Origin: Algoriphagus halophilus | GTDB lineage: Bacteria > Bacteroidota > Bacteroidia > Cytophagales > Cyclobacteriaceae | NCBI RefSeq assembly: GCF_900129785.1 | Contig: NZ_FSRC01000001.1 | Location: 2,294,001 to 2,358,000 of the forward strand | Length of the DNA stretch: 64,000 bases | Direction: 5' to 3' | Shown: positions 1 to 64,000 of the stretch, in pieces | How the letters are laid out: the number at the start of each line of letters is the position of its first letter | How positions within the stretch are numbered: the first letter of the stretch is position 1 | The notes under the pieces: model-generated | What the model was told of the DNA's origin: nothing | What the model saw: only the letters and a program-made list of their open reading frames with translations | The model's database searches: none | Made by a program: the position numbers and the translations under genes

Positions 1-1
1 A

Positions 2-1462
2 AATACGGTCCAGTTGGCAGCAAATGCATCTGATCCCGAAGGTCAGATCAAAAGTGTTGAGTTTTACAATTGGGGAAATTTGGTCACCACCGTAACTAGC
101 CCCCCCTATGTATTTAACTGGACGAATGCAGAAATTGGGAATTATCAGGTTTATGCGAAAGTTACCGACCAAGCAAACCAGACTGCAGTATCTCAAACCA
201 TTAATTTCACGGTGAAAAACCAGCCTGATGATGGCCCTGGATTTAACGCGCAAATGGTCAGTCCGACCAATAATTCGGTTTATGAAAAAGGAGTCAATCC
301 GGTGGTATTAAAAACCAATGCTACCTCTTCTGGTTTGGCCATTCAAAAAGTGGAATATTTCAATTGGGGCTTCCCAATACTTACTGTTACTTCAGCACCT
401 TTTGAATATACCTGGAGTACCATTGAACCTGATAATTACAAAGTATTTGCCCAGATTACAGATCAGTCCGGCAAAGTTTACACGACCAATGAAGTATCAT
501 TCAAGGTTACCTCAGGATCTAGTGCTCCCCCAGCTCTTCCTACTGTAAAAATGGATACCCCTTTTAATGGGCAAACTTTTACATTGGGTTCAGACTTGGT
601 TACTTTGAAAGCATTGGTTTCAGATCCAACCCAAGTAAAGTCACTTCAATTTTATAATTGGGGGTTCCCATTAATTGCTGCAAATTCCTATCCTTATCAG
701 TTCGACTGGACTAGAATTGAAGAAGGAAATTATAAGGTCCATGCTGAAATGGTGGATATCAATGGAAACTTGATCAAATCAGACCCTGTTTCATTCAAGG
801 TCATCGCAGGATCTGGGGATACCACACCTACCGTGACCATGGCCCAACCGTATAATGGACAGCAATTTGTCATTGGAAGAGACCTGGTTTCCCTGAAAGC
901 CAATACAAATATTGACGCCGCAAGAGTAGAGTTCTTTAACTGGGGATTCCCATTAATCACCGCTCCGGTGTCCACTAAGCAGTTTGATTGGACAAGAATT
1001 GAAGTAGGTGAATACTTGGTATTCGTAAGAATCACGGACAAAAATGGGGTTACCTATGATTCTGAAGCTGTAAGATTTAGGGTAAATTCAACATCTGCAA
1101 GAACTTCAGATTCCGAGAACCAACTATCCATCAGCTCGAATTCAACCACAGAAATTCAAAGCTCGGAGGATCCTACCATCAATGAGGTTAAGATTCTTGA
1201 TCAATCTTCCATTTATGGAATTAAGATGGGACCAAACCCTACAAACGATGAGGTCACCTTATACTTCGAGGATTATCCAAGAGACCTGGACGGTGAAATA
1301 AAACTAATTGATACAAGGGGGGTAGAGCTTCAGTCGCAGAAATTCTCCACAAATGATGGAAATGTGGTGTTCAATGTATCATCCTTCCCTGAAGGAGTTT
1401 ACATCATCAGAGTCGATTTTGGAAACAAAGGGGTTCAAACGAAAAAACTGATCAAAAACTGA
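2..1462 (+). CDS. C-terminal part of an Ig-repeat, T9SS-exported surface protein (5' end outside window)
   Basis: The reading frame is open to the left edge, so this is the 3' end of a longer gene; the first possible start (TTG at 14) is inside a repeat and is not real. Four Ig-like repeats of about 90 residues are visible, with recurring FYNWG and F-x-W-T-R-I-E segments, the usual look of bacterial Ig/cadherin-like surface modules. After a Ser/Thr-rich linker, the last 80 or so residues (from GPNPTNDEVTLYF to TKKLIKN) form a type A T9SS sorting domain, so the protein should be exported across the outer membrane and anchored or released. The repeats resemble those of the protein at 31089-37619 but are a different subset. 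It converges tail to tail with the exopolysaccharide operon, only 6 bp away. Role as adhesin or matrix protein is inference. Confidence 0.85.
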   Translation, partial: NTVQLAANASDPEGQIKSVEFYNWGNLVTTVTSPPYVFNWTNAEIGNYQVYAKVTDQANQTAVSQTINFTVKNQPDDGPGFNAQMVSPTNNSVYEKGVNPVVLKTNATSSGLAIQKVEYFNWGFPILTVTSAPFEYTWSTIEPDNYKVFAQITDQSGKVYTTNEVSFKVTSGSSAPPALPTVKMDTPFNGQTFTLGSDLVTLKALVSDPTQVKSLQFYNWGFPLIAANSYPYQFDWTRIEEGNYKVHAEMVDINGNLIKSDPVSFKVIAGSGDTTPTVTMAQPYNGQQFVIGRDLVSLKANTNIDAARVEFFNWGFPLITAPVSTKQFDWTRIEVGEYLVFVRITDKNGVTYDSEAVRFRVNSTSARTSDSENQLSISSNSTTEIQSSEDPTINEVKILDQSSIYGIKMGPNPTNDEVTLYFEDYPRDLDGEIKLIDTRGVELQSQKFSTNDGNVVFNVSSFPEGVYIIRVDFGNKGVQTKKLIKN

Positions 1463-1468
1463 TCAAGC

Positions 1469-2632
1469 CTAAGCAAAGTTTAAATAGCTCGCCAATGTCT
1501 GTCTGCAGGTATTCTCCCAGCGATATTGCGAGCTATTTTTTATGCCTTCCTGGGAAAGGGACTGAAGGAAAGCGGTGTCATACAAGGCATTCAACACTCT
1601 TTCTACCTCCGACTCTTTGATTTCTTCTTGAATAAAAAAAGCAGATCCATTTAAATTTTCACGGAAGACCGGAATATCTGAACATAACACTGGTTTTAAA
1701 AAAGCTTGAGACTCCAACACCGGAAGTCCAAATCCTTCATATTCCGAAAGAAGTAAGGTCACATCGTACTTTTCATATATTTCTTGAATGGTAATTGAGG
1801 GATCAAACTCCTCAAAAAATACAACATCCTGCAAACCCTCCTTAACTACTAATTCTTTGATTTCTTCATAATACGCAGGGTAAACCACACTTCCCCTGAA
1901 AAAAAGTTTAAACGACTTTCCTCTTTGTTGATTGACCAACATTTTCATCAAACCAATCGCCCTTTTATGGCCTTTATGAGGGTAAAAACCCGCGATATAG
2001 CCTATTTTTATCTCTGAATGCTCCTCCAAACTGGAGGTATTTTCTTGATCCAATCCCTCAAAAGCAGTGGCAAGCTTGGTGACTTTAATTGTTAGATCCT
2101 TCTTGGGAAACCTTCTTTTTAATTCATTGGCAATGGATCCCGAGGGAACCAGTACCATATTTTCTTTTTTGAGTCCACTTTGCATGAACCAACGTAAAAC
2201 CCTGAATTTTATCTTCTCTTTAAATCCCAGGTACTTGCCCAAGCGTTCATTGCTCAGATAAAAATCAAACATAAAGTCATGCAACGTAAACATGGACTTG
2301 GTGTTTGGAAAGATCGGTAATTCCGGAACCACCCGATGTAACACATCAATCTGATGATCCTTCAAAAACCTGGGTAAGGAAATATTCAACCAATAAAACC
2401 TGGAGAAAAAGGACTGATTATTGACCACTTGGTAGGCAACGGTCATATTCTTGATTTCCATTTTCTTTAAAAATTCCGGATGCCCAATGACCATCATCTC
2501 CACTCCCTCCTCCGTGGAATCTAACAATTGGTCAATCCCTGATATCAAGTTTTTGGAATAGGTTGAAATCCCTCCTCCTGCTCCCCCCAAACCAGGGACA
2601 ATATTGGTCACATCAATGCAAATTCTAGTCAT
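1469..2632 (-). CDS. GT4-like glycosyltransferase (last gene of the EPS operon)
   Basis: 387 aa with the GT-B fold pattern of the GT4 family. The N-terminus has a glycine-rich loop (GLGGAGGGISTY) typical of the acceptor domain. The C-terminal half carries the E-x7-E nucleotide-sugar motif as EGFGLPVLE, followed by a KPVLCSDIPVFREN segment. It should transfer a sugar from a nucleotide donor to the lipid-linked repeat unit at the cytoplasmic face of the inner membrane. ATG start at 2632, 3 bp after the upstream GT gene. The donor and linkage cannot be read from the sequence. GT4 assignment is firm; the exact role is unknown. Confidence 0.9.
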   Translation of the reverse strand: MTRICIDVTNIVPGLGGAGGGISTYSKNLISGIDQLLDSTEEGVEMMVIGHPEFLKKMEIKNMTVAYQVVNNQSFFSRFYWLNISLPRFLKDHQIDVLHRVVPELPIFPNTKSMFTLHDFMFDFYLSNERLGKYLGFKEKIKFRVLRWFMQSGLKKENMVLVPSGSIANELKRRFPKKDLTIKVTKLATAFEGLDQENTSSLEEHSEIKIGYIAGFYPHKGHKRAIGLMKMLVNQQRGKSFKLFFRGSVVYPAYYEEIKELVVKEGLQDVVFFEEFDPSITIQEIYEKYDVTLLLSEYEGFGLPVLESQAFLKPVLCSDIPVFRENLNGSAFFIQEEIKESEVERVLNALYDTAFLQSLSQEGIKNSSQYRWENTCRQTLASYLNFA

Positions 2633-2635
2633 CCT

Positions 2636-3679
2636 TTATTTACTTTGAACTTGACTCAAGGTCTCCTCTACTTTATCCACAAAACCCTTTGCCACGACAG
2701 AAGCATCAAATGGTTCACTGGACAAAAAGGCATTACCCGCATAATGCTTATACCTGGAAAGTATTTTGACGATACCGGTGGCATAATCCTCAAAATTGAA
2801 GCCCACAGGAAAAAGCAATCCATTTTCATCTTGCTTCACAAATTCAGGAATATCTCCTACCGCGGTGCTGATGACCGGTACTCCTACAGAAAATGCCTCC
2901 GCGATCACCATGGGAAAACCTTCGAAGCTGGATGCCATTAACAGTATTTTCCTCTCAGAAATAACCTTGATCAAATCCCGATTTTCCAGATTCCCCAAAA
3001 AAGTAATATTGCTCTCCAGCCCCAATTTCAAAACCAAGTTTTTCAATCGCTGAAGCTCGGAGCCAGTCCCTGCAATTTCAAAAGGGTTTTGCTCCTGAAC
3101 CGACTTAGGCAATAAATAGTAAACCTTGATTAATTGGTCTACCCCCTTAGGTTTTTCCAGGCGACCCGCAAAAATGAACCCCTTTCTTTTATCCTCAGCC
3201 TGTACCCCAATTTCATGTGATATAGGGTTGACAAACTTAAAAACCCCTTCCCTTTTTTCCCCCACTGAAAATAGCAAGCAGGCTTTTTTTGTAATCACAG
3301 CATGAATATGATCAAAGACAAAATTCAAGTACTTCCCAAATTTGAATCTGGATATTGTCATGGGGTTGGTATTCCCATGAAAAACATGGATCAAAGGCTT
3401 ATGGGTAAAACTTGCTATATAGGAACCCTCGGGGCTATGGGAAATAATAAAATCGAATTTCTTCAGTTTAAAAAAGCTCAATATTAAAAACACCACATAC
3501 ATCAACCGATGTGGCACCCACCTGATCTTTTCAAAACTGGCAGGGAGAAAAAAATAAGTCAGATTGAAATATGAATTTAAATCCTTGTCTAAGTTTCTGA
3601 CAAATGGACCTATCCCACCATAACTTGTCAAATAGGAATTTGTCAATAATACGGCTGCATTCTTTTTGGCTATTTTCAT
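2636..3679 (-). CDS. GT4-like glycosyltransferase
   Basis: 347 aa, GT-B type. The N-terminal domain has GGIGPFVRNLD, the usual glycine-rich loop of GT4 enzymes. The C-terminal domain reads FAGRLEKPKGVDQLI (start of the donor-binding domain) and EGFPMVIAEAFSVGVPVI, which contains the E-x7-E motif. Length is normal to slightly short for the family. It lies 6 bp after the preceding GT gene and 3 bp before the next one, so it is part of the terminal GT block of the operon. Expected to add one sugar of the repeat unit; donor unknown. Confidence 0.9.
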   Translation of the reverse strand: MKIAKKNAAVLLTNSYLTSYGGIGPFVRNLDKDLNSYFNLTYFFLPASFEKIRWVPHRLMYVVFLILSFFKLKKFDFIISHSPEGSYIASFTHKPLIHVFHGNTNPMTISRFKFGKYLNFVFDHIHAVITKKACLLFSVGEKREGVFKFVNPISHEIGVQAEDKRKGFIFAGRLEKPKGVDQLIKVYYLLPKSVQEQNPFEIAGTGSELQRLKNLVLKLGLESNITFLGNLENRDLIKVISERKILLMASSFEGFPMVIAEAFSVGVPVISTAVGDIPEFVKQDENGLLFPVGFNFEDYATGIVKILSRYKHYAGNAFLSSEPFDASVVAKGFVDKVEETLSQVQSK

Positions 3680-3685
3680 GTCTTT

Positions 3686-4840
3686 TCAGGTTAAACAGTT
3701 CATCCTTTCAAATAGCAAGGAGCTATACTTTCTATTATCAAAAATTTCCCTGGCAGCAATCCGACCTGCTTTTCCATATTTTTCAATCAAGGACCTATCT
3801 TCCAAGACTCTTGAAAAAGCATCAAATAAAGCATCTTCATTTTCCGGGGGAACCAACATCAAATCTCTATCCCCAACCAGTAATTTTCCTACATCCCCTA
3901 CATCTGAAGCAACTACCGCTTTGCCTGATGCTAAAAATTCCGCCAGTTTGGAAGGGAAGCCCGTATTTGCCGCTAAAGAATTATTTCTTGTTACACAAAA
4001 GATATCACAATCACCAAGTGCTGCTAAGTAATCCTCTGAATTTAAAAACCCCAGATACTTAATACTCTTTGAAGCTTCACTATGCTGAATCAGGGTAAAA
4101 ATCTGGTCAAAGTCCTTTTTGCTTTCTCCTTTCCCAGTCAATATTAACTCCGTGGAAGGATATACTTTATTCAGTTTGTTAAATGCCCCGATCAAATATT
4201 CCAACCCATCTTTTTTACCAAAGGAACCTCCATAAAATATCTTGATGGTTTCTTTCTTTCCAGCTTCAAAAACTTTGATTTTTTGGAGATCAACAGTTAC
4301 CGGTATATAGATCACCTTTGATATATCTTTGACGATGCCACTGAGTTTTTTATGCAAATGATGGGAAATCCCAATCAACAGATCAGCATAGTAAGGGGCC
4401 AAATTGACAAAGTATTGACCACTTTTTATTCGCAGCCAATTCCAAAGTCCATCGATACTGGAAGCCACACTATTGTCCTCTACGATGTCTAAAATCACTT
4501 TGTAGCCCTTGGACTTGGCATACAGTATTAAGAAAATAGTTTTAAGGTCCGGAGTATCATAGGCGTAAAATAGATTTTTGCTTCCTGCTACCTTTCGGCT
4601 TTTGATAAATCGAAATGAATCTCTTAGAAACCTGAAAATGGAGGGAATACTCTTCATGCTCATTTCAACTTCCATCACATGGGCTTCCCCCTTGTTTTGA
4701 TAATTTCCGGCTTGTTTTGAAAAATATAAATTACTCCATTCAATCTTATCCTCCTGAATCAAAGGATCCAGGAGATTCCTCACCCGGACAGAACCTGCCA
4801 TCCCCTCAAACAAAGGCACACCTAAAAGTAAAACATGCAT
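3686..4840 (-). CDS. GT4-like glycosyltransferase
   Basis: 384 aa. The N-terminal half (GVPLFEGMAGSVRVRNLL) and the C-terminal donor domain (FYGGSFGKKDGLEYLIGAF; NTGFPSKLAEFLASGKAVVASDVGD) fit the GT4 superfamily, although the first Glu of the usual E-x7-E is replaced and only the second is obvious in KLAEFL. This variant is common in surface-polysaccharide GTs. Start ATG at 4840, 10 bp after the upstream gene. It probably adds one sugar of the repeat unit; the substrate is not predictable. Confidence 0.85.
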   Translation of the reverse strand: MHVLLLGVPLFEGMAGSVRVRNLLDPLIQEDKIEWSNLYFSKQAGNYQNKGEAHVMEVEMSMKSIPSIFRFLRDSFRFIKSRKVAGSKNLFYAYDTPDLKTIFLILYAKSKGYKVILDIVEDNSVASSIDGLWNWLRIKSGQYFVNLAPYYADLLIGISHHLHKKLSGIVKDISKVIYIPVTVDLQKIKVFEAGKKETIKIFYGGSFGKKDGLEYLIGAFNKLNKVYPSTELILTGKGESKKDFDQIFTLIQHSEASKSIKYLGFLNSEDYLAALGDCDIFCVTRNNSLAANTGFPSKLAEFLASGKAVVASDVGDVGKLLVGDRDLMLVPPENEDALFDAFSRVLEDRSLIEKYGKAGRIAAREIFDNRKYSSLLFERMNCLT

Positions 4841-4850
4841 AACAAAAAGT

Positions 4851-6206
4851 TTAAAAATCTATTTTTTGTGCTACTAACTTATCATTCGGTAAATCATTGA
4901 TATCCAACAATTTTATAAAATCGTTTAAGAACCGATTTCTGATCAATTGACTGTCATGATTCTTCATCGCTAACTTGAGCGCTTTACTGGAATATTCATA
5001 TTGCAATTCTTGATTGAACAAGAATTCTTTTAATTTCTCCTTGATGTTAGGAACCGCATCATTGTCAATGGAGAAAGCCCAATTTTGACTGCTTCCATAT
5101 TGGTAAACGGCCGTTTCTTTTGGAGCTAAAAGAATAGTAGGAGTTCCTGATATCATGTATTCCGGTGCTTTGGTAGGCATGGAATACCTTAAAAATTCGA
5201 TTGATTTCTGAGAAAAATCGCAAGGGAGCAACAGAAAATCAGCTCCTCTGAACAGTTTGGGGAGTTTGGAATAAGCTACCAGCCCCCTGTAATGCGTGAA
5301 TTCAAAATCATCGATCCAAGATAAAGGCTCCACGGTCTGTATATAAAATTCTATCCCTATTCCCTCCTCTTTGTTTAATTCCTCCACTGCCTGGGCAAAA
5401 CTCTTTAAGGATGTCCCTATCCCGAAGCCTGTCCTTCCTGCATATAAAACGGTAATCGCATGATCATTGAGAGAGATTTCATCCTGATTTGCGTTCCAAA
5501 ACGACAGGTCCACAGGATTATGATAGGTCACAAATTTTTTCCCAAACCTCTTGTAATATTCTATCCCCATTAAGTCAGAAATACTCATACAGAGCGTGGA
5601 TAAATCTACCAACTCTTGAAATTCCTGATTGATCGTCTTTTTCCAGTAATTGCTAAACAGGCCACCAAAACTGATAGAATGAAGCCAGTCATCCATTTGA
5701 TGTAACACCACCGGTATACCTAATTCCTTTGCAAGTGCTTTTCCAAACAACAAGGAGTCCCGTGTTGAAACTTGGATGTATACGATATCAGGGTTAAACT
5801 CTTTTACCCAATCCATCAAATTGTCTGTCAGGTGTATTCTTGAAAGCACATGAAACAACCCGGTCCACATCAGGAATGGATAAAATAATTGATTGATGAT
5901 CCGCGATCTGATATTTGGCTTTTGAGAAACTACTTCCTGTTTCTTGGAAAATTGCTGAACATCGATCCTCCCTGAAGGAATATTCCTCTGAAAGAAATTG
6001 AATGGAAAAATCCAGCTATTTTCTTTATTTCCAATGAAAAAGTAATTGTCGCAATACGAAAAATTGATATTATTGATCGCATGGCTTGTTACTATGACAG
6101 CCAGGTCCTCTTTATTCCAATCGTGAAATAAATTAGACAATGTAACTCCTCCTCCGGTATTGGAGTTGAAGGACTGACCAAAAATCAAAACCTTAGGCTT
6201 TTTCAC
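4851..6206 (-). CDS. Glycosyltransferase, GT-B/GT4-like
   Basis: 451 aa. The N-terminus (VLIFGQSFNSNTGGGVTLSN) has the double-glycine loop of GT-B enzymes. The central part has IPVVLHQMDDWLHSI, and the C-terminal domain has FLRYSMPTKAPEYMISGTP, a donor-binding segment of GT4-like enzymes. The start is a GTG at 6206, which overlaps the end of the Wzy-like gene by 14 bp, indicating translational coupling. It is longer than its neighbours, mainly in the N-terminal acceptor domain. Substrate unknown. Confidence 0.8.
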   Translation of the reverse strand: MKKPKVLIFGQSFNSNTGGGVTLSNLFHDWNKEDLAVIVTSHAINNINFSYCDNYFFIGNKENSWIFPFNFFQRNIPSGRIDVQQFSKKQEVVSQKPNIRSRIINQLFYPFLMWTGLFHVLSRIHLTDNLMDWVKEFNPDIVYIQVSTRDSLLFGKALAKELGIPVVLHQMDDWLHSISFGGLFSNYWKKTINQEFQELVDLSTLCMSISDLMGIEYYKRFGKKFVTYHNPVDLSFWNANQDEISLNDHAITVLYAGRTGFGIGTSLKSFAQAVEELNKEEGIGIEFYIQTVEPLSWIDDFEFTHYRGLVAYSKLPKLFRGADFLLLPCDFSQKSIEFLRYSMPTKAPEYMISGTPTILLAPKETAVYQYGSSQNWAFSIDNDAVPNIKEKLKEFLFNQELQYEYSSKALKLAMKNHDSQLIRNRFLNDFIKLLDINDLPNDKLVAQKIDF

Positions 6207-7509
6207 GATGATTAAACTTTAATTCCATGTTTAAATATTTTTTTAAGACTTTATCATCCAAGTTTCTGAATGAACCATTGTAACAAATTGAAACCATGAG
6301 CCAAATGCTGACATGGAACACTGAAAAAGTAAATCCATTGGATGGATATAGAAATACCAACCAGATTAAAATCCAGCAAGCTGCAGATTTACAAAACAGA
6401 TTTTTTGAATAAAACATACCAAGGACGGCCGCAGGAATCATCAGAAACAAGATCATGGCTAAATTCAAGATCCCTCCGGTCAAAATAAATTGTAAGTAAT
6501 CCGTTTCTATTACTCTCCTTACTCCATGTTTAAATATTGATTCGTCTATACCTGGGCAAAAATATCCGGCATTATATCCTTTCCCGATCACCCAGTCCAT
6601 GGTAGACATGCTATTAAAAAAACAATTCTCAACATAGGTTCTGGTGTTCACCAAGCCTTTGTCAAACAAGCTGGAAAACAATGGAATATCTGTAGCTGAA
6701 AATTCAATTAGAACTAATTGATAGACAAATACCAAGAGGTAAACTCCTACCAAAATCCAAGGGATTTTATTTGATGTCCGCCATAAATTCAGGATGATGG
6801 AGATTCCTAAAACGAAGCCCCCCATCAACAAAATTCCTCTCCTTGCTTTGATGGCACCCAAGGTCATGAACAACACGAATATGATTAAAGACAATGCCTT
6901 ATTCCGGTTTGATTGATAAGGTGAAGTCAGCAGGAAAAACATGGTAGGAAATGCCAAGAACTTAAATGAGGATTCAACCAGCTCTCTGGAAAACGTATCC
7001 AACATATCCCCTTGAATCATTTGAGGTAGAAAAAACAGGGTATATCCAAGGTAAATGAAAGAGCTAATCACTAGTACTTTCATAAACTTTTTCAAATGGA
7101 TCAGATTCGGCTTGATCAAAGAAATCAATGGGACAAACAAGCAAAATATGCCATAGTTAGCATCAAAAAACATGGATTTAGTATCTTCATAATCCATAAA
7201 GGCATAATCACCTCTGATGAGCAATAGCACTTGCCAAATAGAGAGGAGGCCTACAAAAAACAGAAAATATCTATTGGTGTCCTTTAGCTTGATTAAGTGG
7301 ACCAACGAGAAAAAGAATGCCAAAATGGAAATGATCTGGATTCCCTGAAAAATCGCAGCCATGGAGTATAAGCTGGAGGACATCACATAGCAAATAGAAA
7401 ACAATAGTATGCTAATCCAGAATATATTAATCATCTTAATATAGGAGGTACTAATCGTTCCTATGTTGAACTCGACTCTTTTTCTATATGGAAAAGTGAT
7501 TTCGCTCAT
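6193..7509 (-). CDS. Wzy-like O-antigen/exopolysaccharide polymerase
   Basis: 438 aa, almost wholly hydrophobic, with roughly 10-12 predicted membrane segments and a larger extracytoplasmic loop near residues 265-320 that contains YVENCFF and GKGYNAGYFCPG. This is the usual architecture of Wzy polymerases and O-antigen ligases (Wzy_C-like). In a Wzx/Wzy operon a polymerase is required, and this is the only candidate in the cluster. It would join lipid-linked repeat units at the periplasmic face. ATG at 7509 overlaps the stop of the preceding GT gene in an ATGA. Sequence conservation in this family is poor, so the call rests on topology and context. Confidence 0.8.
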   Translation of the reverse strand: MSEITFPYRKRVEFNIGTISTSYIKMINIFWISILLFSICYVMSSSLYSMAAIFQGIQIISILAFFFSLVHLIKLKDTNRYFLFFVGLLSIWQVLLLIRGDYAFMDYEDTKSMFFDANYGIFCLFVPLISLIKPNLIHLKKFMKVLVISSFIYLGYTLFFLPQMIQGDMLDTFSRELVESSFKFLAFPTMFFLLTSPYQSNRNKALSLIIFVLFMTLGAIKARRGILLMGGFVLGISIILNLWRTSNKIPWILVGVYLLVFVYQLVLIEFSATDIPLFSSLFDKGLVNTRTYVENCFFNSMSTMDWVIGKGYNAGYFCPGIDESIFKHGVRRVIETDYLQFILTGGILNLAMILFLMIPAAVLGMFYSKNLFCKSAACWILIWLVFLYPSNGFTFSVFHVSIWLMVSICYNGSFRNLDDKVLKKYLNMELKFNHREKA

Positions 7510-8714
7510 GCTTCTTTTAAAAATGACAAATGCTTATCTAGGACATATTCAGGTTGAAAATTATCCAGCTTAAATCCTCTTAGTTTATTCTCCAGACAAT
7601 ATTTGATCCCCTCAGCTAGGTCCTTATAGTCTACAGGTTCTGCTAAATACCCATTCTCTTTATGTAGGATCATATCAGGAATACCTCCGATTTTAAATCC
7701 CACCACCGGAACCCCACATGATAAACTTTCAATGATAATAGTGGGCTGGTTTTCCATCACGGAAGGAATAACAAAAAGATCAGACGCCTGCAAAGCATTC
7801 GCCATGTCTTCTTCTTCCTTCAAATAACCCAAGCGGTGGATTTTATAGGGAATTGATGATAATTCTCCCAGCTCACCTTCCCCGATCACCTGAATCTCCA
7901 CATTAGGGTTGGGGTATATTTGCGGTAAATATTCCAAGGCTTTCACCAGGTAAATGAATCCCTTGTAAACGCTGAAAATATTTGCTGCTGCAAATGATAT
8001 TATTTTGGGTTTGGACTCTTCTTCGGAAGGTTCAAGTTCTCTCAGCTCGCCTGAAGGTGTAAAACATTTAATATCAAAGTAATTCGGAATGTACCTGACA
8101 TCACAACCTTTGGCTACATAAGATTCCTTTGTACGATCTGCTAGCCATCTACTGGGAGAAATGAAACTTACATTGGATTGAGCATAGATCCATTTCTTTT
8201 TTTCAACCTGAGACTTAATCACGGATTTCTGATTATCGAAAATGGGACAGTTTTCACATCCTGTAATATACTGGTTACAGTCCATGGCATTGTGACAACC
8301 ACCTGTGATACCCCACATATCATGAAGAACAAAAACTATTTTTTTCCCGGATTTTACAATCCGTACCAGTTCATTCAGAGTCAATACACCTAATTGAACC
8401 CAATGAATATATATGATGGAAGCCTTCTTAAAGCTCGGATGGTTGCAAATAGACGTACCTAATATAGGATTGGAAAACATCCCATACTTCTCTTTATCGT
8501 ATCTGAAAAGTAGCTTTTCAAGCTTATTATTTACTTTTGATTTAAAAAGTGAAAAGCTCGGCAAATAAGTGATTCCCTCCTTGGGTTCATCATCTCTATA
8601 CAAAGATATAATCTCACTGGAGCAGCCTGGAATGCTATTGAACATAGTATGTAATCTCCAAGCCGAAGAACCAGCGGATTTTGTTGAAAACTGTATTTGC
8701 AAAATATTCTTCAT
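7506..8714 (-). CDS. GT4 glycosyltransferase with Cys-rich HDMW motif
   Basis: 402 aa, GT4. After the first Rossmann-like domain there is HDMWGITGGCH followed by three further cysteines (DC, GCENCP) around residues 133-155. This is a recurring feature of a GT4 subgroup in colanic-acid-like clusters and may bind a metal. The donor domain shows ENQPTIIIESLSCGVPVVG, which contains the E-x7-E motif. Start ATG at 8714 overlaps the stop of the fucosyltransferase gene (ATGA), and its own stop overlaps the polymerase start. Probably one of the repeat-unit GTs. Confidence 0.9.
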   Translation of the reverse strand: MKNILQIQFSTKSAGSSAWRLHTMFNSIPGCSSEIISLYRDDEPKEGITYLPSFSLFKSKVNNKLEKLLFRYDKEKYGMFSNPILGTSICNHPSFKKASIIYIHWVQLGVLTLNELVRIVKSGKKIVFVLHDMWGITGGCHNAMDCNQYITGCENCPIFDNQKSVIKSQVEKKKWIYAQSNVSFISPSRWLADRTKESYVAKGCDVRYIPNYFDIKCFTPSGELRELEPSEEESKPKIISFAAANIFSVYKGFIYLVKALEYLPQIYPNPNVEIQVIGEGELGELSSIPYKIHRLGYLKEEEDMANALQASDLFVIPSVMENQPTIIIESLSCGVPVVGFKIGGIPDMILHKENGYLAEPVDYKDLAEGIKYCLENKLRGFKLDNFQPEYVLDKHLSFLKEA

Positions 8715-9628
8715 ACTTCTATAAATTCAATGTCCTGAGAGCTTACTGGAACTACTTTCCATCCCTCTGGATAAACGGTTCGATTGGGACACTTGGCCTC
8801 CCATGTATCAGGAGAAACCACAATTTTGTTTTCATTTTTGGATAGCCAAGCGGGCCACCAACTGAAAGAACTGTTTGCAATAATGAAATGCTTACAAATA
8901 CTCATTAAATACATATCCAAATAACTATTGGCCCCTGTATTATGAGAGACATAAAACACATTATCTCCTTTTATATTGGTTCTCACCCATTCAGGGTCAT
9001 CAGAGAAAATGTAAAAAACAGGATTAGACACATGTTCATTGATATATTGAAATGCATTTTTATAGTAATCTGTTTCATCCAATAATACCCTGTTTTGATT
9101 TTGGCTGGGATCAGAATAATTCCCTCTTCTAATATGTACGGCAACAGAATTACAAGACTGAATTTTTCTTGATATAGATAAATTCACATCATCTACTGGC
9201 TTTTTAAAATTAAAAACCTCTTGGATCAAGCTTTTATGTGAATCAAAATATAAAGTTGATTTCCAACCACCTATTAAATAACAATTATCTAATTGATATA
9301 CTTGTTCATCAAAACAAAACTCATCTTTTTCATAATATATCTTATCGCTAAAACGGAATACATTTTTAGCAATCTTTTTAAACCAATTTAATTTAGAGTG
9401 AACCAATAAAGGCCTTAAAAATTTAGAAACATAAATCACTCTAAATCGATCGTCAAAACAAATAGGAATATCAAATGCTTTAATCAATTCAAAACCCTGG
9501 TAATGCTCATGCAAAATATAATCATTAACAGATATTTTAGTAGGCTTACCAATTGAATCCATTGCAATTGCTAATGCAAACTGAAACATTTGATTTCCTA
9601 ACCCTCCGAAAATAACAACCTTATTCAT
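8711..9628 (-). CDS. GT11 alpha-1,2-fucosyltransferase-like protein
   Basis: 305 aa, the normal size of bacterial GT11 enzymes. Diagnostic motifs are GGLGNQMFQFALA at the N-terminus, AVHIRRGNY in the middle (the GDP-fucose-binding HxRRGD-like motif), FYIFSDDPEWV, and ANSSFSWWPAWL near the C-terminus. GDP-L-fucose would be supplied by manC, gmd and fcl at the start of the same operon, which gives strong context support. The enzyme should add L-fucose, probably alpha-1,2, to the growing repeat unit. The gene is visibly more A+T-rich than the NRPS and wzc neighbours, suggesting a separate origin. Confidence 0.92.
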   Translation of the reverse strand: MNKVVIFGGLGNQMFQFALAIAMDSIGKPTKISVNDYILHEHYQGFELIKAFDIPICFDDRFRVIYVSKFLRPLLVHSKLNWFKKIAKNVFRFSDKIYYEKDEFCFDEQVYQLDNCYLIGGWKSTLYFDSHKSLIQEVFNFKKPVDDVNLSISRKIQSCNSVAVHIRRGNYSDPSQNQNRVLLDETDYYKNAFQYINEHVSNPVFYIFSDDPEWVRTNIKGDNVFYVSHNTGANSYLDMYLMSICKHFIIANSSFSWWPAWLSKNENKIVVSPDTWEAKCPNRTVYPEGWKVVPVSSQDIEFIEV

Positions 9629-9637
9629 AGCTTTATA

Positions 9638-11032
9638 TTAATACCAAATTGGATTTTTTGATTTTTCAACCAAAACTTTATATACCTGAATGGGCGCTAT
9701 AAAATAACCATACACATTACTTAAAATAGAAGCAAATATGATGGACCAAACTCCAAATTCGAACGTTTTAATAAATAAAAATGACAACCCTAAAAATAAA
9801 ATAGAAGTAATGATGGAAGAGATAAACTGAACTTTCAATGTACCCATTCCATTTACAACATTTACAAAAACACTGGAAAACATAGATATAACAACTGATA
9901 AAAAACAGAAAAATGAAATAGTAAAATCAATCTTAAAATAGGATGCTCCCAACCAAAATTTGTAAAAGACATCAGAGAACAACAGCATCAAGATTCCCAG
10001 AATAAAGAAGGGGATGATCAATAATAAATATTTTTTAATCACACGGATAATCCAATCAAACTCCTTCATGAAATAAGCCTCTGTGGTACTACTCCACAGG
10101 GGAGAAATAAAAATCATAAAGATGGTCTGCAATGCAACAAAATATCTAAAAGCGATATTATAGGACGTCACTGACTCTGGATTAAAGAAATGCGCAATTA
10201 GAAATAAGGAAGTGCTATACTGGATCATCGCAGCCAGCTGAAGTACAAAAAACTTCCCTCCCATGGACATCAATTCTTTGGAATGCTTCTTATCTACATA
10301 AGCCAGGGAAGGTCTATAATCATAATAGTCATGACTGAAGAAGTAAATGTTGGCAATGATTAAAATCAGCACGGGGATGCATCCCATGGCTAACCCCAGA
10401 TAGATCAATGATCCCTGAGTGAATTTGGTCAACAGGAATACTGCAACCAATACCAATACTTGCCCTATTAAATCAATCAAAGAAGCTAAGGCAGGTTTCT
10501 GATCAGAAGTAATGACTGTTTTGACGATTTGAAAAATAAACTGAAGACAGAAATAAGAAATAATGATGGCAATCAAGCCTACGATTTCCTCATTTCCTTC
10601 TTTTGGAATATTGATAAAACTATACCAATCGATAAACTTACTGCCGATAAACATCAGCACACCTGCCACCAAGAAGATGATCGCTACATAGTAATAAGTC
10701 GTGCTCACAAAAGTTCTTGCTAGCTGCTTATTACCAGTGGCTTTTGCCTCTGCAAACTTATTCCTCAATCCCTGTGTCAGGCCTACGTCAAATAAGGCAA
10801 CCCAGGCCACCATGGAAGTCAGCGTAAGCCAAACACCATATTGACTTGGATTGATGTAATTAATGGTGATCGGAACTAAGACAAAGGAGATCAGCATATT
10901 CATCGCCTTGATTAAAAAGGAGCCGATGATATTTTTCTTGGCTACAACAGAACGCTTTTCACCCCGTTGAATCAAATTCTTAACCCAATCAATCTTTAGA
11001 TCAAATTCCCTACGTATACTAATAAGCCACAT
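9638..11032 (-). CDS. wzx: Wzx-like polysaccharide flippase
   Basis: 464 aa with about 12-14 predicted membrane segments, starting with a short cytoplasmic basic region (residues 1-35) and the segment NIIGSFLIKAMNMLISFVLV. INPSQYGVWLTLTSMVAWVAL followed by DVGLTQGLRNKFAEA is the characteristic N-terminal pattern of polysaccharide_synt/MATE-like flippases. It would move the lipid-linked repeat unit across the inner membrane for the polymerase. ATG at 11032, 10 bp after the wzc-like gene. Confidence 0.92.
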   Translation of the reverse strand: MWLISIRREFDLKIDWVKNLIQRGEKRSVVAKKNIIGSFLIKAMNMLISFVLVPITINYINPSQYGVWLTLTSMVAWVALFDVGLTQGLRNKFAEAKATGNKQLARTFVSTTYYYVAIIFLVAGVLMFIGSKFIDWYSFINIPKEGNEEIVGLIAIIISYFCLQFIFQIVKTVITSDQKPALASLIDLIGQVLVLVAVFLLTKFTQGSLIYLGLAMGCIPVLILIIANIYFFSHDYYDYRPSLAYVDKKHSKELMSMGGKFFVLQLAAMIQYSTSLFLIAHFFNPESVTSYNIAFRYFVALQTIFMIFISPLWSSTTEAYFMKEFDWIIRVIKKYLLLIIPFFILGILMLLFSDVFYKFWLGASYFKIDFTISFFCFLSVVISMFSSVFVNVVNGMGTLKVQFISSIITSILFLGLSFLFIKTFEFGVWSIIFASILSNVYGYFIAPIQVYKVLVEKSKNPIWY

Positions 11033-11042
11033 TTCTAAAAAT

Positions 11043-13358
11043 TTAATTGTATTCGTAATTACCGTAAGAATAACCTTGTCCTGCCCTACTTCCGTTGAGC
11101 ACCAACATTGGATTATTTATTTTTGCTTCTGCTTTAAGCTGGTGGAAGAACTCAATATCATGCTTGGAAGTCCAATTGTATCTCATCATATAAATGGTAG
11201 CGTCTACCAAAGGAATTAATGAGAAGGAATCGGAAACCTGGCCCACAGGAGCACTGTCCAGCACAATGAATTCAAAATGCTTTCTCATTTCATTGATCAG
11301 CTCTTGATTCCTTGGGCTGAGCAGGATTTCAGCAGGGTTATTTGGTAATTTACCGGTGTGAAACAAGGTAACGCCTTGGTATTCCAGTCCAGAATCCAAA
11401 AACTGCTTAAATGAAATATCCTTGTTATTAATGAATTCTGAGATTCCAATGCTCCCCTTTTCAAACAGATGGGCATATTCCAAAGGCTTTCTCAAGTCAT
11501 AAAACAATACGGCAGTCTTCTTCCCTATCATGCTCATGGACTTGGCAAAGTTCAAGGCAAAAAATGTCTTCCCTTCACCTGATACTGTACTGGTAACCAG
11601 GGTCACCTGAGACTCTTTCCCAAAATCATTCATACAATAACTTGTCCTGACGTACCTCAGTTGTTCAGCAATTGGTGTTTTGGAATTTTGATCAATTATT
11701 GGCCCATTTGGCTTTTTATCGATCTGGGACAACTCTCCCAAAACGCTACTGGAAGAAGGAATGATAATTTGACTTCTGTCTTCCAATTTCCCCTGAAAAG
11801 TTCTTTTTACAAATAAGTAGGAGAAGGGCGCAGCAAATGCGACAAATAAGCCTATCAAGCCTAAAATCGGCTTATTTGGACTTACCGGAACAGGACTGAA
11901 ATATGCCTTTTCGATCGTCTTGGAATGCGTGGAAGAGACAGAGGCTAAGTAAAGTGAAGTCTCTTCCCGCTTCTCTATTAAATTGATATAATGAGCTTTC
12001 TTAAAGTCCAAGTCTCTTGTTAATGCTTCATATTGCCTTTGGATCATAGGACCTGAATGGTACTTACTACTATAGGTCTCAGATGCTTTTTCCAGGTTTC
12101 TGGTAGAAATTTCAAGTGCATCTATCCTATTCTCCAAATGTCCCACAATCTTGTTTCTAAAATTGGAAATGCGCTCTGTTGTATTTACATACACCGGGTT
12201 CTCAGGTAGAATAGCCCCCTTCAAGCGTTCGAGCTTATCTACTTCAGTATTGAAATCCTGGATCATGAGCAATAAGGCAGGATCATCATTTGACAAAGGG
12301 CCAAGAGTGATACTTTGCTGTGTGCCCGATAACACCTCACTTCTAAGATTTCTAAGTATTTCTAACTGACTTCGATTGATCGATAATTGCTTCGAATTAT
12401 CCAGCGCATTTTGTTGGTAAAACTTGGAATCATTTTCTACATCGACGACATCTTTGCTATACTTAAAGGATTCAATATTGGATTGCATCCCACTCAACTC
12501 TGCCGACAAAATGGATAACTGTGTGTCCAAAAACTCCAGGGAATTTAATGCCACTTCCTTCTTCTCAGCTACCGCATTTTCATTGTAAGTATTTACTAAC
12601 TCATTGACCACCTGCACTCCCAAGTCGGGAAACTCCGTTTTCAGGGAAACATACAGAATACTACTGTTTTTATCCTTTGGCTCCACTTTAAGACTGCTTG
12701 ACATCATACTTGCCAATTGTGCGTTATTAAACAAATTCACTATGAGCGGATAGCCATTAAACTCCTTCACTTCTTTATTCCTGTGAATTTTCAGGATGGC
12801 AAATTCATTTTGAAATGTTTCCCCAAACTTAATTTCGTTGACAGTTTCACCGTTGGAATAAATGACGTAATCATTCTCAATCCCCAAGACCTCAAATTCC
12901 TTATCCAATAAGTATTCCTCCTCAATATTGATCACTTCGATCAGGAAGGGAAGCTCTTGGTTTGATACCGTATTGAGCTTACCCAGGAAATTTTTATGGT
13001 AGGCTAAATAATTAAAATTCAAATCTTTGATCGCTTGTCTCATTAAATCCGAAGATTGAAGTACATCAATCTCGTTGTCAGTAATTTGGTAGGATTTAAA
13101 ATCGCTTAATTCACTTAAAACTGGATTTTCCAAAAACACAGAACCCTTCGATTCGTCTTTGAGCATAATCACGCTATTCACCTGAAACAAAGGGATAGCA
13201 AAATAGATATAGGCAAACACCGAGGAAAAAACCACCACAAAGGAGATCAAAAAGAGTTTCCAATACCTTACATAGTAAAGGAAGCTTTTCTTGATATGTG
13301 ATGACTCAAATACCTCTGTGTCAACAATTCCATCCAATAAAACATCTGAAGCTTTCAT
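11043..13358 (-). CDS. wzc: Wzc-like polysaccharide co-polymerase with BY-kinase domain
   Basis: 771 aa. Residues about 25-55 contain the first membrane segment, followed by a Wzz domain, a long periplasmic coiled-coil region, a second membrane segment near residue 495 after PVSPNKPILG, and a cytoplasmic tyrosine-kinase domain. The Walker A motif is SGEGKT with Lys597, the A' motif is VLFYDLRKP, and Walker B is FIVLDSAP. The C-terminus is a tyrosine cluster (YSYGNYEY), the usual autophosphorylation tail. It controls chain length and export together with the Wza-like lipoprotein encoded just upstream. No cognate phosphatase gene is present in the window. Confidence 0.95.
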   Translation of the reverse strand: MKASDVLLDGIVDTEVFESSHIKKSFLYYVRYWKLFLISFVVVFSSVFAYIYFAIPLFQVNSVIMLKDESKGSVFLENPVLSELSDFKSYQITDNEIDVLQSSDLMRQAIKDLNFNYLAYHKNFLGKLNTVSNQELPFLIEVINIEEEYLLDKEFEVLGIENDYVIYSNGETVNEIKFGETFQNEFAILKIHRNKEVKEFNGYPLIVNLFNNAQLASMMSSSLKVEPKDKNSSILYVSLKTEFPDLGVQVVNELVNTYNENAVAEKKEVALNSLEFLDTQLSILSAELSGMQSNIESFKYSKDVVDVENDSKFYQQNALDNSKQLSINRSQLEILRNLRSEVLSGTQQSITLGPLSNDDPALLLMIQDFNTEVDKLERLKGAILPENPVYVNTTERISNFRNKIVGHLENRIDALEISTRNLEKASETYSSKYHSGPMIQRQYEALTRDLDFKKAHYINLIEKREETSLYLASVSSTHSKTIEKAYFSPVPVSPNKPILGLIGLFVAFAAPFSYLFVKRTFQGKLEDRSQIIIPSSSSVLGELSQIDKKPNGPIIDQNSKTPIAEQLRYVRTSYCMNDFGKESQVTLVTSTVSGEGKTFFALNFAKSMSMIGKKTAVLFYDLRKPLEYAHLFEKGSIGISEFINNKDISFKQFLDSGLEYQGVTLFHTGKLPNNPAEILLSPRNQELINEMRKHFEFIVLDSAPVGQVSDSFSLIPLVDATIYMMRYNWTSKHDIEFFHQLKAEAKINNPMLVLNGSRAGQGYSYGNYEYN

Positions 13359-13368
13359 AAACAGTTAT

Positions 13369-14148
13369 TTAAAAAATATTCTGATAGTTAAATATTAGTG
13401 CCACAGCAACAGAAGATAATATGGTCATGAACGCAATGGTGGTTGGGTTCATTTCCGCTTGTATCAGCTTCTTTTTATCTGCCTCTATGTAAAGCACATC
13501 GTTTTGTTTTAGGAAGAAGTTGGCCGATCCCAACAATTCTTTGTCATTCATATCAATACGATAGAGCATTTTCTCTCCATCATGTTCTCTGATCACTAAA
13601 ACATTCTCTCTTTTACCATACACGGTCATATCTCCTGCCAAGCCCAATGCTTCTATGACCGAGATATTGTCCGTGGTAATGGTAAATGTATTAGGTTGAT
13701 TCACCTCTCCTAAGACCGTGATTTTAAAGTTGGTAATGGATAATTCTACACGGGGGTTGGTCACCAACTTTTCCAAAGAACTAGCTATTTTTTCTCTGGC
13801 CTCATCTCTTGTCAACCCCAGCAGTTCAATTTTCCCGACAATTGGAAAATCTATTTCTCCACTCTGAGATACCTTATATCTACTTTGGGTATAGGTAGTT
13901 CTGGCCCCCACTTCCTCCTCTCCATTTGCAATCACACCATAATTGAAGAGCAGGTTAGATTCAGGATCCAAGGTGGTTACCTTTACTTCCAATTCATCTC
14001 CTTTTTGAATCCTAATAGGATCTATTGCATTGGTAGTCGTGTATAATTCACCCTTTTGTAATTCTAAATTGGAGAAATAAGTGATATTCCTTTTAGAACA
14101 AGATGCTAAGAGAAATAGCACGAGCATGTATTTAAAAAAATATTTCAT
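13369..14148 (-). CDS. wza: Wza-like polysaccharide export lipoprotein
   Basis: 259 aa. The N-terminus is a lipoprotein signal with lipobox LLASC (Cys17). It is followed by a polysaccharide export (Poly_export) domain around IRIQKGDELEVKVTTLDPE and a SLBB-like domain (ITVLGEVNQPNTFTI; TVYGKRENVLVIREHDG). A hydrophobic segment closes the protein (IAFMTILSSVAVALIF), as in many Bacteroidota Wza homologues. It should form the outer-membrane export channel with the Wzc-like protein, whose gene starts 10 bp downstream. Shorter than E. coli Wza but normal for this phylum. Confidence 0.93.
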   Translation of the reverse strand: MKYFFKYMLVLFLLASCSKRNITYFSNLELQKGELYTTTNAIDPIRIQKGDELEVKVTTLDPESNLLFNYGVIANGEEEVGARTTYTQSRYKVSQSGEIDFPIVGKIELLGLTRDEAREKIASSLEKLVTNPRVELSITNFKITVLGEVNQPNTFTITTDNISVIEALGLAGDMTVYGKRENVLVIREHDGEKMLYRIDMNDKELLGSANFFLKQNDVLYIEADKKKLIQAEMNPTTIAFMTILSSVAVALIFNYQNIF

Positions 14149-14169
14149 AAAATTATAGTTATATATCTA

Positions 14170-14898
14170 TTACAGTTGATAAAATCTAATGATTCTTACA
14201 GCGGAATCATGGGCTATGCTTACACAATACTCTCCCATTTCAAAACTCCATATCTTCCAGGAAGAGGCAAAACTTGAAAGGTCTGAAGGAATTAAATTTA
14301 AGCCATCTACACAGGCTACATCTTTGATTCTATCGGTCAATCCTAAACCAACTCCTTTCAACAATGACTCTTTTCTAGTCCAGTGTTTAAAAAACACAGC
14401 TCTCGGTGCCTCAGAGTTTAAAATCATGCTTATTTCATAATTGGACATACAATTAATAATCATATCATATAAGTCCAATTGTGAATTCATAAACTCAATA
14501 TCTACACCTACAGACCATCTATTTGCAAAACCAATAACAATGTAATCTCCTGAATGAGAGATATTAAAATTAAAATGAGGGTAGTATTTAAAATAAGGTT
14601 TATTGTTTTCTAAATAATCAATCTCAAATGAATTGGGGTCAACTTTTAAATAATCTGAACTTATTTTTCTGACAAAATAGCGAGCCAATAAATGCCTATT
14701 CCTATCCTCCGTATCTTTATAATTATTAAATCTATTTAACTCCTCTTCTGATAGTGTATCACTTAGATGATCTAACATATCTAAATGATCGGGAATATAT
14801 ATTCTCCATATATCAAAATGATTATCTAAGTTATAATCACATGATTTCCTCCATTCAATCACCCTAATTTGATCACAGAAAACTTTACCCATTATCAT
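14170..14898 (-). CDS. Sfp-type 4'-phosphopantetheinyl transferase
   Basis: 242 aa, the usual Sfp/Gsp length. Visible motifs are FNISHSGDYIVIGF, then SVGVDIEFM (acidic Mg-binding residues) and FFKHWTRKESLLKGVG, matching the W-x-x-K-E-S/A motif. It would transfer the phosphopantetheine arm of CoA to the three carrier domains of the two upstream assembly-line proteins, turning them from apo to holo. It lies 3 bp after the NRPS gene and 21 bp before the wza-like gene, so it is clearly part of the same transcript. It is more A+T-rich than the NRPS genes. Start at 14898 or the second Met at 14892 are both possible. Confidence 0.93.
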   Translation of the reverse strand: MIMGKVFCDQIRVIEWRKSCDYNLDNHFDIWRIYIPDHLDMLDHLSDTLSEEELNRFNNYKDTEDRNRHLLARYFVRKISSDYLKVDPNSFEIDYLENNKPYFKYYPHFNFNISHSGDYIVIGFANRWSVGVDIEFMNSQLDLYDMIINCMSNYEISMILNSEAPRAVFFKHWTRKESLLKGVGLGLTDRIKDVACVDGLNLIPSDLSSFASSWKIWSFEMGEYCVSIAHDSAVRIIRFYQL

Positions 14899-14901
14899 AG
14901 C

Positions 14902-17900
14902 TTACCTAGTGTAGGAGTTCAAAATATTCTGTAATGTCTTTGTAAATTCTGCACCGTGAGGTGGTTTAAGCATATTGGCATGCTCACCTGGCATCCTAAT
15001 TACCTTGATCTCTTTTGCAAAAGGAGTCCAACCAAATGTTTTGAAATCCTCTACGTAAAATGTTCTTCTATTGGCAAGAAATAAGGTAATGTTTACGTCA
15101 ACCGGCTCATGAACATAATTTTTCCAAGCTTCCTTGTTGACATGTTCGATCTCCTTGATCCTAGAAAATAAATTGGTGTTCTTCTGGAATTTTGCCCTCC
15201 AATTATCCCTCTTCTCCAATAAATATTTCTTTCTATAGCTCAGGTAAAAACCTGGATCTCTGACGATGAATTTTATTTCATACCAGATCCTCTTGAACAA
15301 TCTGGACACCTTGCTGAAAAACCCTTTTGGAGTAGAATCTGTATCAAAAGCAATCGTATCAATCATTCCTAAAAACTGTACCTGATCCCCCATCTTTATT
15401 AATTGCTTCGCCATTTCAAAAGCAATCAACCCTCCCAAAGAATTCCCCATTAAATGATAAGGACCTTGGAGACCTGCTATTCTGATCTGTTCAATATATA
15501 CTTGAGCAATCTGTTCAATGGTGCTAAGCGGCGCTAAGGAAGCATCTAAAATTGACGGAGATTGAAGTCCCCAAATCGTTTGGTCCTCATCCAGATTATC
15601 CACCAACGTATTGATTTCCAAAGGATTCAACCCCACCCCATGAATAAATAGCAACACTTTATTGGGGTCACCTTCCTTGATCTTCACCAAACATTTGGAC
15701 TGTCCTTTATTCTCTTCTTTTTTACAATGTTCAATGTGAGAGGCAAGCATCTCAATCGTAGGAAATTCAAATAGGGTGGAAAGGGGAAGATTTATTTTGA
15801 AGTGGTTTTCAAGCTTGGATAATAAATCTACCGCAAGAAGGGAGTGCCCTCCTATTTGGAAAAAATCCTCATTTGTTGCGAGTAGTTCTCTTTTTAGTAC
15901 TTGTTCCCAGGCTTTTTTAACAGCAAGAATCGATGTAGAGGAACCTTTGATCTCTTTTTCTTGATCAATGGCTTGGGTAAATACGGAAGTTGGCCTATAT
16001 CTTTCCAATAACTTCCGATCGATTTTACCATTGGAATTCAACTCAAAACTAAGCTGTTGAACGAATTCACTGGGAATCATATATGAAGCAAGTTTTTTGG
16101 AAAGCTTACTTTTTGTAATGTCTATCCAATTAGAGAATTTAGAATCAGGTATTTGCCCATCTACAAAAGAGACATGAGCTCGCAGCATTCCCTCCCCATT
16201 GGCATCGAGTACTTTGATGACCACTGCATTTTTGATCAATGGATCTTTGGCAAGTTCACTCTCAATCTCACCCAATTCCAATCTTTGACCTCTAATCTTC
16301 ACTTGGTGATCTATCCTTCCCTTGCACAACAGATCACCCTCTTCATTCCAAAGACCTAAATCACCGGATTGATAGAATTTTCCATCATATCCTTTAAATG
16401 GACTTGGGACAAACCGTTCTTGGGTTAATTCTGGGCGGTTCAAATAGCCGTTTCCAACGCAAGTCCCTCCAATCCAAATCTCTCCCATTTTACCGGGGAT
16501 ATTGATCAATTTACCTTGCTCATCCACTAGGATGACACAGGAATTTTTAACGGGTTTGCCAATGGTAATTTCCTCTTCAGAGGCATTTATTTTCTTAATC
16601 GTGGCAAATACAGTAGTTTCTGAAGGCCCATAAATATTAAATACCGAGTCAGCAACTTTGAGTAAAGAATCAGCCAACGTCCTGGATAGCGGTTCTCCGG
16701 CAGAAATGATGGTAAGTCCTTCTAGTTTCGGCTCGCCCATGTATTGAATGAGGGACTTTAGATGAGAAGGAGTGATGTACAATTTGGTAATACGGTGATC
16801 TTTCAGCGCATTAAAAATTTCCCGCTGGTCCTTTCTTTCATACTTACCAAGTAAATAGAGACTTGCCCCAACTGTCAGAGGAAGAACCGTCTCAAGCCAT
16901 GCCATGTCAAAACTTATAGAAGTTAACCCCAACACCCTATCTTCATCACTAAGTCCTGGCTGTTCAAGTACCTGCTGGGTGAAGTAAAATAAATTCAAAT
17001 GGGATAATTCTACCCCTTTGGGCTTACCCGTAGAACCTGACGTATAAATAATCAGAGCTGGATTTACGGGATCAAAGTTTTCAACTTTAAACAGCTCGTA
17101 TTGATCAAGGATCTGACTGATTGGAATTGGTAGTTTCTTGGGTTGCAATTCACCCCAATTCACCGAATCATCACTCGAAATGAAATACTTCACGTCGGCA
17201 TCTTCCAGCATGAATTTTACCCGTTCCTCTGGAAAATCCGTATCAATGGGAAGAATCCCTGCTCCAACACAGATTACTGCCAAAGCAGAAGCGATTAAAT
17301 GTTCATCTCTTTCTAAATGGATTCCAATAATATCTCCAGGTTTTACGCCTTTGCTATGGAGATACCCTGCCAAATGCTTTACCTTTTTCCCCAATTCCTG
17401 GTACGTGAATTGTTTTTGGTTCACCGTCAAGGCCACTTTATTTTGAAACTGGCTTACTGAATCAAAAAAGTACTTTCCAAAAGGAATGAAGTCCAATTGA
17501 GAAACCTGCAGATCAATAGAAGGCTCTTCTACTTTTGGAGCATTGGCTTCGATCTCCTGAATGATCTCCTGAATCGAACGTTTTCTTTCTATCGTAAAAG
17601 CCTTGAGGTAATTGACAAAATCCTTTCCCGCATGATTGATGTACTCCCGGTCAAACAAACTTTTATTATAGGTCCACTCGAAAATGAATTCATCCGAATT
17701 CCCATAGAGGTTTAGTATAATTTCAAAATTTGCATAGGCTTTCGGATTAAAGGAAAGTTGATGGTCCAAGCCCACAAAGTCCACTTTGGCATCCAAGTCC
17801 AGATCAATGTTAAAAGTAATCGGAATCAAAGGGACTTTTGAGGAATCTCTTTTGATCGGAAGATCCTGAATCATATTTCCGAAACTCAAGAATTGATGAT

Positions 17901-18930
17901 CCAATGCTCGGTTATAATTCGCCTTCCTTTGTTGCAAGTACCCTGAAAAAGGCAACGCCTTATCTACTTCACTTCTCAAGGGTAATAAATGCACACAATG
18001 CCCGATCAGACGGAGTCTGTTTAGTCCTAGCTGCCCGGATACTGGCATCCCTACCACTACTTCCTCCTCACCGGACCATCTGCTTAAAAAGATCTCAAAT
18101 ATGGAGAGTATTACTAAGTTCAAACTAACTTTCTCCTCCGAGGAAGTCTTCTTGAGTTGCTTTACAACTTCTTTTGGCAAAGGAAACCCGATCACATCGG
18201 AGTCATAGGTTCTATGGATAGGTCTGTCTTTGGAAATGGGTAATGAAAAATCCGGTAAAGGATTTGACAAATAATTTTTCCAATACTTTTTGGTCTCCTT
18301 ATGTTCGAACTTTCTGCTTCTGTTGATCAGTTCCGCTGAATATTCTCCCAATAAATCCGGCTCTGGGAGGTCCAATTCCAGGCTTTGAACACTTTTGGAA
18401 TATAATTCACTTAATTCCTCCAACATCAATCCAATTGACCAACCGTCGAATATGATGTGGTGTCCTGTAAAAGAAATTTCATGGAGCAACTCATTAATTT
18501 TAATCAGTTCCATCACATACAAGGGCCCCTGACTTAAATTAAAGTGGTAATTACCGATCTCTTTTGTATGCTTTCTAAAAAAACACTGCTGCTCTGCCTC
18601 AGTTAAGTGACTGATATCCCTGAACCTAATAGGCAGTTCGTAGGAAGAAAAAACCAACAGATTCTTCCCATTAGGACTGATAATTGTCCTCATCCCATCA
18701 TGTCTCCGAATCAGCTCTAAAAATGCTTTTTTCAAACTATCAACCGAAAGGTTTCCTTTCAATTGAAGAGAGACAGATTCATTGTAAGCCATGTTGGCTT
18801 CCTTTCCTCCCATTTTACAGGCCAACCAAATTTCTGTTTGAGAGGGTGTAGTCTTAATCACCTTCTCAATTTCCATGGGTGCTTTGGTCAGCATGGATTG
18901 ATTCAATGTCTGTTCTAATAAGTTATTCAT
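14902..18930 (-). CDS. NRPS module C-A-PCP-TE (terminal, product-releasing)
   Basis: 1342 aa. The condensation domain (about residues 25-450) has an intact HHxxxDG motif (His157, His158, Asp162). The adenylation domain (about 480-990) has YTSGSTGKPKG, FDMAWLE, YGPSETT, SGDLG and the A10 lysine in NGKIDRK. The carrier domain has GGHSLL with attachment site Ser1030. The type I thioesterase (about 1085-1340) has GNSLGG with nucleophile Ser1164 and a late GEHANML histidine. It should accept the chain from the upstream PKS/NRPS, add one amino acid and release the product. By-eye alignment to PheA gives a selectivity code of D-M-L-Y-I-A-I-V-F-K, which I cannot assign to a substrate. Starts 22 bp after the previous gene. 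Confidence 0.93.
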   Translation of the reverse strand: MNNLLEQTLNQSMLTKAPMEIEKVIKTTPSQTEIWLACKMGGKEANMAYNESVSLQLKGNLSVDSLKKAFLELIRRHDGMRTIISPNGKNLLVFSSYELPIRFRDISHLTEAEQQCFFRKHTKEIGNYHFNLSQGPLYVMELIKINELLHEISFTGHHIIFDGWSIGLMLEELSELYSKSVQSLELDLPEPDLLGEYSAELINRSRKFEHKETKKYWKNYLSNPLPDFSLPISKDRPIHRTYDSDVIGFPLPKEVVKQLKKTSSEEKVSLNLVILSIFEIFLSRWSGEEEVVVGMPVSGQLGLNRLRLIGHCVHLLPLRSEVDKALPFSGYLQQRKANYNRALDHQFLSFGNMIQDLPIKRDSSKVPLIPITFNIDLDLDAKVDFVGLDHQLSFNPKAYANFEIILNLYGNSDEFIFEWTYNKSLFDREYINHAGKDFVNYLKAFTIERKRSIQEIIQEIEANAPKVEEPSIDLQVSQLDFIPFGKYFFDSVSQFQNKVALTVNQKQFTYQELGKKVKHLAGYLHSKGVKPGDIIGIHLERDEHLIASALAVICVGAGILPIDTDFPEERVKFMLEDADVKYFISSDDSVNWGELQPKKLPIPISQILDQYELFKVENFDPVNPALIIYTSGSTGKPKGVELSHLNLFYFTQQVLEQPGLSDEDRVLGLTSISFDMAWLETVLPLTVGASLYLLGKYERKDQREIFNALKDHRITKLYITPSHLKSLIQYMGEPKLEGLTIISAGEPLSRTLADSLLKVADSVFNIYGPSETTVFATIKKINASEEEITIGKPVKNSCVILVDEQGKLINIPGKMGEIWIGGTCVGNGYLNRPELTQERFVPSPFKGYDGKFYQSGDLGLWNEEGDLLCKGRIDHQVKIRGQRLELGEIESELAKDPLIKNAVVIKVLDANGEGMLRAHVSFVDGQIPDSKFSNWIDITKSKLSKKLASYMIPSEFVQQLSFELNSNGKIDRKLLERYRPTSVFTQAIDQEKEIKGSSTSILAVKKAWEQVLKRELLATNEDFFQIGGHSLLAVDLLSKLENHFKINLPLSTLFEFPTIEMLASHIEHCKKEENKGQSKCLVKIKEGDPNKVLLFIHGVGLNPLEINTLVDNLDEDQTIWGLQSPSILDASLAPLSTIEQIAQVYIEQIRIAGLQGPYHLMGNSLGGLIAFEMAKQLIKMGDQVQFLGMIDTIAFDTDSTPKGFFSKVSRLFKRIWYEIKFIVRDPGFYLSYRKKYLLEKRDNWRAKFQKNTNLFSRIKEIEHVNKEAWKNYVHEPVDVNITLFLANRRTFYVEDFKTFGWTPFAKEIKVIRMPGEHANMLKPPHGAEFTKTLQNILNSYTR

Positions 18931-18952
18931 AAAAAAATCAGATCAATAAAAA

Positions 18953-21900
18953 TTAATTATTCTCTTTAGGTGAAACCCACATTGGGTTTCCTTCACTGTC
19001 TAACCCGATTTTCGCACCTGGAAATGGAGGGTTATGAGTATCCATTACCAGCTCTTCCAAATCTGGAAGATCTCCTCTCACTACATCATTTTCTATCATC
19101 AGTGCCAAGGCTTTTTCAAGCTTCACTAACGTTTGTTCTATATCTATTCGAGTATGCTTTTCGGTGAAATAACAAGGGATTCCCCGCATCATATGAACGC
19201 CTTCGTACCTCAACAAAACGAAAAGTAATGGGGTCGTAGAAGTAGGCTCTTTCTCCTTAATTCTCCAGATAGAGCGAAAATTAGCTGCCTCATAGGGGCT
19301 ATTATATTTTTCGAAAAGCTCATTTACCCGTGCCACAAATTCATCTGTCTTTTTGGATAATTCATCTTGAAATCCCGGTCCTCTATCTTCAATCTCCTTC
19401 AACAATGCCACGGTAGCTGCTAAGACAAATGAATCGCCAGTATATTCTCCCAAGTCTTGGAGCATTCCGAACTGGCTTTTATGGATGGAGGAGGTGATTC
19501 CTGAATAATCTCCCAAAATCCCCAAATGCAAACCCTCTCCGATTAAATTTCCAAAAACCACTAAATCCGGTTTTGAATTCATTAAGTGGCTTACACCATT
19601 GGAGTAGGTATTAAAACCGGATAATACCTCATTCAATACCAGTAGCATATCCTCCTCAAGAGTTAGCTTTCTTAAGTTGTCCAAGAAAACTTCCAATTCT
19701 TTCGCATTCAAATCATCACATCGCACGTCAAATAATACAGTGCCTATTTCGGAGGATCGATCTTGGAGGATATCCAAAGAATCTTCCAAACTCCCGTTCA
19801 AGACGAGTAAGTCCGTATGAAAATGGTCCTTTAGGAAATCCAGGCATTCTGTATTACCCAATGAGCCACAAGGCAAATGAGTGTCACTACCTTGTTTGCT
19901 GCATTTTCTTGAAACGACTGCAATCAGTTTTTTATCACTGATGGATTGACATCCTGTAACCGCTCTCAACAATGCTTCAGAGAAGTGGTCGAACAAATAG
20001 GCATCCTTCACTTGGGTCAGCCTTTTAAATTTCCTGATCACCTCTTTTTCCTGATCTAAATGAGTCCCAAACTCCAAACCATCACTGATCTGTGTTTTCA
20101 ATGCTTTTTTGATAAAATCAGCATTGTATCCAAACAATTTTGACCCATAGCTGAAATGCCAATCCAAATATTCATTCCCATCTAAATCAATCAACTTTGA
20201 CCCATCGGAAAACTTGGATATAATTGGATAATTCAACCGCTTAGCACTCCATACCTGTTCTTTTTCCTCTTGCAAGCCCGCTCCCTCATGATGGGAATCG
20301 TAATAATCCTTACTTTTCGAGGTTCTCTTTTGGTACTTTTCTTTCAATTCATCAAAGAATTCCTGAGCCTCTTTACTTAGGTTAGCCGGATCAATTTCTT
20401 CCTCTACTGAAGAGGAGGAATCTTCCGATTGTGCAGTTTTATGGATTGCTCTTGGCTTTTCATACTTACTGATAGAATGTTTCACTCCTCCACCATTGGT
20501 CTGTAGTTGGGAAATTTGTGTTTGAATGGCATTCAATTGTTGTTGAATCAATTGAATCACATCACCCCCTACAGATTCTTCCTTCCGCTCAGCTACAGGC
20601 TCCTTCTTTTTAACCGCTGCTTTCTTAGGTGGATTAACTGGCTTAGGAGATTTCGATTGGATAAATGATAATAATGTACCTGGGGTATTTAACTCATCAT
20701 TGATTTGCCTGAACGTGATCGTTACTCCAAACTCCTTTTTGATAGAAAAAGTAAATTGAGTTAGTACTAATGAATCAAGGCCCAGTTCAAAAAACGAGGA
20801 ACCAATATCCTTACGCTGGATCTGAACCCCAGAAGCTGATTCAAGCATTTCTTTGATCTTCTCAAAATTATCCTGCGCTACCTCCTCCTCTTCATGAATG
20901 GCATCTTCCATCTGTCCATTTTCCTGGAGACCATTCAAACGAGAAGCATTTGCCAAGCTCTTAGAAAATGCCGGATTTAATAAAGCTCCTTTTTGAGTCC
21001 AGCAAAGCTTGGGTTCAAAAGAATAGGTGGGGATATCCATGAATGAAAATTCCCCTATCCCATTTAGTTTAAACTGATCTATTGTAGCCCCGAAGGAAAT
21101 CAGTCTTCCAATTTGATTCATCAAATAGGTCAATTCATGCGCTTCATTTTTTCTGGAAAGAGTAGAAACAATTGCCCGGTCTTTTGCCTCAGCCTGCTGC
21201 TGCATGAGGCTTGAAAGCACATTTCCAGGTCCTACTTCTATAAAGTAAGAATCCTCTAATTCTTCAAGTAAAGCTTTGGCGCTGTCATGAAACAATACTG
21301 CATTTCGAATATGATCTACCCAGTATTCGATGGAAGTAGCCTGAGCATCAGTTAACCAAGCTCCGGTTTGGGTAGATTTTATGGGGATTTGAGGAATATT
21401 CAGCGTAACACTTTCCAATACTTTGGAGAAATCATCCAAAGCCCCATCCATCATTTTAGAATGGAAAGCATGACTCGTTATTAATACCTGGTTGGCAATC
21501 CCATACTCTTCCAGTACTTTCTGAAATTCTTCGATTACTTGATGCGCTCCGGAAACCACACATAAATTGGGGGCATTATGCGCCGCAATGGACAACTCAT
21601 CTGGCAGAATTTCTTTAACGATATCTAACTGGGACCGAACAGATAGCATTTGCCCTGCCGGCAAATCGTAAATCAGCTTTCCTCTGTAGGCAACGACTTT
21701 AACGGCATCTTCCAAACTGAACACCCCTGCTAAATGTGCCGCAACGTATTCTCCAATGCTATGCCCACATAAGGCAACCGGATCAAATCCCTTATTGATC
21801 AGCATCTTGGCCAAGGCATAAGAAACTGTAAAAATGGCTGGTTGGGTTAAGTAGGTTTTGGATAAGTTCTCTTGGGTCCCATTGAAAATTTCTTCTTTCA

Positions 21901-24900
21901 AAGAACAACTTAAATAGGAGTCAAATAGCTTACAGCTTTGATCAAAGGCATCTTTGAAAACTTGATTGGATCTGTAAAAATCCTTTCCCATTCCCACATA
22001 TTGCGAGCCTTGACCAGGAATCAAAAATACTGGAGTTTTAAATGCTCCTTTTTTATATAAAACCGGAATCAATCCATTTTCTACCTCCTCCAGGTTCTTA
22101 ATTAATTCAGCTCTTTTTGTGGCGGAAAAATGAAGGTTCACCCCATAATTCAAATACCTATTGGTAAGGTTTGCATGGAGGTTTTGAAGATCCAAATCAG
22201 GATGTTCCAGCACATAGCCATGCAGTTTTTTCGCGTAATCTTTTACACTTGACTCAGATTTTGCTGAAAAAACGTACAGATTAGGTTCTTCTCCCTCTTT
22301 CGTGGTAATGGCTTTTTGTTCTGGATCTGCTTCCTCCAGGATCACATGAACATTCGTTCCACCAAACCCGAAGGAACTTACGCCAGCGATCCTCTTAGTA
22401 TCACTAGCCCAGCTTTTGGTTTCATTGTTTACATAAAAAGGTGATCCTTCAAATTTTATCTCTGGATTGGGTTTTACAAAACCCAAAGAAGCTGGAAGTA
22501 TCCGCTCATGTAGGGCATATACTGTCTTAATGAACCCTGCAATACCTGCGGCAGCTGTCAAATGTCCCACATTACTTTTTACTGATCCAATGGCACAGGT
22601 GCTGGATAAACCTTCCCCAAAAGCCATCTTTAATCCTTCTACCTCAATGGGGTCACCAATAGGGGTAGCCGTGCCATGCGTCTCCACATAACCAATTTGC
22701 TCTGGCTTTACTTGGGCATCCAAAATGGCATCTCTGATGGCAGAAGCTTCTCCTCTTACACTGGGGGAAGTGAAGCTTGCTTTTTCAAATCCATCATTGC
22801 TGATCCCAATTCCTTTAATAACTGCATAGATTTTATCCCCATCTTTTACAGCTTGTTCATAATCTTTCAGCAGAACTGCACCTGCTCCATCACAAAACAT
22901 GGTTCCAGTAGCTTCTGAATCAAATGGTTTACAATGACCGTCTACACTGAAAATGGCTCCCTCTTGATAGCGTTGCCCACTATTGGCAGGAAATGTAATG
23001 GAACTTCCTCCAGCAATTGCTGCAGTACATTGGCCAGACCTGATACTCATCACCGCATGGGCTACTGCCAATAGCGAGGTGGAACAGGCGGTGTAAACAC
23101 TTACAGCAGGTCCTGTTAAGTTGAGTTGGAAGGCCACCCTGCTTGCCACATAATCTTTTTCATTGAGGGACATGACCTGATTTGGGCCAAAGATTTCCGT
23201 TGCCTCATGATCAAAAACGATATTCCTGTTGTAATAGGTGTTATTATTGGTCCCTGCAAATACGCCTATTCTAAAATCCGGCCGGTTGGCAATCCACCCT
23301 GCCTTTTCCAACACCTCATGGGAAATCTCTAAAAACTTACGTTGCTGGGGATCCATGATTTCAGCCAATTTTGGATTCATCCCAAAAAATTTGGAATCAA
23401 ACTTATCATAATCGGCTACTACCCCTCTTGATTTGATGTAATTGGACTCTTCTGCCTCATGTCTCACCAAAGGATCTATTTCCTCCAGGGTAAAGTGGGT
23501 AATCCCCTCTTTTTTGTTTTTGATCATTTCCCAGAAACCGGCGGTATCATTTGCTCCTGGAAATCTTCCAGACATGGCAATTACTGCCACATCTCGATTT
23601 TCGGAAGCAGCTTTTTTGGTAAGCTTTTCAGGACTATCCAAGCCTCCTTTTTTTTCTCCTTTCAGGAAAGAAATCTGCTTACCTAAGGTTGGGTTCTGAT
23701 AGATCAAAGCCACTGGAAATACAGTTTTTAGCTGATCATTGATGGCCAATGAAAGTTTTTGTGCCAAAATCGAGCTTCCTCCCAATTGGAAGAAATTACT
23801 ATCCAGGTTGAACTCCGTCTCTTGAAGGAGATCCTTCCATATCTCTGTTATTATCTCCTTATAATTTGTATCATCCTTCGTCTGGGAAACTTTCTGGTCT
23901 TTTTTTTCGGCCAGGGAATTCTTCAAAGCTTTTCTGTCAATTTTCCCGCTTCCAGTTCGAGGGAACTCGTCAATTCTGATGAATTTGTACGGAATCATGT
24001 ATTCAGGAATGGATTTTCTCAATTCCTCTTTGATCTCCTCGATTTTTAGATCATTTCCAGTAGTCTTGTAGAACAATGCCACATAGTTTTGTCCATCCTT
24101 GAAATGGCCAATCACCACCGCATTCTCCACAATCCCGCTAATTTTAGAGGCATTTACCTCAATCTCTCCTAGTTCTACCCGATGGCCATTAATTTTAACC
24201 TGATCATCTACACGCCCCAAGAACTTAATACTTCCATCTACATTCCATTCCGCCAAGTCACCTGATTTATAGTACCGTTTGATTCCGGCACCATCCAGGT
24301 TCAGTTCCACAAATAACTTGTTGGTCAACGCTTCATTTTGATAATAACCTCGGGCTAAACAATCTCCGGTGATGTAGATCTCTCCGACCTTATCCATTGA
24401 GGTGATGGATTTCCCTTCGGGACTTACAATCAACATTTCCACGTTGGAAATTGGCCAACCTATACTTGGAAGATCTTCCCATTCTGAGGGTTCTCCTTCT
24501 AAATATTTCTGTGAAACAATAATGGTAGTTTCGGTAGGACCATACTGGTTGTAAAATCTGCAGCTTCGTAACTCCTGGAAAAACTCCCGAATGGTACTGC
24601 TTACTTTTAACTGCTCTCCGCAGGTCATGATCTCTCGTATGGAGCCCGGAAAAATTTTGTAGGATACAGCCGCGTTCGCTAATCCTTGAAGGGCAATAAA
24701 AGGTACAAACAACCTATTTATCCCTTTATTCTGGATGAATTGTAATAATTGATAAGGGTCTTTTAGTACCTCATTGTCCTGAATATACAAAGTACCACCA
24801 CTTACCAACGTGGTAAAAATCTCCTGAAATGAAATATCAAAGGTCAATCGGGCAAAATGCAAAGTCTTAAAACCTGGTCCCGATTGAGAGTTTTCCAGTT

Positions 24901-25420
24901 GCCAGTTCACCAAATTGACCAAACTGGGACTACAGACCTCAATTCCCTTAGGCACTCCTGTAGTACCAGAAGTAAATAAGACATATGCCAAATCAGAGGT
25001 ATAGGTAGGAGTTAACGTAGATTCTCTATATTTCCCCTCAATGGTTTTAATTGAAAGAGAGGCAAAATCCTCCGAATCCAGCCCTGGCAATCCAAAACGA
25101 ACATTGGTTTCTGATACAATTTTAGCGAGTCTTTCTGTTGGCTGATCAAAATCCAAAGGCAGATAGGCCTTTCCCGCAGCCAATACTCCCAACATGTTAA
25201 TGATCGTTTTTACAGATCTGGAACAGGAGATGGCTATTAGTTTTTCTTCCGGAGCCTCATTTCTGATTCTTTGCGCAACTAAATCTACCAGGATCTCCAA
25301 TTTCCCATAGGTGATGAATTCGTCATGATGAACGAGTGCATCGTATTCTCTAAACTCCTCGAATCTCCTTTTTAAAAGATCAAAGATATTTGGTGTAGTT
25401 GAAGTTGAAAAGTTTTCCAT
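18953..25420 (-). CDS. Hybrid NRPS/PKS: A-PCP-KS-AT-ACP-degenerate aminotransferase
   Basis: 2155 aa. The A domain (about 15-510) starts the line with FTSGTTGVPKG, FDISFQE, YGPTETT and GKIDRK, and no condensation domain precedes it. PCP has Ser550. The ketosynthase (about 605-1030) has active-site Cys779 (TACSTSL), HGTATPIGDP and KSNVGHL. The acyltransferase (about 1130-1430) has GHSIGE with Ser1221 and HAFH at 1317-1320, the malonyl-CoA signature. ACP has Ser1550 (GLDSL). A charged linker with a short Gln-rich helix leads to a class III aminotransferase fold (about 1720-2110). There, the PLP lysine position is Asn1958 (FGNLIGEG) and the N1-binding Asp is Asn1930 (LNEV), so amination looks lost. 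No KR, DH or ER is present. The module would join an amino-acid-like starter to malonate and leave a beta-keto group. Confidence 0.92.
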   Translation of the reverse strand: MENFSTSTTPNIFDLLKRRFEEFREYDALVHHDEFITYGKLEILVDLVAQRIRNEAPEEKLIAISCSRSVKTIINMLGVLAAGKAYLPLDFDQPTERLAKIVSETNVRFGLPGLDSEDFASLSIKTIEGKYRESTLTPTYTSDLAYVLFTSGTTGVPKGIEVCSPSLVNLVNWQLENSQSGPGFKTLHFARLTFDISFQEIFTTLVSGGTLYIQDNEVLKDPYQLLQFIQNKGINRLFVPFIALQGLANAAVSYKIFPGSIREIMTCGEQLKVSSTIREFFQELRSCRFYNQYGPTETTIIVSQKYLEGEPSEWEDLPSIGWPISNVEMLIVSPEGKSITSMDKVGEIYITGDCLARGYYQNEALTNKLFVELNLDGAGIKRYYKSGDLAEWNVDGSIKFLGRVDDQVKINGHRVELGEIEVNASKISGIVENAVVIGHFKDGQNYVALFYKTTGNDLKIEEIKEELRKSIPEYMIPYKFIRIDEFPRTGSGKIDRKALKNSLAEKKDQKVSQTKDDTNYKEIITEIWKDLLQETEFNLDSNFFQLGGSSILAQKLSLAINDQLKTVFPVALIYQNPTLGKQISFLKGEKKGGLDSPEKLTKKAASENRDVAVIAMSGRFPGANDTAGFWEMIKNKKEGITHFTLEEIDPLVRHEAEESNYIKSRGVVADYDKFDSKFFGMNPKLAEIMDPQQRKFLEISHEVLEKAGWIANRPDFRIGVFAGTNNNTYYNRNIVFDHEATEIFGPNQVMSLNEKDYVASRVAFQLNLTGPAVSVYTACSTSLLAVAHAVMSIRSGQCTAAIAGGSSITFPANSGQRYQEGAIFSVDGHCKPFDSEATGTMFCDGAGAVLLKDYEQAVKDGDKIYAVIKGIGISNDGFEKASFTSPSVRGEASAIRDAILDAQVKPEQIGYVETHGTATPIGDPIEVEGLKMAFGEGLSSTCAIGSVKSNVGHLTAAAGIAGFIKTVYALHERILPASLGFVKPNPEIKFEGSPFYVNNETKSWASDTKRIAGVSSFGFGGTNVHVILEEADPEQKAITTKEGEEPNLYVFSAKSESSVKDYAKKLHGYVLEHPDLDLQNLHANLTNRYLNYGVNLHFSATKRAELIKNLEEVENGLIPVLYKKGAFKTPVFLIPGQGSQYVGMGKDFYRSNQVFKDAFDQSCKLFDSYLSCSLKEEIFNGTQENLSKTYLTQPAIFTVSYALAKMLINKGFDPVALCGHSIGEYVAAHLAGVFSLEDAVKVVAYRGKLIYDLPAGQMLSVRSQLDIVKEILPDELSIAAHNAPNLCVVSGAHQVIEEFQKVLEEYGIANQVLITSHAFHSKMMDGALDDFSKVLESVTLNIPQIPIKSTQTGAWLTDAQATSIEYWVDHIRNAVLFHDSAKALLEELEDSYFIEVGPGNVLSSLMQQQAEAKDRAIVSTLSRKNEAHELTYLMNQIGRLISFGATIDQFKLNGIGEFSFMDIPTYSFEPKLCWTQKGALLNPAFSKSLANASRLNGLQENGQMEDAIHEEEEVAQDNFEKIKEMLESASGVQIQRKDIGSSFFELGLDSLVLTQFTFSIKKEFGVTITFRQINDELNTPGTLLSFIQSKSPKPVNPPKKAAVKKKEPVAERKEESVGGDVIQLIQQQLNAIQTQISQLQTNGGGVKHSISKYEKPRAIHKTAQSEDSSSSVEEEIDPANLSKEAQEFFDELKEKYQKRTSKSKDYYDSHHEGAGLQEEKEQVWSAKRLNYPIISKFSDGSKLIDLDGNEYLDWHFSYGSKLFGYNADFIKKALKTQISDGLEFGTHLDQEKEVIRKFKRLTQVKDAYLFDHFSEALLRAVTGCQSISDKKLIAVVSRKCSKQGSDTHLPCGSLGNTECLDFLKDHFHTDLLVLNGSLEDSLDILQDRSSEIGTVLFDVRCDDLNAKELEVFLDNLRKLTLEEDMLLVLNEVLSGFNTYSNGVSHLMNSKPDLVVFGNLIGEGLHLGILGDYSGITSSIHKSQFGMLQDLGEYTGDSFVLAATVALLKEIEDRGPGFQDELSKKTDEFVARVNELFEKYNSPYEAANFRSIWRIKEKEPTSTTPLLFVLLRYEGVHMMRGIPCYFTEKHTRIDIEQTLVKLEKALALMIENDVVRGDLPDLEELVMDTHNPPFPGAKIGLDSEGNPMWVSPKENN

Positions 25421-25468
25421 CTCAAGAGACGTTTAAATAAAAAACAAATTATAGTCGGAGAGCTGAAC

Positions 25469-26614
25469 TCAATATTCCAAATGAGATACTACCTCAAAGC
25501 CTCCATTCACTAAGCAGATGTCTTTGTTCAATTCTTGCAAATCTGCATGCATCATATCCTCTACAAGCATTTCCAAATCATATTTAGGTTTCCACCCAAG
25601 ATTCCTTAATGCTTTGTCCGGTTTTCCAATTAATAATTCCACTTCGGTAGGTCTGAAATATTCAGGATCAACTTTCACTAAAATCTCACCTAGCTTGGGA
25701 AGCTCCTCTTTTCTTTTTCCGAGCTTTCCATAGGCTAGCTCATAATCAATGGAAGAAAGAATACCCATCTCCCCCACACCCACTCCAGCAAAATCAAGTT
25801 TGAAGCCTATTTTGGAGAATGCCATGCTCAAAAACTGACGAACACTGGTAGTCACTCCGGTGGCTACGACATAATCTTCTGGCTTATCTGCCTGTAGCAT
25901 CAGCCACATCGCTTCTACATAATCTTTGGCATGTCCCCAATCTCTTTTGGCGTCCAGGTTGCCCAGATAGAGTACTTTCTCCATTCCCATTCCTATTCTC
26001 GAAACTGCTCTTGTGATCTTTCTTGTCACAAATGTTTCTCCTCTCAATGGGGATTCGTGATTGAAAAGAATTCCATTACAGGCAAACATGTCATAGGCCT
26101 CTCTATAATTCTTCACGATCCAGAATCCATATAATTTTGCCACAGCATAGGGAGATCTGGGGTAAAAAGGAGTCTTCTCCGTCTGCGGAATTTCTTGGAC
26201 CAAACCATAGAGTTCAGAAGTACTGGCCTGATAAACCCTGGTCTTTTTTTCCATACCCAGCAATCTGACCGCCTCCAAAATTCTAAGAACTCCCAGACCA
26301 TCCGCATTGGCTGTGTATTCCGGTGAGTCAAAACTTACTTTTACATGACTCATAGCTCCTAGATTGTAAATCTCATCCGGATTAGTTTCCTTGATGATTT
26401 TAGTTAGGTTCATGGAATCGGTAAGATCCCCATAGTGCATAAAAAATCTAGCATCAGCCTGATGTGGATCTTGGTATAAATGGTCGATTCGTTGGGTATT
26501 AAATGAAGAGGACCTTCTTTTAATGCCATGTACCACATATCCTTTGTTCAGTAAAAACTCAGCTAAATAAGCTCCATCTTGACCTGTGACTCCAGTTATT
26601 AAAGCGACTTTCAT
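25469..26614 (-). CDS. gmd: GDP-mannose 4,6-dehydratase
   Basis: 381 aa, the family's usual length. It belongs to the extended SDR family. The N-terminal NAD(P)-binding motif is [14 protein letters not shown], followed by [18 protein letters not shown], which is close to invariant in Gmd. The catalytic Tyr-Lys pair is in [13 protein letters not shown], and [11 protein letters not shown] is also characteristic. It converts GDP-D-mannose to GDP-4-keto-6-deoxy-mannose in the cytoplasm, the step before the fcl product. Together with manC and fcl it makes GDP-L-fucose for the GT11 enzyme of the same operon. Confidence 0.97.
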
Positions 26615-26659
26615 AAATAGTATTATTAAAAATTGATAGGATTATTAAACAGTGGACTT

Positions 26660-27619
26660 TTAAAATGCAATGGAATGCATTTTTAGACTTTTTTGATTTT
26701 TTTGGAACCAGTTATAGGTCTGGGAAATACCCTCTAGTAAATTCAGTCTTGGTTCCCAACCCATGGATTTTATTCTGCTGATATCCATTACTTTCCGGGG
26801 CGTACCATCCGGCTTACTTTCATCCCATAGGATATCACCTTCATGGCCCACTACACTTTGGACCATCAATGCCAGTTTTTTTATTTCTATATCGTAGCCT
26901 GTACCCACGTTGATCAATGGGTACTTCACCTCTCTTGTCAATAAAAACATGACCGCATCAGCCAAGTCCTCCACATGCAAAAATTCGCGTAATGGACTTC
27001 CTGTCCCCCAAAGCATCACCGGTTGATTTCCGTTGATCTTAGAATCATGAAACTTCCTGATCATCGCAGGCAACACATGGGAGCTGTTTAGGTCAAAATT
27101 GTCATAAGGACCATAGAGATTAGAGGGCATAATAGAACTATACCCTTTACCCATTCTGGTATAAATTGCTTCACAAGCCTTGATTCCTGCTATTTTTGCA
27201 ATTGCATAGGATTCATTGGTTGGCTCCAAAGGACCCGTTAATAGATACTCTTCTTTTATAGGTTGGATAGATCTTTTTGGATAAACACAAGAACTACCCA
27301 AGAATAGAAATCTTTCGACTCCGGATTTTAAAGAGCTATCAATGATGTTATTTTGTATCATTAAATTATCCATCAAAAACTCGTAGGGATAGGAATCATT
27401 TGCTAGGATCCCTCCTACTTTGGCAGCTGCATTGATGACTATTTCAGGACGTTGATCAGCAAAAAATTCACGAACCTCATATTGATCTCTTAAATCAAGC
27501 TCGGAACTCTTCTTCCCTATCAGGTTCATTGCCCCCCGGGCTTTTAAAAGTCTCCAAATAGCAGAACCCACCATTCCTGTATGCCCTGCTACGTATATTT
27601 TCTTCTTAAAAATATCCAT
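26660..27619 (-). CDS. fcl: GDP-L-fucose synthase (epimerase/reductase)
   Basis: 319 aa, an extended SDR. The NADPH motif is VAGHTGMVGSAIWRLL, the Ser region is FLGSSCVYPK, and the Tyr-Lys pair is in YAIAKIAG after LEPTNES. These are standard Fcl (WcaG) signatures. It epimerises and reduces the gmd product to GDP-L-fucose. It lies between manC (7 bp gap) and gmd (45 bp gap). Confidence 0.97.
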   Translation of the reverse strand: MDIFKKKIYVAGHTGMVGSAIWRLLKARGAMNLIGKKSSELDLRDQYEVREFFADQRPEIVINAAAKVGGILANDSYPYEFLMDNLMIQNNIIDSSLKSGVERFLFLGSSCVYPKRSIQPIKEEYLLTGPLEPTNESYAIAKIAGIKACEAIYTRMGKGYSSIMPSNLYGPYDNFDLNSSHVLPAMIRKFHDSKINGNQPVMLWGTGSPLREFLHVEDLADAVMFLLTREVKYPLINVGTGYDIEIKKLALMVQSVVGHEGDILWDESKPDGTPRKVMDISRIKSMGWEPRLNLLEGISQTYNWFQKNQKSLKMHSIAF

Positions 27620-27626
27620 TGTAAAA

Positions 27627-28637
27627 TCAGTTAACTAAGCTTGGATTTTCTGTTTCAAATTGTTCAAATAGGTTTTTTACTTTTTGACAGTCAGACCTAT
27701 TCAAAATCAAAAATGCATCTGGGGTCTCAACAAAAATCATGTTGGAGACACCTAGAAAACTGGCATGACGGGACTTGCCTATATAGACATTCCCATATTC
27801 ATCTTCCTCTACTTGATGGGTTTCACACAAATAATCACTTAGTGCTTCGAAAGAACCAAGGTCAGACCATTTAAAGTCTCCTTCTACCATCACCAATTTC
27901 TTGGAATGCTCCATTACAGCATAATCCACACTGAGTGAATCAATTAATTCATTATCTGATTGTTGGATAAATCCATCCTTGGAGTTTTCAAAAGCTATTT
28001 TTACTTGATGGAAAAGATCTGGCTGAAAAAATTCAAGTTCTCTTAAAAAGAGCCCAGCCTTAAAACAGAACATTCCGCTATTCCAAAAATGATCCCCCAT
28101 TTCCAAATAAGTCCTTGCAGACTCAATACTTGGTTTTTCTTTAAATCTTTTTACAATCCCATCTTCCACCTGGATGTAACCATATCCTGTTTCAGGACGG
28201 GTTGGGGTAATTCCAAAAGTCACAAGAAGATCTATACTTGCAAGTTTCACTGCATTTCCAACTGCACGTTCATAAGAGTCTTGATCTTGTACCAAGTGAT
28301 CTGATGGAGTGATTAATAAAATATCCTCAGGATTACTAGACATAGCCGCAAATGCAATGGCAGGAGCTGTATTTTTAGGTAAAGCCTCTACAATCTCTCG
28401 GTAAGGGTCAATCCCCATCTTTGCAAAGGTCTTTCTGGATAATTCGAAATTTCCCAGACTTCCGACTACAACCCCTTTTCCGCTTAGAAAGCGGTTACGC
28501 TCCAAACACAATTCAAACAATGACTTTCCGTCAAAAATCTCCAAATATTGTTTGGGGCAGGACTTTCTGGAGAGAGGCCATAATCTACTACCTGTTCCAC
28601 CAGATAAAATGACATGAGTTACTGTTGAAGGACTCAT
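27627..28637 (-). CDS. manC: Mannose-1-phosphate guanylyltransferase
   Basis: 336 aa, single nucleotidyltransferase domain without the C-terminal phosphomannose isomerase domain found in longer ManC proteins. The N-terminal signature is SGGTGSRLWPLSRKSCPKQY, and further matches are LLITPSDHLV, ETGYGYI, NSGMFCF and DFKWSDLGSFEAL. It makes GDP-mannose from mannose-1-phosphate and GTP, the first committed step to GDP-fucose. It is the first gene of the operon, so the promoter should lie in the A+T-rich region above 28637. Phosphomannomutase must be encoded elsewhere. Confidence 0.96.
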   Translation of the reverse strand: MSPSTVTHVILSGGTGSRLWPLSRKSCPKQYLEIFDGKSLFELCLERNRFLSGKGVVVGSLGNFELSRKTFAKMGIDPYREIVEALPKNTAPAIAFAAMSSNPEDILLITPSDHLVQDQDSYERAVGNAVKLASIDLLVTFGITPTRPETGYGYIQVEDGIVKRFKEKPSIESARTYLEMGDHFWNSGMFCFKAGLFLRELEFFQPDLFHQVKIAFENSKDGFIQQSDNELIDSLSVDYAVMEHSKKLVMVEGDFKWSDLGSFEALSDYLCETHQVEEDEYGNVYIGKSRHASFLGVSNMIFVETPDAFLILNRSDCQKVKNLFEQFETENPSLVN

Positions 28638-29335
28638 AAAACAATAGATTTAAAAGGTTAAATAACAATACTATTTACTGTTACTATATTATTAGAAAAA
28701 TGACAAGATTAATTATGTAACAATCATCTGACGATTCAATATTAGGAAATAGATTTTGAAAGAAAAAATGTTGAAAAGCTCTTTTTCTAGGACGAAATAC
28801 GTTTTTTTGTTCTTCAAATACAGTTATATCCCAAATAAAATTTTAGTAAAATTTAAAAAATACCATTAAATAGGATGGAATTCCGGGTAAAATACAACAC
28901 AATTAAAATTAAATATTTATTTAGTAGATTATGCCAAATTTTAGTATTGAAGGAAACAATATATAAAAATAAAGTTACACTAAACTAGGTATAATTAAAT
29001 GAAAATAATTATATACACCTATAATACAATTTTTTAAGTAAAAATATAGGAAAATTTAGGAGTCTAAAAATGATCAATAAAGTTAAAAAAAATAATTTTT
29101 TTTTAAAGAAAACTATTTTTTCCATCAAAATGGAATCACAAAACCTAACAATATCAAATTTTGCAAAATAAAAATATTAGCATAATACAATGAAAATGGG
29201 AGAGATTTATGAAGGTGCACACAGCAGTTCCGCAATTGGTTGTTAAAAAAAACCATGATCAAAACAGAAAAGGAAAAATGAGGAAAGTGAGCCACCCTAT
29301 GTTTTTAATCCCTGGTAGTAAAGCAATATCCATTT
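28638..29335. other. A+T-rich intergenic region upstream of the EPS operon
   Basis: About 700 bp without a supportable gene. It should hold the promoter and leader of the minus-strand operon. I found no convincing Bacteroidota-type promoter (TTG, 17-23 nt, TAnnTTTG) on the minus strand by eye, and no riboswitch or hairpin of note. It contains many A and T runs. Confidence 0.6.
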
Positions 29336-29368
29336 AAAAAAAATCCTTCTCTTTAGGTAAGAGAAGGA
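29336..29368 (-). terminator. Rho-independent terminator of the 168-aa gene
   Basis: Read on the minus strand, a perfect 9-bp stem (TCCTTCTCT/AGAGAAGGA, 29344-29352 with 29360-29368) closes a 7-nt loop and is followed by eight T residues (29343-29336). It lies about 50 bp after the stop of the gene at 29419-29925. Confidence 0.85.
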
Positions 29369-29418
29369 CTTCAACTATCAACTCAATTTAGCAGTTAATA
29401 GCATAATATATATAGGAG

Positions 29419-29925
29419 TTAAAATATCGCTTTCAATTTAGGGCTATCATTTAAGACTATCTCCCAATACCAAGAAACAACACCTCCATGTTCAATAGTT
29501 ATAGATAAAGGAAAGCAAAACTTTAAGACTGGCATTTTATCTTCCATTACTAATTGAACGGTATGTATAATATAAGGTCTAGGTAAATTTGATAAATCCA
29601 AATTTTTCGCATCTTCAGACTTGGTCCACTCTAATATCTCTTCCACCAACTCATCTGGCCAAACCCAATTTTGAGGGATAGGACGATTGGTAAACATCCA
29701 GGTCCAAGAGTCAAAATTGAAAAGCCGATACACTCCTCCCATCTTATTCAAACGTTGTTGGAGGATACCATTATAAGTAGAACTATAACACATCTCAAAT
29801 CCTAAAATCTCCTTCTTTGCAGAAGAAATGATTTCAGAAAAAGTCAGAAACTGATCTCGCTTTTTTTGCAAAACGTAATAGATTATTTCCAGTGCTTCGG
29901 AAACCATTAATTCAGATTTGCTCAT
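29419..29925 (-). CDS. Uncharacterised 168-aa protein
   Basis: I do not recognise this protein. It has no signal peptide, membrane segment or Cys/His cluster, so it is probably cytoplasmic. The N-terminal half (ALEIIYYVLQKKRDQFLTFSE and QQRLNKMGGVYRL) has the helical rhythm of a winged-helix module, possibly HARE-HTH-like, but that is only a guess. The C-terminal half is beta-rich with many aromatic residues. ATG at 29925, own strong terminator at 29336-29368, and long A+T-rich gaps on both sides, so it is a monocistronic unit. It lies between the EPS operon and the Ig-repeat adhesin. Coding is supported by length, terminator and a normal residue composition. Confidence 0.7.
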   Translation of the reverse strand: MSKSELMVSEALEIIYYVLQKKRDQFLTFSEIISSAKKEILGFEMCYSSTYNGILQQRLNKMGGVYRLFNFDSWTWMFTNRPIPQNWVWPDELVEEILEWTKSEDAKNLDLSNLPRPYIIHTVQLVMEDKMPVLKFCFPLSITIEHGGVVSWYWEIVLNDSPKLKAIF

Positions 29926-31088
29926 AAAAAAACAATTTATAGTTTAGATAAAAATTTAAGTTCAATAAATAATTGAAAAATTTATATTTTTTAATTTGAA
30001 CTTACTCTTGTATAAACAAATTTAAACAAATAAACTATTAGATTCCTATTACTTACTACATTTTTTTAGATTTAAAATTCATTTTTATCACCTCAAATAA
30101 GATCATCATAATTCAGAACTATTTTTTTTGAAAATTAGTAAAATACAATTTTTTTAATTGGAATAATGATATATTTCAATCGATAAGAAATTAACTGATG
30201 AAAATCATATAATTTTTTAATTCCTAATTGCATAGTTCTTCTATTCAGCTTTTTTTTATAGAATTTTTCTTTTTCTAACTACACATTTAATCTTCATTTT
30301 ATTGATTTTCAGTTAATTATAAAATTTAAAATCTTAATTTTTAGAAATTTGATTTAGCTGAAAACCCAAGTTTTTTGAGCTTTCATTTCCGGGATATCTC
30401 AATTAAAAAAATAGCATTGAACTTGGACTAACAAATAATTTTGTGCTCAATTTCCAACCAAGAATCTTCTCTTTAATCAAATTGGATTTCCCTCGTTACC
30501 ACAGGCAGGTGGCTGAACTAAGACTCCGGGAAATGCTTGAATTACCAACAACTAATTTCCTCCCAAAGCATCCCAGTACAAGCGGCTCTTCCCCCTAATA
30601 ATCTTTATCCACACATCGAAAACCCTAGCATATTCAAACTCATTGGAGAAAGACCACTCTTGACGTCAATCTTATTTAAGTGCAGAGAAAGTAAAAAACA
30701 TTAAATACAGAATATAAACAACACTAAAAAGTTCAAAATATAGTATACAAATCACCTATAAATACAAAGTTAATTGAATTATATTTTTCAATAAGTCTTC
30801 CTTTAATTATTTTTTTTATCAATAAAATAAGAATGAATGAACATTTCAACCACTCAATAGTTATGCTAGAAATTGACCTTAAATGGTTTTTTACATTTAA
30901 GTAATTGTGACATGATTAAAAATAATGATGGTAAAAAAAATTAACTATAACTTATTTTCAATTTAGAAATTTTAATTATATTAAAAATTCTTTCTTTTTG
31001 AAAATTATAATTTTAGTAACCTATAATTATTTTTATATATGATTTTAGAAAATTGTATTTAATTAATTTTCACCTAACCTTTACTAGT
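29926..31088. other. Long A+T-rich intergenic region
   Basis: About 1160 bp between divergent genes, rich in A and T runs, with no supportable gene. A stretch at about 30470-30690 is noticeably richer in G and C than the rest. It contains an open frame of 63 codons (30407-30595) that has no plausible start. The region should contain the promoters for the 168-aa gene and for the adhesin, but none is clear by eye. Confidence 0.6.
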
Positions 31089-34000
31089 ATGAGCTTTTTC
31101 AACATTTTAACAAAAGTATTTTTAATACCCCCTAAAAATAAACATCTCTGCCAACTGATTAAGTTATTGATTTTTATTTTTATAGTTAACATCCCCAGTA
31201 TTTCATATGCAACGGATTATTATTTCTCCTCTAGCAAAGGAGATGATAGCAGAAGTATCACTGAGGCTCAAAACCCTGAAACCCCTTGGAAGACGATTGA
31301 TAAGCTCAATGCCATTTCCTCGGCTTTGAAAGGAGGAGACAGAGTCCTATTTGCTGCTGGGGAGGTTTTTTATGGGACGATCAATGTCGTTAGAGGTGGG
31401 GAGGTAGGAAATCCTATTGTTTACACCTCTTATGGCTTAGGCCCTGCTGCACAAATCACCTCCTTGGAAACAATTTCCGAATGGAGATCTTTGGGTGGAG
31501 GCTTGTACGAGGCTTCCCTTCCGAATTTACAGAGTTCAGTCATTCAAATCTTAGAAATTGACAATACACCTCAAGAAATAGGAAGAACTCCTAATTCTTT
31601 CAGCGAATCTCCTTTTTTTGAAATTCAAAATGTGCTGGGCACCAACTCCATTTCAGGAGAAGGAAGCTTTGGGGATTTAACCGGAGCTGAAGTGGTCATC
31701 AGGAAAAACAACTGGATCATTGATAGACATCCTATTTCTTCTTCCTCTGGAAATACCATCAATTTTGAATCCATCAATACTGCTTACACTGTGAAATCAG
31801 GGTATGGTTACTTTGTCCAAAATCATGTGAGTACCTTGGATTCATTTGGGGAATGGGCTTATAACCCCACTCTGAAGACTGTCACGGTATTTCTGGGTGC
31901 CAAAAAGCCTTCTACTTTTAAAATCAAGGTAGCGAATAAGGATAATTTGGTTACCAATAACAGATATATACAAAACATCACTTTCTCGAACCTTCATTTC
32001 AAAGGAAGTAACAAAAGCATTTTCTCTCTCAAAAACTCTGGCAATTTTAAGATAGAAGCGAGCATTATGGAATCTGCTGGTGACAATGCCGTATATGTGG
32101 AGGAAGTTCCTGATTTAACCTTGTCCAAGAACACGATTAAAAATAATTTGAACGGGGGCTTATTTGTATATTATGGTAGCCCAAGAGTTCAAGTAACTAA
32201 TAACCTCTTTGAAAACTCCATGCCTTACCAAGGCATGGGGAAAAGCAGTGATTTAACTGGTATTGCCCTTTACATTGCTTCGGACTCTGACAATTCTTTA
32301 ATAGAAAAAAACCAGATCATCAACACCAGTTACAATGGTATCCATTTTGGAGGCGATTACACCATCGTCAAAAACAATTTCATTGAGAGATTCTGTGTTT
32401 TTAAGCAAGATGGTGGTGGTATTTATACCAATGCCGATGGTCAAACGAACCGAAATAATACAGGAAGAGAAATAGTCGGTAACATCATCCTAAATGGACT
32501 TGGAAACATTGATGGAAATGAAGAAAAACTATTCCTGGCAAATGGCATCTATTTGGATGATATGGCGGCGGGTCTGAAAGTCTATAAAAACACCATCTCA
32601 AACATCAATGGAAACGGGATTTTTCTACACAATAATAACAATGTGGAAGTCTCTGACAACTTGTTTTACAAGATTCCAACCCAAATCCTCGCCTCCCATG
32701 ACCCAATCGGCACCCCTATCCGAGATATCATCGTCAAAGAGAACCAGCTTTCCAGAATTTATGACAATGAACTGGTCATGGATTTCAATTCCATAGATTA
32801 TGATGTGGCCCAATTTGGTCAAGTAGACAACAATTACTTTTTGGACCCTTACCATACTAATTTCTTCTTCTATTCTAGAGAACCTTCAGACGGTCAAATT
32901 GGACAAACTAGAAATTTAAAAAATTGGGGAGATGCATTTGGATACGATTTAAATTCAAAGCAGCCCAGATTCAACTTGGACCGATATGAAATCCTAACTC
33001 AAGATCCTATTAAATCCAGCACCTTTGACGCTAATATTGATTTTGTGGCCGGAACCTATGGTGGGACCGGACAATGGATTCCCGATGGAATTGAGGGGGG
33101 CTCCCTCTCCTTACAACCTAATCCCGGAGGTGATGTACTTTCTTATCTGCAGATTGGGCCAGTAGAAGTCGGAGATCAGATTCTGATTGAATTTGATTCT
33201 AAAAGTGTGGAGGAAAATAAAGAGGTCATTTTATTTTTAGAAAAAACATTTGACCAAGATCAGGTAGGGAGCCTCAGGTTTTTTGCTACCACCACTGAAT
33301 CAGAAAGGATTCAAATCGGTTTTATTGCTGAGGTGGCAACCCCTAACGAAAGTATCGTCATCAAAATCCCTGACCCTTCTGAACCCGTGATTTTTGATAA
33401 CATTGAAATTTCTAAAGTCACAACAAGGGAATTGAACATTTTAGAATATGTGTATTTCAATTACAATAATTCTGATGAAGAAGTGACTTACCCTCTTTCA
33501 GGAATTTATAGAAATGCAAAAAATGAATTCTTCTTTCAAAAGGTAACCATACCACCTTATGAATCGGTACTTTTAGTGAGATTGGAATTAGATCTACCCG
33601 ATCTCCCGGAATCCTCCATAGAAATTTCCATCACCGATCCGGCTCCAAACACCGTATTCTATAATGGTGATAATATTGATATCAAAACTCAAATAACGGA
33701 CCCAAACGGAACACTGAGTAAGGTATATTTCTATCAAGGAGATAGTTTGTTAACTAGAATATACCAGCCTCCCTTTCAATATACCTGGCCTGATCCTGCG
33801 CCAGGACCATATAATTTAAAAGCAGTTGCCTATGATATCCTGGGCAGAACTTCTGAATCAGAAATTGTTCCCGTTTCCGTATTAGAAGAAACACTTCAAA
33901 ACCAACCTCCCACCGTAGAAATTATTACTCCTTCCAATAACCAATCCATCGATTTAGGACAAGATGTTTTAATCAGTACTTTTCCCCAAGATGCTGATGG

Positions 34001-37000
34001 TACGGTAGATCGAGTAGAGATTTACGAAGGAAATAATCTTTTAGGAACTATAAACTCATCTCCCTATGAAATCACCTGGACTCCCTCAAGTATAAACAGC
34101 TATACCCTCTATGCCAAAGCCTTTGACACCGAAGGGGCAGAAGGCCAGTCTGGAAATATCACAGTAAATATTACAGAGCCTCCCAGTGCCAACCTTCCTC
34201 CCACAGTCGAAATTACTGACCCCCTGGAAGATCAGTTTAAAATCTTCGGACAGGATATCCTGATCCAAACCAATCCATTTGATCCTGAGAATAAAATTCA
34301 ACGAGTTGATTTTTATTCAGGAACAGATCTTATTGGCACCTCAGAATCGGCCCCATTCAGCTTCAACTGGACGAATGCCGAAGCGAAAGATCATGCTTTA
34401 AAATCTATCATTTATGATGAACAGGGAGCCAACTCAGAATCGAGTGTAGTCAATATCCATGTGATCGATACTTCATTGGTAGATTTCCCTCCGATAGTCG
34501 AATTGGTTCAGCCAATTAAAGAAACAATCTTAAATTCCGGTGCTTTGATTGAAATTGCGGCCGAAATCCAAGATCCACAAAATAATCTTGACCGTGTTGA
34601 AATCTATAGCAATGGCAATCTCATTGGGACCATTTTTGCGAATCCTTTTGAATTGGACTGGACTGCAGATGTCCAACCAGGCACTTATTTACTTTATGCC
34701 ATCGCGTATGATACTAACGGAGGAAGTAATCAGTCAAAATCTGTAATCGTCCATATCATCCCTCCTAGTGAAGAGAATCTACCTCCTACCATCACCATCA
34801 GCCAACCTATTACGGGTGATGATTACCACTATGCACAAAAGATATTGGTGAAAACCAATCCATATGATCCGGAAAATGATCTTAAAAAAGTTGATATCTA
34901 CATTGACGGTGAGTTAGTTGATGTAATAGGTGCTGAGCCATACAATTATGAATGGACTAAAATCCCTATCGGAACGCATGAATTGTATGCGGTAGCCACA
35001 GACAATGATGGACAGTCTACTTCTTCAGAGCTTGTGGAAATAACGGTATCCAACTATGCTCCATCGATCAGCATTGAAAATCCTTTGGATGGACAGACGT
35101 TTACCAAAGGGGAAGATGTATTGATCCAGACCAATCCAATAGATCCTGAAAATGAAATTGAGCATGTAGAGTTCTTCTACAATGAACAGATCTTTGGAAT
35201 CGCCTTTGAAGCACCTTATGAGCTCAACTGGGAAAGTCCTCCTCCAGGTACCTACACCCTTAAAACGAAGGTATTTGATGTTTATGGATTAACTGCTGAA
35301 TCCAGCAGACCGGTCATCACTGTTCTGGATAACCAACCACCTAGCATTACGATAGAGGAACCGGTAGACGGTCAGAAGTTCAGCTTAGGTGAAGATATAC
35401 TTATCAAAACCAATCCAATTGATCCGGAAGGAGATATTGACCATGTAGAATTCTTCTACAATGAACAAATCTTTGCCATTGTGACAGAAGCCCCTTATGA
35501 ATACAATTGGGTAAGTCCTCCTGCAGGCACGTATACCTTAAAGACCAAAGTCTTTGATGGAGAAGGTTTGACTGCAGAGTCCAGCAGACCGGTTATTACC
35601 GTTCAGAATAATCAACCACCTACCATAACTATCGAAGAACCCGTAGACGGCCAAATATTCAGTCTAGGAGAGAATATTCTAATCCGAACCAACCCAATTG
35701 ATCCGGAAGGAGATATTGATCATGTAGAATTCTTCTATAATGAGCAGATATTTGCCATTGTTACAGAAGCTCCGTATGAGTATAATTGGGTTAGTCCACC
35801 AGCTGGAACTTATACCTTAAAGGCCAAAGTCTTTGATGGTGGAGGCTTGACAGCTGAGTCCAGTAGGCCAACCATTGTCGTAAACCAGCCACCAATAATC
35901 TCCTTCATTTCTCCAAATGAAGGTCAAAAGTTCTTCTACAACGAAAGCATATTATTTAAGCTAGCGGCTTCAGATCCTGAAAATGGATTGCAAAAAGTAG
36001 AGCTTTATTCAGATGGCGAATTAATTGCCGTCATTGTTGAACGATCTCTTGAATTTAATTGGACAGATGCTACTCCTGGTTTTCATAGAATTGAGGCAGT
36101 TGTATATGATCAAGAAGGTTTAACATCGAAATCTGAAATCAATATTCAAGTATTAGAAAATCAACCTCCTTCTATCACGATTGAAGAACCTTTGGATGGA
36201 CAGACCTTTAATTTGGGAGAGGATATCCTGATCAGAACCAATCCGATAGATCCGGAAGGTGAAATTGATCATGTAGAGTTCTTCTATAATGAGCAGATCT
36301 TTGCCATCGTTACAGAAGCTCCGTATGAGTTCAATTGGGAAAGTCCTCCAGCAGGTACCTACACCTTGAAAACCAAAGTGTTCGACGGTGGTGGATTGAC
36401 CGCTGAGTCCACTAGACCTGTAGTCACTGTTTTGGATAATCAGCCTCCTACCATTACCATCGAGGAACCTGTAGACGGACAAACCTTTAACTTGGGTGAG
36501 GACATCCTAATCAGAACCAATCCAGTGGATCCAGAAGGTGATATTGACCATGTAGAGTTCTTCTATAATGAGCAGATCTTTGCCATCGTCACAGAAGCTC
36601 CGTATGAGTTCAATTGGGAAAGTCCTCCAGCAGGCACCTACACCTTGAAAACCAAAGTGTTCGACGGTGGTGGATTGACCGCTGAGTCCACTAGACCTGT
36701 AGTCACTGTTTTGGATAATCAGCCTCCTACCATTACCATCGAGGAACCTGTAGACGGACAAACCTTTAACTTGGGTGAGGACATCCTAATCAGAACCAAT
36801 CCAGTGGATCCAGAAGGTGATATTGACCATGTAGAGTTCTTCTATAATGAGCAGATCTTTGCCATTGTCACAGAAGCTCCGTATGAGTTCAATTGGGAAA
36901 GTCCTCCAGCAGGCACCTACACCTTGAAAACCAAAGTGTTCGACGGTGGTGGATTGACCGCTGAGTCCACTAGACCTACGGTGACAGTCATTAATAATTT

Positions 37001-37619
37001 GCCACCAAGCATTTCTATTATTTCTCCTACGGATGGTCAGGTCTTCAAAGAAGGAGATAATGTGCTGATTCAAACTAACCCAATAGATCCTGAAGGTGAT
37101 ATTGACCATGTTGAATTCTTCTATAACGAACAGATCTTCGCGATCGCCTTCGAACCACCATATGAGTTCAACTGGATCAGTCCTCCTCCGGGAACCTATA
37201 CCTTGAAAACAAAAGTGTTTGATGGTGGAGGGTTGACGGCAGAATCTTCAAGACCAGTCATTACGGTAACTCCAAAAAACAATGGAAACAATGGAAATGG
37301 AGGAAAAAGATTAGGCAACCAAAGCACAGATAGTGATAGTCCATTCGAAATAAATTCATCGGATATAGCGCAAAAAACTGTTGCACTTCCTAATCCTGCC
37401 ATCAATGAAGTAAGAATCAGGTACGAGAATAGGTTCTTACCTCTAAATGCAATAATCAGGGTGTTTGATATGAATGGAAAGGAAATCAAAGCCAAAATAA
37501 GAGATCAAAGTGACTACCAGGTTACTTTGGATATTTCCTCCTTAGCCCCTGGAAATTATGTGATCGTACTTCATCATAGCAACGGAATAATAGAGTCTAA
37601 GAAAATCATCAAACTATAA
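31089..37619 (+). CDS. Giant T9SS-exported protein: beta-helix, 13 Ig-like repeats, sorting domain
   Basis: 2176 aa from the ATG at 31089, preferred over an in-frame TTG at 31053 because it puts a normal signal peptide at the N-terminus (hydrophobic LIKLLIFIFIVNIPSISYA). Residues about 30-620 resemble right-handed parallel beta-helix proteins, with repeated N-x-I and nxf segments and TPWKTIDKLNAI near the start as in polysaccharide-lyase-like proteins. About 640-840 looks like a carbohydrate-binding/galactose-binding-like domain. From about 842 there are 13 Ig-like repeats of 91-98 residues, many with FFYNEQIF and GLTAES. The last 80 residues (ALPNPAINEV to SKKIIKL) are a type A T9SS sorting domain. 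A glycan-binding or glycan-cleaving adhesin is likely; no catalytic residues could be assigned. Confidence 0.9.
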   Translation: MSFFNILTKVFLIPPKNKHLCQLIKLLIFIFIVNIPSISYATDYYFSSSKGDDSRSITEAQNPETPWKTIDKLNAISSALKGGDRVLFAAGEVFYGTINVVRGGEVGNPIVYTSYGLGPAAQITSLETISEWRSLGGGLYEASLPNLQSSVIQILEIDNTPQEIGRTPNSFSESPFFEIQNVLGTNSISGEGSFGDLTGAEVVIRKNNWIIDRHPISSSSGNTINFESINTAYTVKSGYGYFVQNHVSTLDSFGEWAYNPTLKTVTVFLGAKKPSTFKIKVANKDNLVTNNRYIQNITFSNLHFKGSNKSIFSLKNSGNFKIEASIMESAGDNAVYVEEVPDLTLSKNTIKNNLNGGLFVYYGSPRVQVTNNLFENSMPYQGMGKSSDLTGIALYIASDSDNSLIEKNQIINTSYNGIHFGGDYTIVKNNFIERFCVFKQDGGGIYTNADGQTNRNNTGREIVGNIILNGLGNIDGNEEKLFLANGIYLDDMAAGLKVYKNTISNINGNGIFLHNNNNVEVSDNLFYKIPTQILASHDPIGTPIRDIIVKENQLSRIYDNELVMDFNSIDYDVAQFGQVDNNYFLDPYHTNFFFYSREPSDGQIGQTRNLKNWGDAFGYDLNSKQPRFNLDRYEILTQDPIKSSTFDANIDFVAGTYGGTGQWIPDGIEGGSLSLQPNPGGDVLSYLQIGPVEVGDQILIEFDSKSVEENKEVILFLEKTFDQDQVGSLRFFATTTESERIQIGFIAEVATPNESIVIKIPDPSEPVIFDNIEISKVTTRELNILEYVYFNYNNSDEEVTYPLSGIYRNAKNEFFFQKVTIPPYESVLLVRLELDLPDLPESSIEISITDPAPNTVFYNGDNIDIKTQITDPNGTLSKVYFYQGDSLLTRIYQPPFQYTWPDPAPGPYNLKAVAYDILGRTSESEIVPVSVLEETLQNQPPTVEIITPSNNQSIDLGQDVLISTFPQDADGTVDRVEIYEGNNLLGTINSSPYEITWTPSSINSYTLYAKAFDTEGAEGQSGNITVNITEPPSANLPPTVEITDPLEDQFKIFGQDILIQTNPFDPENKIQRVDFYSGTDLIGTSESAPFSFNWTNAEAKDHALKSIIYDEQGANSESSVVNIHVIDTSLVDFPPIVELVQPIKETILNSGALIEIAAEIQDPQNNLDRVEIYSNGNLIGTIFANPFELDWTADVQPGTYLLYAIAYDTNGGSNQSKSVIVHIIPPSEENLPPTITISQPITGDDYHYAQKILVKTNPYDPENDLKKVDIYIDGELVDVIGAEPYNYEWTKIPIGTHELYAVATDNDGQSTSSELVEITVSNYAPSISIENPLDGQTFTKGEDVLIQTNPIDPENEIEHVEFFYNEQIFGIAFEAPYELNWESPPPGTYTLKTKVFDVYGLTAESSRPVITVLDNQPPSITIEEPVDGQKFSLGEDILIKTNPIDPEGDIDHVEFFYNEQIFAIVTEAPYEYNWVSPPAGTYTLKTKVFDGEGLTAESSRPVITVQNNQPPTITIEEPVDGQIFSLGENILIRTNPIDPEGDIDHVEFFYNEQIFAIVTEAPYEYNWVSPPAGTYTLKAKVFDGGGLTAESSRPTIVVNQPPIISFISPNEGQKFFYNESILFKLAASDPENGLQKVELYSDGELIAVIVERSLEFNWTDATPGFHRIEAVVYDQEGLTSKSEINIQVLENQPPSITIEEPLDGQTFNLGEDILIRTNPIDPEGEIDHVEFFYNEQIFAIVTEAPYEFNWESPPAGTYTLKTKVFDGGGLTAESTRPVVTVLDNQPPTITIEEPVDGQTFNLGEDILIRTNPVDPEGDIDHVEFFYNEQIFAIVTEAPYEFNWESPPAGTYTLKTKVFDGGGLTAESTRPVVTVLDNQPPTITIEEPVDGQTFNLGEDILIRTNPVDPEGDIDHVEFFYNEQIFAIVTEAPYEFNWESPPAGTYTLKTKVFDGGGLTAESTRPTVTVINNLPPSISIISPTDGQVFKEGDNVLIQTNPIDPEGDIDHVEFFYNEQIFAIAFEPPYEFNWISPPPGTYTLKTKVFDGGGLTAESSRPVITVTPKNNGNNGNGGKRLGNQSTDSDSPFEINSSDIAQKTVALPNPAINEVRIRYENRFLPLNAIIRVFDMNGKEIKAKIRDQSDYQVTLDISSLAPGNYVIVLHHSNGIIESKKIIKL
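36159..36995 (+). repeat. Three 279-bp tandem repeats coding Ig modules 10-12
   Basis: Units are 36159-36437, 36438-36716 and 36717-36995, each 93 codons. Units 2 and 3 are almost identical except near their 3' ends. Unit 1 matches them closely from about 36273 onward but has diverged in its first third. Flanking modules 6-8 and 13 are the same family but more diverged in DNA, and module 9 is a different type. Confidence 0.95.
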
Positions 37620-37659
37620 CTAAGATGGATTGACTAAATCATCTAATTCTTAAAATGAA

Positions 37660-37691
37660 ACAAGCCGGAGAAGGATTCCTTTTCCGGCTTT
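37660..37691 (+). terminator. Terminator hairpin after the adhesin gene
   Basis: A GC-rich stem with arms AAGCCGGAGAAGG (37662-37674) and CCTTTTCCGGCTT (37678-37690), one G-T pair, and a 3-nt loop. It lies about 40 bp after the adhesin stop and is followed by a modestly T-rich stretch. Confidence 0.75.
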
Positions 37692-38218
37692 GTTATGAAT
37701 TAATTTTATTCCCAGGAATTGACTTACCAGTTCATTTATCTATTCAAAAATTATTCAACTGATCCTAAAACGGAAAGAGGAAGAAGTGATAGGCTTTAAA
37801 GTGAAATCAGATCTTTACTTGTCGACTTACGATCAATCCATTTCCTGCTAACAAAAACCGGCTGAAATAAGTGGTCTTTTTCAAATCAATTAAACAGGAA
37901 AAACTTCAAAAGGCAGGTCTTGGTGCTATGTATTGATTTCTTTGAAATAAAATCTTGAAAACTTAAACGGCTACCAGGAAATTTCTCAGAGACTTACCCA
38001 ATCATGTGACTAATGTAATACAAACGCAAAAGCCCAGGCTGAAGAATGGAGAGGTACTCTTGAAAATCATGATGAGCGAGAGAGAAAGAGAGAAAGAGAG
38101 AGAGAGAGAGGGAGAGAGGGAGAGAAAAGAAACTAAAAATTTAAAGTCAAAAAATTCAACCCAAAAACTAAAAAATAAATATTAAAAAAAATCAAATTTA
38201 TAATCCCTTATGTCCTGA
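37692..38218. other. Intergenic region between adhesin and ECF sigma gene
   Basis: About 530 bp with convergent genes on both sides. No supportable gene was seen. The only notable element is the purine tract at 38078-38132. Confidence 0.6.
38078..38132. repeat. 55-nt pure purine (GA-rich) microsatellite
   Basis: An unbroken run of G and A built mostly from GA and GAAA/GGGA units. It lies 87-141 bp beyond the 3' end of the ECF sigma gene. Simple repeats of this kind are slippage-prone; no function is evident. Confidence 0.9.
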
Positions 38219-38749
38219 TTAAATGGTCAAATAATGGCGAAGACTAATCTTCGCTTTTATCAAATGGTTCTTGACGGTGTTTTTGGAAATCAACATCCTC
38301 TCTGCGATCTCTTGATAGGATAGATTTTCAAAGTAGGACAGCTGGATGACTTTTTTCCGTTGATCCGTCAACAAGTCAATTGCATCTTCCAACCTGTTCA
38401 TCAATGCTTCTTCTTCCAGCTTTAAATCAACCGGACGCTCAATCCTGTTATTATAAAACTCTTCCGCTTTCTTCCTATTGGAATTCAAGTGGTTGAAATA
38501 GTCTATCACTTCATTCTTTGAAATGGTAAAAATGTAGGACTTGATGCTTTTTTCAGAGTCCAATTCTTTGCGCTTTCTGAGGATTTTTAAAAAAACATTA
38601 TGGTAAATAACCTCTGCCTCTTCGGCATCTTTCACCATCGAAAGAACAAATCTCATGACCGAAGGCTTATATTGATAATACATGGTTTCTATTGCCTCCC
38701 GATCCCCTTTGCTAAAATTTTTAATCGTATCTGTATGCGTTGGTATCAT
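38219..38749 (-). CDS. ECF-type RNA polymerase sigma factor
   Basis: 176 aa from ATG at 38749; the open frame continues to a TTG at 38794, but the ATG gives a normal family N-terminus. Region 2 is recognisable (YYQYKPSVMRFVLSMV, then EAEVIYHNVFLKIL and SYIFTISKNEVIDYFN). Region 4 is LTDQRKKVIQLSYFENLSYQEI followed by the helix-turn-helix MLISKNTVKNHLIKAK. It matches the SusC/D-associated ECF sigma factors of Bacteroidota, but no FecR-like anti-sigma gene is adjacent and no SusC gene follows. Likely a transcription regulator of nearby or distant surface genes. Confidence 0.9.
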   Translation of the reverse strand: MIPTHTDTIKNFSKGDREAIETMYYQYKPSVMRFVLSMVKDAEEAEVIYHNVFLKILRKRKELDSEKSIKSYIFTISKNEVIDYFNHLNSNRKKAEEFYNNRIERPVDLKLEEEALMNRLEDAIDLLTDQRKKVIQLSYFENLSYQEIAERMLISKNTVKNHLIKAKISLRHYLTI

Positions 38750-38954
38750 ATGAGCTAGGTTTCTTTCTTCTAAATTTTGAAAAAATAAGCTCAATCATGA
38801 TCGTAAATCACGCATTTAAATCCTCAATTTGCGAAAAATTCAAACCGATTAACTCTTTATAATCAATAGGTTAAGTTTTTATTACTTGGCTTCACTCCTA
38901 TCGATTTAATGATTAGTTTTTCGCAGCCTCCAGAACCATCTGGCCGTACTACTT

Positions 38955-41165
38955 TTATTGAATTACCTTCAAATACCTACCCATCCAATAAGGAAGTAAC
39001 CATATATCCCCAGCACTATAGACTGACCTGCCGTTTCCATTTCCATCTAAATTGAAGCGGTTGGCATTGTGCCGGGCTATTCTTGTCTCCGAAGGAGAAA
39101 GAACCTGTGAAATACTTTGTCTTCTAAAGTTTGGCTCCAGTGCTTGGATATCTTTCCGATGTGAATTTTTTACATTCCAATTGATCAGATCAATGGGGTG
39201 TTCCTGAAGGAACCATATAGCCTCATTTAAATCAAACTTTTCGGGTTGAACCAGTGCCCCGAAGATATTCCATAGCCCGTCCTTTTCTGGTCTTTCAGCA
39301 TTCCAGTGGTCCAAAATTGCTGTTTTGTAATTTGCCTTCAATTCCTCATTGAACGCATACTTGTACAGCCCCCAATACCCTAAAAAATACATTTCATCAT
39401 CAGAATGATTCCAGGACTCTGACAGCATTTGACTATAAGAATCACTTCCATCCCCTGCTTGTCCTATGATTGACATCGGTCTCATCAGGTTCTCTAGATA
39501 TCCTTCTTTCTCCATCAATTCAAAAGCCTTTTCTTTAAATCTTTCTTTTCCTGTAAAATGATAGGCTGTTTGAAGCATGCTGATGATATTGGAAGAATTG
39601 AGTTTCCTATCCCCGACTTGAATTGGAAATTGATTGACGTATTCAGGATTCCATTTTCCCCATTGGGTAGGCTTTCCATCGAAATCGATCAAGTATAGGT
39701 CATGATCTAAAATATGGGTCATCAGGGTATCCATCAATTCAATGGATTTATTTTTCACCCAATCATCCTCCACTAGTTCCGCCAGCACCGCATAGACAAA
39801 CATATGTCCAATAGCTTCATCACTACTCGTAGTAGATTTCCAATCCCACTCTGGGTTGGGAGCATGTTGCCATCTTTCAGGGTCAGATAGCTTTTCTATG
39901 TATCCGGATCGCTCAAAGGATCTGGAAGGGAAACCTGCAACCGGATTGATGGTAAAAAGCCGTTCCATTGCCAACAAGGATTGCCTGATTTGATCCATGG
40001 CTTCTGGATCCTGGGTCATCGCATATCGGAATCCTTGGGAAGCCAGATACATGGAGGTCCATAACCCATCATTATCCGAATCATCCAAGACCCCTGTCTC
40101 CAATTTCCCGGGTTCTGCCAATTTCAAGGAGGCATTGAACCCGTGTCTCAAATGGTTTTTCTTTGTATACCTATCAAATAGTTTGGCCTTTTCTGCCAAG
40201 GTCATTTCAGTTTGGACCACCGTTCCTAGCCCTTGATCTGTCAACAAATAGACCTCTCCATTACCAAATGCAATATCTAACACCTCTTCTCCGGGAAGCC
40301 AGCGCTCCAAGTAATAATAGTGACTATCTCCATTCGGAAGTAGCACAAAAGCACCTTTGGAAGTCCCAAACCATATTTTGTCCCCTTGGGCTTCCACCAC
40401 ATTGATCTCATCCCATGGAAGTTTGGCATGTAACTCTGATGCAATTTTTGCTTTGATATCATAGGTAAAATAGCCGGATTCCGTCCCCACAATCAATCTG
40501 TTTTGCTCCGGATGGAATGAAAGAGAAGTCATCTTTGGTGTACTCAGTTCTTCGGTCAGATTTTTTTCTTGGGGATCAAATAAAAATAGCTTCTCAGAAC
40601 TCAAGACCCAAAACCCATTTTGAACAGGATCAAACTCAATTGCGATTATTTTATTTGGGGCAGGTAAGATCAATTCCTTCCCGTCCCTGTTTACATACTG
40701 CACTTGTTTCCCGTCACTGATCAAAAAATCAAAATCATTTCCTCCATCAATAATGTAAGCGGCCGGAAGTCGATGTTCCAAATACAGGCTTCCTGCCCAA
40801 GCATTACTAAATACAGCCTTATTATCAAGATAAATGAATTCACCTTGATAGCTAGCTATCGCTTGGACCTGCTTATCGGCCATGGGTAAATAGGAAAGAT
40901 CTTTGACCAAGGTTCCCCAATGTTGAAACTGGCCACCAAAAGGTTTTAGCAGTTGGTGGTCTTCCACTAACTGAACGCTTCCATGCTGATTGGATGCCAA
41001 GCTATACTGGTTGGGATTGGATAGGGATTTGGCATGAACGATCGAATATTCCTGAATAAAAGGACGATCTATATAGGACCCTCCGGATCCGGATTGCCCA
41101 AAGGAATCCAAAGAAATAAGCCCTATGATCAGTACTAGGGAAAAGGCAGAAAAATTGGTTTTCAT
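38955..41165 (-). CDS. Secreted protein with beta-propeller and alpha-helical (glycoside-hydrolase-like) domains, unclassified
   Basis: 736 aa from the ATG at 41165, which follows the preceding stop by 2 bp. The in-frame TTG at 41171 is less likely. A Sec signal peptide ends near SLDSFGQ. Residues about 30-310 contain repeated short beta-blade units (for example KIWFGTSKGAFVLLPNG, VYLLTDQGLGTV) like two-component-type propellers. Residues about 320-736 are helix-rich with paired aromatic and acidic segments (DNDGLWTSMYLASQGFRY, EWDWKSTTSSDEAIGHM, DIWLLPYWMGRYL), which suggests an alpha/alpha toroid of the kind found in several glycoside hydrolase and lyase families. I cannot name the family. 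It ends an operon with a BNR protein and a deacetylase-like protein, so a role in sugar breakdown is inferred. Confidence 0.8.
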   Translation of the reverse strand: MKTNFSAFSLVLIIGLISLDSFGQSGSGGSYIDRPFIQEYSIVHAKSLSNPNQYSLASNQHGSVQLVEDHQLLKPFGGQFQHWGTLVKDLSYLPMADKQVQAIASYQGEFIYLDNKAVFSNAWAGSLYLEHRLPAAYIIDGGNDFDFLISDGKQVQYVNRDGKELILPAPNKIIAIEFDPVQNGFWVLSSEKLFLFDPQEKNLTEELSTPKMTSLSFHPEQNRLIVGTESGYFTYDIKAKIASELHAKLPWDEINVVEAQGDKIWFGTSKGAFVLLPNGDSHYYYLERWLPGEEVLDIAFGNGEVYLLTDQGLGTVVQTEMTLAEKAKLFDRYTKKNHLRHGFNASLKLAEPGKLETGVLDDSDNDGLWTSMYLASQGFRYAMTQDPEAMDQIRQSLLAMERLFTINPVAGFPSRSFERSGYIEKLSDPERWQHAPNPEWDWKSTTSSDEAIGHMFVYAVLAELVEDDWVKNKSIELMDTLMTHILDHDLYLIDFDGKPTQWGKWNPEYVNQFPIQVGDRKLNSSNIISMLQTAYHFTGKERFKEKAFELMEKEGYLENLMRPMSIIGQAGDGSDSYSQMLSESWNHSDDEMYFLGYWGLYKYAFNEELKANYKTAILDHWNAERPEKDGLWNIFGALVQPEKFDLNEAIWFLQEHPIDLINWNVKNSHRKDIQALEPNFRRQSISQVLSPSETRIARHNANRFNLDGNGNGRSVYSAGDIWLLPYWMGRYLKVIQ

Positions 41166-41167
41166 AA

Positions 41168-42367
41168 TCAATGAATTAGGTTAGGGTCCAACATTCTATA
41201 TTGGATGGTTTTACCTTCTTTGAGGTGTTTTGAATAAGTTAAATGCACGAGTCCTTTGGAATCTTGGATCAATGCAGGGTATGAAAATTTTCCATTGTGA
41301 GTGGGGTCAAATTCCAGGTATTGAGCAGGGCTCCAGTGTTCACCTTCATCGGAAGATATCCATAAAGCCAACTGATATCTCCCGTCATAAAGATCATTTC
41401 CTACCATCCACCAGCGACCATCCTGCAGTTCAAGTAATTCTACACTTGCTGTATTGGGAAAATCGGTTTTTCTGGCTACAGTCCAGGATTGACCCAGATC
41501 TTTGGAAATGCTTTGTTGAATTTTTGGAGGCGCATCACCTGAATCCCGAAGCATGGCCAAAATCTCTCCATTGTTTTTTTGTATCAATGCGGGTTGGATG
41601 GGCCCCTTCCCCACCAATGGCAAACTGGGTTTCCAAGTATTGCCCTGATCCTCAGATATCGCCATCATTGAAAAATTAAAACCATCGGAATAGAGCGGAA
41701 GAATAATTCTATTGCCTACCATTAAAGGCTTGATTCTGGTCATCCATCCAATACTTCTTTTTTTGGAATCTTTGGAAGCCTCCAAAATCAAACTCTCATA
41801 TGTTGGAGCATAAGTAGCCCAACCTAAATGAGTTGGGGGTAAATCTGCCCATTTTTTTTCCACTTCCTCCGCAAATTCACTGTCAGGCTTCAGGAAAATA
41901 TTGTCCTGCCAATACCAGTCGGGAGCTCCCTCCTTTTGATAATCCTGGCTTCGTTTGACACGTAAAATCGAATGCTCCCATTCATTTGCCAAAACCGCTA
42001 TCCAAACTAAAAACAGTTCCCCACTTTGATTTAAAAACAAGACCGGGTTACAATCTGGGATCCCTGGAGTATCTGCCATTAAAAAAGGAGCAGACCAACC
42101 TTGTTCCCCACTTTTCTTTCTCGCGCCCATCAGCAGCACATCATCCGCTTTTCTTTCTCCAGATCCCTCAAACCAAACAGTCAATAAATCTCCATTGGGC
42201 AGCGCAACAATGCTACTGGCATGGGTATGTTTTTCCTGCAAAGGAAAGATGGATTCATTTACGGTAGAATTCAGCAAATCTCCTTGCCCAAGGGCGGAAT
42301 TAGGGATCAAGCTCCACCCCAGGATCACCAAGGCAATAGCACCCGCCATTTTTAACAGCTTCTTCAT
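41168..42367 (-). CDS. BNR-repeat (sialidase-like) secreted protein
   Basis: 399 aa from the ATG at 42367, which overlaps the upstream stop as ATGA. The upstream TTG at 42403 in the same frame would place 12 extra residues before a normal signal peptide (MKKLLKMAGAIALV). The N-terminal HASSIVALPNGDLLTVWFEG and three Asp-box-like segments (SEDQGNTW, SKDLGQSW, SSDEGEHW) place it in the BNR_2/sialidase-like propeller family. The F/Y-R-I-P motif with the first substrate arginine of true exo-sialidases is absent from the expected position, where HASS occurs instead. It may cleave or bind another sugar. Operon partner of the deacetylase-like and propeller/helical proteins. Confidence 0.88.
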   Translation of the reverse strand: MKKLLKMAGAIALVILGWSLIPNSALGQGDLLNSTVNESIFPLQEKHTHASSIVALPNGDLLTVWFEGSGERKADDVLLMGARKKSGEQGWSAPFLMADTPGIPDCNPVLFLNQSGELFLVWIAVLANEWEHSILRVKRSQDYQKEGAPDWYWQDNIFLKPDSEFAEEVEKKWADLPPTHLGWATYAPTYESLILEASKDSKKRSIGWMTRIKPLMVGNRIILPLYSDGFNFSMMAISEDQGNTWKPSLPLVGKGPIQPALIQKNNGEILAMLRDSGDAPPKIQQSISKDLGQSWTVARKTDFPNTASVELLELQDGRWWMVGNDLYDGRYQLALWISSDEGEHWSPAQYLEFDPTHNGKFSYPALIQDSKGLVHLTYSKHLKEGKTIQYRMLDPNLIH

Positions 42368-43434
42368 TCGAGTCTCTTTCTTCTTTCCAAAACTTCTCTC
42401 CATGTGGTCAATATGATTTCTTCCTGGTCAATATAAGACTTTAACTCATCAGAAAGCATGGCTTCTAAATCCGCTTGTCTTGAGCGTCCTGAACTGGAGA
42501 AATGTTGAAAATTCTCAGTTGCTGGGCTACAATGTACAATGATCATTGCCAAACCAGGGTCCATGGTGTCCAGCGTCTCCTTAAATTTTTGAATTTTATA
42601 ATCGGTAATTTCTTCTTGGGTATAAGGACTTTTTTCGGGCTTCCAATCTCCACTGATGCTGTGCAAATCATCCAATACCGGAAAACCCAATTCCCAGATT
42701 CTTTTCCCGAACGCTTCTGCTTCTTCCAGAATATCCGGAACAGGAAGTTCCATCCCCTCTGTATAGGCTCCCTTTTCTTTCAATTCCTTGACCAAGGGGA
42801 GCTGTAGGCTTTGTGTGATTAATTTATTCCTTCCTCCAGGAAACATGATGGGAATTTGATACTCCAACCCCACCTTTAAATAGGTTTCCAAATATTCGGG
42901 CTTGGCAAATAAAGTCCCCATGTGTGAATCCAAATGCGTAGGCTGGACTCCGATTTGTAAAGCTCTGTCAATCTGGGCTTTCAACTCTAAGTAGACTTCT
43001 TCTGCTGAGGCATGCCTTACAACTTCAGCTACACTTGGCCAAAAAGCTCCTTCCGGGTCTGTAAGACCAGGAACCAAACTTTTCCCGGCTAGCGGCTCCC
43101 AACGATACGTTTTCCATTCCGACGTCAATACCAGGTGTAGCCCGATGTCTATACCCGGGGACACCTTGCTTTCTCTTAAAAATGTGGCTGCCCAAGGGCA
43201 TGGCATCATGACACTACAGGATGTCGCTACTCCGTTTTGAATAGCTTGAAAAGTACCGAAGTTGGATTCATAGGACATCCCTGCATCATCTACATGAAAT
43301 ATGGCTACTTTCTTCCCTTTTGGGTAGCCAAGTTTCTCGGCATAAGTCTTAGATGACTCCACTTGCATTTGTCCCATTGGACTTGGATTGGACATCCCTA
43401 AGAGAAAAAACTGTATTATTAGGGGAATTAACAT
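42364..43434 (-). CDS. ChbG/YdjC-family carbohydrate deacetylase-like protein, exported
   Basis: 356 aa. A hydrophobic N-terminus (MLIPLIIQFFLLGMS) suggests export. The mature part starts with KKVAIFHVDDAGMSY, with the double Asp of the YdjC family, followed by GLHLVLTSEWK and THLDSHMGTLF, giving the expected metal-binding Asp/His pattern. Family members deacetylate N-acetylated sugars or are uncharacterised. It is the first gene of a three-gene operon and shares a 166-bp divergent promoter region with the FHS transporter gene. Substrate unknown. Confidence 0.88.
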   Translation of the reverse strand: MLIPLIIQFFLLGMSNPSPMGQMQVESSKTYAEKLGYPKGKKVAIFHVDDAGMSYESNFGTFQAIQNGVATSCSVMMPCPWAATFLRESKVSPGIDIGLHLVLTSEWKTYRWEPLAGKSLVPGLTDPEGAFWPSVAEVVRHASAEEVYLELKAQIDRALQIGVQPTHLDSHMGTLFAKPEYLETYLKVGLEYQIPIMFPGGRNKLITQSLQLPLVKELKEKGAYTEGMELPVPDILEEAEAFGKRIWELGFPVLDDLHSISGDWKPEKSPYTQEEITDYKIQKFKETLDTMDPGLAMIIVHCSPATENFQHFSSSGRSRQADLEAMLSDELKSYIDQEEIILTTWREVLERRKRLE

Positions 43435-43600
43435 TTCTTACTACACATCATTGAAGTATTAGTTTGATTTACTGATGTTACCTTAGTATTTTCAAAAAGG
43501 ACTAATAGTTTCTTCAAGTTTATTTTTAATTAAGAAACTGTTAACGCCTTAGTTTTTAATGTCATTCTCCTTACAATTGCGTACTTAATTTTTGCTTGAA
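43435..43600. promoter_or_regulatory. Divergent promoter region with a TAGTCC-like operator candidate
   Basis: This 166-bp gap separates the minus-strand sugar-breakdown operon from the plus-strand transporter/regulator operon. It carries TAGTCCTTTT on the minus strand (43495-43504), which differs by one base from the TAGTCCATTT element found at 47318, 47336 and 48790. This may be a site for the XylR-like regulator encoded at 44883. Confidence 0.45.
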
Positions 43601-44878
43601 ATGATAGGTAATCAGAAAGTTCAAAGGAAGAGGGCCCAAACGAAAATCCTCCTTCTTATTTTTTTGATATTCTTTGTGATATCATTGATGTCCAATATTC
43701 TTGGGCCCATTATTCCGGGAATTATTAAAAGCTTCTCTTTAAGTTATGGGTTAGCAGGATTCTTACCCTTTTCTTTTTTTGTAGCCTATGGCGTGATGTC
43801 CTTGCCCTCAGGCCTATTGGTAGAAAAATGGAGGGAGAAACCCGTTTTATTACTTGCATTCAGTTTAGCAGCTATTGGGGCCTTAATATTTGGATTCAAC
43901 CCTCAATTTGGGTTCTCTTTGAGCTCTTTATTTATCATAGGCTTGGGAATGGCCATGCTTCAAGTGGTCATCAATCCCTTATTGAGAGTTACAGGAGGTG
44001 AGGAACACTTTGCCTTTAATTCAGTACTGGGTCAATTGGCCTTTGGGGCAGCCTCTTTTCTAAGCCCCATGCTCTATAGTTATTTGGATCGCTCTCTATA
44101 TTCAACTACTGCTCCTGACTGGGTCCAATACCTTGAACTTTGGGTACCTGAGGATATGAAATGGGTGTCCGTCTACTTTGTATTTGCTTTGCTAGCCTGT
44201 ATCATGCTGGGGTTGGTAGGGTTCACCAATTTTCCTCAGGTGGACCTAAAAGAAGACGAGCGTGTTGATTTAGGTATCACTCTGAAAAAACTTCTCAGCA
44301 AACGACTGGTCTGGCTCTATTTTTTAGGGATCTTTTCCTATGTAGGTACAGAACAGGGAATTGCCAACTGGGTGAGTAAATTTTTACAGGATTACCATGG
44401 CATTGATCCCAGTGTCGGTGGAGCTAAAGTTATTTCATATTTCTGGGGCCTGTTGACCGTTGGCTGTCTTTTGGGACTGGTTTTACTAAAGTTTATGGAT
44501 AGTAAGCTGGTATTGATATCCTTTACCTGTGCGGCAATTTTTTCCTTATTGGTAGGACTACTTGCACAGGGAAATGTAGTGTTAATCGCGTTTTCTTTTT
44601 CCGGGTTTTGTCTTTCTGTGATGTGGTCCATATTGATTTCACTGGCATTGAATTCAGTGGATTTTGCCCATGGCACTTTTGCAGGTCTCCTCTGTACAGG
44701 GATTGTGGGAGGAGCTGTCATCCCTTTGATTATAGGGACATTGGCAGATCTCATAGGTTTACAGTTTGCGATGTTTTATCTGCTTATTCCCCTAGGGTAT
44801 ATCTTATTTATTGGTTTTTGGGCCAAACCATTAGTAAGCAATTCCAGGGTCAAATCTCTCAAAGAACTTTTTGCCTGA
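43601..44878 (+). CDS. FHS/MFS sugar transporter
   Basis: 425 aa from the ATG at 43601; a TTG at 43592 in frame is less likely. About 12 membrane segments. The pattern resembles FHS (fucose/glucose/galactose permease) members of the major facilitator superfamily, for example AFNSVLGQLAFGAASFLSPML after NPLLRVTGGEEH, and GTEQGIANWVSKFLQ in the second half. It should import the sugar released by the divergent operon. The gene is followed after 4 bp by the XylR-like regulator. Substrate unknown; homology to FucP does not by itself show fucose. Confidence 0.9.
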   Translation: MIGNQKVQRKRAQTKILLLIFLIFFVISLMSNILGPIIPGIIKSFSLSYGLAGFLPFSFFVAYGVMSLPSGLLVEKWREKPVLLLAFSLAAIGALIFGFNPQFGFSLSSLFIIGLGMAMLQVVINPLLRVTGGEEHFAFNSVLGQLAFGAASFLSPMLYSYLDRSLYSTTAPDWVQYLELWVPEDMKWVSVYFVFALLACIMLGLVGFTNFPQVDLKEDERVDLGITLKKLLSKRLVWLYFLGIFSYVGTEQGIANWVSKFLQDYHGIDPSVGGAKVISYFWGLLTVGCLLGLVLLKFMDSKLVLISFTCAAIFSLLVGLLAQGNVVLIAFSFSGFCLSVMWSILISLALNSVDFAHGTFAGLLCTGIVGGAVIPLIIGTLADLIGLQFAMFYLLIPLGYILFIGFWAKPLVSNSRVKSLKELFA

Positions 44879-44882
44879 TCTT

Positions 44883-46061
44883 ATGTATCGTGTAATTTTA
44901 CTGTTAGATTTTGGAGAAGAATATAGTAAGTCTCTGTTAAAGGGTATTAGTACCTATTCCAGTGAAAATGGGCAATGGACATTTTGCAGAATGCCTTTGT
45001 ATTACCGCGAGATGATTGGCGCCAAGGGAATCCTCAAATGGGCCAAAGAATGGAAAGCTGATGGGATTATTGGCCAGCTGTATAATGAAATGGAGGAAGA
45101 GTTTCTGAACGGTGACCTTCCTGTAATTGCCCAGGACTTTAAAGAACGGTTTTCAAACATTCCAAATATTACCGGTTCTTACCGTGAAACAGGAAGGTTG
45201 GGGGCAGAATATTTTCTTAATAAAGGCTATTACAACTTTGCCTTTTATGGGTTCAACAATATCGTTTGGTCAAGAGAAAGGGCGGAAGGGTTTGAATCCA
45301 CCATCAAACAGGCCGGATTTGAGGTCAATTACTTTGAACATAAGAAAGCAAGATCTACCGATATCTGGTATTACAAAAGTAAATCCCTGAATAAGTGGCT
45401 CAACAATCTTCCAAAACCAGTGGCCTTGATGGCCTGTGATGACAACCAGGGAGTACATATTATTGAGGCTTGTAACCATAATAAAATCCGCGTACCTCAG
45501 GAGGTAGCCGTGCTGGGTGTGGACAATGATGTCATGCTCTGCGAATTATCAGACCCAAGACTTTCCAGTATAGAATTAGACATTGAACGGGGAGGATATG
45601 ATGCCGCTCAGGTATTGGATGAAATGATCCAATCTGGAAGTAAAGAAAATCGGGATATCATCGTACCTCCAATGAATATCATCACCCGCTCTTCTACCGA
45701 TATGTTTGCTTCTGCAGATGGATATGTAGCTGATGCCCTCACCTATATCCATAAAAACATCGACCAAAACTTGTTAGTAGACCATGTAGTCAAAGAAGTA
45801 CCCCTTTCCAGAAGGGCTTTGGAAAAGCGGTTTTTGCAGATTACGGGACATCCCGTTTACAAATACATCACTAAAACCCGCATGGAAAAACTCGCCCAAA
45901 AGCTACTCAGCTCCGACCAGTCCATTTTTGAGATTGCTGTGGACCTGGGATTTCAAGACAGTAAAAACCTAGCTAGGCAATTCAAACAACTCACGGGATA
46001 TTCTCCAGGGGAATACAGAAAGAAGTGGGGAAACATCCCAATGCCTCCTTCTAGGCAATAA
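44883..46061 (+). CDS. XylR-like transcription regulator (sugar-binding domain + AraC HTH)
   Basis: 392 aa from ATG at 44883, 4 bp after the transporter stop; a TTG at 44871 in frame is less likely. Residues about 1-275 are a LacI/periplasmic-binding-like sensor domain (AEWKADGIIGQ, GAEYFLNKGYYNFAFYG, VLGVDNDVMLCELSDPRLSSI). Residues about 285-392 are an AraC-type DNA-binding domain with two helix-turn-helices (VPLSRRALEKRFLQITG; IFEIAVDLGFQDSKNLARQF). This is the XylR arrangement, which senses a sugar and activates by binding direct repeats. It likely controls the flanking transporter, enzymes and SusC/D genes. Its last residues are also found in the fossil at 47239-47295. Confidence 0.93.
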   Translation: MYRVILLLDFGEEYSKSLLKGISTYSSENGQWTFCRMPLYYREMIGAKGILKWAKEWKADGIIGQLYNEMEEEFLNGDLPVIAQDFKERFSNIPNITGSYRETGRLGAEYFLNKGYYNFAFYGFNNIVWSRERAEGFESTIKQAGFEVNYFEHKKARSTDIWYYKSKSLNKWLNNLPKPVALMACDDNQGVHIIEACNHNKIRVPQEVAVLGVDNDVMLCELSDPRLSSIELDIERGGYDAAQVLDEMIQSGSKENRDIIVPPMNIITRSSTDMFASADGYVADALTYIHKNIDQNLLVDHVVKEVPLSRRALEKRFLQITGHPVYKYITKTRMEKLAQKLLSSDQSIFEIAVDLGFQDSKNLARQFKQLTGYSPGEYRKKWGNIPMPPSRQ

Positions 46062-46072
46062 GTTATTGAATT

Positions 46073-46096
46073 GAAAATCCACTATTCGGGATTTTC
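46073..46096 (+). terminator. Possible weak terminator after the XylR-like gene
   Basis: An 8-bp A+T-rich inverted repeat (GAAAATCC at 46073-46080, GGATTTTC at 46089-46096) with an 8-nt loop, 12 bp after the stop. The following bases are only moderately T-rich, so the call is tentative. Confidence 0.4.
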
Positions 46097-46292
46097 TTCG
46101 ATAGGTTTCTGCGTTCTTTTTCTGCCCTATCCATTTCTCATGTTTTGCTAAAACCTGCGCTAAACAAAGGGGGAGCCGTAAAATTATTTCTGGGATTTAA
46201 ATATCCTAGGAAAGCCATCCAAGACCCCCTCCTCTCCTATCCCCTCCTCACATCCTAAGTAATATATTTAAGATGCTGCAGGTATGTCCCAC

Positions 46293-46505
46293 TCACACAT
46301 CAAACAATTCTTTTGGGGCAACCTTTAATGCTTTGGCAATGGCAGAGATATGACTGATGCTTGTGTTAATTCCCCCTCTTCCTATCCTTCCTATCTGACT
46401 CAGCGTAAAACCCCTTCTCTCTACTAAATCTTCTTGAGAGACCTTCTTGGATTTCCTTATCTCCACAATTCTTTTTCCAACCTTATCGATAAACTCCTGA
46501 CCCAA
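46293..46505 (-). CDS. Small XRE-family DNA-binding protein
   Basis: 70 aa, a single helix-turn-helix domain of the Cro/C1 (HTH_3) type. The core reads RIVEIRKSKKVSQEDLVERRGFT and then LSQIGRIGRGG, ISHISAIAKALKVAPKELFDV, a complete five-helix module. The start is a TTG at 46505; a nearby ATG is in another frame. It is divergent from the following plus-strand gene and stands alone between the XylR-like gene and its fossil copy. A perfect inverted repeat at 46609-46624, about 104 bp upstream, could be its own operator. Function unknown. Confidence 0.8.
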   Translation of the reverse strand: MGQEFIDKVGKRIVEIRKSKKVSQEDLVERRGFTLSQIGRIGRGGINTSISHISAIAKALKVAPKELFDV

Positions 46506-46608
46506 AAACTTTTCATTGAACTAAGGCCAATGAAAAACTAACATTATTTTAACGCAAATATGGGGTAACTTAATTTTAGTATATTTTATAAATTAACACT
46601 GTCATTCA

Positions 46609-46624
46609 AGGAGTTAATACTCCT
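46609..46624. promoter_or_regulatory. Inverted repeat AGGAGT-N4-ACTCCT, candidate XRE operator
   Basis: A perfect 6-bp inverted repeat with a 4-nt centre lies in the gap between the XRE gene and the 46842 gene. A similar GAGT-ATT-ACTCCT element occurs at 48811-48823 before the small gene that precedes SusC. Role is inferred from position only. Confidence 0.35.
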
Positions 46625-46841
46625 ATGAAAACACTGGATAGCCATGAAAGCATGAACAGATTTTCAGCACATATTATTTGACAACTAAGCCTTAGGACAA
46701 GACCTCATTGACTTTAGGAAATTGAAATATTTAAAAGCGATGGATTCAACTGGCTATTCAAGTACAGGAGCTTAAAAAAAGTAATGAACAATCGAAGTCT
46801 ATTCCATACAAATCATCAACCTTACACTAAACCAACTCGTC

Positions 46842-47186
46842 ATGATCAATATTCCAAAAGATGAACTTATTAAAACGCTGATACTTCAAGATCTCAAACA
46901 TTGTCAACTGGTTTACGGCTTAGATCAACTTCATTTGGATGCCGGTTTTCGCCATTTTCTGGGAATAATGGATTTGGTCAGGCAATTAATGGAAATACCG
47001 GAAAGTGAAGCCAACCCCTTTTATGACACCTATAGTAGTTTCATGCAAAATTGTATGAACTACCCAATTTCCAGTAATGGTGAAGAATTAATACCAGTAG
47101 CTGAAGAATGCTTCCTCAGTTTGGAAAAAATTCAAAAAAATGATTTCAAAACTTATCCTAAGCAACCAGTCCTTTTAACTGGATAA
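46842..47186 (+). CDS. Uncharacterised 114-aa protein
   Basis: I do not recognise it. It appears cytoplasmic, with no signal or membrane segment. The sequence is mostly helical and rich in Leu, Glu and Gln (DELIKTLILQDLKHCQLVYG; SEANPFYDTYSSFMQNC; VAEECFLSLEKIQKN). ATG at 46842. It lies with the XRE gene in a segment bounded by the intact XylR-like gene and its 3' fossil, so it may have arrived as an insertion. Coding is plausible but not proven. Confidence 0.6.
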   Translation: MINIPKDELIKTLILQDLKHCQLVYGLDQLHLDAGFRHFLGIMDLVRQLMEIPESEANPFYDTYSSFMQNCMNYPISSNGEELIPVAEECFLSLEKIQKNDFKTYPKQPVLLTG

Positions 47187-47238
47187 GTTGAATACTATTC
47201 ATGATCCTATTTTTTAAAATGCTTACTACTTCATTGAT

Positions 47239-47295
47239 TCTGGGGAATACTGGAAAAAGTAGGGTAACATTCCATTGCTTCCTTCCAGGCAATAA
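47239..47295 (+). pseudogene. Fossil 3' end of a second XylR-like regulator gene
   Basis: Translated in one frame, this stretch reads SGEYWKK, stop (TAG), GNIPLLPSRQ, stop. The intact regulator ends PGEYRKKWGNIPMPPSRQ. The Trp codon has become TAG and only a few substitutions separate the rest, including the same TAA stop and following AAGTT. Upstream sequence no longer resembles the gene. It marks a past duplication or a rearrangement that moved the regulator away from the membrane-protein gene at 47372. Confidence 0.8.
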
Positions 47296-47311
47296 GTTTG
47301 CAAACACCTTT

Positions 47312-47347
47312 GTTTAGTAGTCCATTTCAGTTTGGTAGTCCATTTCA
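47312..47347 (+). promoter_or_regulatory. 18-bp tandem repeat with TAGTCCATTTCA, candidate operator
   Basis: Two head-to-tail copies (47312-47329 and 47330-47347) differ at one position. Each contains TAGTCCATTTCA. They end 24 bp before the start of the 47372 gene. Direct repeats are the usual site type for AraC-family activators. Confidence 0.6.
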
Positions 47348-47371
47348 TCAGATCCGGGGTATTAAAGTGGA

Positions 47372-48655
47372 ATGAACCAGAACCTCCGCATCCTTTTAAT
47401 CACCTCTATTACCTTAGGTACTGCTTGGGCCATCCGCGGCCAATTCGGGCATGAGCAGGGGGCTGCCTGGGCGGGTGGCATTGCCTGTATTTTCTTTATC
47501 ATCAGTACTGGAAATAAAAACTGGGAATCCGTAGGCCTTAAATCTTCCCTAATGGGTGCTATTGGCTGGGGATTGGGAGGAATGATGAGCTATGGTGTAG
47601 TCGTTGGGTATGGGAGATCCGAAGATTTACTCAATGCCGGTTATGGATTAGTGATGCTTGCAGTAATAGGAGGACTATATGGTCTACTGGGAGGAGGATT
47701 ATTTGGATTGGGATTGGAAGAGGGCAATTCAGGTAAAAAAGTGGCCTGGCATCATCTATTCGTAGAAATGACCGCTGGAGGCATTGTCTTTTATTATTTT
47801 ATTATTGAGCAGCTTGGAATTTTAATGACTCCGCCAAGATCAGAAGCTTGGGCTGTTTGTGCCGGAGCTGGCATTGCGCTGATCTATTTCATGGTCCGGA
47901 ATTCCTATCAAGGTGCCTTACGAACCGCTTTGTTCTCTGCAATTGGAGGAGGGTTTGGATTTGCTTTTGGGGACTTCTTACAAGTGATGGGATACTTGTC
48001 CGGAATCCAGTTCAACTTCTGGAATGTCATGGAGTATAGTTTGGGATTTTTTGGTGGATTGGGCATGTCCTATGGTGCCATTACAGGTTTCAAGAAATCC
48101 TCTCCTGTACCCATAGAAACAATTAAAGCAAACCCCAGAACAGGATGGGCTTTGTTTGGATTGGTTTTTCTAATTCCGTTGATTGTGTTTCAAAAATCTT
48201 TTTTGGAAAAAGACCTCAGTTCAGAATTCACAAAACTGGGAGTAAGCACCTCCTCAACCTGGGCTGCGATTTCAGTTGGTGCTGCATTTCTAATTTGGGT
48301 GATTTTACAGCTACTGACTTGGAAGAATTATAAAGATTTTTGTGCTTCTCACTCCTTTCCTGAACGTTTGTTGAACGTTACAGGCCCCCTCCTTTTTATT
48401 TCTTACCTCCTCTTTTCGATCCTACTTACGGGCTCTTACTTCAAATGGGGTAGGCTGGAACAATACCTTTATATCCTCAATTTTATTTTCGTGCTGGTTC
48501 TAACTTTTAAAGTTGAAAAGAATGGAATCAACACCCATTTACCGGATTATTCAGCGGTAAAAACTGCTACCATCGCAATGCTGATCATTCTTCTATTGGC
48601 AATCATCGCGTCCTCCTCCCATAGCCCCATCCCTGGTGCCCAAATGCGGTTTTAA
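47372..48655 (+). CDS. Polytopic membrane protein of unknown function
   Basis: 427 aa with about 11-13 hydrophobic segments and many glycine-rich helices (GAIGWGLGGMMSYG; GGLYGLLGGGLFGLGLEEG; SAIGGGFGFAFGDF). The N-terminus contains GTAWAIRGQFGHEQGAAWAGG, which is not a motif I can link to a named family. Transporter-like topology suggests substrate movement across the inner membrane, perhaps as partner or alternative to the FHS transporter. It lies between the regulator fossil and the SusC/D genes, and has the tandem operator candidate directly upstream. Function not assigned. Confidence 0.8.
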   Translation: MNQNLRILLITSITLGTAWAIRGQFGHEQGAAWAGGIACIFFIISTGNKNWESVGLKSSLMGAIGWGLGGMMSYGVVVGYGRSEDLLNAGYGLVMLAVIGGLYGLLGGGLFGLGLEEGNSGKKVAWHHLFVEMTAGGIVFYYFIIEQLGILMTPPRSEAWAVCAGAGIALIYFMVRNSYQGALRTALFSAIGGGFGFAFGDFLQVMGYLSGIQFNFWNVMEYSLGFFGGLGMSYGAITGFKKSSPVPIETIKANPRTGWALFGLVFLIPLIVFQKSFLEKDLSSEFTKLGVSTSSTWAAISVGAAFLIWVILQLLTWKNYKDFCASHSFPERLLNVTGPLLFISYLLFSILLTGSYFKWGRLEQYLYILNFIFVLVLTFKVEKNGINTHLPDYSAVKTATIAMLIILLLAIIASSSHSPIPGAQMRF

Positions 48656-48789
48656 AAAAACTTTCATTTCGTCCCCAAAATCAATCCAGTCCAATTAACA
48701 ACCCTACTCGCAAATGAATGTTTCCTCAACATTATCAAAAAGAGGAACTCAACAATCAACAATTAACAAACTGGTAATCAGCAAATAGA

Positions 48790-48823
48790 TAGTCCATTTT
48801 TTTAAGTAGAGAGTATTACTCCT
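48790..48823 (+). promoter_or_regulatory. Upstream elements of the small gene/SusC/SusD unit
   Basis: TAGTCCATTT (48790-48799) repeats the element found at 47318, 47336 and, with one change, 43495. GAGTATTACTCCT (48811-48823) resembles the inverted repeat at 46609. Both lie within 50 bp of the ATG at 48837. Confidence 0.45.
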
Positions 48824-48836
48824 GAAGGTATAGCCT

Positions 48837-49037
48837 ATGAAAAATTTAAACATCAAGGAATTACTGGAAAAATTATCCACTGGGGAGATCTCAAAAGATG
48901 ATTTTTTTCAATTGCTAAAGACACTTGAAATCGAAAAAGATTCTCCGGAATTAACCCAGGCATTCCTTGACATTTTTGACGGGTTTATTCCAGATGAAAC
49001 GGATCAACCTATTAAACCAAAAAACAATTCTGACTAA
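48837..49037 (+). CDS. Small 66-aa protein preceding SusC
   Basis: 66 aa, acidic, with no signal or membrane segment (MKNLNIKELLEKLSTGEISK and later LEIEKDSPELTQAFLDIFDG). ATG at 48837; a CCTGAAGG stretch lies just upstream. The stop is 22 bp before the SusC start, so it is in the same transcript. The N-terminal half looks like a short helical motif. I do not recognise a family. Possibly a leader protein; coding is supported by spacing and composition only. Confidence 0.6.
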   Translation: MKNLNIKELLEKLSTGEISKDDFFQLLKTLEIEKDSPELTQAFLDIFDGFIPDETDQPIKPKNNSD

Positions 49038-49059
49038 CCCAATAAATTTCTTTTTGCTT

Positions 49060-52000
49060 ATGAAACATTTTTCCTTTTACCAAAAAATCAAGATTCTTTG
49101 GGGATTTCCCAGGATTTTTGGATTGATACTGATCCCAATTTTTGGGCTTTCAGTAATGTATTCGACTCCCTCTTATGCCGCTAATGAAGTTTTTCAGGTG
49201 CAGCAAGTAAGGGGTAAAATCATTTCCGGAATAGATGGCCTTCCGCTTCCCGGAGTTACCATCCTAGAAAAAGGAACCAACAATGGAATTGTATCAGAAA
49301 TCGATGGAACCTATTCCCTCAATGTGGCTGGTCCTAATTCCGTTTTGGTTTTTTCTTATGTGGGCTTTGTCTCTCAAGAAATTACGGTAGGAAACCAGTC
49401 TACCATTGACATCACCATGGAAGAGACAGAAACGAGTATGAATGAAGTGGTGGTCACAGCCTTGGGAATAGAAAGAGATCAGCGTTCCTTGGGTTATGAT
49501 GTATCGAGTGTGCAAGGGGAAGAGTTGACCCAGGTTTCACAAGAAAATGTCTTGAGTTCTTTGTCCGGTAGAATGCCTGGAGTCACGATCAACCAAACCA
49601 GTGGTCCAGGTTCCTCCATGAGTATGGTGATCCGTGGAGCCACCTCTCTTACCACCGACAACCAACCTTTATTTGTGGTCGATGGGGTCCCCATGTCTAA
49701 TTCTCTGAATAACATTCGTGAGAACGGGAATGGAAACCAAGTCGATTATGGAAATGCGATTTCAGATATCAATCCAGATGACATTGCAAGCATTTCTGTA
49801 CTAAAAGGTCCTAGTGCTGCCGCATTGTATGGAACACGGGCAGGTAACGGGGTGGTGATTATCACGACCAAATCCGGAAAATCAGGAAAGTCCATGGGAA
49901 TTTCATTTTCTACCAGCAATGTGTTTGAAAGACCGACCCGATTACTGGACTTTCATTATAAATATGCCAATGGAAATAGAACCGGTGTCTTTAATGAGGG
50001 TTCTGCTTATTGGGGAGGCCCAGAACTGAATGCCGGAAATACTGCTGTTCAATGGAACAGTCCACTGGATGCCAATGGAAACCCTGTCCCAACGGAATTG
50101 CTTGCTTACCCCAATGCCATGAAAGATTTTCTTCAGACCGGGGTAACCTCCACCAATAATATTGCAGTCGATGGAGGAAGTGACCAAACTACCTATCGAA
50201 TCTCCTATTCCAATATGTTGCACCAGGGAATGATTCCAAATTCGGATTTATTCAGAAATAGTTACTCCACTTCCTTGAGTCATAAGATTACCGAGAAATT
50301 GACCTTCACTTCCAACTTCAATTACACCAATAGTAAGTCCAATGACCGTCCAAGTACAGGTGATCGTAGAGCCAATCCATTAGAAGCAGTTTATACTTCT
50401 CCTTATGTAGATTTTAACCAAATGCGAGATATATGGGTGCCTGGGCAAGAAGAAGTGCAACAAATGAGGACCTCGGCAGGTGACAATCCCTACTTTATCG
50501 CTTATGGTATCCAAAATGCCTTTGTAAGGGATCGAATCTATGGAAACGTGGCTTTGGATTACCAGTTTTCTGAATCCTTCAATATACGAGTTCGCTATTC
50601 TCTGGATAGATCGGACGAAAACCTCGAAACAAAAATACCCTATAGTTTCAGCCGAATGGCGAGAGGAGGTTATTACACCTCAGATATTCTGACGCAAGAA
50701 TCCAATGCGGACTTTTTGGCTTCCTGGAATCAGGATTTCGGAGAGTTGGATATCAATGCTTCTCTAGGCGGGAATATCATGAATCGTTTTGGACGAAGCA
50801 CGAATGTAGGGGTAGGTGGAGACCGAAACAATGGGCTGGTGATCCCCGGAATTTATAATGTTCAAAATATTCCAGCAGACAATCGGTCAATGAACAATTC
50901 CTATTTTGAAAAAGGGATCTATTCTATTTATGGATTAGTTTCTTTCGGCTATGCAGATCAATTGTATTTGGATCTGACCGCAAGGAATGACTGGTCTTCT
51001 ACCCTGCCTCAGGATAATCGATCCTATTTTTACCCATCGGCATCTTTGAGCTGGTTGGCTAATTATACCTTAGGGATGTCTGATAAAATTGACATGTTCA
51101 AGTTTAGATTTGGCTGGGCCCAGGTAGGTAATGATACGGGGCCATACAATTTGGTTCCAAACCTTTCTACGGGACTTTACAATTCCATCAACACGGCAAG
51201 CATGCCCTCAGGCCTTTTGAATCCTGATTTGAAACCAGAAGAGGCTACCTCCTATGAAGGTGGTGTTGACTTGAACATGTTCAACAATAAACTCCGGTTC
51301 TCTGGTACGATCTACCAAATTGACAATCGAAACCAGATTTTCTCTGTAAACCTTCCTTCCTCTTCCGGGTATTCCGGGCGTTTGATCAATGCAGGCTTGA
51401 TCCGTAGTAAAGGAATAGAACTAGCTCTAGGTGCTACGCTGATTCGGAAACAGGATTTTTCTTGGGATGTGGACTTGAATTGGAGTAGAAACAGGACCAC
51501 TGTCGTAGAACTTGCGGAAGGTTTAGACCGCATCACCCTGTGGTCTGAAAACGGAGGGGGGGCCATTACCTTTGTGGGAGAGCAAATTGGAAACATGTAT
51601 AGCTCCAGCTATGCAGAAGTAGAAGACCCCAATTCACCTTATTATAAGTGGCCTATTTTATCCAATGCAGGAGGATGGCAGGAATTATCAGGAACTGAAA
51701 ATTTGAAGAAAGTAGGAAACTTCAACCCGGACTTCCAAATGGGTTTACAGACTACTCTGAATATTAAAAACTTTGTCATCGGAGCTAGCATTGATTGGAG
51801 ACAAGGTGGAGAGTTTATGTCTTTTACCTACCGTTATGGCGAATCTGACTGGAAGTCCCAAAGACAATTGGACAATTTAATCCCTGGAAGTTTGTATTCG
51901 ACGGATGAATTGATCGAAATGATGAAAGCCAATCCTGAGAAATACATCATACCCACTGCTGGAAACTATCCTAGAGTGGGCGGTCACACCGCAGAAACCG

Positions 52001-52455
52001 GTGGATATTATGTAGATGAAAATGGCAGTGATGGAGCATTTGTACCAGGAGTAATCCAAACTGCGGGGGCTGATACTCCCAATGATTTTAGTGATGATGT
52101 GTACGAAGAGCATTTGGGAGCGGAGGGAACAAACATCTACCCTATTACCAATACCTATCCTTGGGATTTCAATGAGCAAGTAACTTTTGATGCTTCCTTT
52201 ATCAAATTGAGAGAATTAAGCATTGGCTATAGGATTCCAAACCTTGGCAAGTTTAAAAATGCAACCTTCTCGATTTACACCAGAAACCTGATGATATGGA
52301 CCAAGGCAGATATAGGAATAGACCCTGAAAGAGCCTTTTGGGCCAGCGGAGGAACACAAGGGAATACCTCTTCCCAATTCCGACAAGGGATCGAAAGACA
52401 AAATGTGATGCCTTGGAGTCTTCCAATCGGGTTCAAATTAAATTTTAATCTCTAA
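49060..52455 (+). CDS. SusC/RagA-type TonB-dependent outer-membrane transporter
   Basis: 1131 aa from the ATG at 49060, where a long signal peptide begins (MKHFSFYQKIKILWGF to PSYA). A TTG at 48967 overlaps the previous gene and is rejected. The mature N-terminus has a carboxypeptidase-D-like domain (GKIISGIDGLPLPGVTILEKG), then the TonB-box region (MNEVVVTALGIERDQRSLGY), the plug (GRMPGVTINQTSGPGS; LFVVDGVPM) and the SusC signature GTRAGNGVVIITTKSGK, followed by a beta-barrel ending FKLNFNL. It imports a glycan or peptide fragment across the outer membrane with the SusD lipoprotein encoded 17 bp downstream. Confidence 0.96.
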   Translation: MKHFSFYQKIKILWGFPRIFGLILIPIFGLSVMYSTPSYAANEVFQVQQVRGKIISGIDGLPLPGVTILEKGTNNGIVSEIDGTYSLNVAGPNSVLVFSYVGFVSQEITVGNQSTIDITMEETETSMNEVVVTALGIERDQRSLGYDVSSVQGEELTQVSQENVLSSLSGRMPGVTINQTSGPGSSMSMVIRGATSLTTDNQPLFVVDGVPMSNSLNNIRENGNGNQVDYGNAISDINPDDIASISVLKGPSAAALYGTRAGNGVVIITTKSGKSGKSMGISFSTSNVFERPTRLLDFHYKYANGNRTGVFNEGSAYWGGPELNAGNTAVQWNSPLDANGNPVPTELLAYPNAMKDFLQTGVTSTNNIAVDGGSDQTTYRISYSNMLHQGMIPNSDLFRNSYSTSLSHKITEKLTFTSNFNYTNSKSNDRPSTGDRRANPLEAVYTSPYVDFNQMRDIWVPGQEEVQQMRTSAGDNPYFIAYGIQNAFVRDRIYGNVALDYQFSESFNIRVRYSLDRSDENLETKIPYSFSRMARGGYYTSDILTQESNADFLASWNQDFGELDINASLGGNIMNRFGRSTNVGVGGDRNNGLVIPGIYNVQNIPADNRSMNNSYFEKGIYSIYGLVSFGYADQLYLDLTARNDWSSTLPQDNRSYFYPSASLSWLANYTLGMSDKIDMFKFRFGWAQVGNDTGPYNLVPNLSTGLYNSINTASMPSGLLNPDLKPEEATSYEGGVDLNMFNNKLRFSGTIYQIDNRNQIFSVNLPSSSGYSGRLINAGLIRSKGIELALGATLIRKQDFSWDVDLNWSRNRTTVVELAEGLDRITLWSENGGGAITFVGEQIGNMYSSSYAEVEDPNSPYYKWPILSNAGGWQELSGTENLKKVGNFNPDFQMGLQTTLNIKNFVIGASIDWRQGGEFMSFTYRYGESDWKSQRQLDNLIPGSLYSTDELIEMMKANPEKYIIPTAGNYPRVGGHTAETGGYYVDENGSDGAFVPGVIQTAGADTPNDFSDDVYEEHLGAEGTNIYPITNTYPWDFNEQVTFDASFIKLRELSIGYRIPNLGKFKNATFSIYTRNLMIWTKADIGIDPERAFWASGGTQGNTSSQFRQGIERQNVMPWSLPIGFKLNFNL

Positions 52456-52472
52456 CCTCAAATCATCGAATC

Positions 52473-54164
52473 ATGAAAATTACATCAAAAATATATAAAG
52501 GAATGATGATAGCTTTGGTTTGCTGGGTGGGTTTCACGGGCTGTGATGATAAGCTTGATGAAATGAATATCAATCCTTATGGAATTGATCCTACAGAAGT
52601 TAACCCTAACCTACTGATGCCAACCATTTTGGCCTCTGCGGCTCAAAACTATACCAATCTAGGCGTGAATGACTTAGCCGGAGCTGTTCAACATACACAG
52701 AAAAATGGATGGTATGGAGGTCATAATAATTATAGCTGGGAAAGTATGAGTTGGAATGGATGGTACGATATTCTTAGAAACAATGACTTGCTTTACAAGA
52801 GAGCGGTAGAATTAGAGAATGAATTTTTCCAGGGCGTATCCTTGACCATGAAATCTTTTGTTTTTGGAAACATCACAGACTTATGGGGAGATGCACCCTA
52901 CACCAATGCCCTAATGGGATTTGAAACTTCTCCTGAGTCTCAATTTCCCGCATTTGATAACCAGGAAGTGATTTATGATGGGATCATAGCGGATTTGGAG
53001 AATGCCGTTGCTTTGTTTAACTCTTCCAATTCTGATTTAGTAGTGCCTGCAAATGACCTTTATTTTGGAGGGGATGTAGGAAGTTGGAAACGTTTTGCCA
53101 ATTCCCTTTTACTACGGTATTATTTACGGATTTCTTCTAAGAAGCCAGAGGTTGCCAAAGCGGGCATTGAAGCGATTTATTCTTCAGGAGAGTACATCCA
53201 AAATCCGTCCCAAGATGCGGTATTGGATTATACAGGAGGGGCAAGTGATATTTGGATAACCCGTCATATTGCCTTAAACCCTGATGACTTTCAGCGGTAT
53301 CAAGCATGCCAAACGTTTATTGACCAATTGGTAGGGACCAATGACCCAAGGCTTCCTGTTTGGTTCGCACCAGTGCGTGTACAATGGGAAGCAGATGAAA
53401 GCCTGGATGTTGCTGCTGAAGATTTTATTCGAAATGACGGTGAAGCCTTAGGAGTGGTCACCTATCCTTTTGATGACTTTGTGGAATTGTATCCAAACGA
53501 AAACTTTACCAGAAAATACAATCCCAACTTGGTCTCTTACAATGATGCAGCATATGTCGGATTACCACCTTCTTTGATGATTCCTGAATCTTATAATGGA
53601 AATCCTTCTCCCGGTCAGGGGACGCAAAACCAGCATGTATCCCAATTGGCGGATATTTATCAATCCGCAGGTTCTGCAGGAGATATCCTAAAATCCAGAT
53701 TGATCTCAGCTGCAGAAGTGAGTTTTATTTTTGCGGAAGCAGCTCTGAAAGGCTGGAATGTGGGCTCAGCGGAAGATCACTACTATATGGGAATTCAAAA
53801 CTCCTTAATTACCTGGGAAAAAGAAGCAGAGTATGAAGCTTTCATCGCTCAACCGGAAGTTGCTTTTAACAATACCATCCAACAGGTGATTGAACAAAAA
53901 TGGGTAGCAAGCTGGACTGCTGCAGCGGAGTCTTTTGCTGATTATAAAAGAACCGGATATCCTATGTTGGAAACAGGACCTCAATCTCCACAACCTAGGG
54001 TAGCATTGAGATTCCAATATGGCAATGATGAGTACAACAACAACGCTGAAAGCATCACTGGTGCCTTGGACCGATTGGAATTAACTGAGTATTCAGGAGG
54101 ATTTGGAAAAGACAGCCAATGGTCCAAATCCTGGCTGTATCAAGGAAGTTCTATTCCTTGGTAA
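52473..54164 (+). CDS. SusD/RagB-like nutrient-binding lipoprotein
   Basis: 563 aa. Signal peptide with lipobox FTGC (Cys24), followed by the acidic DDKLDE that serves as a surface-export signal in Bacteroidota. Helical SusD-like TPR core: DILRNNDLLYKRAVELENE, WKRFANSLLLRYYLRIS, EVSFIFAEAALKGW, VIEQKWVASWTAAAESFADYKRTGYP. It resembles the SusD_2-like branch often found in loci for substrates other than starch. It caps the SusC channel and binds the nutrient at the cell surface. Confidence 0.94.
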   Translation: MKITSKIYKGMMIALVCWVGFTGCDDKLDEMNINPYGIDPTEVNPNLLMPTILASAAQNYTNLGVNDLAGAVQHTQKNGWYGGHNNYSWESMSWNGWYDILRNNDLLYKRAVELENEFFQGVSLTMKSFVFGNITDLWGDAPYTNALMGFETSPESQFPAFDNQEVIYDGIIADLENAVALFNSSNSDLVVPANDLYFGGDVGSWKRFANSLLLRYYLRISSKKPEVAKAGIEAIYSSGEYIQNPSQDAVLDYTGGASDIWITRHIALNPDDFQRYQACQTFIDQLVGTNDPRLPVWFAPVRVQWEADESLDVAAEDFIRNDGEALGVVTYPFDDFVELYPNENFTRKYNPNLVSYNDAAYVGLPPSLMIPESYNGNPSPGQGTQNQHVSQLADIYQSAGSAGDILKSRLISAAEVSFIFAEAALKGWNVGSAEDHYYMGIQNSLITWEKEAEYEAFIAQPEVAFNNTIQQVIEQKWVASWTAAAESFADYKRTGYPMLETGPQSPQPRVALRFQYGNDEYNNNAESITGALDRLELTEYSGGFGKDSQWSKSWLYQGSSIPW

Positions 54165-54182
54165 AAAATTAGATATAAAAAG

Positions 54183-54233
54183 AAATGTCACATTTTGGCC
54201 CCTACAATTATTAGGGACCGAAATGTGACATTT
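54183..54233 (+). terminator. Strong terminator hairpin after SusD
   Basis: Arms 54183-54203 and 54213-54233 form a 21-bp stem with one G-T pair and one mismatch, closed by a 9-nt loop, and followed by a T-rich run. It lies 19 bp after the SusD stop. It may also stop minus-strand transcripts from the M28 gene, which ends at 54318. Confidence 0.85.
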
Positions 54234-54317
54234 TATTGTTAACTGAATTTTAACTTCGCTTAGTTTGACCCTTGTGATCGCTCAGAAAAAGCCTTCAAGT
54301 ATTTTCAGTTTGGATCA

Positions 54318-55616
54318 TCAATTCAATTTCTCCACCCTAGTGGGAGTATCCTTGCCGCTGATGATACTTTTGCTGCTTAAAGCGATCGCCTTGATTACTT
54401 CCGTCATATTGGCCATATCCAGGGTTTCAATTTCATCTGAAGCTTTATGGTAATTGGGTTCATCATTCGGAGGCTCTTCCATTTTCGAAGTAGAAATCGT
54501 ATGGGCAGGCACTCCCAAAGCTGCCAAGGTCGCATTATCGCTTCTATAAAAAAGATTTTGCTGTGGATAGGGATCTGGCTCAAACCGAAACTTGGAGCCT
54601 TCCAGGTTTTTCTGCAAAATCTCACCAATGCTACTTTTCTCAAAACCTGTAATATAAGCACTATTTGTACCCCACTTGCTTTCCGTTCCGATCATTTCAA
54701 TATTGAACATGGCCACCACTTGATCCGGATCTAATTGCTTGGAAAAATAGGTGCTTCCAAAGCCACCGGATTCTTCTGCAGTAAAAGCCACAAAAATTAA
54801 GGAACGTTCATTATCCTGCAGTTCTTTAAAGTATTTTGCCAACATGATCACAGCAGTAGTTCCCGCTGCATTGTCGTTGGCACCATTGAAAATACTGTCT
54901 TGCCCCTCTCCCATGGATCGAATTCCTAGGTGATCATAGTGCCCACCGAAAACCACATATTCGTCTTTTAGGGACTTTCCTGGAATCATTGCTACCACAT
55001 TCTTCAACTCTTCTTTTACCACTTGATTGGTAGCCTTCAACTGAATAGAGGAAGGGTCCAAATTCTTTGTCAAAACAAAAATCTGGGAGTATTCTGTAGG
55101 GAATTTTGGTCTGCTTGCACTCCTGGCCACTCTAGCAAAGTTTTCTTCATGGGCCGGGTCTATTAAAACCAGTAAATTCTTTTCTTCCCTCAATAGCGGA
55201 AAAACGCTTTGGTTGAATACATCATTTTCCTCCACGCTGATGAGTTGATACCCATCAAAAGATTCTAAGTTCAACTCCTCTTGGGTAGTATTGACCACCA
55301 CATTTTGGGCATTCAATGCTTGTTGGTCCAACATTCCCTCTATTTCAGCCGGGACCGTTTTCAGTAATTGGAAATTCTGGAAATAGGAATTGTTACCTTC
55401 CAGATAAGGCAGATCACTTTTTTCAAATTCAGAAGCGACAAAATCAGCTGCTTTCTCCAGTCCAGGAGTAAATATTCTCCTTCCCTCCATATCGTCCGCA
55501 GAAAGTGTACGTTCAATCCGCTCCACTACATCCATGGAGATGACATCCTCAATAGTTGGGTTACAGGCATATAGCATCAGGCAACATGCCGATAGTGATA
55601 AAATAGTTTTCTTCAT
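54318..55616 (-). CDS. M28-family metallopeptidase lipoprotein
   Basis: 432 aa. Lipobox LYAC with Cys18. Zinc-site motifs of M28 peptidases are visible: GGHYDHLG, NGANDNAAGTTAV, FTAEESGGFGS, FNIEMIG (Glu where many M28 enzymes have Asp) and PAHTIST. These are expected to bind two zinc ions and cleave N-terminal or C-terminal residues from peptides. It is probably anchored to a membrane and faces the periplasm or surface. It is monocistronic and convergent with the SusC/D unit. No specific link to the neighbours is evident. Confidence 0.92.
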   Translation of the reverse strand: MKKTILSLSACCLMLYACNPTIEDVISMDVVERIERTLSADDMEGRRIFTPGLEKAADFVASEFEKSDLPYLEGNNSYFQNFQLLKTVPAEIEGMLDQQALNAQNVVVNTTQEELNLESFDGYQLISVEENDVFNQSVFPLLREEKNLLVLIDPAHEENFARVARSASRPKFPTEYSQIFVLTKNLDPSSIQLKATNQVVKEELKNVVAMIPGKSLKDEYVVFGGHYDHLGIRSMGEGQDSIFNGANDNAAGTTAVIMLAKYFKELQDNERSLIFVAFTAEESGGFGSTYFSKQLDPDQVVAMFNIEMIGTESKWGTNSAYITGFEKSSIGEILQKNLEGSKFRFEPDPYPQQNLFYRSDNATLAALGVPAHTISTSKMEEPPNDEPNYHKASDEIETLDMANMTEVIKAIALSSKSIISGKDTPTRVEKLN

Positions 55617-56202
55617 GCGTGGTGGGTTTATACTTTTTAGTAATAAGTAGTCATCTAGTTACTAAGATGGAATGAATTTTAAGCTTTAGGTAAACATAGT
55701 TTAAATTCTTGTATTTGGAGAAACAGGAATTGAGGAACCTTAAAAATGGATGCCTTGGTTAAAACCAATCCTTTGCTTTTCTCCTTCACTCGTATAACTG
55801 ATAGAAATAAAAAAGACCTTCGAGGGTGTTACTTCCTCAAAGGTCTGATTTCGATACGTTAAGCACTTAAGGGTTAATTGCAACTTTCTAACCAATAATC
55901 TTTAAGTTAACTAATATTTATTTAGTAACCTATTTATCAGCTCTACATTTAACTATTAGTTGACTTCAAATAATCTATAAATGTCAATCGATAAGCAATT
56001 AACCTGAATATCAAAAATGTAAACCATCTTAAAAAAACTGAATAGTAGTAGTTAGGGTCTTACCACCACACAAAAGATTCGGTCCCTACCCTCAAAGCCT
56101 ATACAAAAAGGCTCATTTCTATTATATTAGTAAAAACAAGTATCTTTCTTTTAACTATAGAACTTACCAGAGCTCGACCCAATTTTTAATTAACCAACCA
56201 GA
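55617..56202. other. Intergenic region upstream of M28 and NodB-type genes
   Basis: About 585 bp between divergent genes. No supportable gene was seen. It contains the minus-strand terminator at 55804-55845 and the 20-bp element at 55984-56003 that resembles 30176-30195. Confidence 0.6.
55804..55845 (-). terminator. Orphan minus-strand terminator upstream of M28
   Basis: On the minus strand, arms AGACCTTTGAGG (55845-55834) and CCTCGAAGGTCT (55824-55813) pair with one mismatch around a 9-nt loop and are followed by TCTTTTTTATTTC (about 55814-55804). No gene on the minus strand ends here; the M28 start is 188 bp further downstream. It could end a small RNA or act as an attenuator in the M28 leader. 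Confidence 0.65.
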
Positions 56203-57201
56203 ATGAATTCAGGCATCTTCTGCATTTCCTTAGACTTCGAACTACTATGGGGCATTTTTGACAAAGTGGGAATGAATTTCAGTCCAAAATACTTCGAGCA
56301 TACCCGGCAGATAGTTCCTGATATGTTGGATGTTTTTGCTAAAAACCAAGTCCAAGCTACCTGGGCTACTGTGGGGATGCTGTTTGCAGAAAACGAAGAG
56401 GAATGGATGGCATATGCTCCAATGCAAAAACCTTCCTATCGGGACCCGAAGTTATCTGCATATGAATTTGCTCGCAGCTATGGCTTGAATCCCCAAGTTC
56501 ATTTTGCACCTGAACTGATCCAACAAATCATTGATACCCCAGGCCAAGAACTTGGCTCGCATACTTTCGCCCATTACTACACCTTAATGCGGGGACAAAG
56601 TCCTGAGCAATTCCGCCAGGACCTTCAGGCATCACAGAAAATCTCTCAGGATAAATTTGGAATCACTTTGAAATCATTGGTATTTCCAAGGAACCACATT
56701 AATGAGCTCTACTTACCTATTTGTCTGGAGGAAGGTTATACTCAAGCTAGAAGCAATCCCAAAAGCTGGTTCTGGCAAGAAACGCAACATGAGGATTTAA
56801 GTAAAAAATGGTTTAGATCTGCAGACTGCTTTATGCCTATTGGAAAAAATACTTCCTTCAAAAAAAGTGAATTGAAGATTTATCCCAATGAGCCTTTGTT
56901 AATTCCAGCTTCCAGGATCTTAAGGCCCATCTCAAAAAACAACAACCTGTTCAATTCTGTAAGGCTTTCAAGGATCAAGTCAGAAATGAGCTTTGCCGCA
57001 GAAAACCAAGAGATTTATCACCTGTGGTGGCATCCGCATAATTTCGCTAATGACCCTATCCAATCCATGATAGAACTGGATGAAATCATGGATCATTTCC
57101 AGCAATTAAAATCTGAATTTGGAATGAGAAGTCTGAATATGAAGGAAATAGGAGACTTGGTTGCAAAAGAATCAGAAAAAAGTCTCCAATCCATCAATTG
57201 A
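56203..57201 (+). CDS. NodB-type polysaccharide deacetylase
   Basis: 332 aa, no clear signal peptide, so probably cytoplasmic. Motif 1 is FCISLDFELLWG, which carries the catalytic-site Asp; TWATVGMLF follows. Motif 2 is GSHTFAHYYT, the HxxxH zinc pair, and LWWHPHNFA is the C-terminal His motif. This is the CE4 family in the variant common in exopolysaccharide clusters. It would remove acetyl groups from a sugar intermediate. ATG at 56203, first gene of the right-hand glycan region, followed by a GT4 gene after 75 bp. Confidence 0.88.
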   Translation: MNSGIFCISLDFELLWGIFDKVGMNFSPKYFEHTRQIVPDMLDVFAKNQVQATWATVGMLFAENEEEWMAYAPMQKPSYRDPKLSAYEFARSYGLNPQVHFAPELIQQIIDTPGQELGSHTFAHYYTLMRGQSPEQFRQDLQASQKISQDKFGITLKSLVFPRNHINELYLPICLEEGYTQARSNPKSWFWQETQHEDLSKKWFRSADCFMPIGKNTSFKKSELKIYPNEPLLIPASRILRPISKNNNLFNSVRLSRIKSEMSFAAENQEIYHLWWHPHNFANDPIQSMIELDEIMDHFQQLKSEFGMRSLNMKEIGDLVAKESEKSLQSIN

Positions 57202-57237
57202 CAAAAGGGGTCAGGAGTGGAATTTTACCCGCACTCC

Positions 57238-57272
57238 TTTGGGTGGAGTATAATGTCTTTTTTATAATTTTG
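57238..57272 (+). promoter_or_regulatory. Bacteroidota-type promoter before the GT4 gene at 57277
   Basis: TTG at 57239-57241 and TAATTTTG at 57265-57272 match the TTG/TAnnTTTG consensus with a 23-nt gap, at the upper end of the usual range. The expected start of transcription is close to 57278, so the GTG at 57277 may not be the real start codon. Confidence 0.45.
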
Positions 57273-57276
57273 GCCG

Positions 57277-58476
57277 GTGAAGGAACTAGCTACTTTCTTA
57301 ATTTCCAGTTTGCCTTCTTCCCTATCAAAAACCCAAAAAAAATTGAATAAAAAAATAAAGGTATTACACTTGATCAAAAGTCTAGGAAGAGGAGGGGCAG
57401 AAAAGTTAATTCCTGAAACAGCCTTGGTACATAATCAAGAGCAATTTGAATTTCATTGTCTTTACTTTTACCACCAAGAAAACAACATTATCGATGAGCT
57501 TGAAAATGCGGGTATTCAAGTTCATTTAATCCCTTCTGGAAACTTAGGATTGTTTTTTCGGGTCAACAAAGTACGCAACTTTATCATTTCCAATGGATTC
57601 GACATTATCCATGCACACTTGCCATGGGCTGGAATAATGGCGAGATCTGTAGGTAGGAATCTGAACATCCCCATCGTGTATACTGAACACAATACCTGGG
57701 AAAGGTACAATAAGCTTTCCTACTGGGGCAATAGAATTAGCTTCAAAAAACAAGATGTGGCCATTGCAGTATCCAATGAAGTAGCCCTATCCATGCGACT
57801 CAATTCCATATGGGACCCTTATCAACGGGGAGGCAGAATGAAATTAAGAGTCATTCAAAACGGGGTGAATACGGAGGTGTTCAAAAGAGTGAAAATAGAA
57901 TCCATTACCCGTGAGAAAATTGGAATACCTCCAGATGCAACAGTTGTTGGGATCGTTGCAGTTTTCAGGGATCAAAAACGCCTATGGCTTTGGGTGGAAG
58001 TGGCGTTGAAAATCCTAGAAAAATGCTCAAATACCCATTTTATCCTGGTGGGCGATGGAGAGTGGAGAGAGAGGCTGGAAGACCAGATCCTTAAATCCGG
58101 AAAAGAAAATCAGTTTCATTTAGTGGGAGTTCAAAAAAATGTAATTCCATTTTTATCCATGATGGATATTTACTTGAGCACCTCAGAATTTGAAGGATTA
58201 CCTATTGCAATGTTGGAAGCCATGTCTTGTCATGTACCTGTGGTAGCCACAAGAGCAGGTGGAATTGGAGAGGTAATCCAACATGGGGTTCAGGGGTATT
58301 TAACGGAAATAGAGGACTGGAAGGAATTGACTCCGCATGCCATCAAACTCATTAAAAATCCAGCACTTCGGCAAAAAATGGCAGATGCCGCCAGAGCTAG
58401 GGTAATCCAAGGATTTAGTATGAAAAGGATGGTAGAAGAACTGGAAGAAATTTACAAGGACACCGCAGGTAAATAA
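57277..58476 (+). CDS. GT4-family glycosyltransferase
   Basis: 399 aa if it starts at the GTG at 57277. A TTG at 57343, just before KKIKVLHLIKSLGRGGAEK, would give a more typical GT4 N-terminus and fit the predicted promoter better. GRGGAEKL is the acceptor-domain glycine loop, QNGVNTEVF and FRDQKRLWLWVEVAL start the donor domain, and EGLPIAMLEAMSCHVPVVATRAGG holds the E-x7-E motif. Expected to transfer a sugar to a lipid-linked glycan in the cytoplasm. Confidence 0.88.
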   Translation: MKELATFLISSLPSSLSKTQKKLNKKIKVLHLIKSLGRGGAEKLIPETALVHNQEQFEFHCLYFYHQENNIIDELENAGIQVHLIPSGNLGLFFRVNKVRNFIISNGFDIIHAHLPWAGIMARSVGRNLNIPIVYTEHNTWERYNKLSYWGNRISFKKQDVAIAVSNEVALSMRLNSIWDPYQRGGRMKLRVIQNGVNTEVFKRVKIESITREKIGIPPDATVVGIVAVFRDQKRLWLWVEVALKILEKCSNTHFILVGDGEWRERLEDQILKSGKENQFHLVGVQKNVIPFLSMMDIYLSTSEFEGLPIAMLEAMSCHVPVVATRAGGIGEVIQHGVQGYLTEIEDWKELTPHAIKLIKNPALRQKMADAARARVIQGFSMKRMVEELEEIYKDTAGK

Positions 58477-58714
58477 TCAGACTTAAAAAAATTAGAATCT
58501 CATGATATAGAAAGACAACTAAGACACATTTTCATGGTTTCTTTCGTCAGTTAGTATTCTTAGCTAATTAGGAATACCTCACTTCCAATCAAATATTCAG
58601 GTCCTAAAAGCTAAAGATCGGGACAATCAGATGGAAGATAGAAATGGATTTTAAAAATCCTGCAATCTACTATCCTATCTAATTCAGAAAAGAAAATAGA
58701 AAGCGGTTAACCTC

Positions 58715-59938
58715 CTATTGCTCCATCAACTCCGCCTCAGCAATACGCTTCCTCTCCTCCTCCACAATGCGGTTGTAAATCTCTCCACGTTTTTTAATCC
58801 GGTTGATCTTCTGCCAGTCCATAAAGGCGACTACCACAAAAAGCATAAAATACATGATCTGTGATTTTTGGCGGATGATGATCCCCAAATTGGACATCAC
58901 ATAGGTCATGGAGATGGAGATGGAAATAAATACCACTGCCGACATCTTGACCATCGCAGGGGCTTCCTTGATGTAGGTAATAAAATCTTTTCTTAGGATT
59001 TTACTAAACATGTAGATATACAAAGCATTTTCAAAAGAAATAGCAATGCCCAAGGCATTAGGGGAATCCACAAATAAGGGTCGAAACCAAAAAGTAAAGA
59101 GTTTCATCGGTAAACTATAGGAACCCATATCTACAGCTGAACCTGCTGCTTGCAATCTTTGCCTATTTAATTCTGATTCCTCTTCAAAACTATCCACTAA
59201 GTTATTAGGGTCATATCCTAAATAAACTATTAAATCTTCATAGACATAAATACTCATTCCGATTGCAAACACAACCACCATGTACTTCTGGTATAGAGGA
59301 ACTTTTTCTTTACCCATCACAAACCCTACCCCCATACCAATTAAGATCGCAAAAAGAATATGTGGCCGTACCATATAGCACAAAAAGCTTCCAAAAATAA
59401 TGTGAGGTATTCTTTTTGCCGGCCAGGATAACCCATAGACCAAGAAACCTATTCCTGCAAAAATCACCGCTCCTTTCCCCAAAGAAGCAGTCCAGAAATG
59501 CATATTGGGCAAAAACATAAAAATGGTAATCGCATCCCAACCTTCAAATTTGGGATTGAAACGCAGATTTTCCTTAAAGAATAGGTAAAAATAGACAAAA
59601 CCCCAAAACCCTAACCAAGTAGTTAGGAACATCATCATATCGTAATTAAACCCAAACCAACGAACCCAAGGAAATGCCAACCACTCAATAAAATCTGTGC
59701 CCTCAGAAAAAGCATCAAACCAACTTCTCCAATAAAATTTCGTTCGATTAAAATAGGTAATAGAGTCAGATCGATTGAATTGCCCATACGTCCAATAGAC
59801 CAAACCAAAAAACATATGGTACCAGAAAATCTGGTTCAGCATTCCAGCTTTCACCCATTTATGTTCCTTTTGGAGATTCCCAAGGATAGGTTGGCTAATG
59901 CCAAATAAAATCAATATGAGAACTACTGCACCAAGCAC
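58715..59938 (-). CDS. Polytopic membrane protein, possible polysaccharide polymerase
   Basis: 407 aa from a GTG at 59938. About 10 membrane segments with an aromatic-rich N-terminal half (FWYHMFFGLVYWTYGQF; FWGFVYFYLFFKENL) and a highly charged C-terminal tail (RIKKRGEIYNRIVEEERKRI). HFWTASLGKGAVIF and MVRPHILFAILIG are reminiscent of EpsG/Wzy-like proteins, but no family-defining motif is clear. Its place beside GT genes makes a glycan polymerase or transporter plausible. It is convergent with the GT4 gene at 57277 and precedes no gene on the minus strand. Confidence 0.7.
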   Translation of the reverse strand: MLGAVVLILILFGISQPILGNLQKEHKWVKAGMLNQIFWYHMFFGLVYWTYGQFNRSDSITYFNRTKFYWRSWFDAFSEGTDFIEWLAFPWVRWFGFNYDMMMFLTTWLGFWGFVYFYLFFKENLRFNPKFEGWDAITIFMFLPNMHFWTASLGKGAVIFAGIGFLVYGLSWPAKRIPHIIFGSFLCYMVRPHILFAILIGMGVGFVMGKEKVPLYQKYMVVVFAIGMSIYVYEDLIVYLGYDPNNLVDSFEEESELNRQRLQAAGSAVDMGSYSLPMKLFTFWFRPLFVDSPNALGIAISFENALYIYMFSKILRKDFITYIKEAPAMVKMSAVVFISISISMTYVMSNLGIIIRQKSQIMYFMLFVVVAFMDWQKINRIKKRGEIYNRIVEEERKRIAEAELMEQ

Positions 59939-60018
59939 TCTTTGAATTTATTGTTTGAATTATTTTCCAATTTTAATTTATAGATATTCCTTTTTGAAAC
60001 TTCCTACTTTCCCTAAAA

Positions 60019-61104
60019 TCAAATAGACAAAGCCGTAACTACTCTCAAATAAAACTTCTCAAATTGAGTTGTAATATTTTCGATAGAATAATTTTCATTG
60101 ATCAGCTGAAAAGCCTGATCAAGTATATTCTCCTTTTTTAATTCATCCATTTGATGTACTTCTAAGATTGATTTAATAAATGCATTTTTGTCACATTTGG
60201 AAATCAACCACCCTGTTTCCTCAGTCAAAACTTCAGAAACTCCTCCAACATCATATGCAATAACCGGAATTTTATTTGCAAATGCTTCTAGGATTACAGC
60301 AGGTAATCCCTCTATTTTACTTGGAAGAAGGATAATTGAATTTCTGGGTATAACCTCAAAAGGCTTGGGAACAATGCCCTTAAAAATGACTGAATCTTTC
60401 AAATTCATTTTTTTTACTTGATTTTCGATTGAAGCCTTTTTTGGCCCCTCTCCAAACAGCCACAATTTTAACGTCGGATATTGGGATTGAACTTCTGAAA
60501 AAATATCCATCAATTCCGAGTGATTTTTTTCGAATGTAAACCCTCCTATATGAACTAACAAGGGGTTTTCGGTTTTAATAAAATATGACTTTGATTTAGG
60601 AATTTCTATTCCTATTGGAATTACTTCATGTGCTTTATTAAAATAAAAAATAGAATTGAAATCTGATTTTGAATTAGAACTAACTGAAATTATACCGTCT
60701 ATCTGATTATACAGGTATTTATTAAAATTCTTAATTAATGGACTCTGGATGTACTGACTTATTTGAGAAGCGTTTCTGAAAATCAAGGGTGTTTTCCACC
60801 CAAAAAGTTTCTTGGATAAAACAGTGAATTTTAAAGTATCAGCCGCATTAGCCTGTATAAGATCAGGATTTTCGGTTTTAATTAATTCTGCAAATTGGCT
60901 CCATGCTCTAAGATCCCAAAGCCTGTTTTTAATAGATCTTTTTAAATGAATCTGTTGTCCTGAAAAAGGTAAATCAAAATTCCCTTCAAAGAGAGAAATT
61001 AGAATGACATCATGCCCTAATTCTTTCAACTTTCCAGAAAGAAGGCAAGTAAAAAACTCAACTCCTCTTGCCTGGGGCTTTTGTATGACCTGGAAAATTT
61101 TCAT
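60019..61104 (-). CDS. GT4-family glycosyltransferase
   Basis: 361 aa, ATG at 61104, overlapping the stop of the formyltransferase-like gene (ATGA). The N-terminus (MKIFQVIQKPQARGVEFFTC) fits the acceptor domain. The donor domain shows HIGGFTFEKNHSELMDIF and EGLPAVILEAFANKIPVIAYDVGG with E-x7-E. It is distinctly A+T-rich relative to the other GT genes. Probably one of the enzymes building the second surface glycan. Confidence 0.9.
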   Translation of the reverse strand: MKIFQVIQKPQARGVEFFTCLLSGKLKELGHDVILISLFEGNFDLPFSGQQIHLKRSIKNRLWDLRAWSQFAELIKTENPDLIQANAADTLKFTVLSKKLFGWKTPLIFRNASQISQYIQSPLIKNFNKYLYNQIDGIISVSSNSKSDFNSIFYFNKAHEVIPIGIEIPKSKSYFIKTENPLLVHIGGFTFEKNHSELMDIFSEVQSQYPTLKLWLFGEGPKKASIENQVKKMNLKDSVIFKGIVPKPFEVIPRNSIILLPSKIEGLPAVILEAFANKIPVIAYDVGGVSEVLTEETGWLISKCDKNAFIKSILEVHQMDELKKENILDQAFQLINENYSIENITTQFEKFYLRVVTALSI

Positions 61105-62735
61105 TTTCTATAGTAAGCGTCTGAGAAGACCCACTCTTCCGTAAAATTAAATGTATGGGCACCCAGTTGCTTTTTTGAACTATCTGGCTCTAGGACTGCC
61201 ACAGTATCTTCTTTATATTCTTCTGGAGTAAGATTCAAAATCTTCTGAATTTTTACTCTATGCCCATACCTCAAACCTGAATCCTGAGCAGGTCTAAATA
61301 ATTTTTCTCCATTTTTAAAAATCCTTCCAGCAGGCCTAGAACAATTAACATCTGACACTATAGGATTCAATGAATGGGCGATCCATTTTGGTTCTAATAA
61401 ACTTGGTGAATAATAGGCATATAATTCTACAAAGGCTGAAGTACCTTGGTGAGGACTCTGGTTCACAAATAACCAATACTTATCTTCTACTTTTATAAGT
61501 GTGGGATCATAAGCTTCTCCTTCAAAAAACACTCCTACCTTGGTCCATTTAAAAGGGAAATCTAAAGCTTTGTAAATAAATAGCTTTCCTACTTCTCCCG
61601 ATTCTGGGATCAAATAAAACTCATTATTTTCTTCCCAAATAAAAGGATAGGAAAGATGCCATTTTTCCTCCAATACAACTTTTGGATCTATCATTTTCTT
61701 TCCATCCCATTCTGCAACAGAAATTCTTCCCTTATTGGAATTGTAATCAAAATCTTCAAAAAACACCCAGGTCTTTTTATCTTTTTCTATTGGAAAAGGA
61801 TCTGCCCAGAAAGATCCATTTGAAAGTAAACCTTTTGGAGGTTTAATGGAATGGAAATTAATGACACTCAAATTTGATAAAACATTTCCCTCATTTCTAG
61901 CCACTACTATTTCCCAGTAAGGTTTTTTAAATCCCTCTTTTATTTTCCTGAATATATTTCTGAAAGTAAGATCAGTAGCCAAAATCGCCATCTTTCCTGA
62001 GGCTGGAGGTGTTAAAAGTGGTACCTCTGACTTTATCGGGACTTGATTACTATGTATTTCTTTTTCCCATTTATCAATTCCTTTGGTATTGATTTGACGG
62101 ATAACACGAGGGATAATAAAACTAGAGAGCCAGAAAATTTTATTCGCATTTCTCTGTACGGAGAGCGGATCTGTTTGTGAAAAGGATTTATACAAAACTT
62201 GACCATCATCAAGTTTTTCAGATAATCTTTGAAGAATCAACCCTGTAGTTTCCTTTTTCAACATTACTTCCCAAAATCCTGGGGGGCCTCCTTTGTAGAA
62301 TTGATTGTCACCATGATGGAAAGACCAGACTCCCAGTTTGGGGATAAGGAGAATTTTTCCCCTAAGTATTCTGAATCCAAAACGAACAATAATATCTGGA
62401 TTCAGGGCACTGATTTTATCCAGATCTTCTTTTTGAAAGTAATCCGAATACTTCTTTTGAATTGGCGTAATTGGAAGAGAAGGAATATCCCAACCTTTTA
62501 TATTCCTGATATCTTCTTGTGCAAATGCATCAGGAGATTTCAAAAATAATTTCCTGTCTATTGCTCTAAACAAGCGGTACAGGAATGGGGATTTCTTGCC
62601 GCTGGATTTAGGTTTTTGATTAATAACAGCTAAAACTAATTCAGTATTTCTTTCTTTGAGTATTTGTTCAATTGCCTCGAAGACCCAAGCTGCAACAATA
62701 AAGGAATCCAACAAAAGAATTATTCTAATCTTCAC
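61101..62735 (-). CDS. Formyltransferase-like domain fused to a beta-propeller (GINT1-N-like)
   Basis: 544 aa, GTG start at 62735, overlapping the preceding gene by 11 bp. Residues about 1-235 match the formyltransferase N-terminal fold: NPDIIVRFGFRILRGKIL, then WSFHHGDNQFYKGGPPGFWE and SEKLDDGQVLYK. The catalytic His and Asp of Fmt-type enzymes are present, but the Asn that normally precedes the His by two residues is Ser (WSFH). Residues about 285-540 are a five-bladed-propeller-like domain with SFWADPFPIEKD, FEDFDYNSNKGRI, HLSYPFIWEENNEFYLIPES and SRPAGRIF, resembling the N-terminal domain of plant GINT1. This combination recurs in capsule-type clusters. It likely modifies an amino sugar with a formyl or other acyl group; donor uncertain. 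Confidence 0.82.
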   Translation of the reverse strand: MKIRIILLLDSFIVAAWVFEAIEQILKERNTELVLAVINQKPKSSGKKSPFLYRLFRAIDRKLFLKSPDAFAQEDIRNIKGWDIPSLPITPIQKKYSDYFQKEDLDKISALNPDIIVRFGFRILRGKILLIPKLGVWSFHHGDNQFYKGGPPGFWEVMLKKETTGLILQRLSEKLDDGQVLYKSFSQTDPLSVQRNANKIFWLSSFIIPRVIRQINTKGIDKWEKEIHSNQVPIKSEVPLLTPPASGKMAILATDLTFRNIFRKIKEGFKKPYWEIVVARNEGNVLSNLSVINFHSIKPPKGLLSNGSFWADPFPIEKDKKTWVFFEDFDYNSNKGRISVAEWDGKKMIDPKVVLEEKWHLSYPFIWEENNEFYLIPESGEVGKLFIYKALDFPFKWTKVGVFFEGEAYDPTLIKVEDKYWLFVNQSPHQGTSAFVELYAYYSPSLLEPKWIAHSLNPIVSDVNCSRPAGRIFKNGEKLFRPAQDSGLRYGHRVKIQKILNLTPEEYKEDTVAVLEPDSSKKQLGAHTFNFTEEWVFSDAYYRK

Positions 62736-63960
62736 TTCTTAAGTTTTGATAGATTTTATGCAATGTTTGTTCGTATTGGATAGCAATTTTCTCAATATCA
62801 AACCTGGCAATAGCTTCCTCCCTAGCCTTTCTTCCTAATTCAGCCATATACTCAGGATTTTCTATGGCAAAAATCATCTGATTGGCTAATTGCTCCGAAT
62901 TTTGAACTTCAAAAATCAAAGCATTCTCAGTACTCACTGCCTCTAAGTTCATAGAAATATTTGAAGCAATAATAGAAATTCCTGCCATCATGGCTTCCAC
63001 CAATGTACCTGCAAAACCTTCATACCAACTAGGGAACAGAAAACAGTGGGCAGTGATCAGTGGGCAGTCCCGATAGCTACCGGGATCAGTAGTCAATGGA
63101 TAGTACCCATTTATTAGTGCAATATTTGGATTGGAGATTTTTCCGGGAAGAAAAATCGAGTCATTGAGATTTAAATCCTGAACTAGCTTTTCAAGCTCTG
63201 ATCTAAAAGGCCCTTCTCCAAAAATAGTCAAAGAACAATTTGGGTACTTTTCGATAACTATTGAAAAAGCATTTATTGCATCCTGAAAGCCTTTTCTTTC
63301 CAAGAGCCTACCATAAGAGATAAAATTAAAAGTTTTAGGACTCTCCTCTTGTTCTTTGGGGTTTTTCCCAGAAGGCCTTTCTCCATGAATTCTTACTTCT
63401 CTAAGTTTATCTGAAGTCCAGAAATTTTTAGGAATATTTCTGCCCCTATAAACCACTTCAATTTTATTCTCATTTAAACCCAAAGTCTTTATATGTGAAT
63501 CAGCTAATGCCCTAGCATTAGAAATCCAGAATTCCGGAATGGATGCAGTTATTTTATCCAGCCAATATACTATTTGATGCTTTATACCAGATTTGTCCTT
63601 CCATGCCAATTTGGAATAGCTATCATTTACAAGAGTACCAACTAATGGAACGCCAGTAATCCATGAAGCTAGGCGGGTGATTATATCAGCACGCCATAAA
63701 CTTGAGACCAGTAAATCTGGCTTTTCCTTATGGATCAAGCTAACCAATCTCCTTATTCCTAAAATTAGATGGTATTTCTCAGGAATATCCAAAAAAAATA
63801 GCCGAATACCGGCTCTTTGATATTCTCCTTTCAATTCATTTCTGGGATAGAAATAAACCAGGGAGGTGTCAAAATCTTTAGAAAATCTGGATAGTAGTTC
63901 TAGGTTACTGCGTTCAGTTCCAGCATTTATTAAAGCATCTTGAGTAAAAAGGAGTTTCAA
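62725..63960 (-). CDS. GT4-family glycosyltransferase carrying an in-frame repeat insertion
   Basis: 411 aa. The start is a TTG at 63960, the first codon after an in-frame stop, and gives the natural N-terminus MKLLFTQDALINAGTERS. The donor domain starts ISYGRLLERKGFQDAI, with FGEGPFRSELEKL and EGFAGTLVEAMMAGISIIASN (E-x7-E). Between ISNPNIALI and FLFPSWYEGF, where family members have only a few residues, about 22 extra residues are coded by a repeat element (63044-63109). The rest of the gene is intact, so the protein may still be active. It runs to the right edge of the window as the first gene of the minus-strand block. Confidence 0.9.
   Translation of the reverse strand: MKLLFTQDALINAGTERSNLELLSRFSKDFDTSLVYFYPRNELKGEYQRAGIRLFFLDIPEKYHLILGIRRLVSLIHKEKPDLLVSSLWRADIITRLASWITGVPLVGTLVNDSYSKLAWKDKSGIKHQIVYWLDKITASIPEFWISNARALADSHIKTLGLNENKIEVVYRGRNIPKNFWTSDKLREVRIHGERPSGKNPKEQEESPKTFNFISYGRLLERKGFQDAINAFSIVIEKYPNCSLTIFGEGPFRSELEKLVQDLNLNDSIFLPGKISNPNIALINGYYPLTTDPGSYRDCPLITAHCFLFPSWYEGFAGTLVEAMMAGISIIASNISMNLEAVSTENALIFEVQNSEQLANQMIFAIENPEYMAELGRKAREEAIARFDIEKIAIQYEQTLHKIYQNLRSED
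63044..63109. repeat. REP-like palindromic element inserted in a GT4 gene
   Basis: The core TCCCGATAGCTACCGGGA (63068-63085) is a near-perfect palindrome with one mismatch. On the left is a low-complexity CAGTGGGCAGTGATCAGTGGGCAG-type stretch in CAGTGGG units, and on the right a related CAGTAGTCAATGGATAGT stretch. The whole is about 66 bp, a multiple of three, and keeps the frame open. Such palindromes with CAGT-rich flanks occur as dispersed repeats in related genomes, as far as I recall. Confidence 0.75.
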
Positions 63961-64000
63961 GCTTTAAAGAAATGTTTTTATTAAGGTGGAAAAAGAATTA

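Follow-up and report, generated by a model that had tools for sequence, protein, structure and literature searches.

A probable fucose-containing exopolysaccharide operon of Algoriphagus halophilus that carries an NRPS-PKS assembly line with a predicted pseudo-aminotransferase

The operon and its assembly line

The window analyzed here, a 64,000-nt stretch of Algoriphagus halophilus (Cyclobacteriaceae) DNA on which all coordinates are based, holds a run of 16 same-strand genes. By the window's open reading frames (ORFs), this run extends from manC to glycosyltransferases with intergenic gaps of no more than 48 bp, and it includes gmd, fcl, wza, wzc, wzx, the gene for a Wzy-like protein, and an NRPS-PKS cassette (Table 1). 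The cassette has gmd, the fcl-type epimerase gene, and manC to one side of it and wza, wzc-like, wzx, GT11, and GT4 genes to the other. The original prediction placed its three ORFs correctly, in coordinates, strand, and domain content (Pfam domains of the phosphopantetheinyl transferase [PPTase], NRPS, and hybrid subunit are all above curated cut-offs), and its same-strand spacing of 3 to 48 bp between gmd and wza is what we find: 48 bp for gmd-pks, 22 bp for pks-nrps, 3 bp for nrps-PPTase, and 21 bp for PPTase-wza. Upstream of the manC-like gene, which is probably the first of the operon, lies an AT-rich gap of about 780 bp. A search for the Bacteroidota promoter pattern gave 0 matches (3.2 expected by chance), a sigma-70 scan gave 44 sites (56.8 in shuffles), and a terminator scan gave 22 sites (16.2 in shuffles; standard deviation, 4.5).

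The gene content is that of a Wzx/Wzy-dependent EPS locus, and the polysaccharide probably contains fucose. Pfam identifies Wza, Wzx, and the glycosyltransferases; for Wzc and Wzy the assignment comes from sequence features only. A Pfam scan of the operon's ORFs found no initiating phosphoglycosyltransferase; no dedicated sugar N-acyltransferase, PglD-like acyltransferase, or amino-sugar gene; and, as predicted, no dedicated exporter or tailoring gene for the assembly-line product.

The assembly line has the A, C, PCP, KS, AT, ACP, and TE domains of a hybrid NRPS/type I PKS, and catalytic motifs are intact in the KS, the AT, both PCPs, the ACP, the C domain (HHxxxDG), and the TE (Ser and His motifs). 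We take the code of the first adenylation domain, read at the PheA positions, to be proline-like, and the HAFH motif presumably marks the AT as malonyl type. The second adenylation domain has the code DMLYIAIVFK, read by eye from motifs, which is not known to match any described code. The TE is the only candidate release or transfer enzyme within the operon. Judging from its sequence, the C-terminal segment of the hybrid subunit is probably a docking segment to the NRPS subunit; it is kept in all five inspected relatives that lack the aminotransferase (a sixth, L214, lies outside this count) and is missing from L120 of genus g41.

Table 1. Features of the operon in window coordinates
Feature	Coordinates	Strand	Basis
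Three GT4 glycosyltransferases	1469..4840	-	Pfam
Divergent GT4-like protein, marker of EPS core	4851..6206	-	Weak Pfam GT4, below cut-off; distribution
Wzy-like polymerase, about 10 hydrophobic segments	6193..7509	-	Sequence features; no Pfam match
GT4 glycosyltransferase	7506..8714	-	Pfam
GT11 glycosyltransferase (fucosyltransferase family)	8711..9628	-	Pfam
wzx flippase	9638..11032	-	Pfam Polysacc_synt
wzc-like co-polymerase, SGEGKT motif	11043..13358	-	GNVR below cut-off; sequence, 2 hydrophobic segments
wza (OPX, Poly_export + SLBB)	13369..14148	-	Pfam
Sfp-type PPTase, 242 aa	14170..14898	-	Pfam AASDHPPT_N + ACPS; best NCBIfam HetI, below its cut-off
NRPS subunit C-A-PCP-TE, 1342 aa	14902..18930	-	Pfam; motifs HHIIFDG, GGHSL, GNSLGG, GEHANM
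Thioesterase (TE) domain	14905..15678	-	Pfam Thioesterase; PDB relatives AB3403, EntF, Pks13 TE
Hybrid subunit A-PCP-KS-AT-ACP-(pseudo)aminotransferase, 2155 aa	18953..25420	-	Pfam, incl. Aminotran_3
C-terminal 60 aa of hybrid subunit (probable docking segment)	18956..19135	-	Segment PPVPGARLGKD..GNPAWF; dN/dS 0.035
Predicted pseudo-aminotransferase, MycA-like fold	19136..20350	-	N1958 for PLP Lys, N1930 for Asp
Codon AAT, Asn1958 at PLP lysine position	19547..19549	-	Alignment
Acyltransferase (AT) domain, presumably malonyl type	21110..22030	-	Pfam Acyl_transf_1; GHSIGE + HAFH
Ketosynthase (KS) domain	22172..23599	-	Pfam; Cys-His-His motifs intact
First adenylation domain (A1)	23915..25372	-	Pfam AMP-binding; code DIQFMCQIIK by motif alignment
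gmd, GDP-mannose 4,6-dehydratase	25469..26614	-	Pfam
fcl-type epimerase (GDP-fucose synthase)	26660..27619	-	Pfam Epimerase; exact name inferred from position after gmd
manC-like nucleotidyltransferase	27627..28637	-	Pfam NTP_transferase

The aminotransferase domain

The hybrid subunit had been read as A-PCP-KS-AT-ACP followed by an aminotransferase-like domain. That order stands, and the last domain keeps a class III aminotransferase fold of the MycA type after the ACP, but the PLP Schiff-base lysine and the pyridine-binding aspartate are both absent, with Asn at each position. Of 30 aligned aminotransferase domains, 27 retain the lysine, as do all 20 domain-bearing rows outside Algoriphagus/g56; within the group it was lost at least three times. 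The aminotransferase count excludes L170 (G238), which is truncated by a contig end, and G308 is represented by a single unjoined piece, too short in KS-AT for the PKS columns missing from it.

Is this domain simply a decaying pseudogene? That candidate was rejected: between the window and A. lutimaris, dN/dS is 0.10 for the aminotransferase core (0.04 to 0.05 for A, KS, AT, and ACP), the reading frame is open in all six lysine-less copies examined at the DNA level, and P0003 carries both Asn residues in an aminotransferase domain 47% identical to that of the window. The alignments instead identify a pseudo-enzyme whose fold and frame are maintained under purifying selection, and this finding is new relative to the original prediction. 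A live beta-aminotransferase giving a beta,gamma-diamino product, which would fit most relatives, was rejected for the window genome given the missing Lys and Asp. Because the domain lacks its catalytic residues, the beta-keto group should survive; an unreduced beta-keto group had been expected, although not on these grounds. Loss of the aminotransferase was seen in 8 of 16 EPS-embedded rows versus 4 of 16 others (G143 was left unlabelled in this test), a difference that is not significant in independent pairs.

Distribution of the cassette and its union with EPS genes

The genus was represented by 72 genomes, of which 50 are 90% complete or better. The cassette (at least 43% identity) and this wzx (at least 59%) occur in the same eight of them, on one contig in seven and split by the assembly in G238. 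In every one-contig case from Algoriphagus or g56, the cassette runs in the same direction as wza and lies directly upstream of it, or with the PPTase gene alone between; G309 of genus g56 has the gene order of the window, and the PKS is 42 to 44% identical between genera with conserved gene order. The PKS and Wzx trees are congruent within this clade. More broadly, 15 of 29 genomes and 7 of 10 genera have wza no more than 10 kb from the cassette, where about 2% would be expected per genome, and 5 of 10 do so when one genome per genus (the first listed) is taken. For this count, labels were entered by hand, G238 was left out, and six genomes with megasynthase matches (g20, g37, g58, and g73) were not counted as having the cassette; G143, whose contig ends soon after pks-nrps-PPTase-manC-fcl-gmd and which has wza-wzc-wzx on another contig, was scored as not embedded. 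A chance neighbourhood in a single genome is rejected by the same-genome co-occurrence, the g56 gene order, and the proximity to wza, and these comparisons support an evolutionarily conserved place for the assembly line within the EPS operon.

The original prediction also held that it would be refuted if relatives carried this NRPS/PKS at a distance from EPS genes, and this is what 14 of the 29 genomes have, with wza missing from the 10 kb around the cassette (g48, g19, g21, one of g65, and two of g41). Neither wza nor wzc of the window has a match in the 10-kb flanks of L039, L038, and L058 (Flavobacterium alvei, Chitinophagaceae, and Bacteriovoracaceae loci). In turn, the EPS core stands without an adjacent cassette in 12 of 12 other genomes whose locus was examined. 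Because the cassette occurs away from EPS genes and the related EPS core occurs without the cassette, neither module strictly needs the other. In the trees, the Wzx-like proteins that adjoin the cassettes of G121 and G070 show only a distant relationship, and that of G166 falls among g41 loci with no cassette beside them, which suggests that cassette-EPS unions arose at least three times separately.

Two local arrangements were also seen. The cassette of G190 (g48) has next to it a possible exporter, made up of a DUF5687 protein and an ABC-ATPase, and pairs similar in size adjoin three more g48 loci and not the other three. In L194 (G238) and L191 (G229), fcl, an NRPS or NRPS remnant, the PPTase gene, and GT11 are found together with no wza between them.

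Proposed product, alternatives, and known systems

Given that relatives keep the cassette in place and that a catalytically dead domain is still maintained, the data suggest a peptide-like molecule that is destined for the polysaccharide or produced alongside it. We tentatively propose, as the likeliest reading, that the NRPS-PKS makes an aminoacyl-ketide-aminoacyl substituent for the probably fucose-containing Wzx/Wzy EPS; its attachment we infer. In this model, the PPTase would arm the carrier domains, A1, with its proline-like code, would load an amino acid, and KS-AT would add malonate; the dead aminotransferase would leave the beta-keto group and remain as a structural or docking piece only, and C-A-PCP would add a second amino acid. 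Before the lipid-linked repeat unit is flipped, the TE would transfer the chain to one of its sugars, in a manner resembling the passage of a beta-ketoacyl chain to trehalose by the Pks13 TE. The 16 same-direction genes with their short gaps, the same-genome occurrence with wzx, the shared gene order in g56, and the repeated union with EPS export genes favor an EPS substituent. Against it, linked-cluster inheritance explains the within-clade co-occurrence without functional coupling, cassette and EPS core can each exist alone, the operon lacks the amino-sugar gene and PglD-like acyltransferase of Flavobacterium psychrophilum, and embedding is not significantly associated with aminotransferase loss. 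We further speculate, at less than even odds, that the TE is a sugar acyltransferase placing an aminoacyl-beta-ketoacyl-aminoacyl group on every repeat unit and that repeated inactivation of the aminotransferase in place, the domain being kept for structure, changed a beta-amino product into a beta-keto one within this group.

Could the cassette instead make a free secreted small molecule, such as a tetramate or other metal-binding or signalling compound, merely co-expressed with the EPS? This is nearly as likely. With the beta-keto group kept, the TE could close a beta-ketoacyl-aminoacyl thioester to a tetramic acid; the operon has no acyltransferase; over 10 kb separates the cassette from wza in g48, g19, and g21; a free product is the natural reading at L039, L038, and L058; and a possible exporter adjoins the G190 cassette. 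The repeated union with EPS genes would then need another reason, for example, co-regulation for biofilm life, and the window's operon has no exporter. It is improbable that the cassette is a passenger in a surface-polysaccharide gene hot spot with no functional tie: polysaccharide loci are often variable sites and both modules occur alone, but gene order is conserved between genera at the PKS identity given above, the gaps are short, and the cassette is co-directional with wza in all one-contig Algoriphagus/g56 cases. Least probable is that the product is the acceptor, with cluster sugars built on it as in glycosylated lipopeptides or with the product capping the chain, which would suit the wza-free groupings of L194 and L191, but Wzx, Wzc, Wza, and the Wzy-like protein indicate that a polymer is built on a lipid carrier, and cassette-free related EPS cores presumably make polymer regardless.

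If the product does decorate the polysaccharide, then modular assembly lines would be a route by which surface polymers acquire varied non-sugar chemistry, and a testable function would follow for orphan NRPS/PKS clusters that adjoin wza in Bacteroidota. The alive, dead, and absent states of the aminotransferase offer a natural series for predicting and comparing the product, with L036, L191, and G309 among the bearers of a live domain and the window and A. terrigena among those of a dead one.

How does the proposed EPS substituent compare with known systems? The original prediction knew of no described polysaccharide cluster with this exact arrangement, and in open-access full texts we found neither it nor an earlier modular NRPS-PKS decorating a polysaccharide; the EPS genes presented in PMC3102044 include no NRPS. 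The PKS domain order, however, was already catalogued for another member of the Bacteroidota, in the A-CP-KS-AT-CP-PLP1 protein C6XWU5 of Pedobacter heparinus (predicted product, Nrp-Mal-Gly-Pk), whose catalogue entry, unlike the window cassette, carries no EPS link (PMC3870968). As summarized in that survey, the PLP aspartate is conserved across all four families, and the lysine changes named there are only in Methylobacterium, Methyloversatilis, and Sorangium proteins (PMC3870968). The best PDB match to the window's aminotransferase domain by sequence is MycA of mycosubtilin synthase (6kfm; E, 4e-36), and by fold it is 6kfm (TM, 0.75 and 0.79) together with its ACP fusion, 6kfu. Both Lys and Asp are present in MycA, whereas the window domain has Asn at both positions. 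The Pks13 TE passes a beta-ketoacyl chain to a sugar (PMC9900942), with trehalose and mycolate as partners; the window TE resembles it at the superfamily level only (E, 1e-8) and scores better against AB3403 and EntF. The R-group genes wfpC-wfpG of F. psychrophilum represent a type II-like system that involves an amino sugar and a PglD-like acyltransferase, whereas the window has a modular NRPS-PKS with no acyltransferase found; as described in PMC6519341, they nonetheless place a carrier protein and ketosynthases in an O-polysaccharide locus and an acyl group on a sugar, and thus offer a case of an acyl group made within a Bacteroidota polysaccharide locus.

The assembly line and its operon

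The ORFs and domains of the assembly line in the original prediction, namely, a cassette of a PKS subunit (pks) and an NRPS subunit (nrps) accompanied in the window by a PPTase gene, were borne out by ORF calls and Pfam. The window corresponds to G000:C1:2294001-2358000 in a genome of 4.98 Mb. The assembly-line genes sit in a one-direction run of 16 genes, from manC to the last glycosyltransferase, with gaps of -14 to 48 bp: manC, fcl, gmd, pks, nrps, PPTase, wza, wzc, wzx, GT11, GT4, a Wzy-like gene (~10 hydrophobic segments in the protein), a divergent GT4-like gene that serves as the marker of the EPS core (wza, wzc, wzx, glycosyltransferases, and Wzy-like), and three GT4 genes. Upstream of manC lie ~780 bp of AT-rich DNA. 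Because promoter scans of the window gave no result above chance, we infer co-transcription of the run from gene spacing. Pfam found no exporter, acyltransferase, or tailoring gene among the operon's ORFs. The nearest named record, from Algoriphagus lutimaris (L035; Cyclobacteriaceae, Bacteroidota), is 93% identical across the entire 2155-aa PKS.

Coordinates of the assembly line, its surroundings, and related loci (positions without a prefix are window positions; G, genome; L, fetched locus)
Feature	Position	Content
PKS subunit	18953-25420	A-PCP-KS-AT-ACP-aminotransferase
NRPS subunit	14902-18930	C-A-PCP-TE
PPTase	14170-14898	
ORF flanking EPS operon	14-1462 (+)	Big_7 Ig repeats, type IX secretion tail
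ORF flanking EPS operon	31053-37619 (+)	2188 aa; Big_7 Ig repeats (13 stretches), type IX secretion tail, beta-helix matches
ORF	38955-41171	738 aa, no Pfam match above cut-off
ORF	47372-48655	427 aa, no Pfam match above cut-off
SusC/SusD pair	48967-54164	downstream of the 427-aa ORF
Second NRPS locus, same genome	G000:C1:1626458-1640826	
PPTase-like gene at second NRPS locus	C1:1642128	
Third PPTase-like gene, same genome	C1:824651	
G229	L191:83-5137	NRPS remnant beside fcl, gmd, PPTase, GT11, immediately upstream of type B cassette
G238, other contig	L194:5571-14660	A-PCP plus C-A-PCP-TE, with fcl, PPTase, GT11
G198, other contig	L193:9120-15008	extra NRPS as a single fused protein
G217:C1	L188:7014-13463	orphan second PKS subunit copy, aminotransferase lysine kept, no adjacent NRPS partner; G217 also has a type A EPS cassette, whose aminotransferase is dead
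G190, free-standing g48 locus	L114:14323-16521	divergent DUF5687 and ABC-ATPase pair adjoining the cassette
Chitinophagaceae MAG	L038:21568-26098	same cassette and PPTase-like ORF, then two amidohydrolases, not EPS genes

The aminotransferase domain and the predicted product

The closest solved relative of the window's aminotransferase domain is the MycA domain, and MycA entries are the top structural matches of its AlphaFold2 model (pLDDT 80.5, pTM 0.78, 32-row alignment). Where the Schiff-base lysine and the pyridine-binding aspartate would be expected, the window has Asn1958 and Asn1930, respectively; three motifs (SGxEA, YHG, and GTF..HP) are also broken. Among 37 PKS rows, the domain was seen in 10 from Algoriphagus and genus g56, with the lysine lost in 6 (N, N, A, A, T, and E) and kept in 4; outside this group, all 20 domain-bearing rows keep it. 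Of the remaining rows, 6 lack the domain and 1 is cut. Since loci L036 and L191 retain the lysine inside the two subclades, the PKS tree requires at least three losses within the group. In a public protein search, with scoring limited to the 7976 candidates sharing the most words, the lysine was missing in 6 of 32 relatives, including P0002 and P0003, which share both window Asn residues.

Does the domain decay once the lysine is lost? Pairs with a live (lysine-bearing) aminotransferase (n=5) are 71-91% identical in this domain versus 66-89% in KS; for dead pairs (n=6), the figures are 44-54% versus 68-84%. Between the window and A. lutimaris, dN/dS is 0.10 for the aminotransferase; A, KS, AT, and ACP stand at 0.04-0.05, the C-terminal 60 residues at 0.035, and the linker at 0.34. 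On these sequence comparisons, the window domain looks like a maintained pseudo-enzyme. Because five relatives without an aminotransferase also keep the C-terminal segment of the PKS subunit, we read this segment as a putative docking piece to the NRPS subunit; L120 lacks it, and the NRPS partner there is of a different size.

The code of the first adenylation domain (DIQFMCQIIK in the window, DVQFMAQVVK in L036, and DVQFAAHVCK in L040) resembles what we take to be the proline code; as a control, L100 gives DAFWLGGTFK, which we take to be the valine code. The HAFH motif marks the AT as malonyl-type, and the TE Ser and His motifs are intact. The product of the window should be aminoacyl-CO-CH2-CO-aminoacyl, released by the TE. 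Outside Algoriphagus, the second adenylation domain is, on our reading of the codes by eye, presumably glycine-like in 10 of 15 rows, most of which have a live aminotransferase and should yield a beta-amino product.

Union of the cassette with EPS genes

Of 72 Algoriphagus genomes, 50 of which are 90% complete or more, 8 carry the cassette (at least 43% identity), and wzx (at least 59%) occurs in the identical 8; three further genomes have wzx only, at 32-36%, and two a KS-AT match only. Cassette, wza, wzc, and wzx share a single contig in seven bearers, the G238 locus being split by assembly, and in these seven the glycosyltransferase row follows with minor differences (GT11 is absent from the G198 row, the last GT4 of G229 was not found, and the G223 contig stops within the Wzy-like gene). 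There are two layouts: type A, the window's (fcl-gmd-pks-nrps-PPTase-wza), and type B (manC-pks-nrps-wza in G229, G198, and G238, the last read across contigs). Type B genomes have additional NRPS genes without a PKS.

PKS matches at E 1e-220 or better occur in 36 of 390 family genomes, 6 of them larger megasynthases, and the position of wza was compared in 29 of the remaining 30. It lies within 10 kb of the cassette in 15 of the 29 and in 7 of 10 genera (5 of 10 when the first listed genome per genus is counted), against an expectation of ~2% per genome. All seven g48 genomes have wza 28-34 kb off; none lies within 10 kb in g19 (0/3) or g21 (0/1). In G309 (g56), the genes from fcl through the final glycosyltransferase are arranged as in type A, with a PKS identity of 42-44%. 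The EPS core's marker occurs in 34 of the 390 genomes, the nine at 53% or more being the eight Algoriphagus and G309. From the other 25, we fetched 12 loci (2 of 12 in g68, both in g32, both in g35, four in g41, and one each in g19 and g47) plus that of G166. Those 12 have the EPS core (part of it in g47) and no cassette within the 9-35 kb fetched; three of the genomes (G108, G138, and G143) carry the cassette elsewhere. G166 reads, in one direction, pks-nrps-PPTase-manC-fcl-gmd-wza-wzc-wzx-GT4-Wzy-marker.

Because genomes of one clade are not independent, our argument rests on the number of unions. The EPS label needs at least four changes on the PKS tree. On the Wzx tree, the Algoriphagus and g56 cassette loci all fall in one clade, with the same branching as on the PKS tree; the Wzx of G166 is nested within g41 loci that have no adjacent cassette, and the Wzx-like proteins from G121 (g65) and G070 (g71) are distant, matching the window's at only 20-22%. 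We take the two trees to mean that cassette and EPS genes came together separately at least three times; for three unions in ten by chance, p would be near 0.001. An old union with EPS genes exchanged around it would leave the same pattern.

Possible roles of the product

With the EPS route as the export path and no transfer enzyme other than the TE, the product is most simply read as a substituent of the EPS repeat unit. Nearly as likely is a free compound co-expressed with EPS, since free-standing copies of the cassette occur elsewhere. Next to one such free-standing cassette, in G190, the DUF5687/ABC-ATPase pair is perhaps the exporter of the cassette product, and three more g48 cassette loci have neighboring gene pairs of similar size.

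Our search of open-access full texts yielded no description of an NRPS/PKS within an EPS operon. If the product is a repeat-unit substituent, the TE would pass it to a sugar of the repeat unit, and it would be exported by the EPS route; for TE transfer onto a sugar, PMC9900942 offers a precedent in Pks13.
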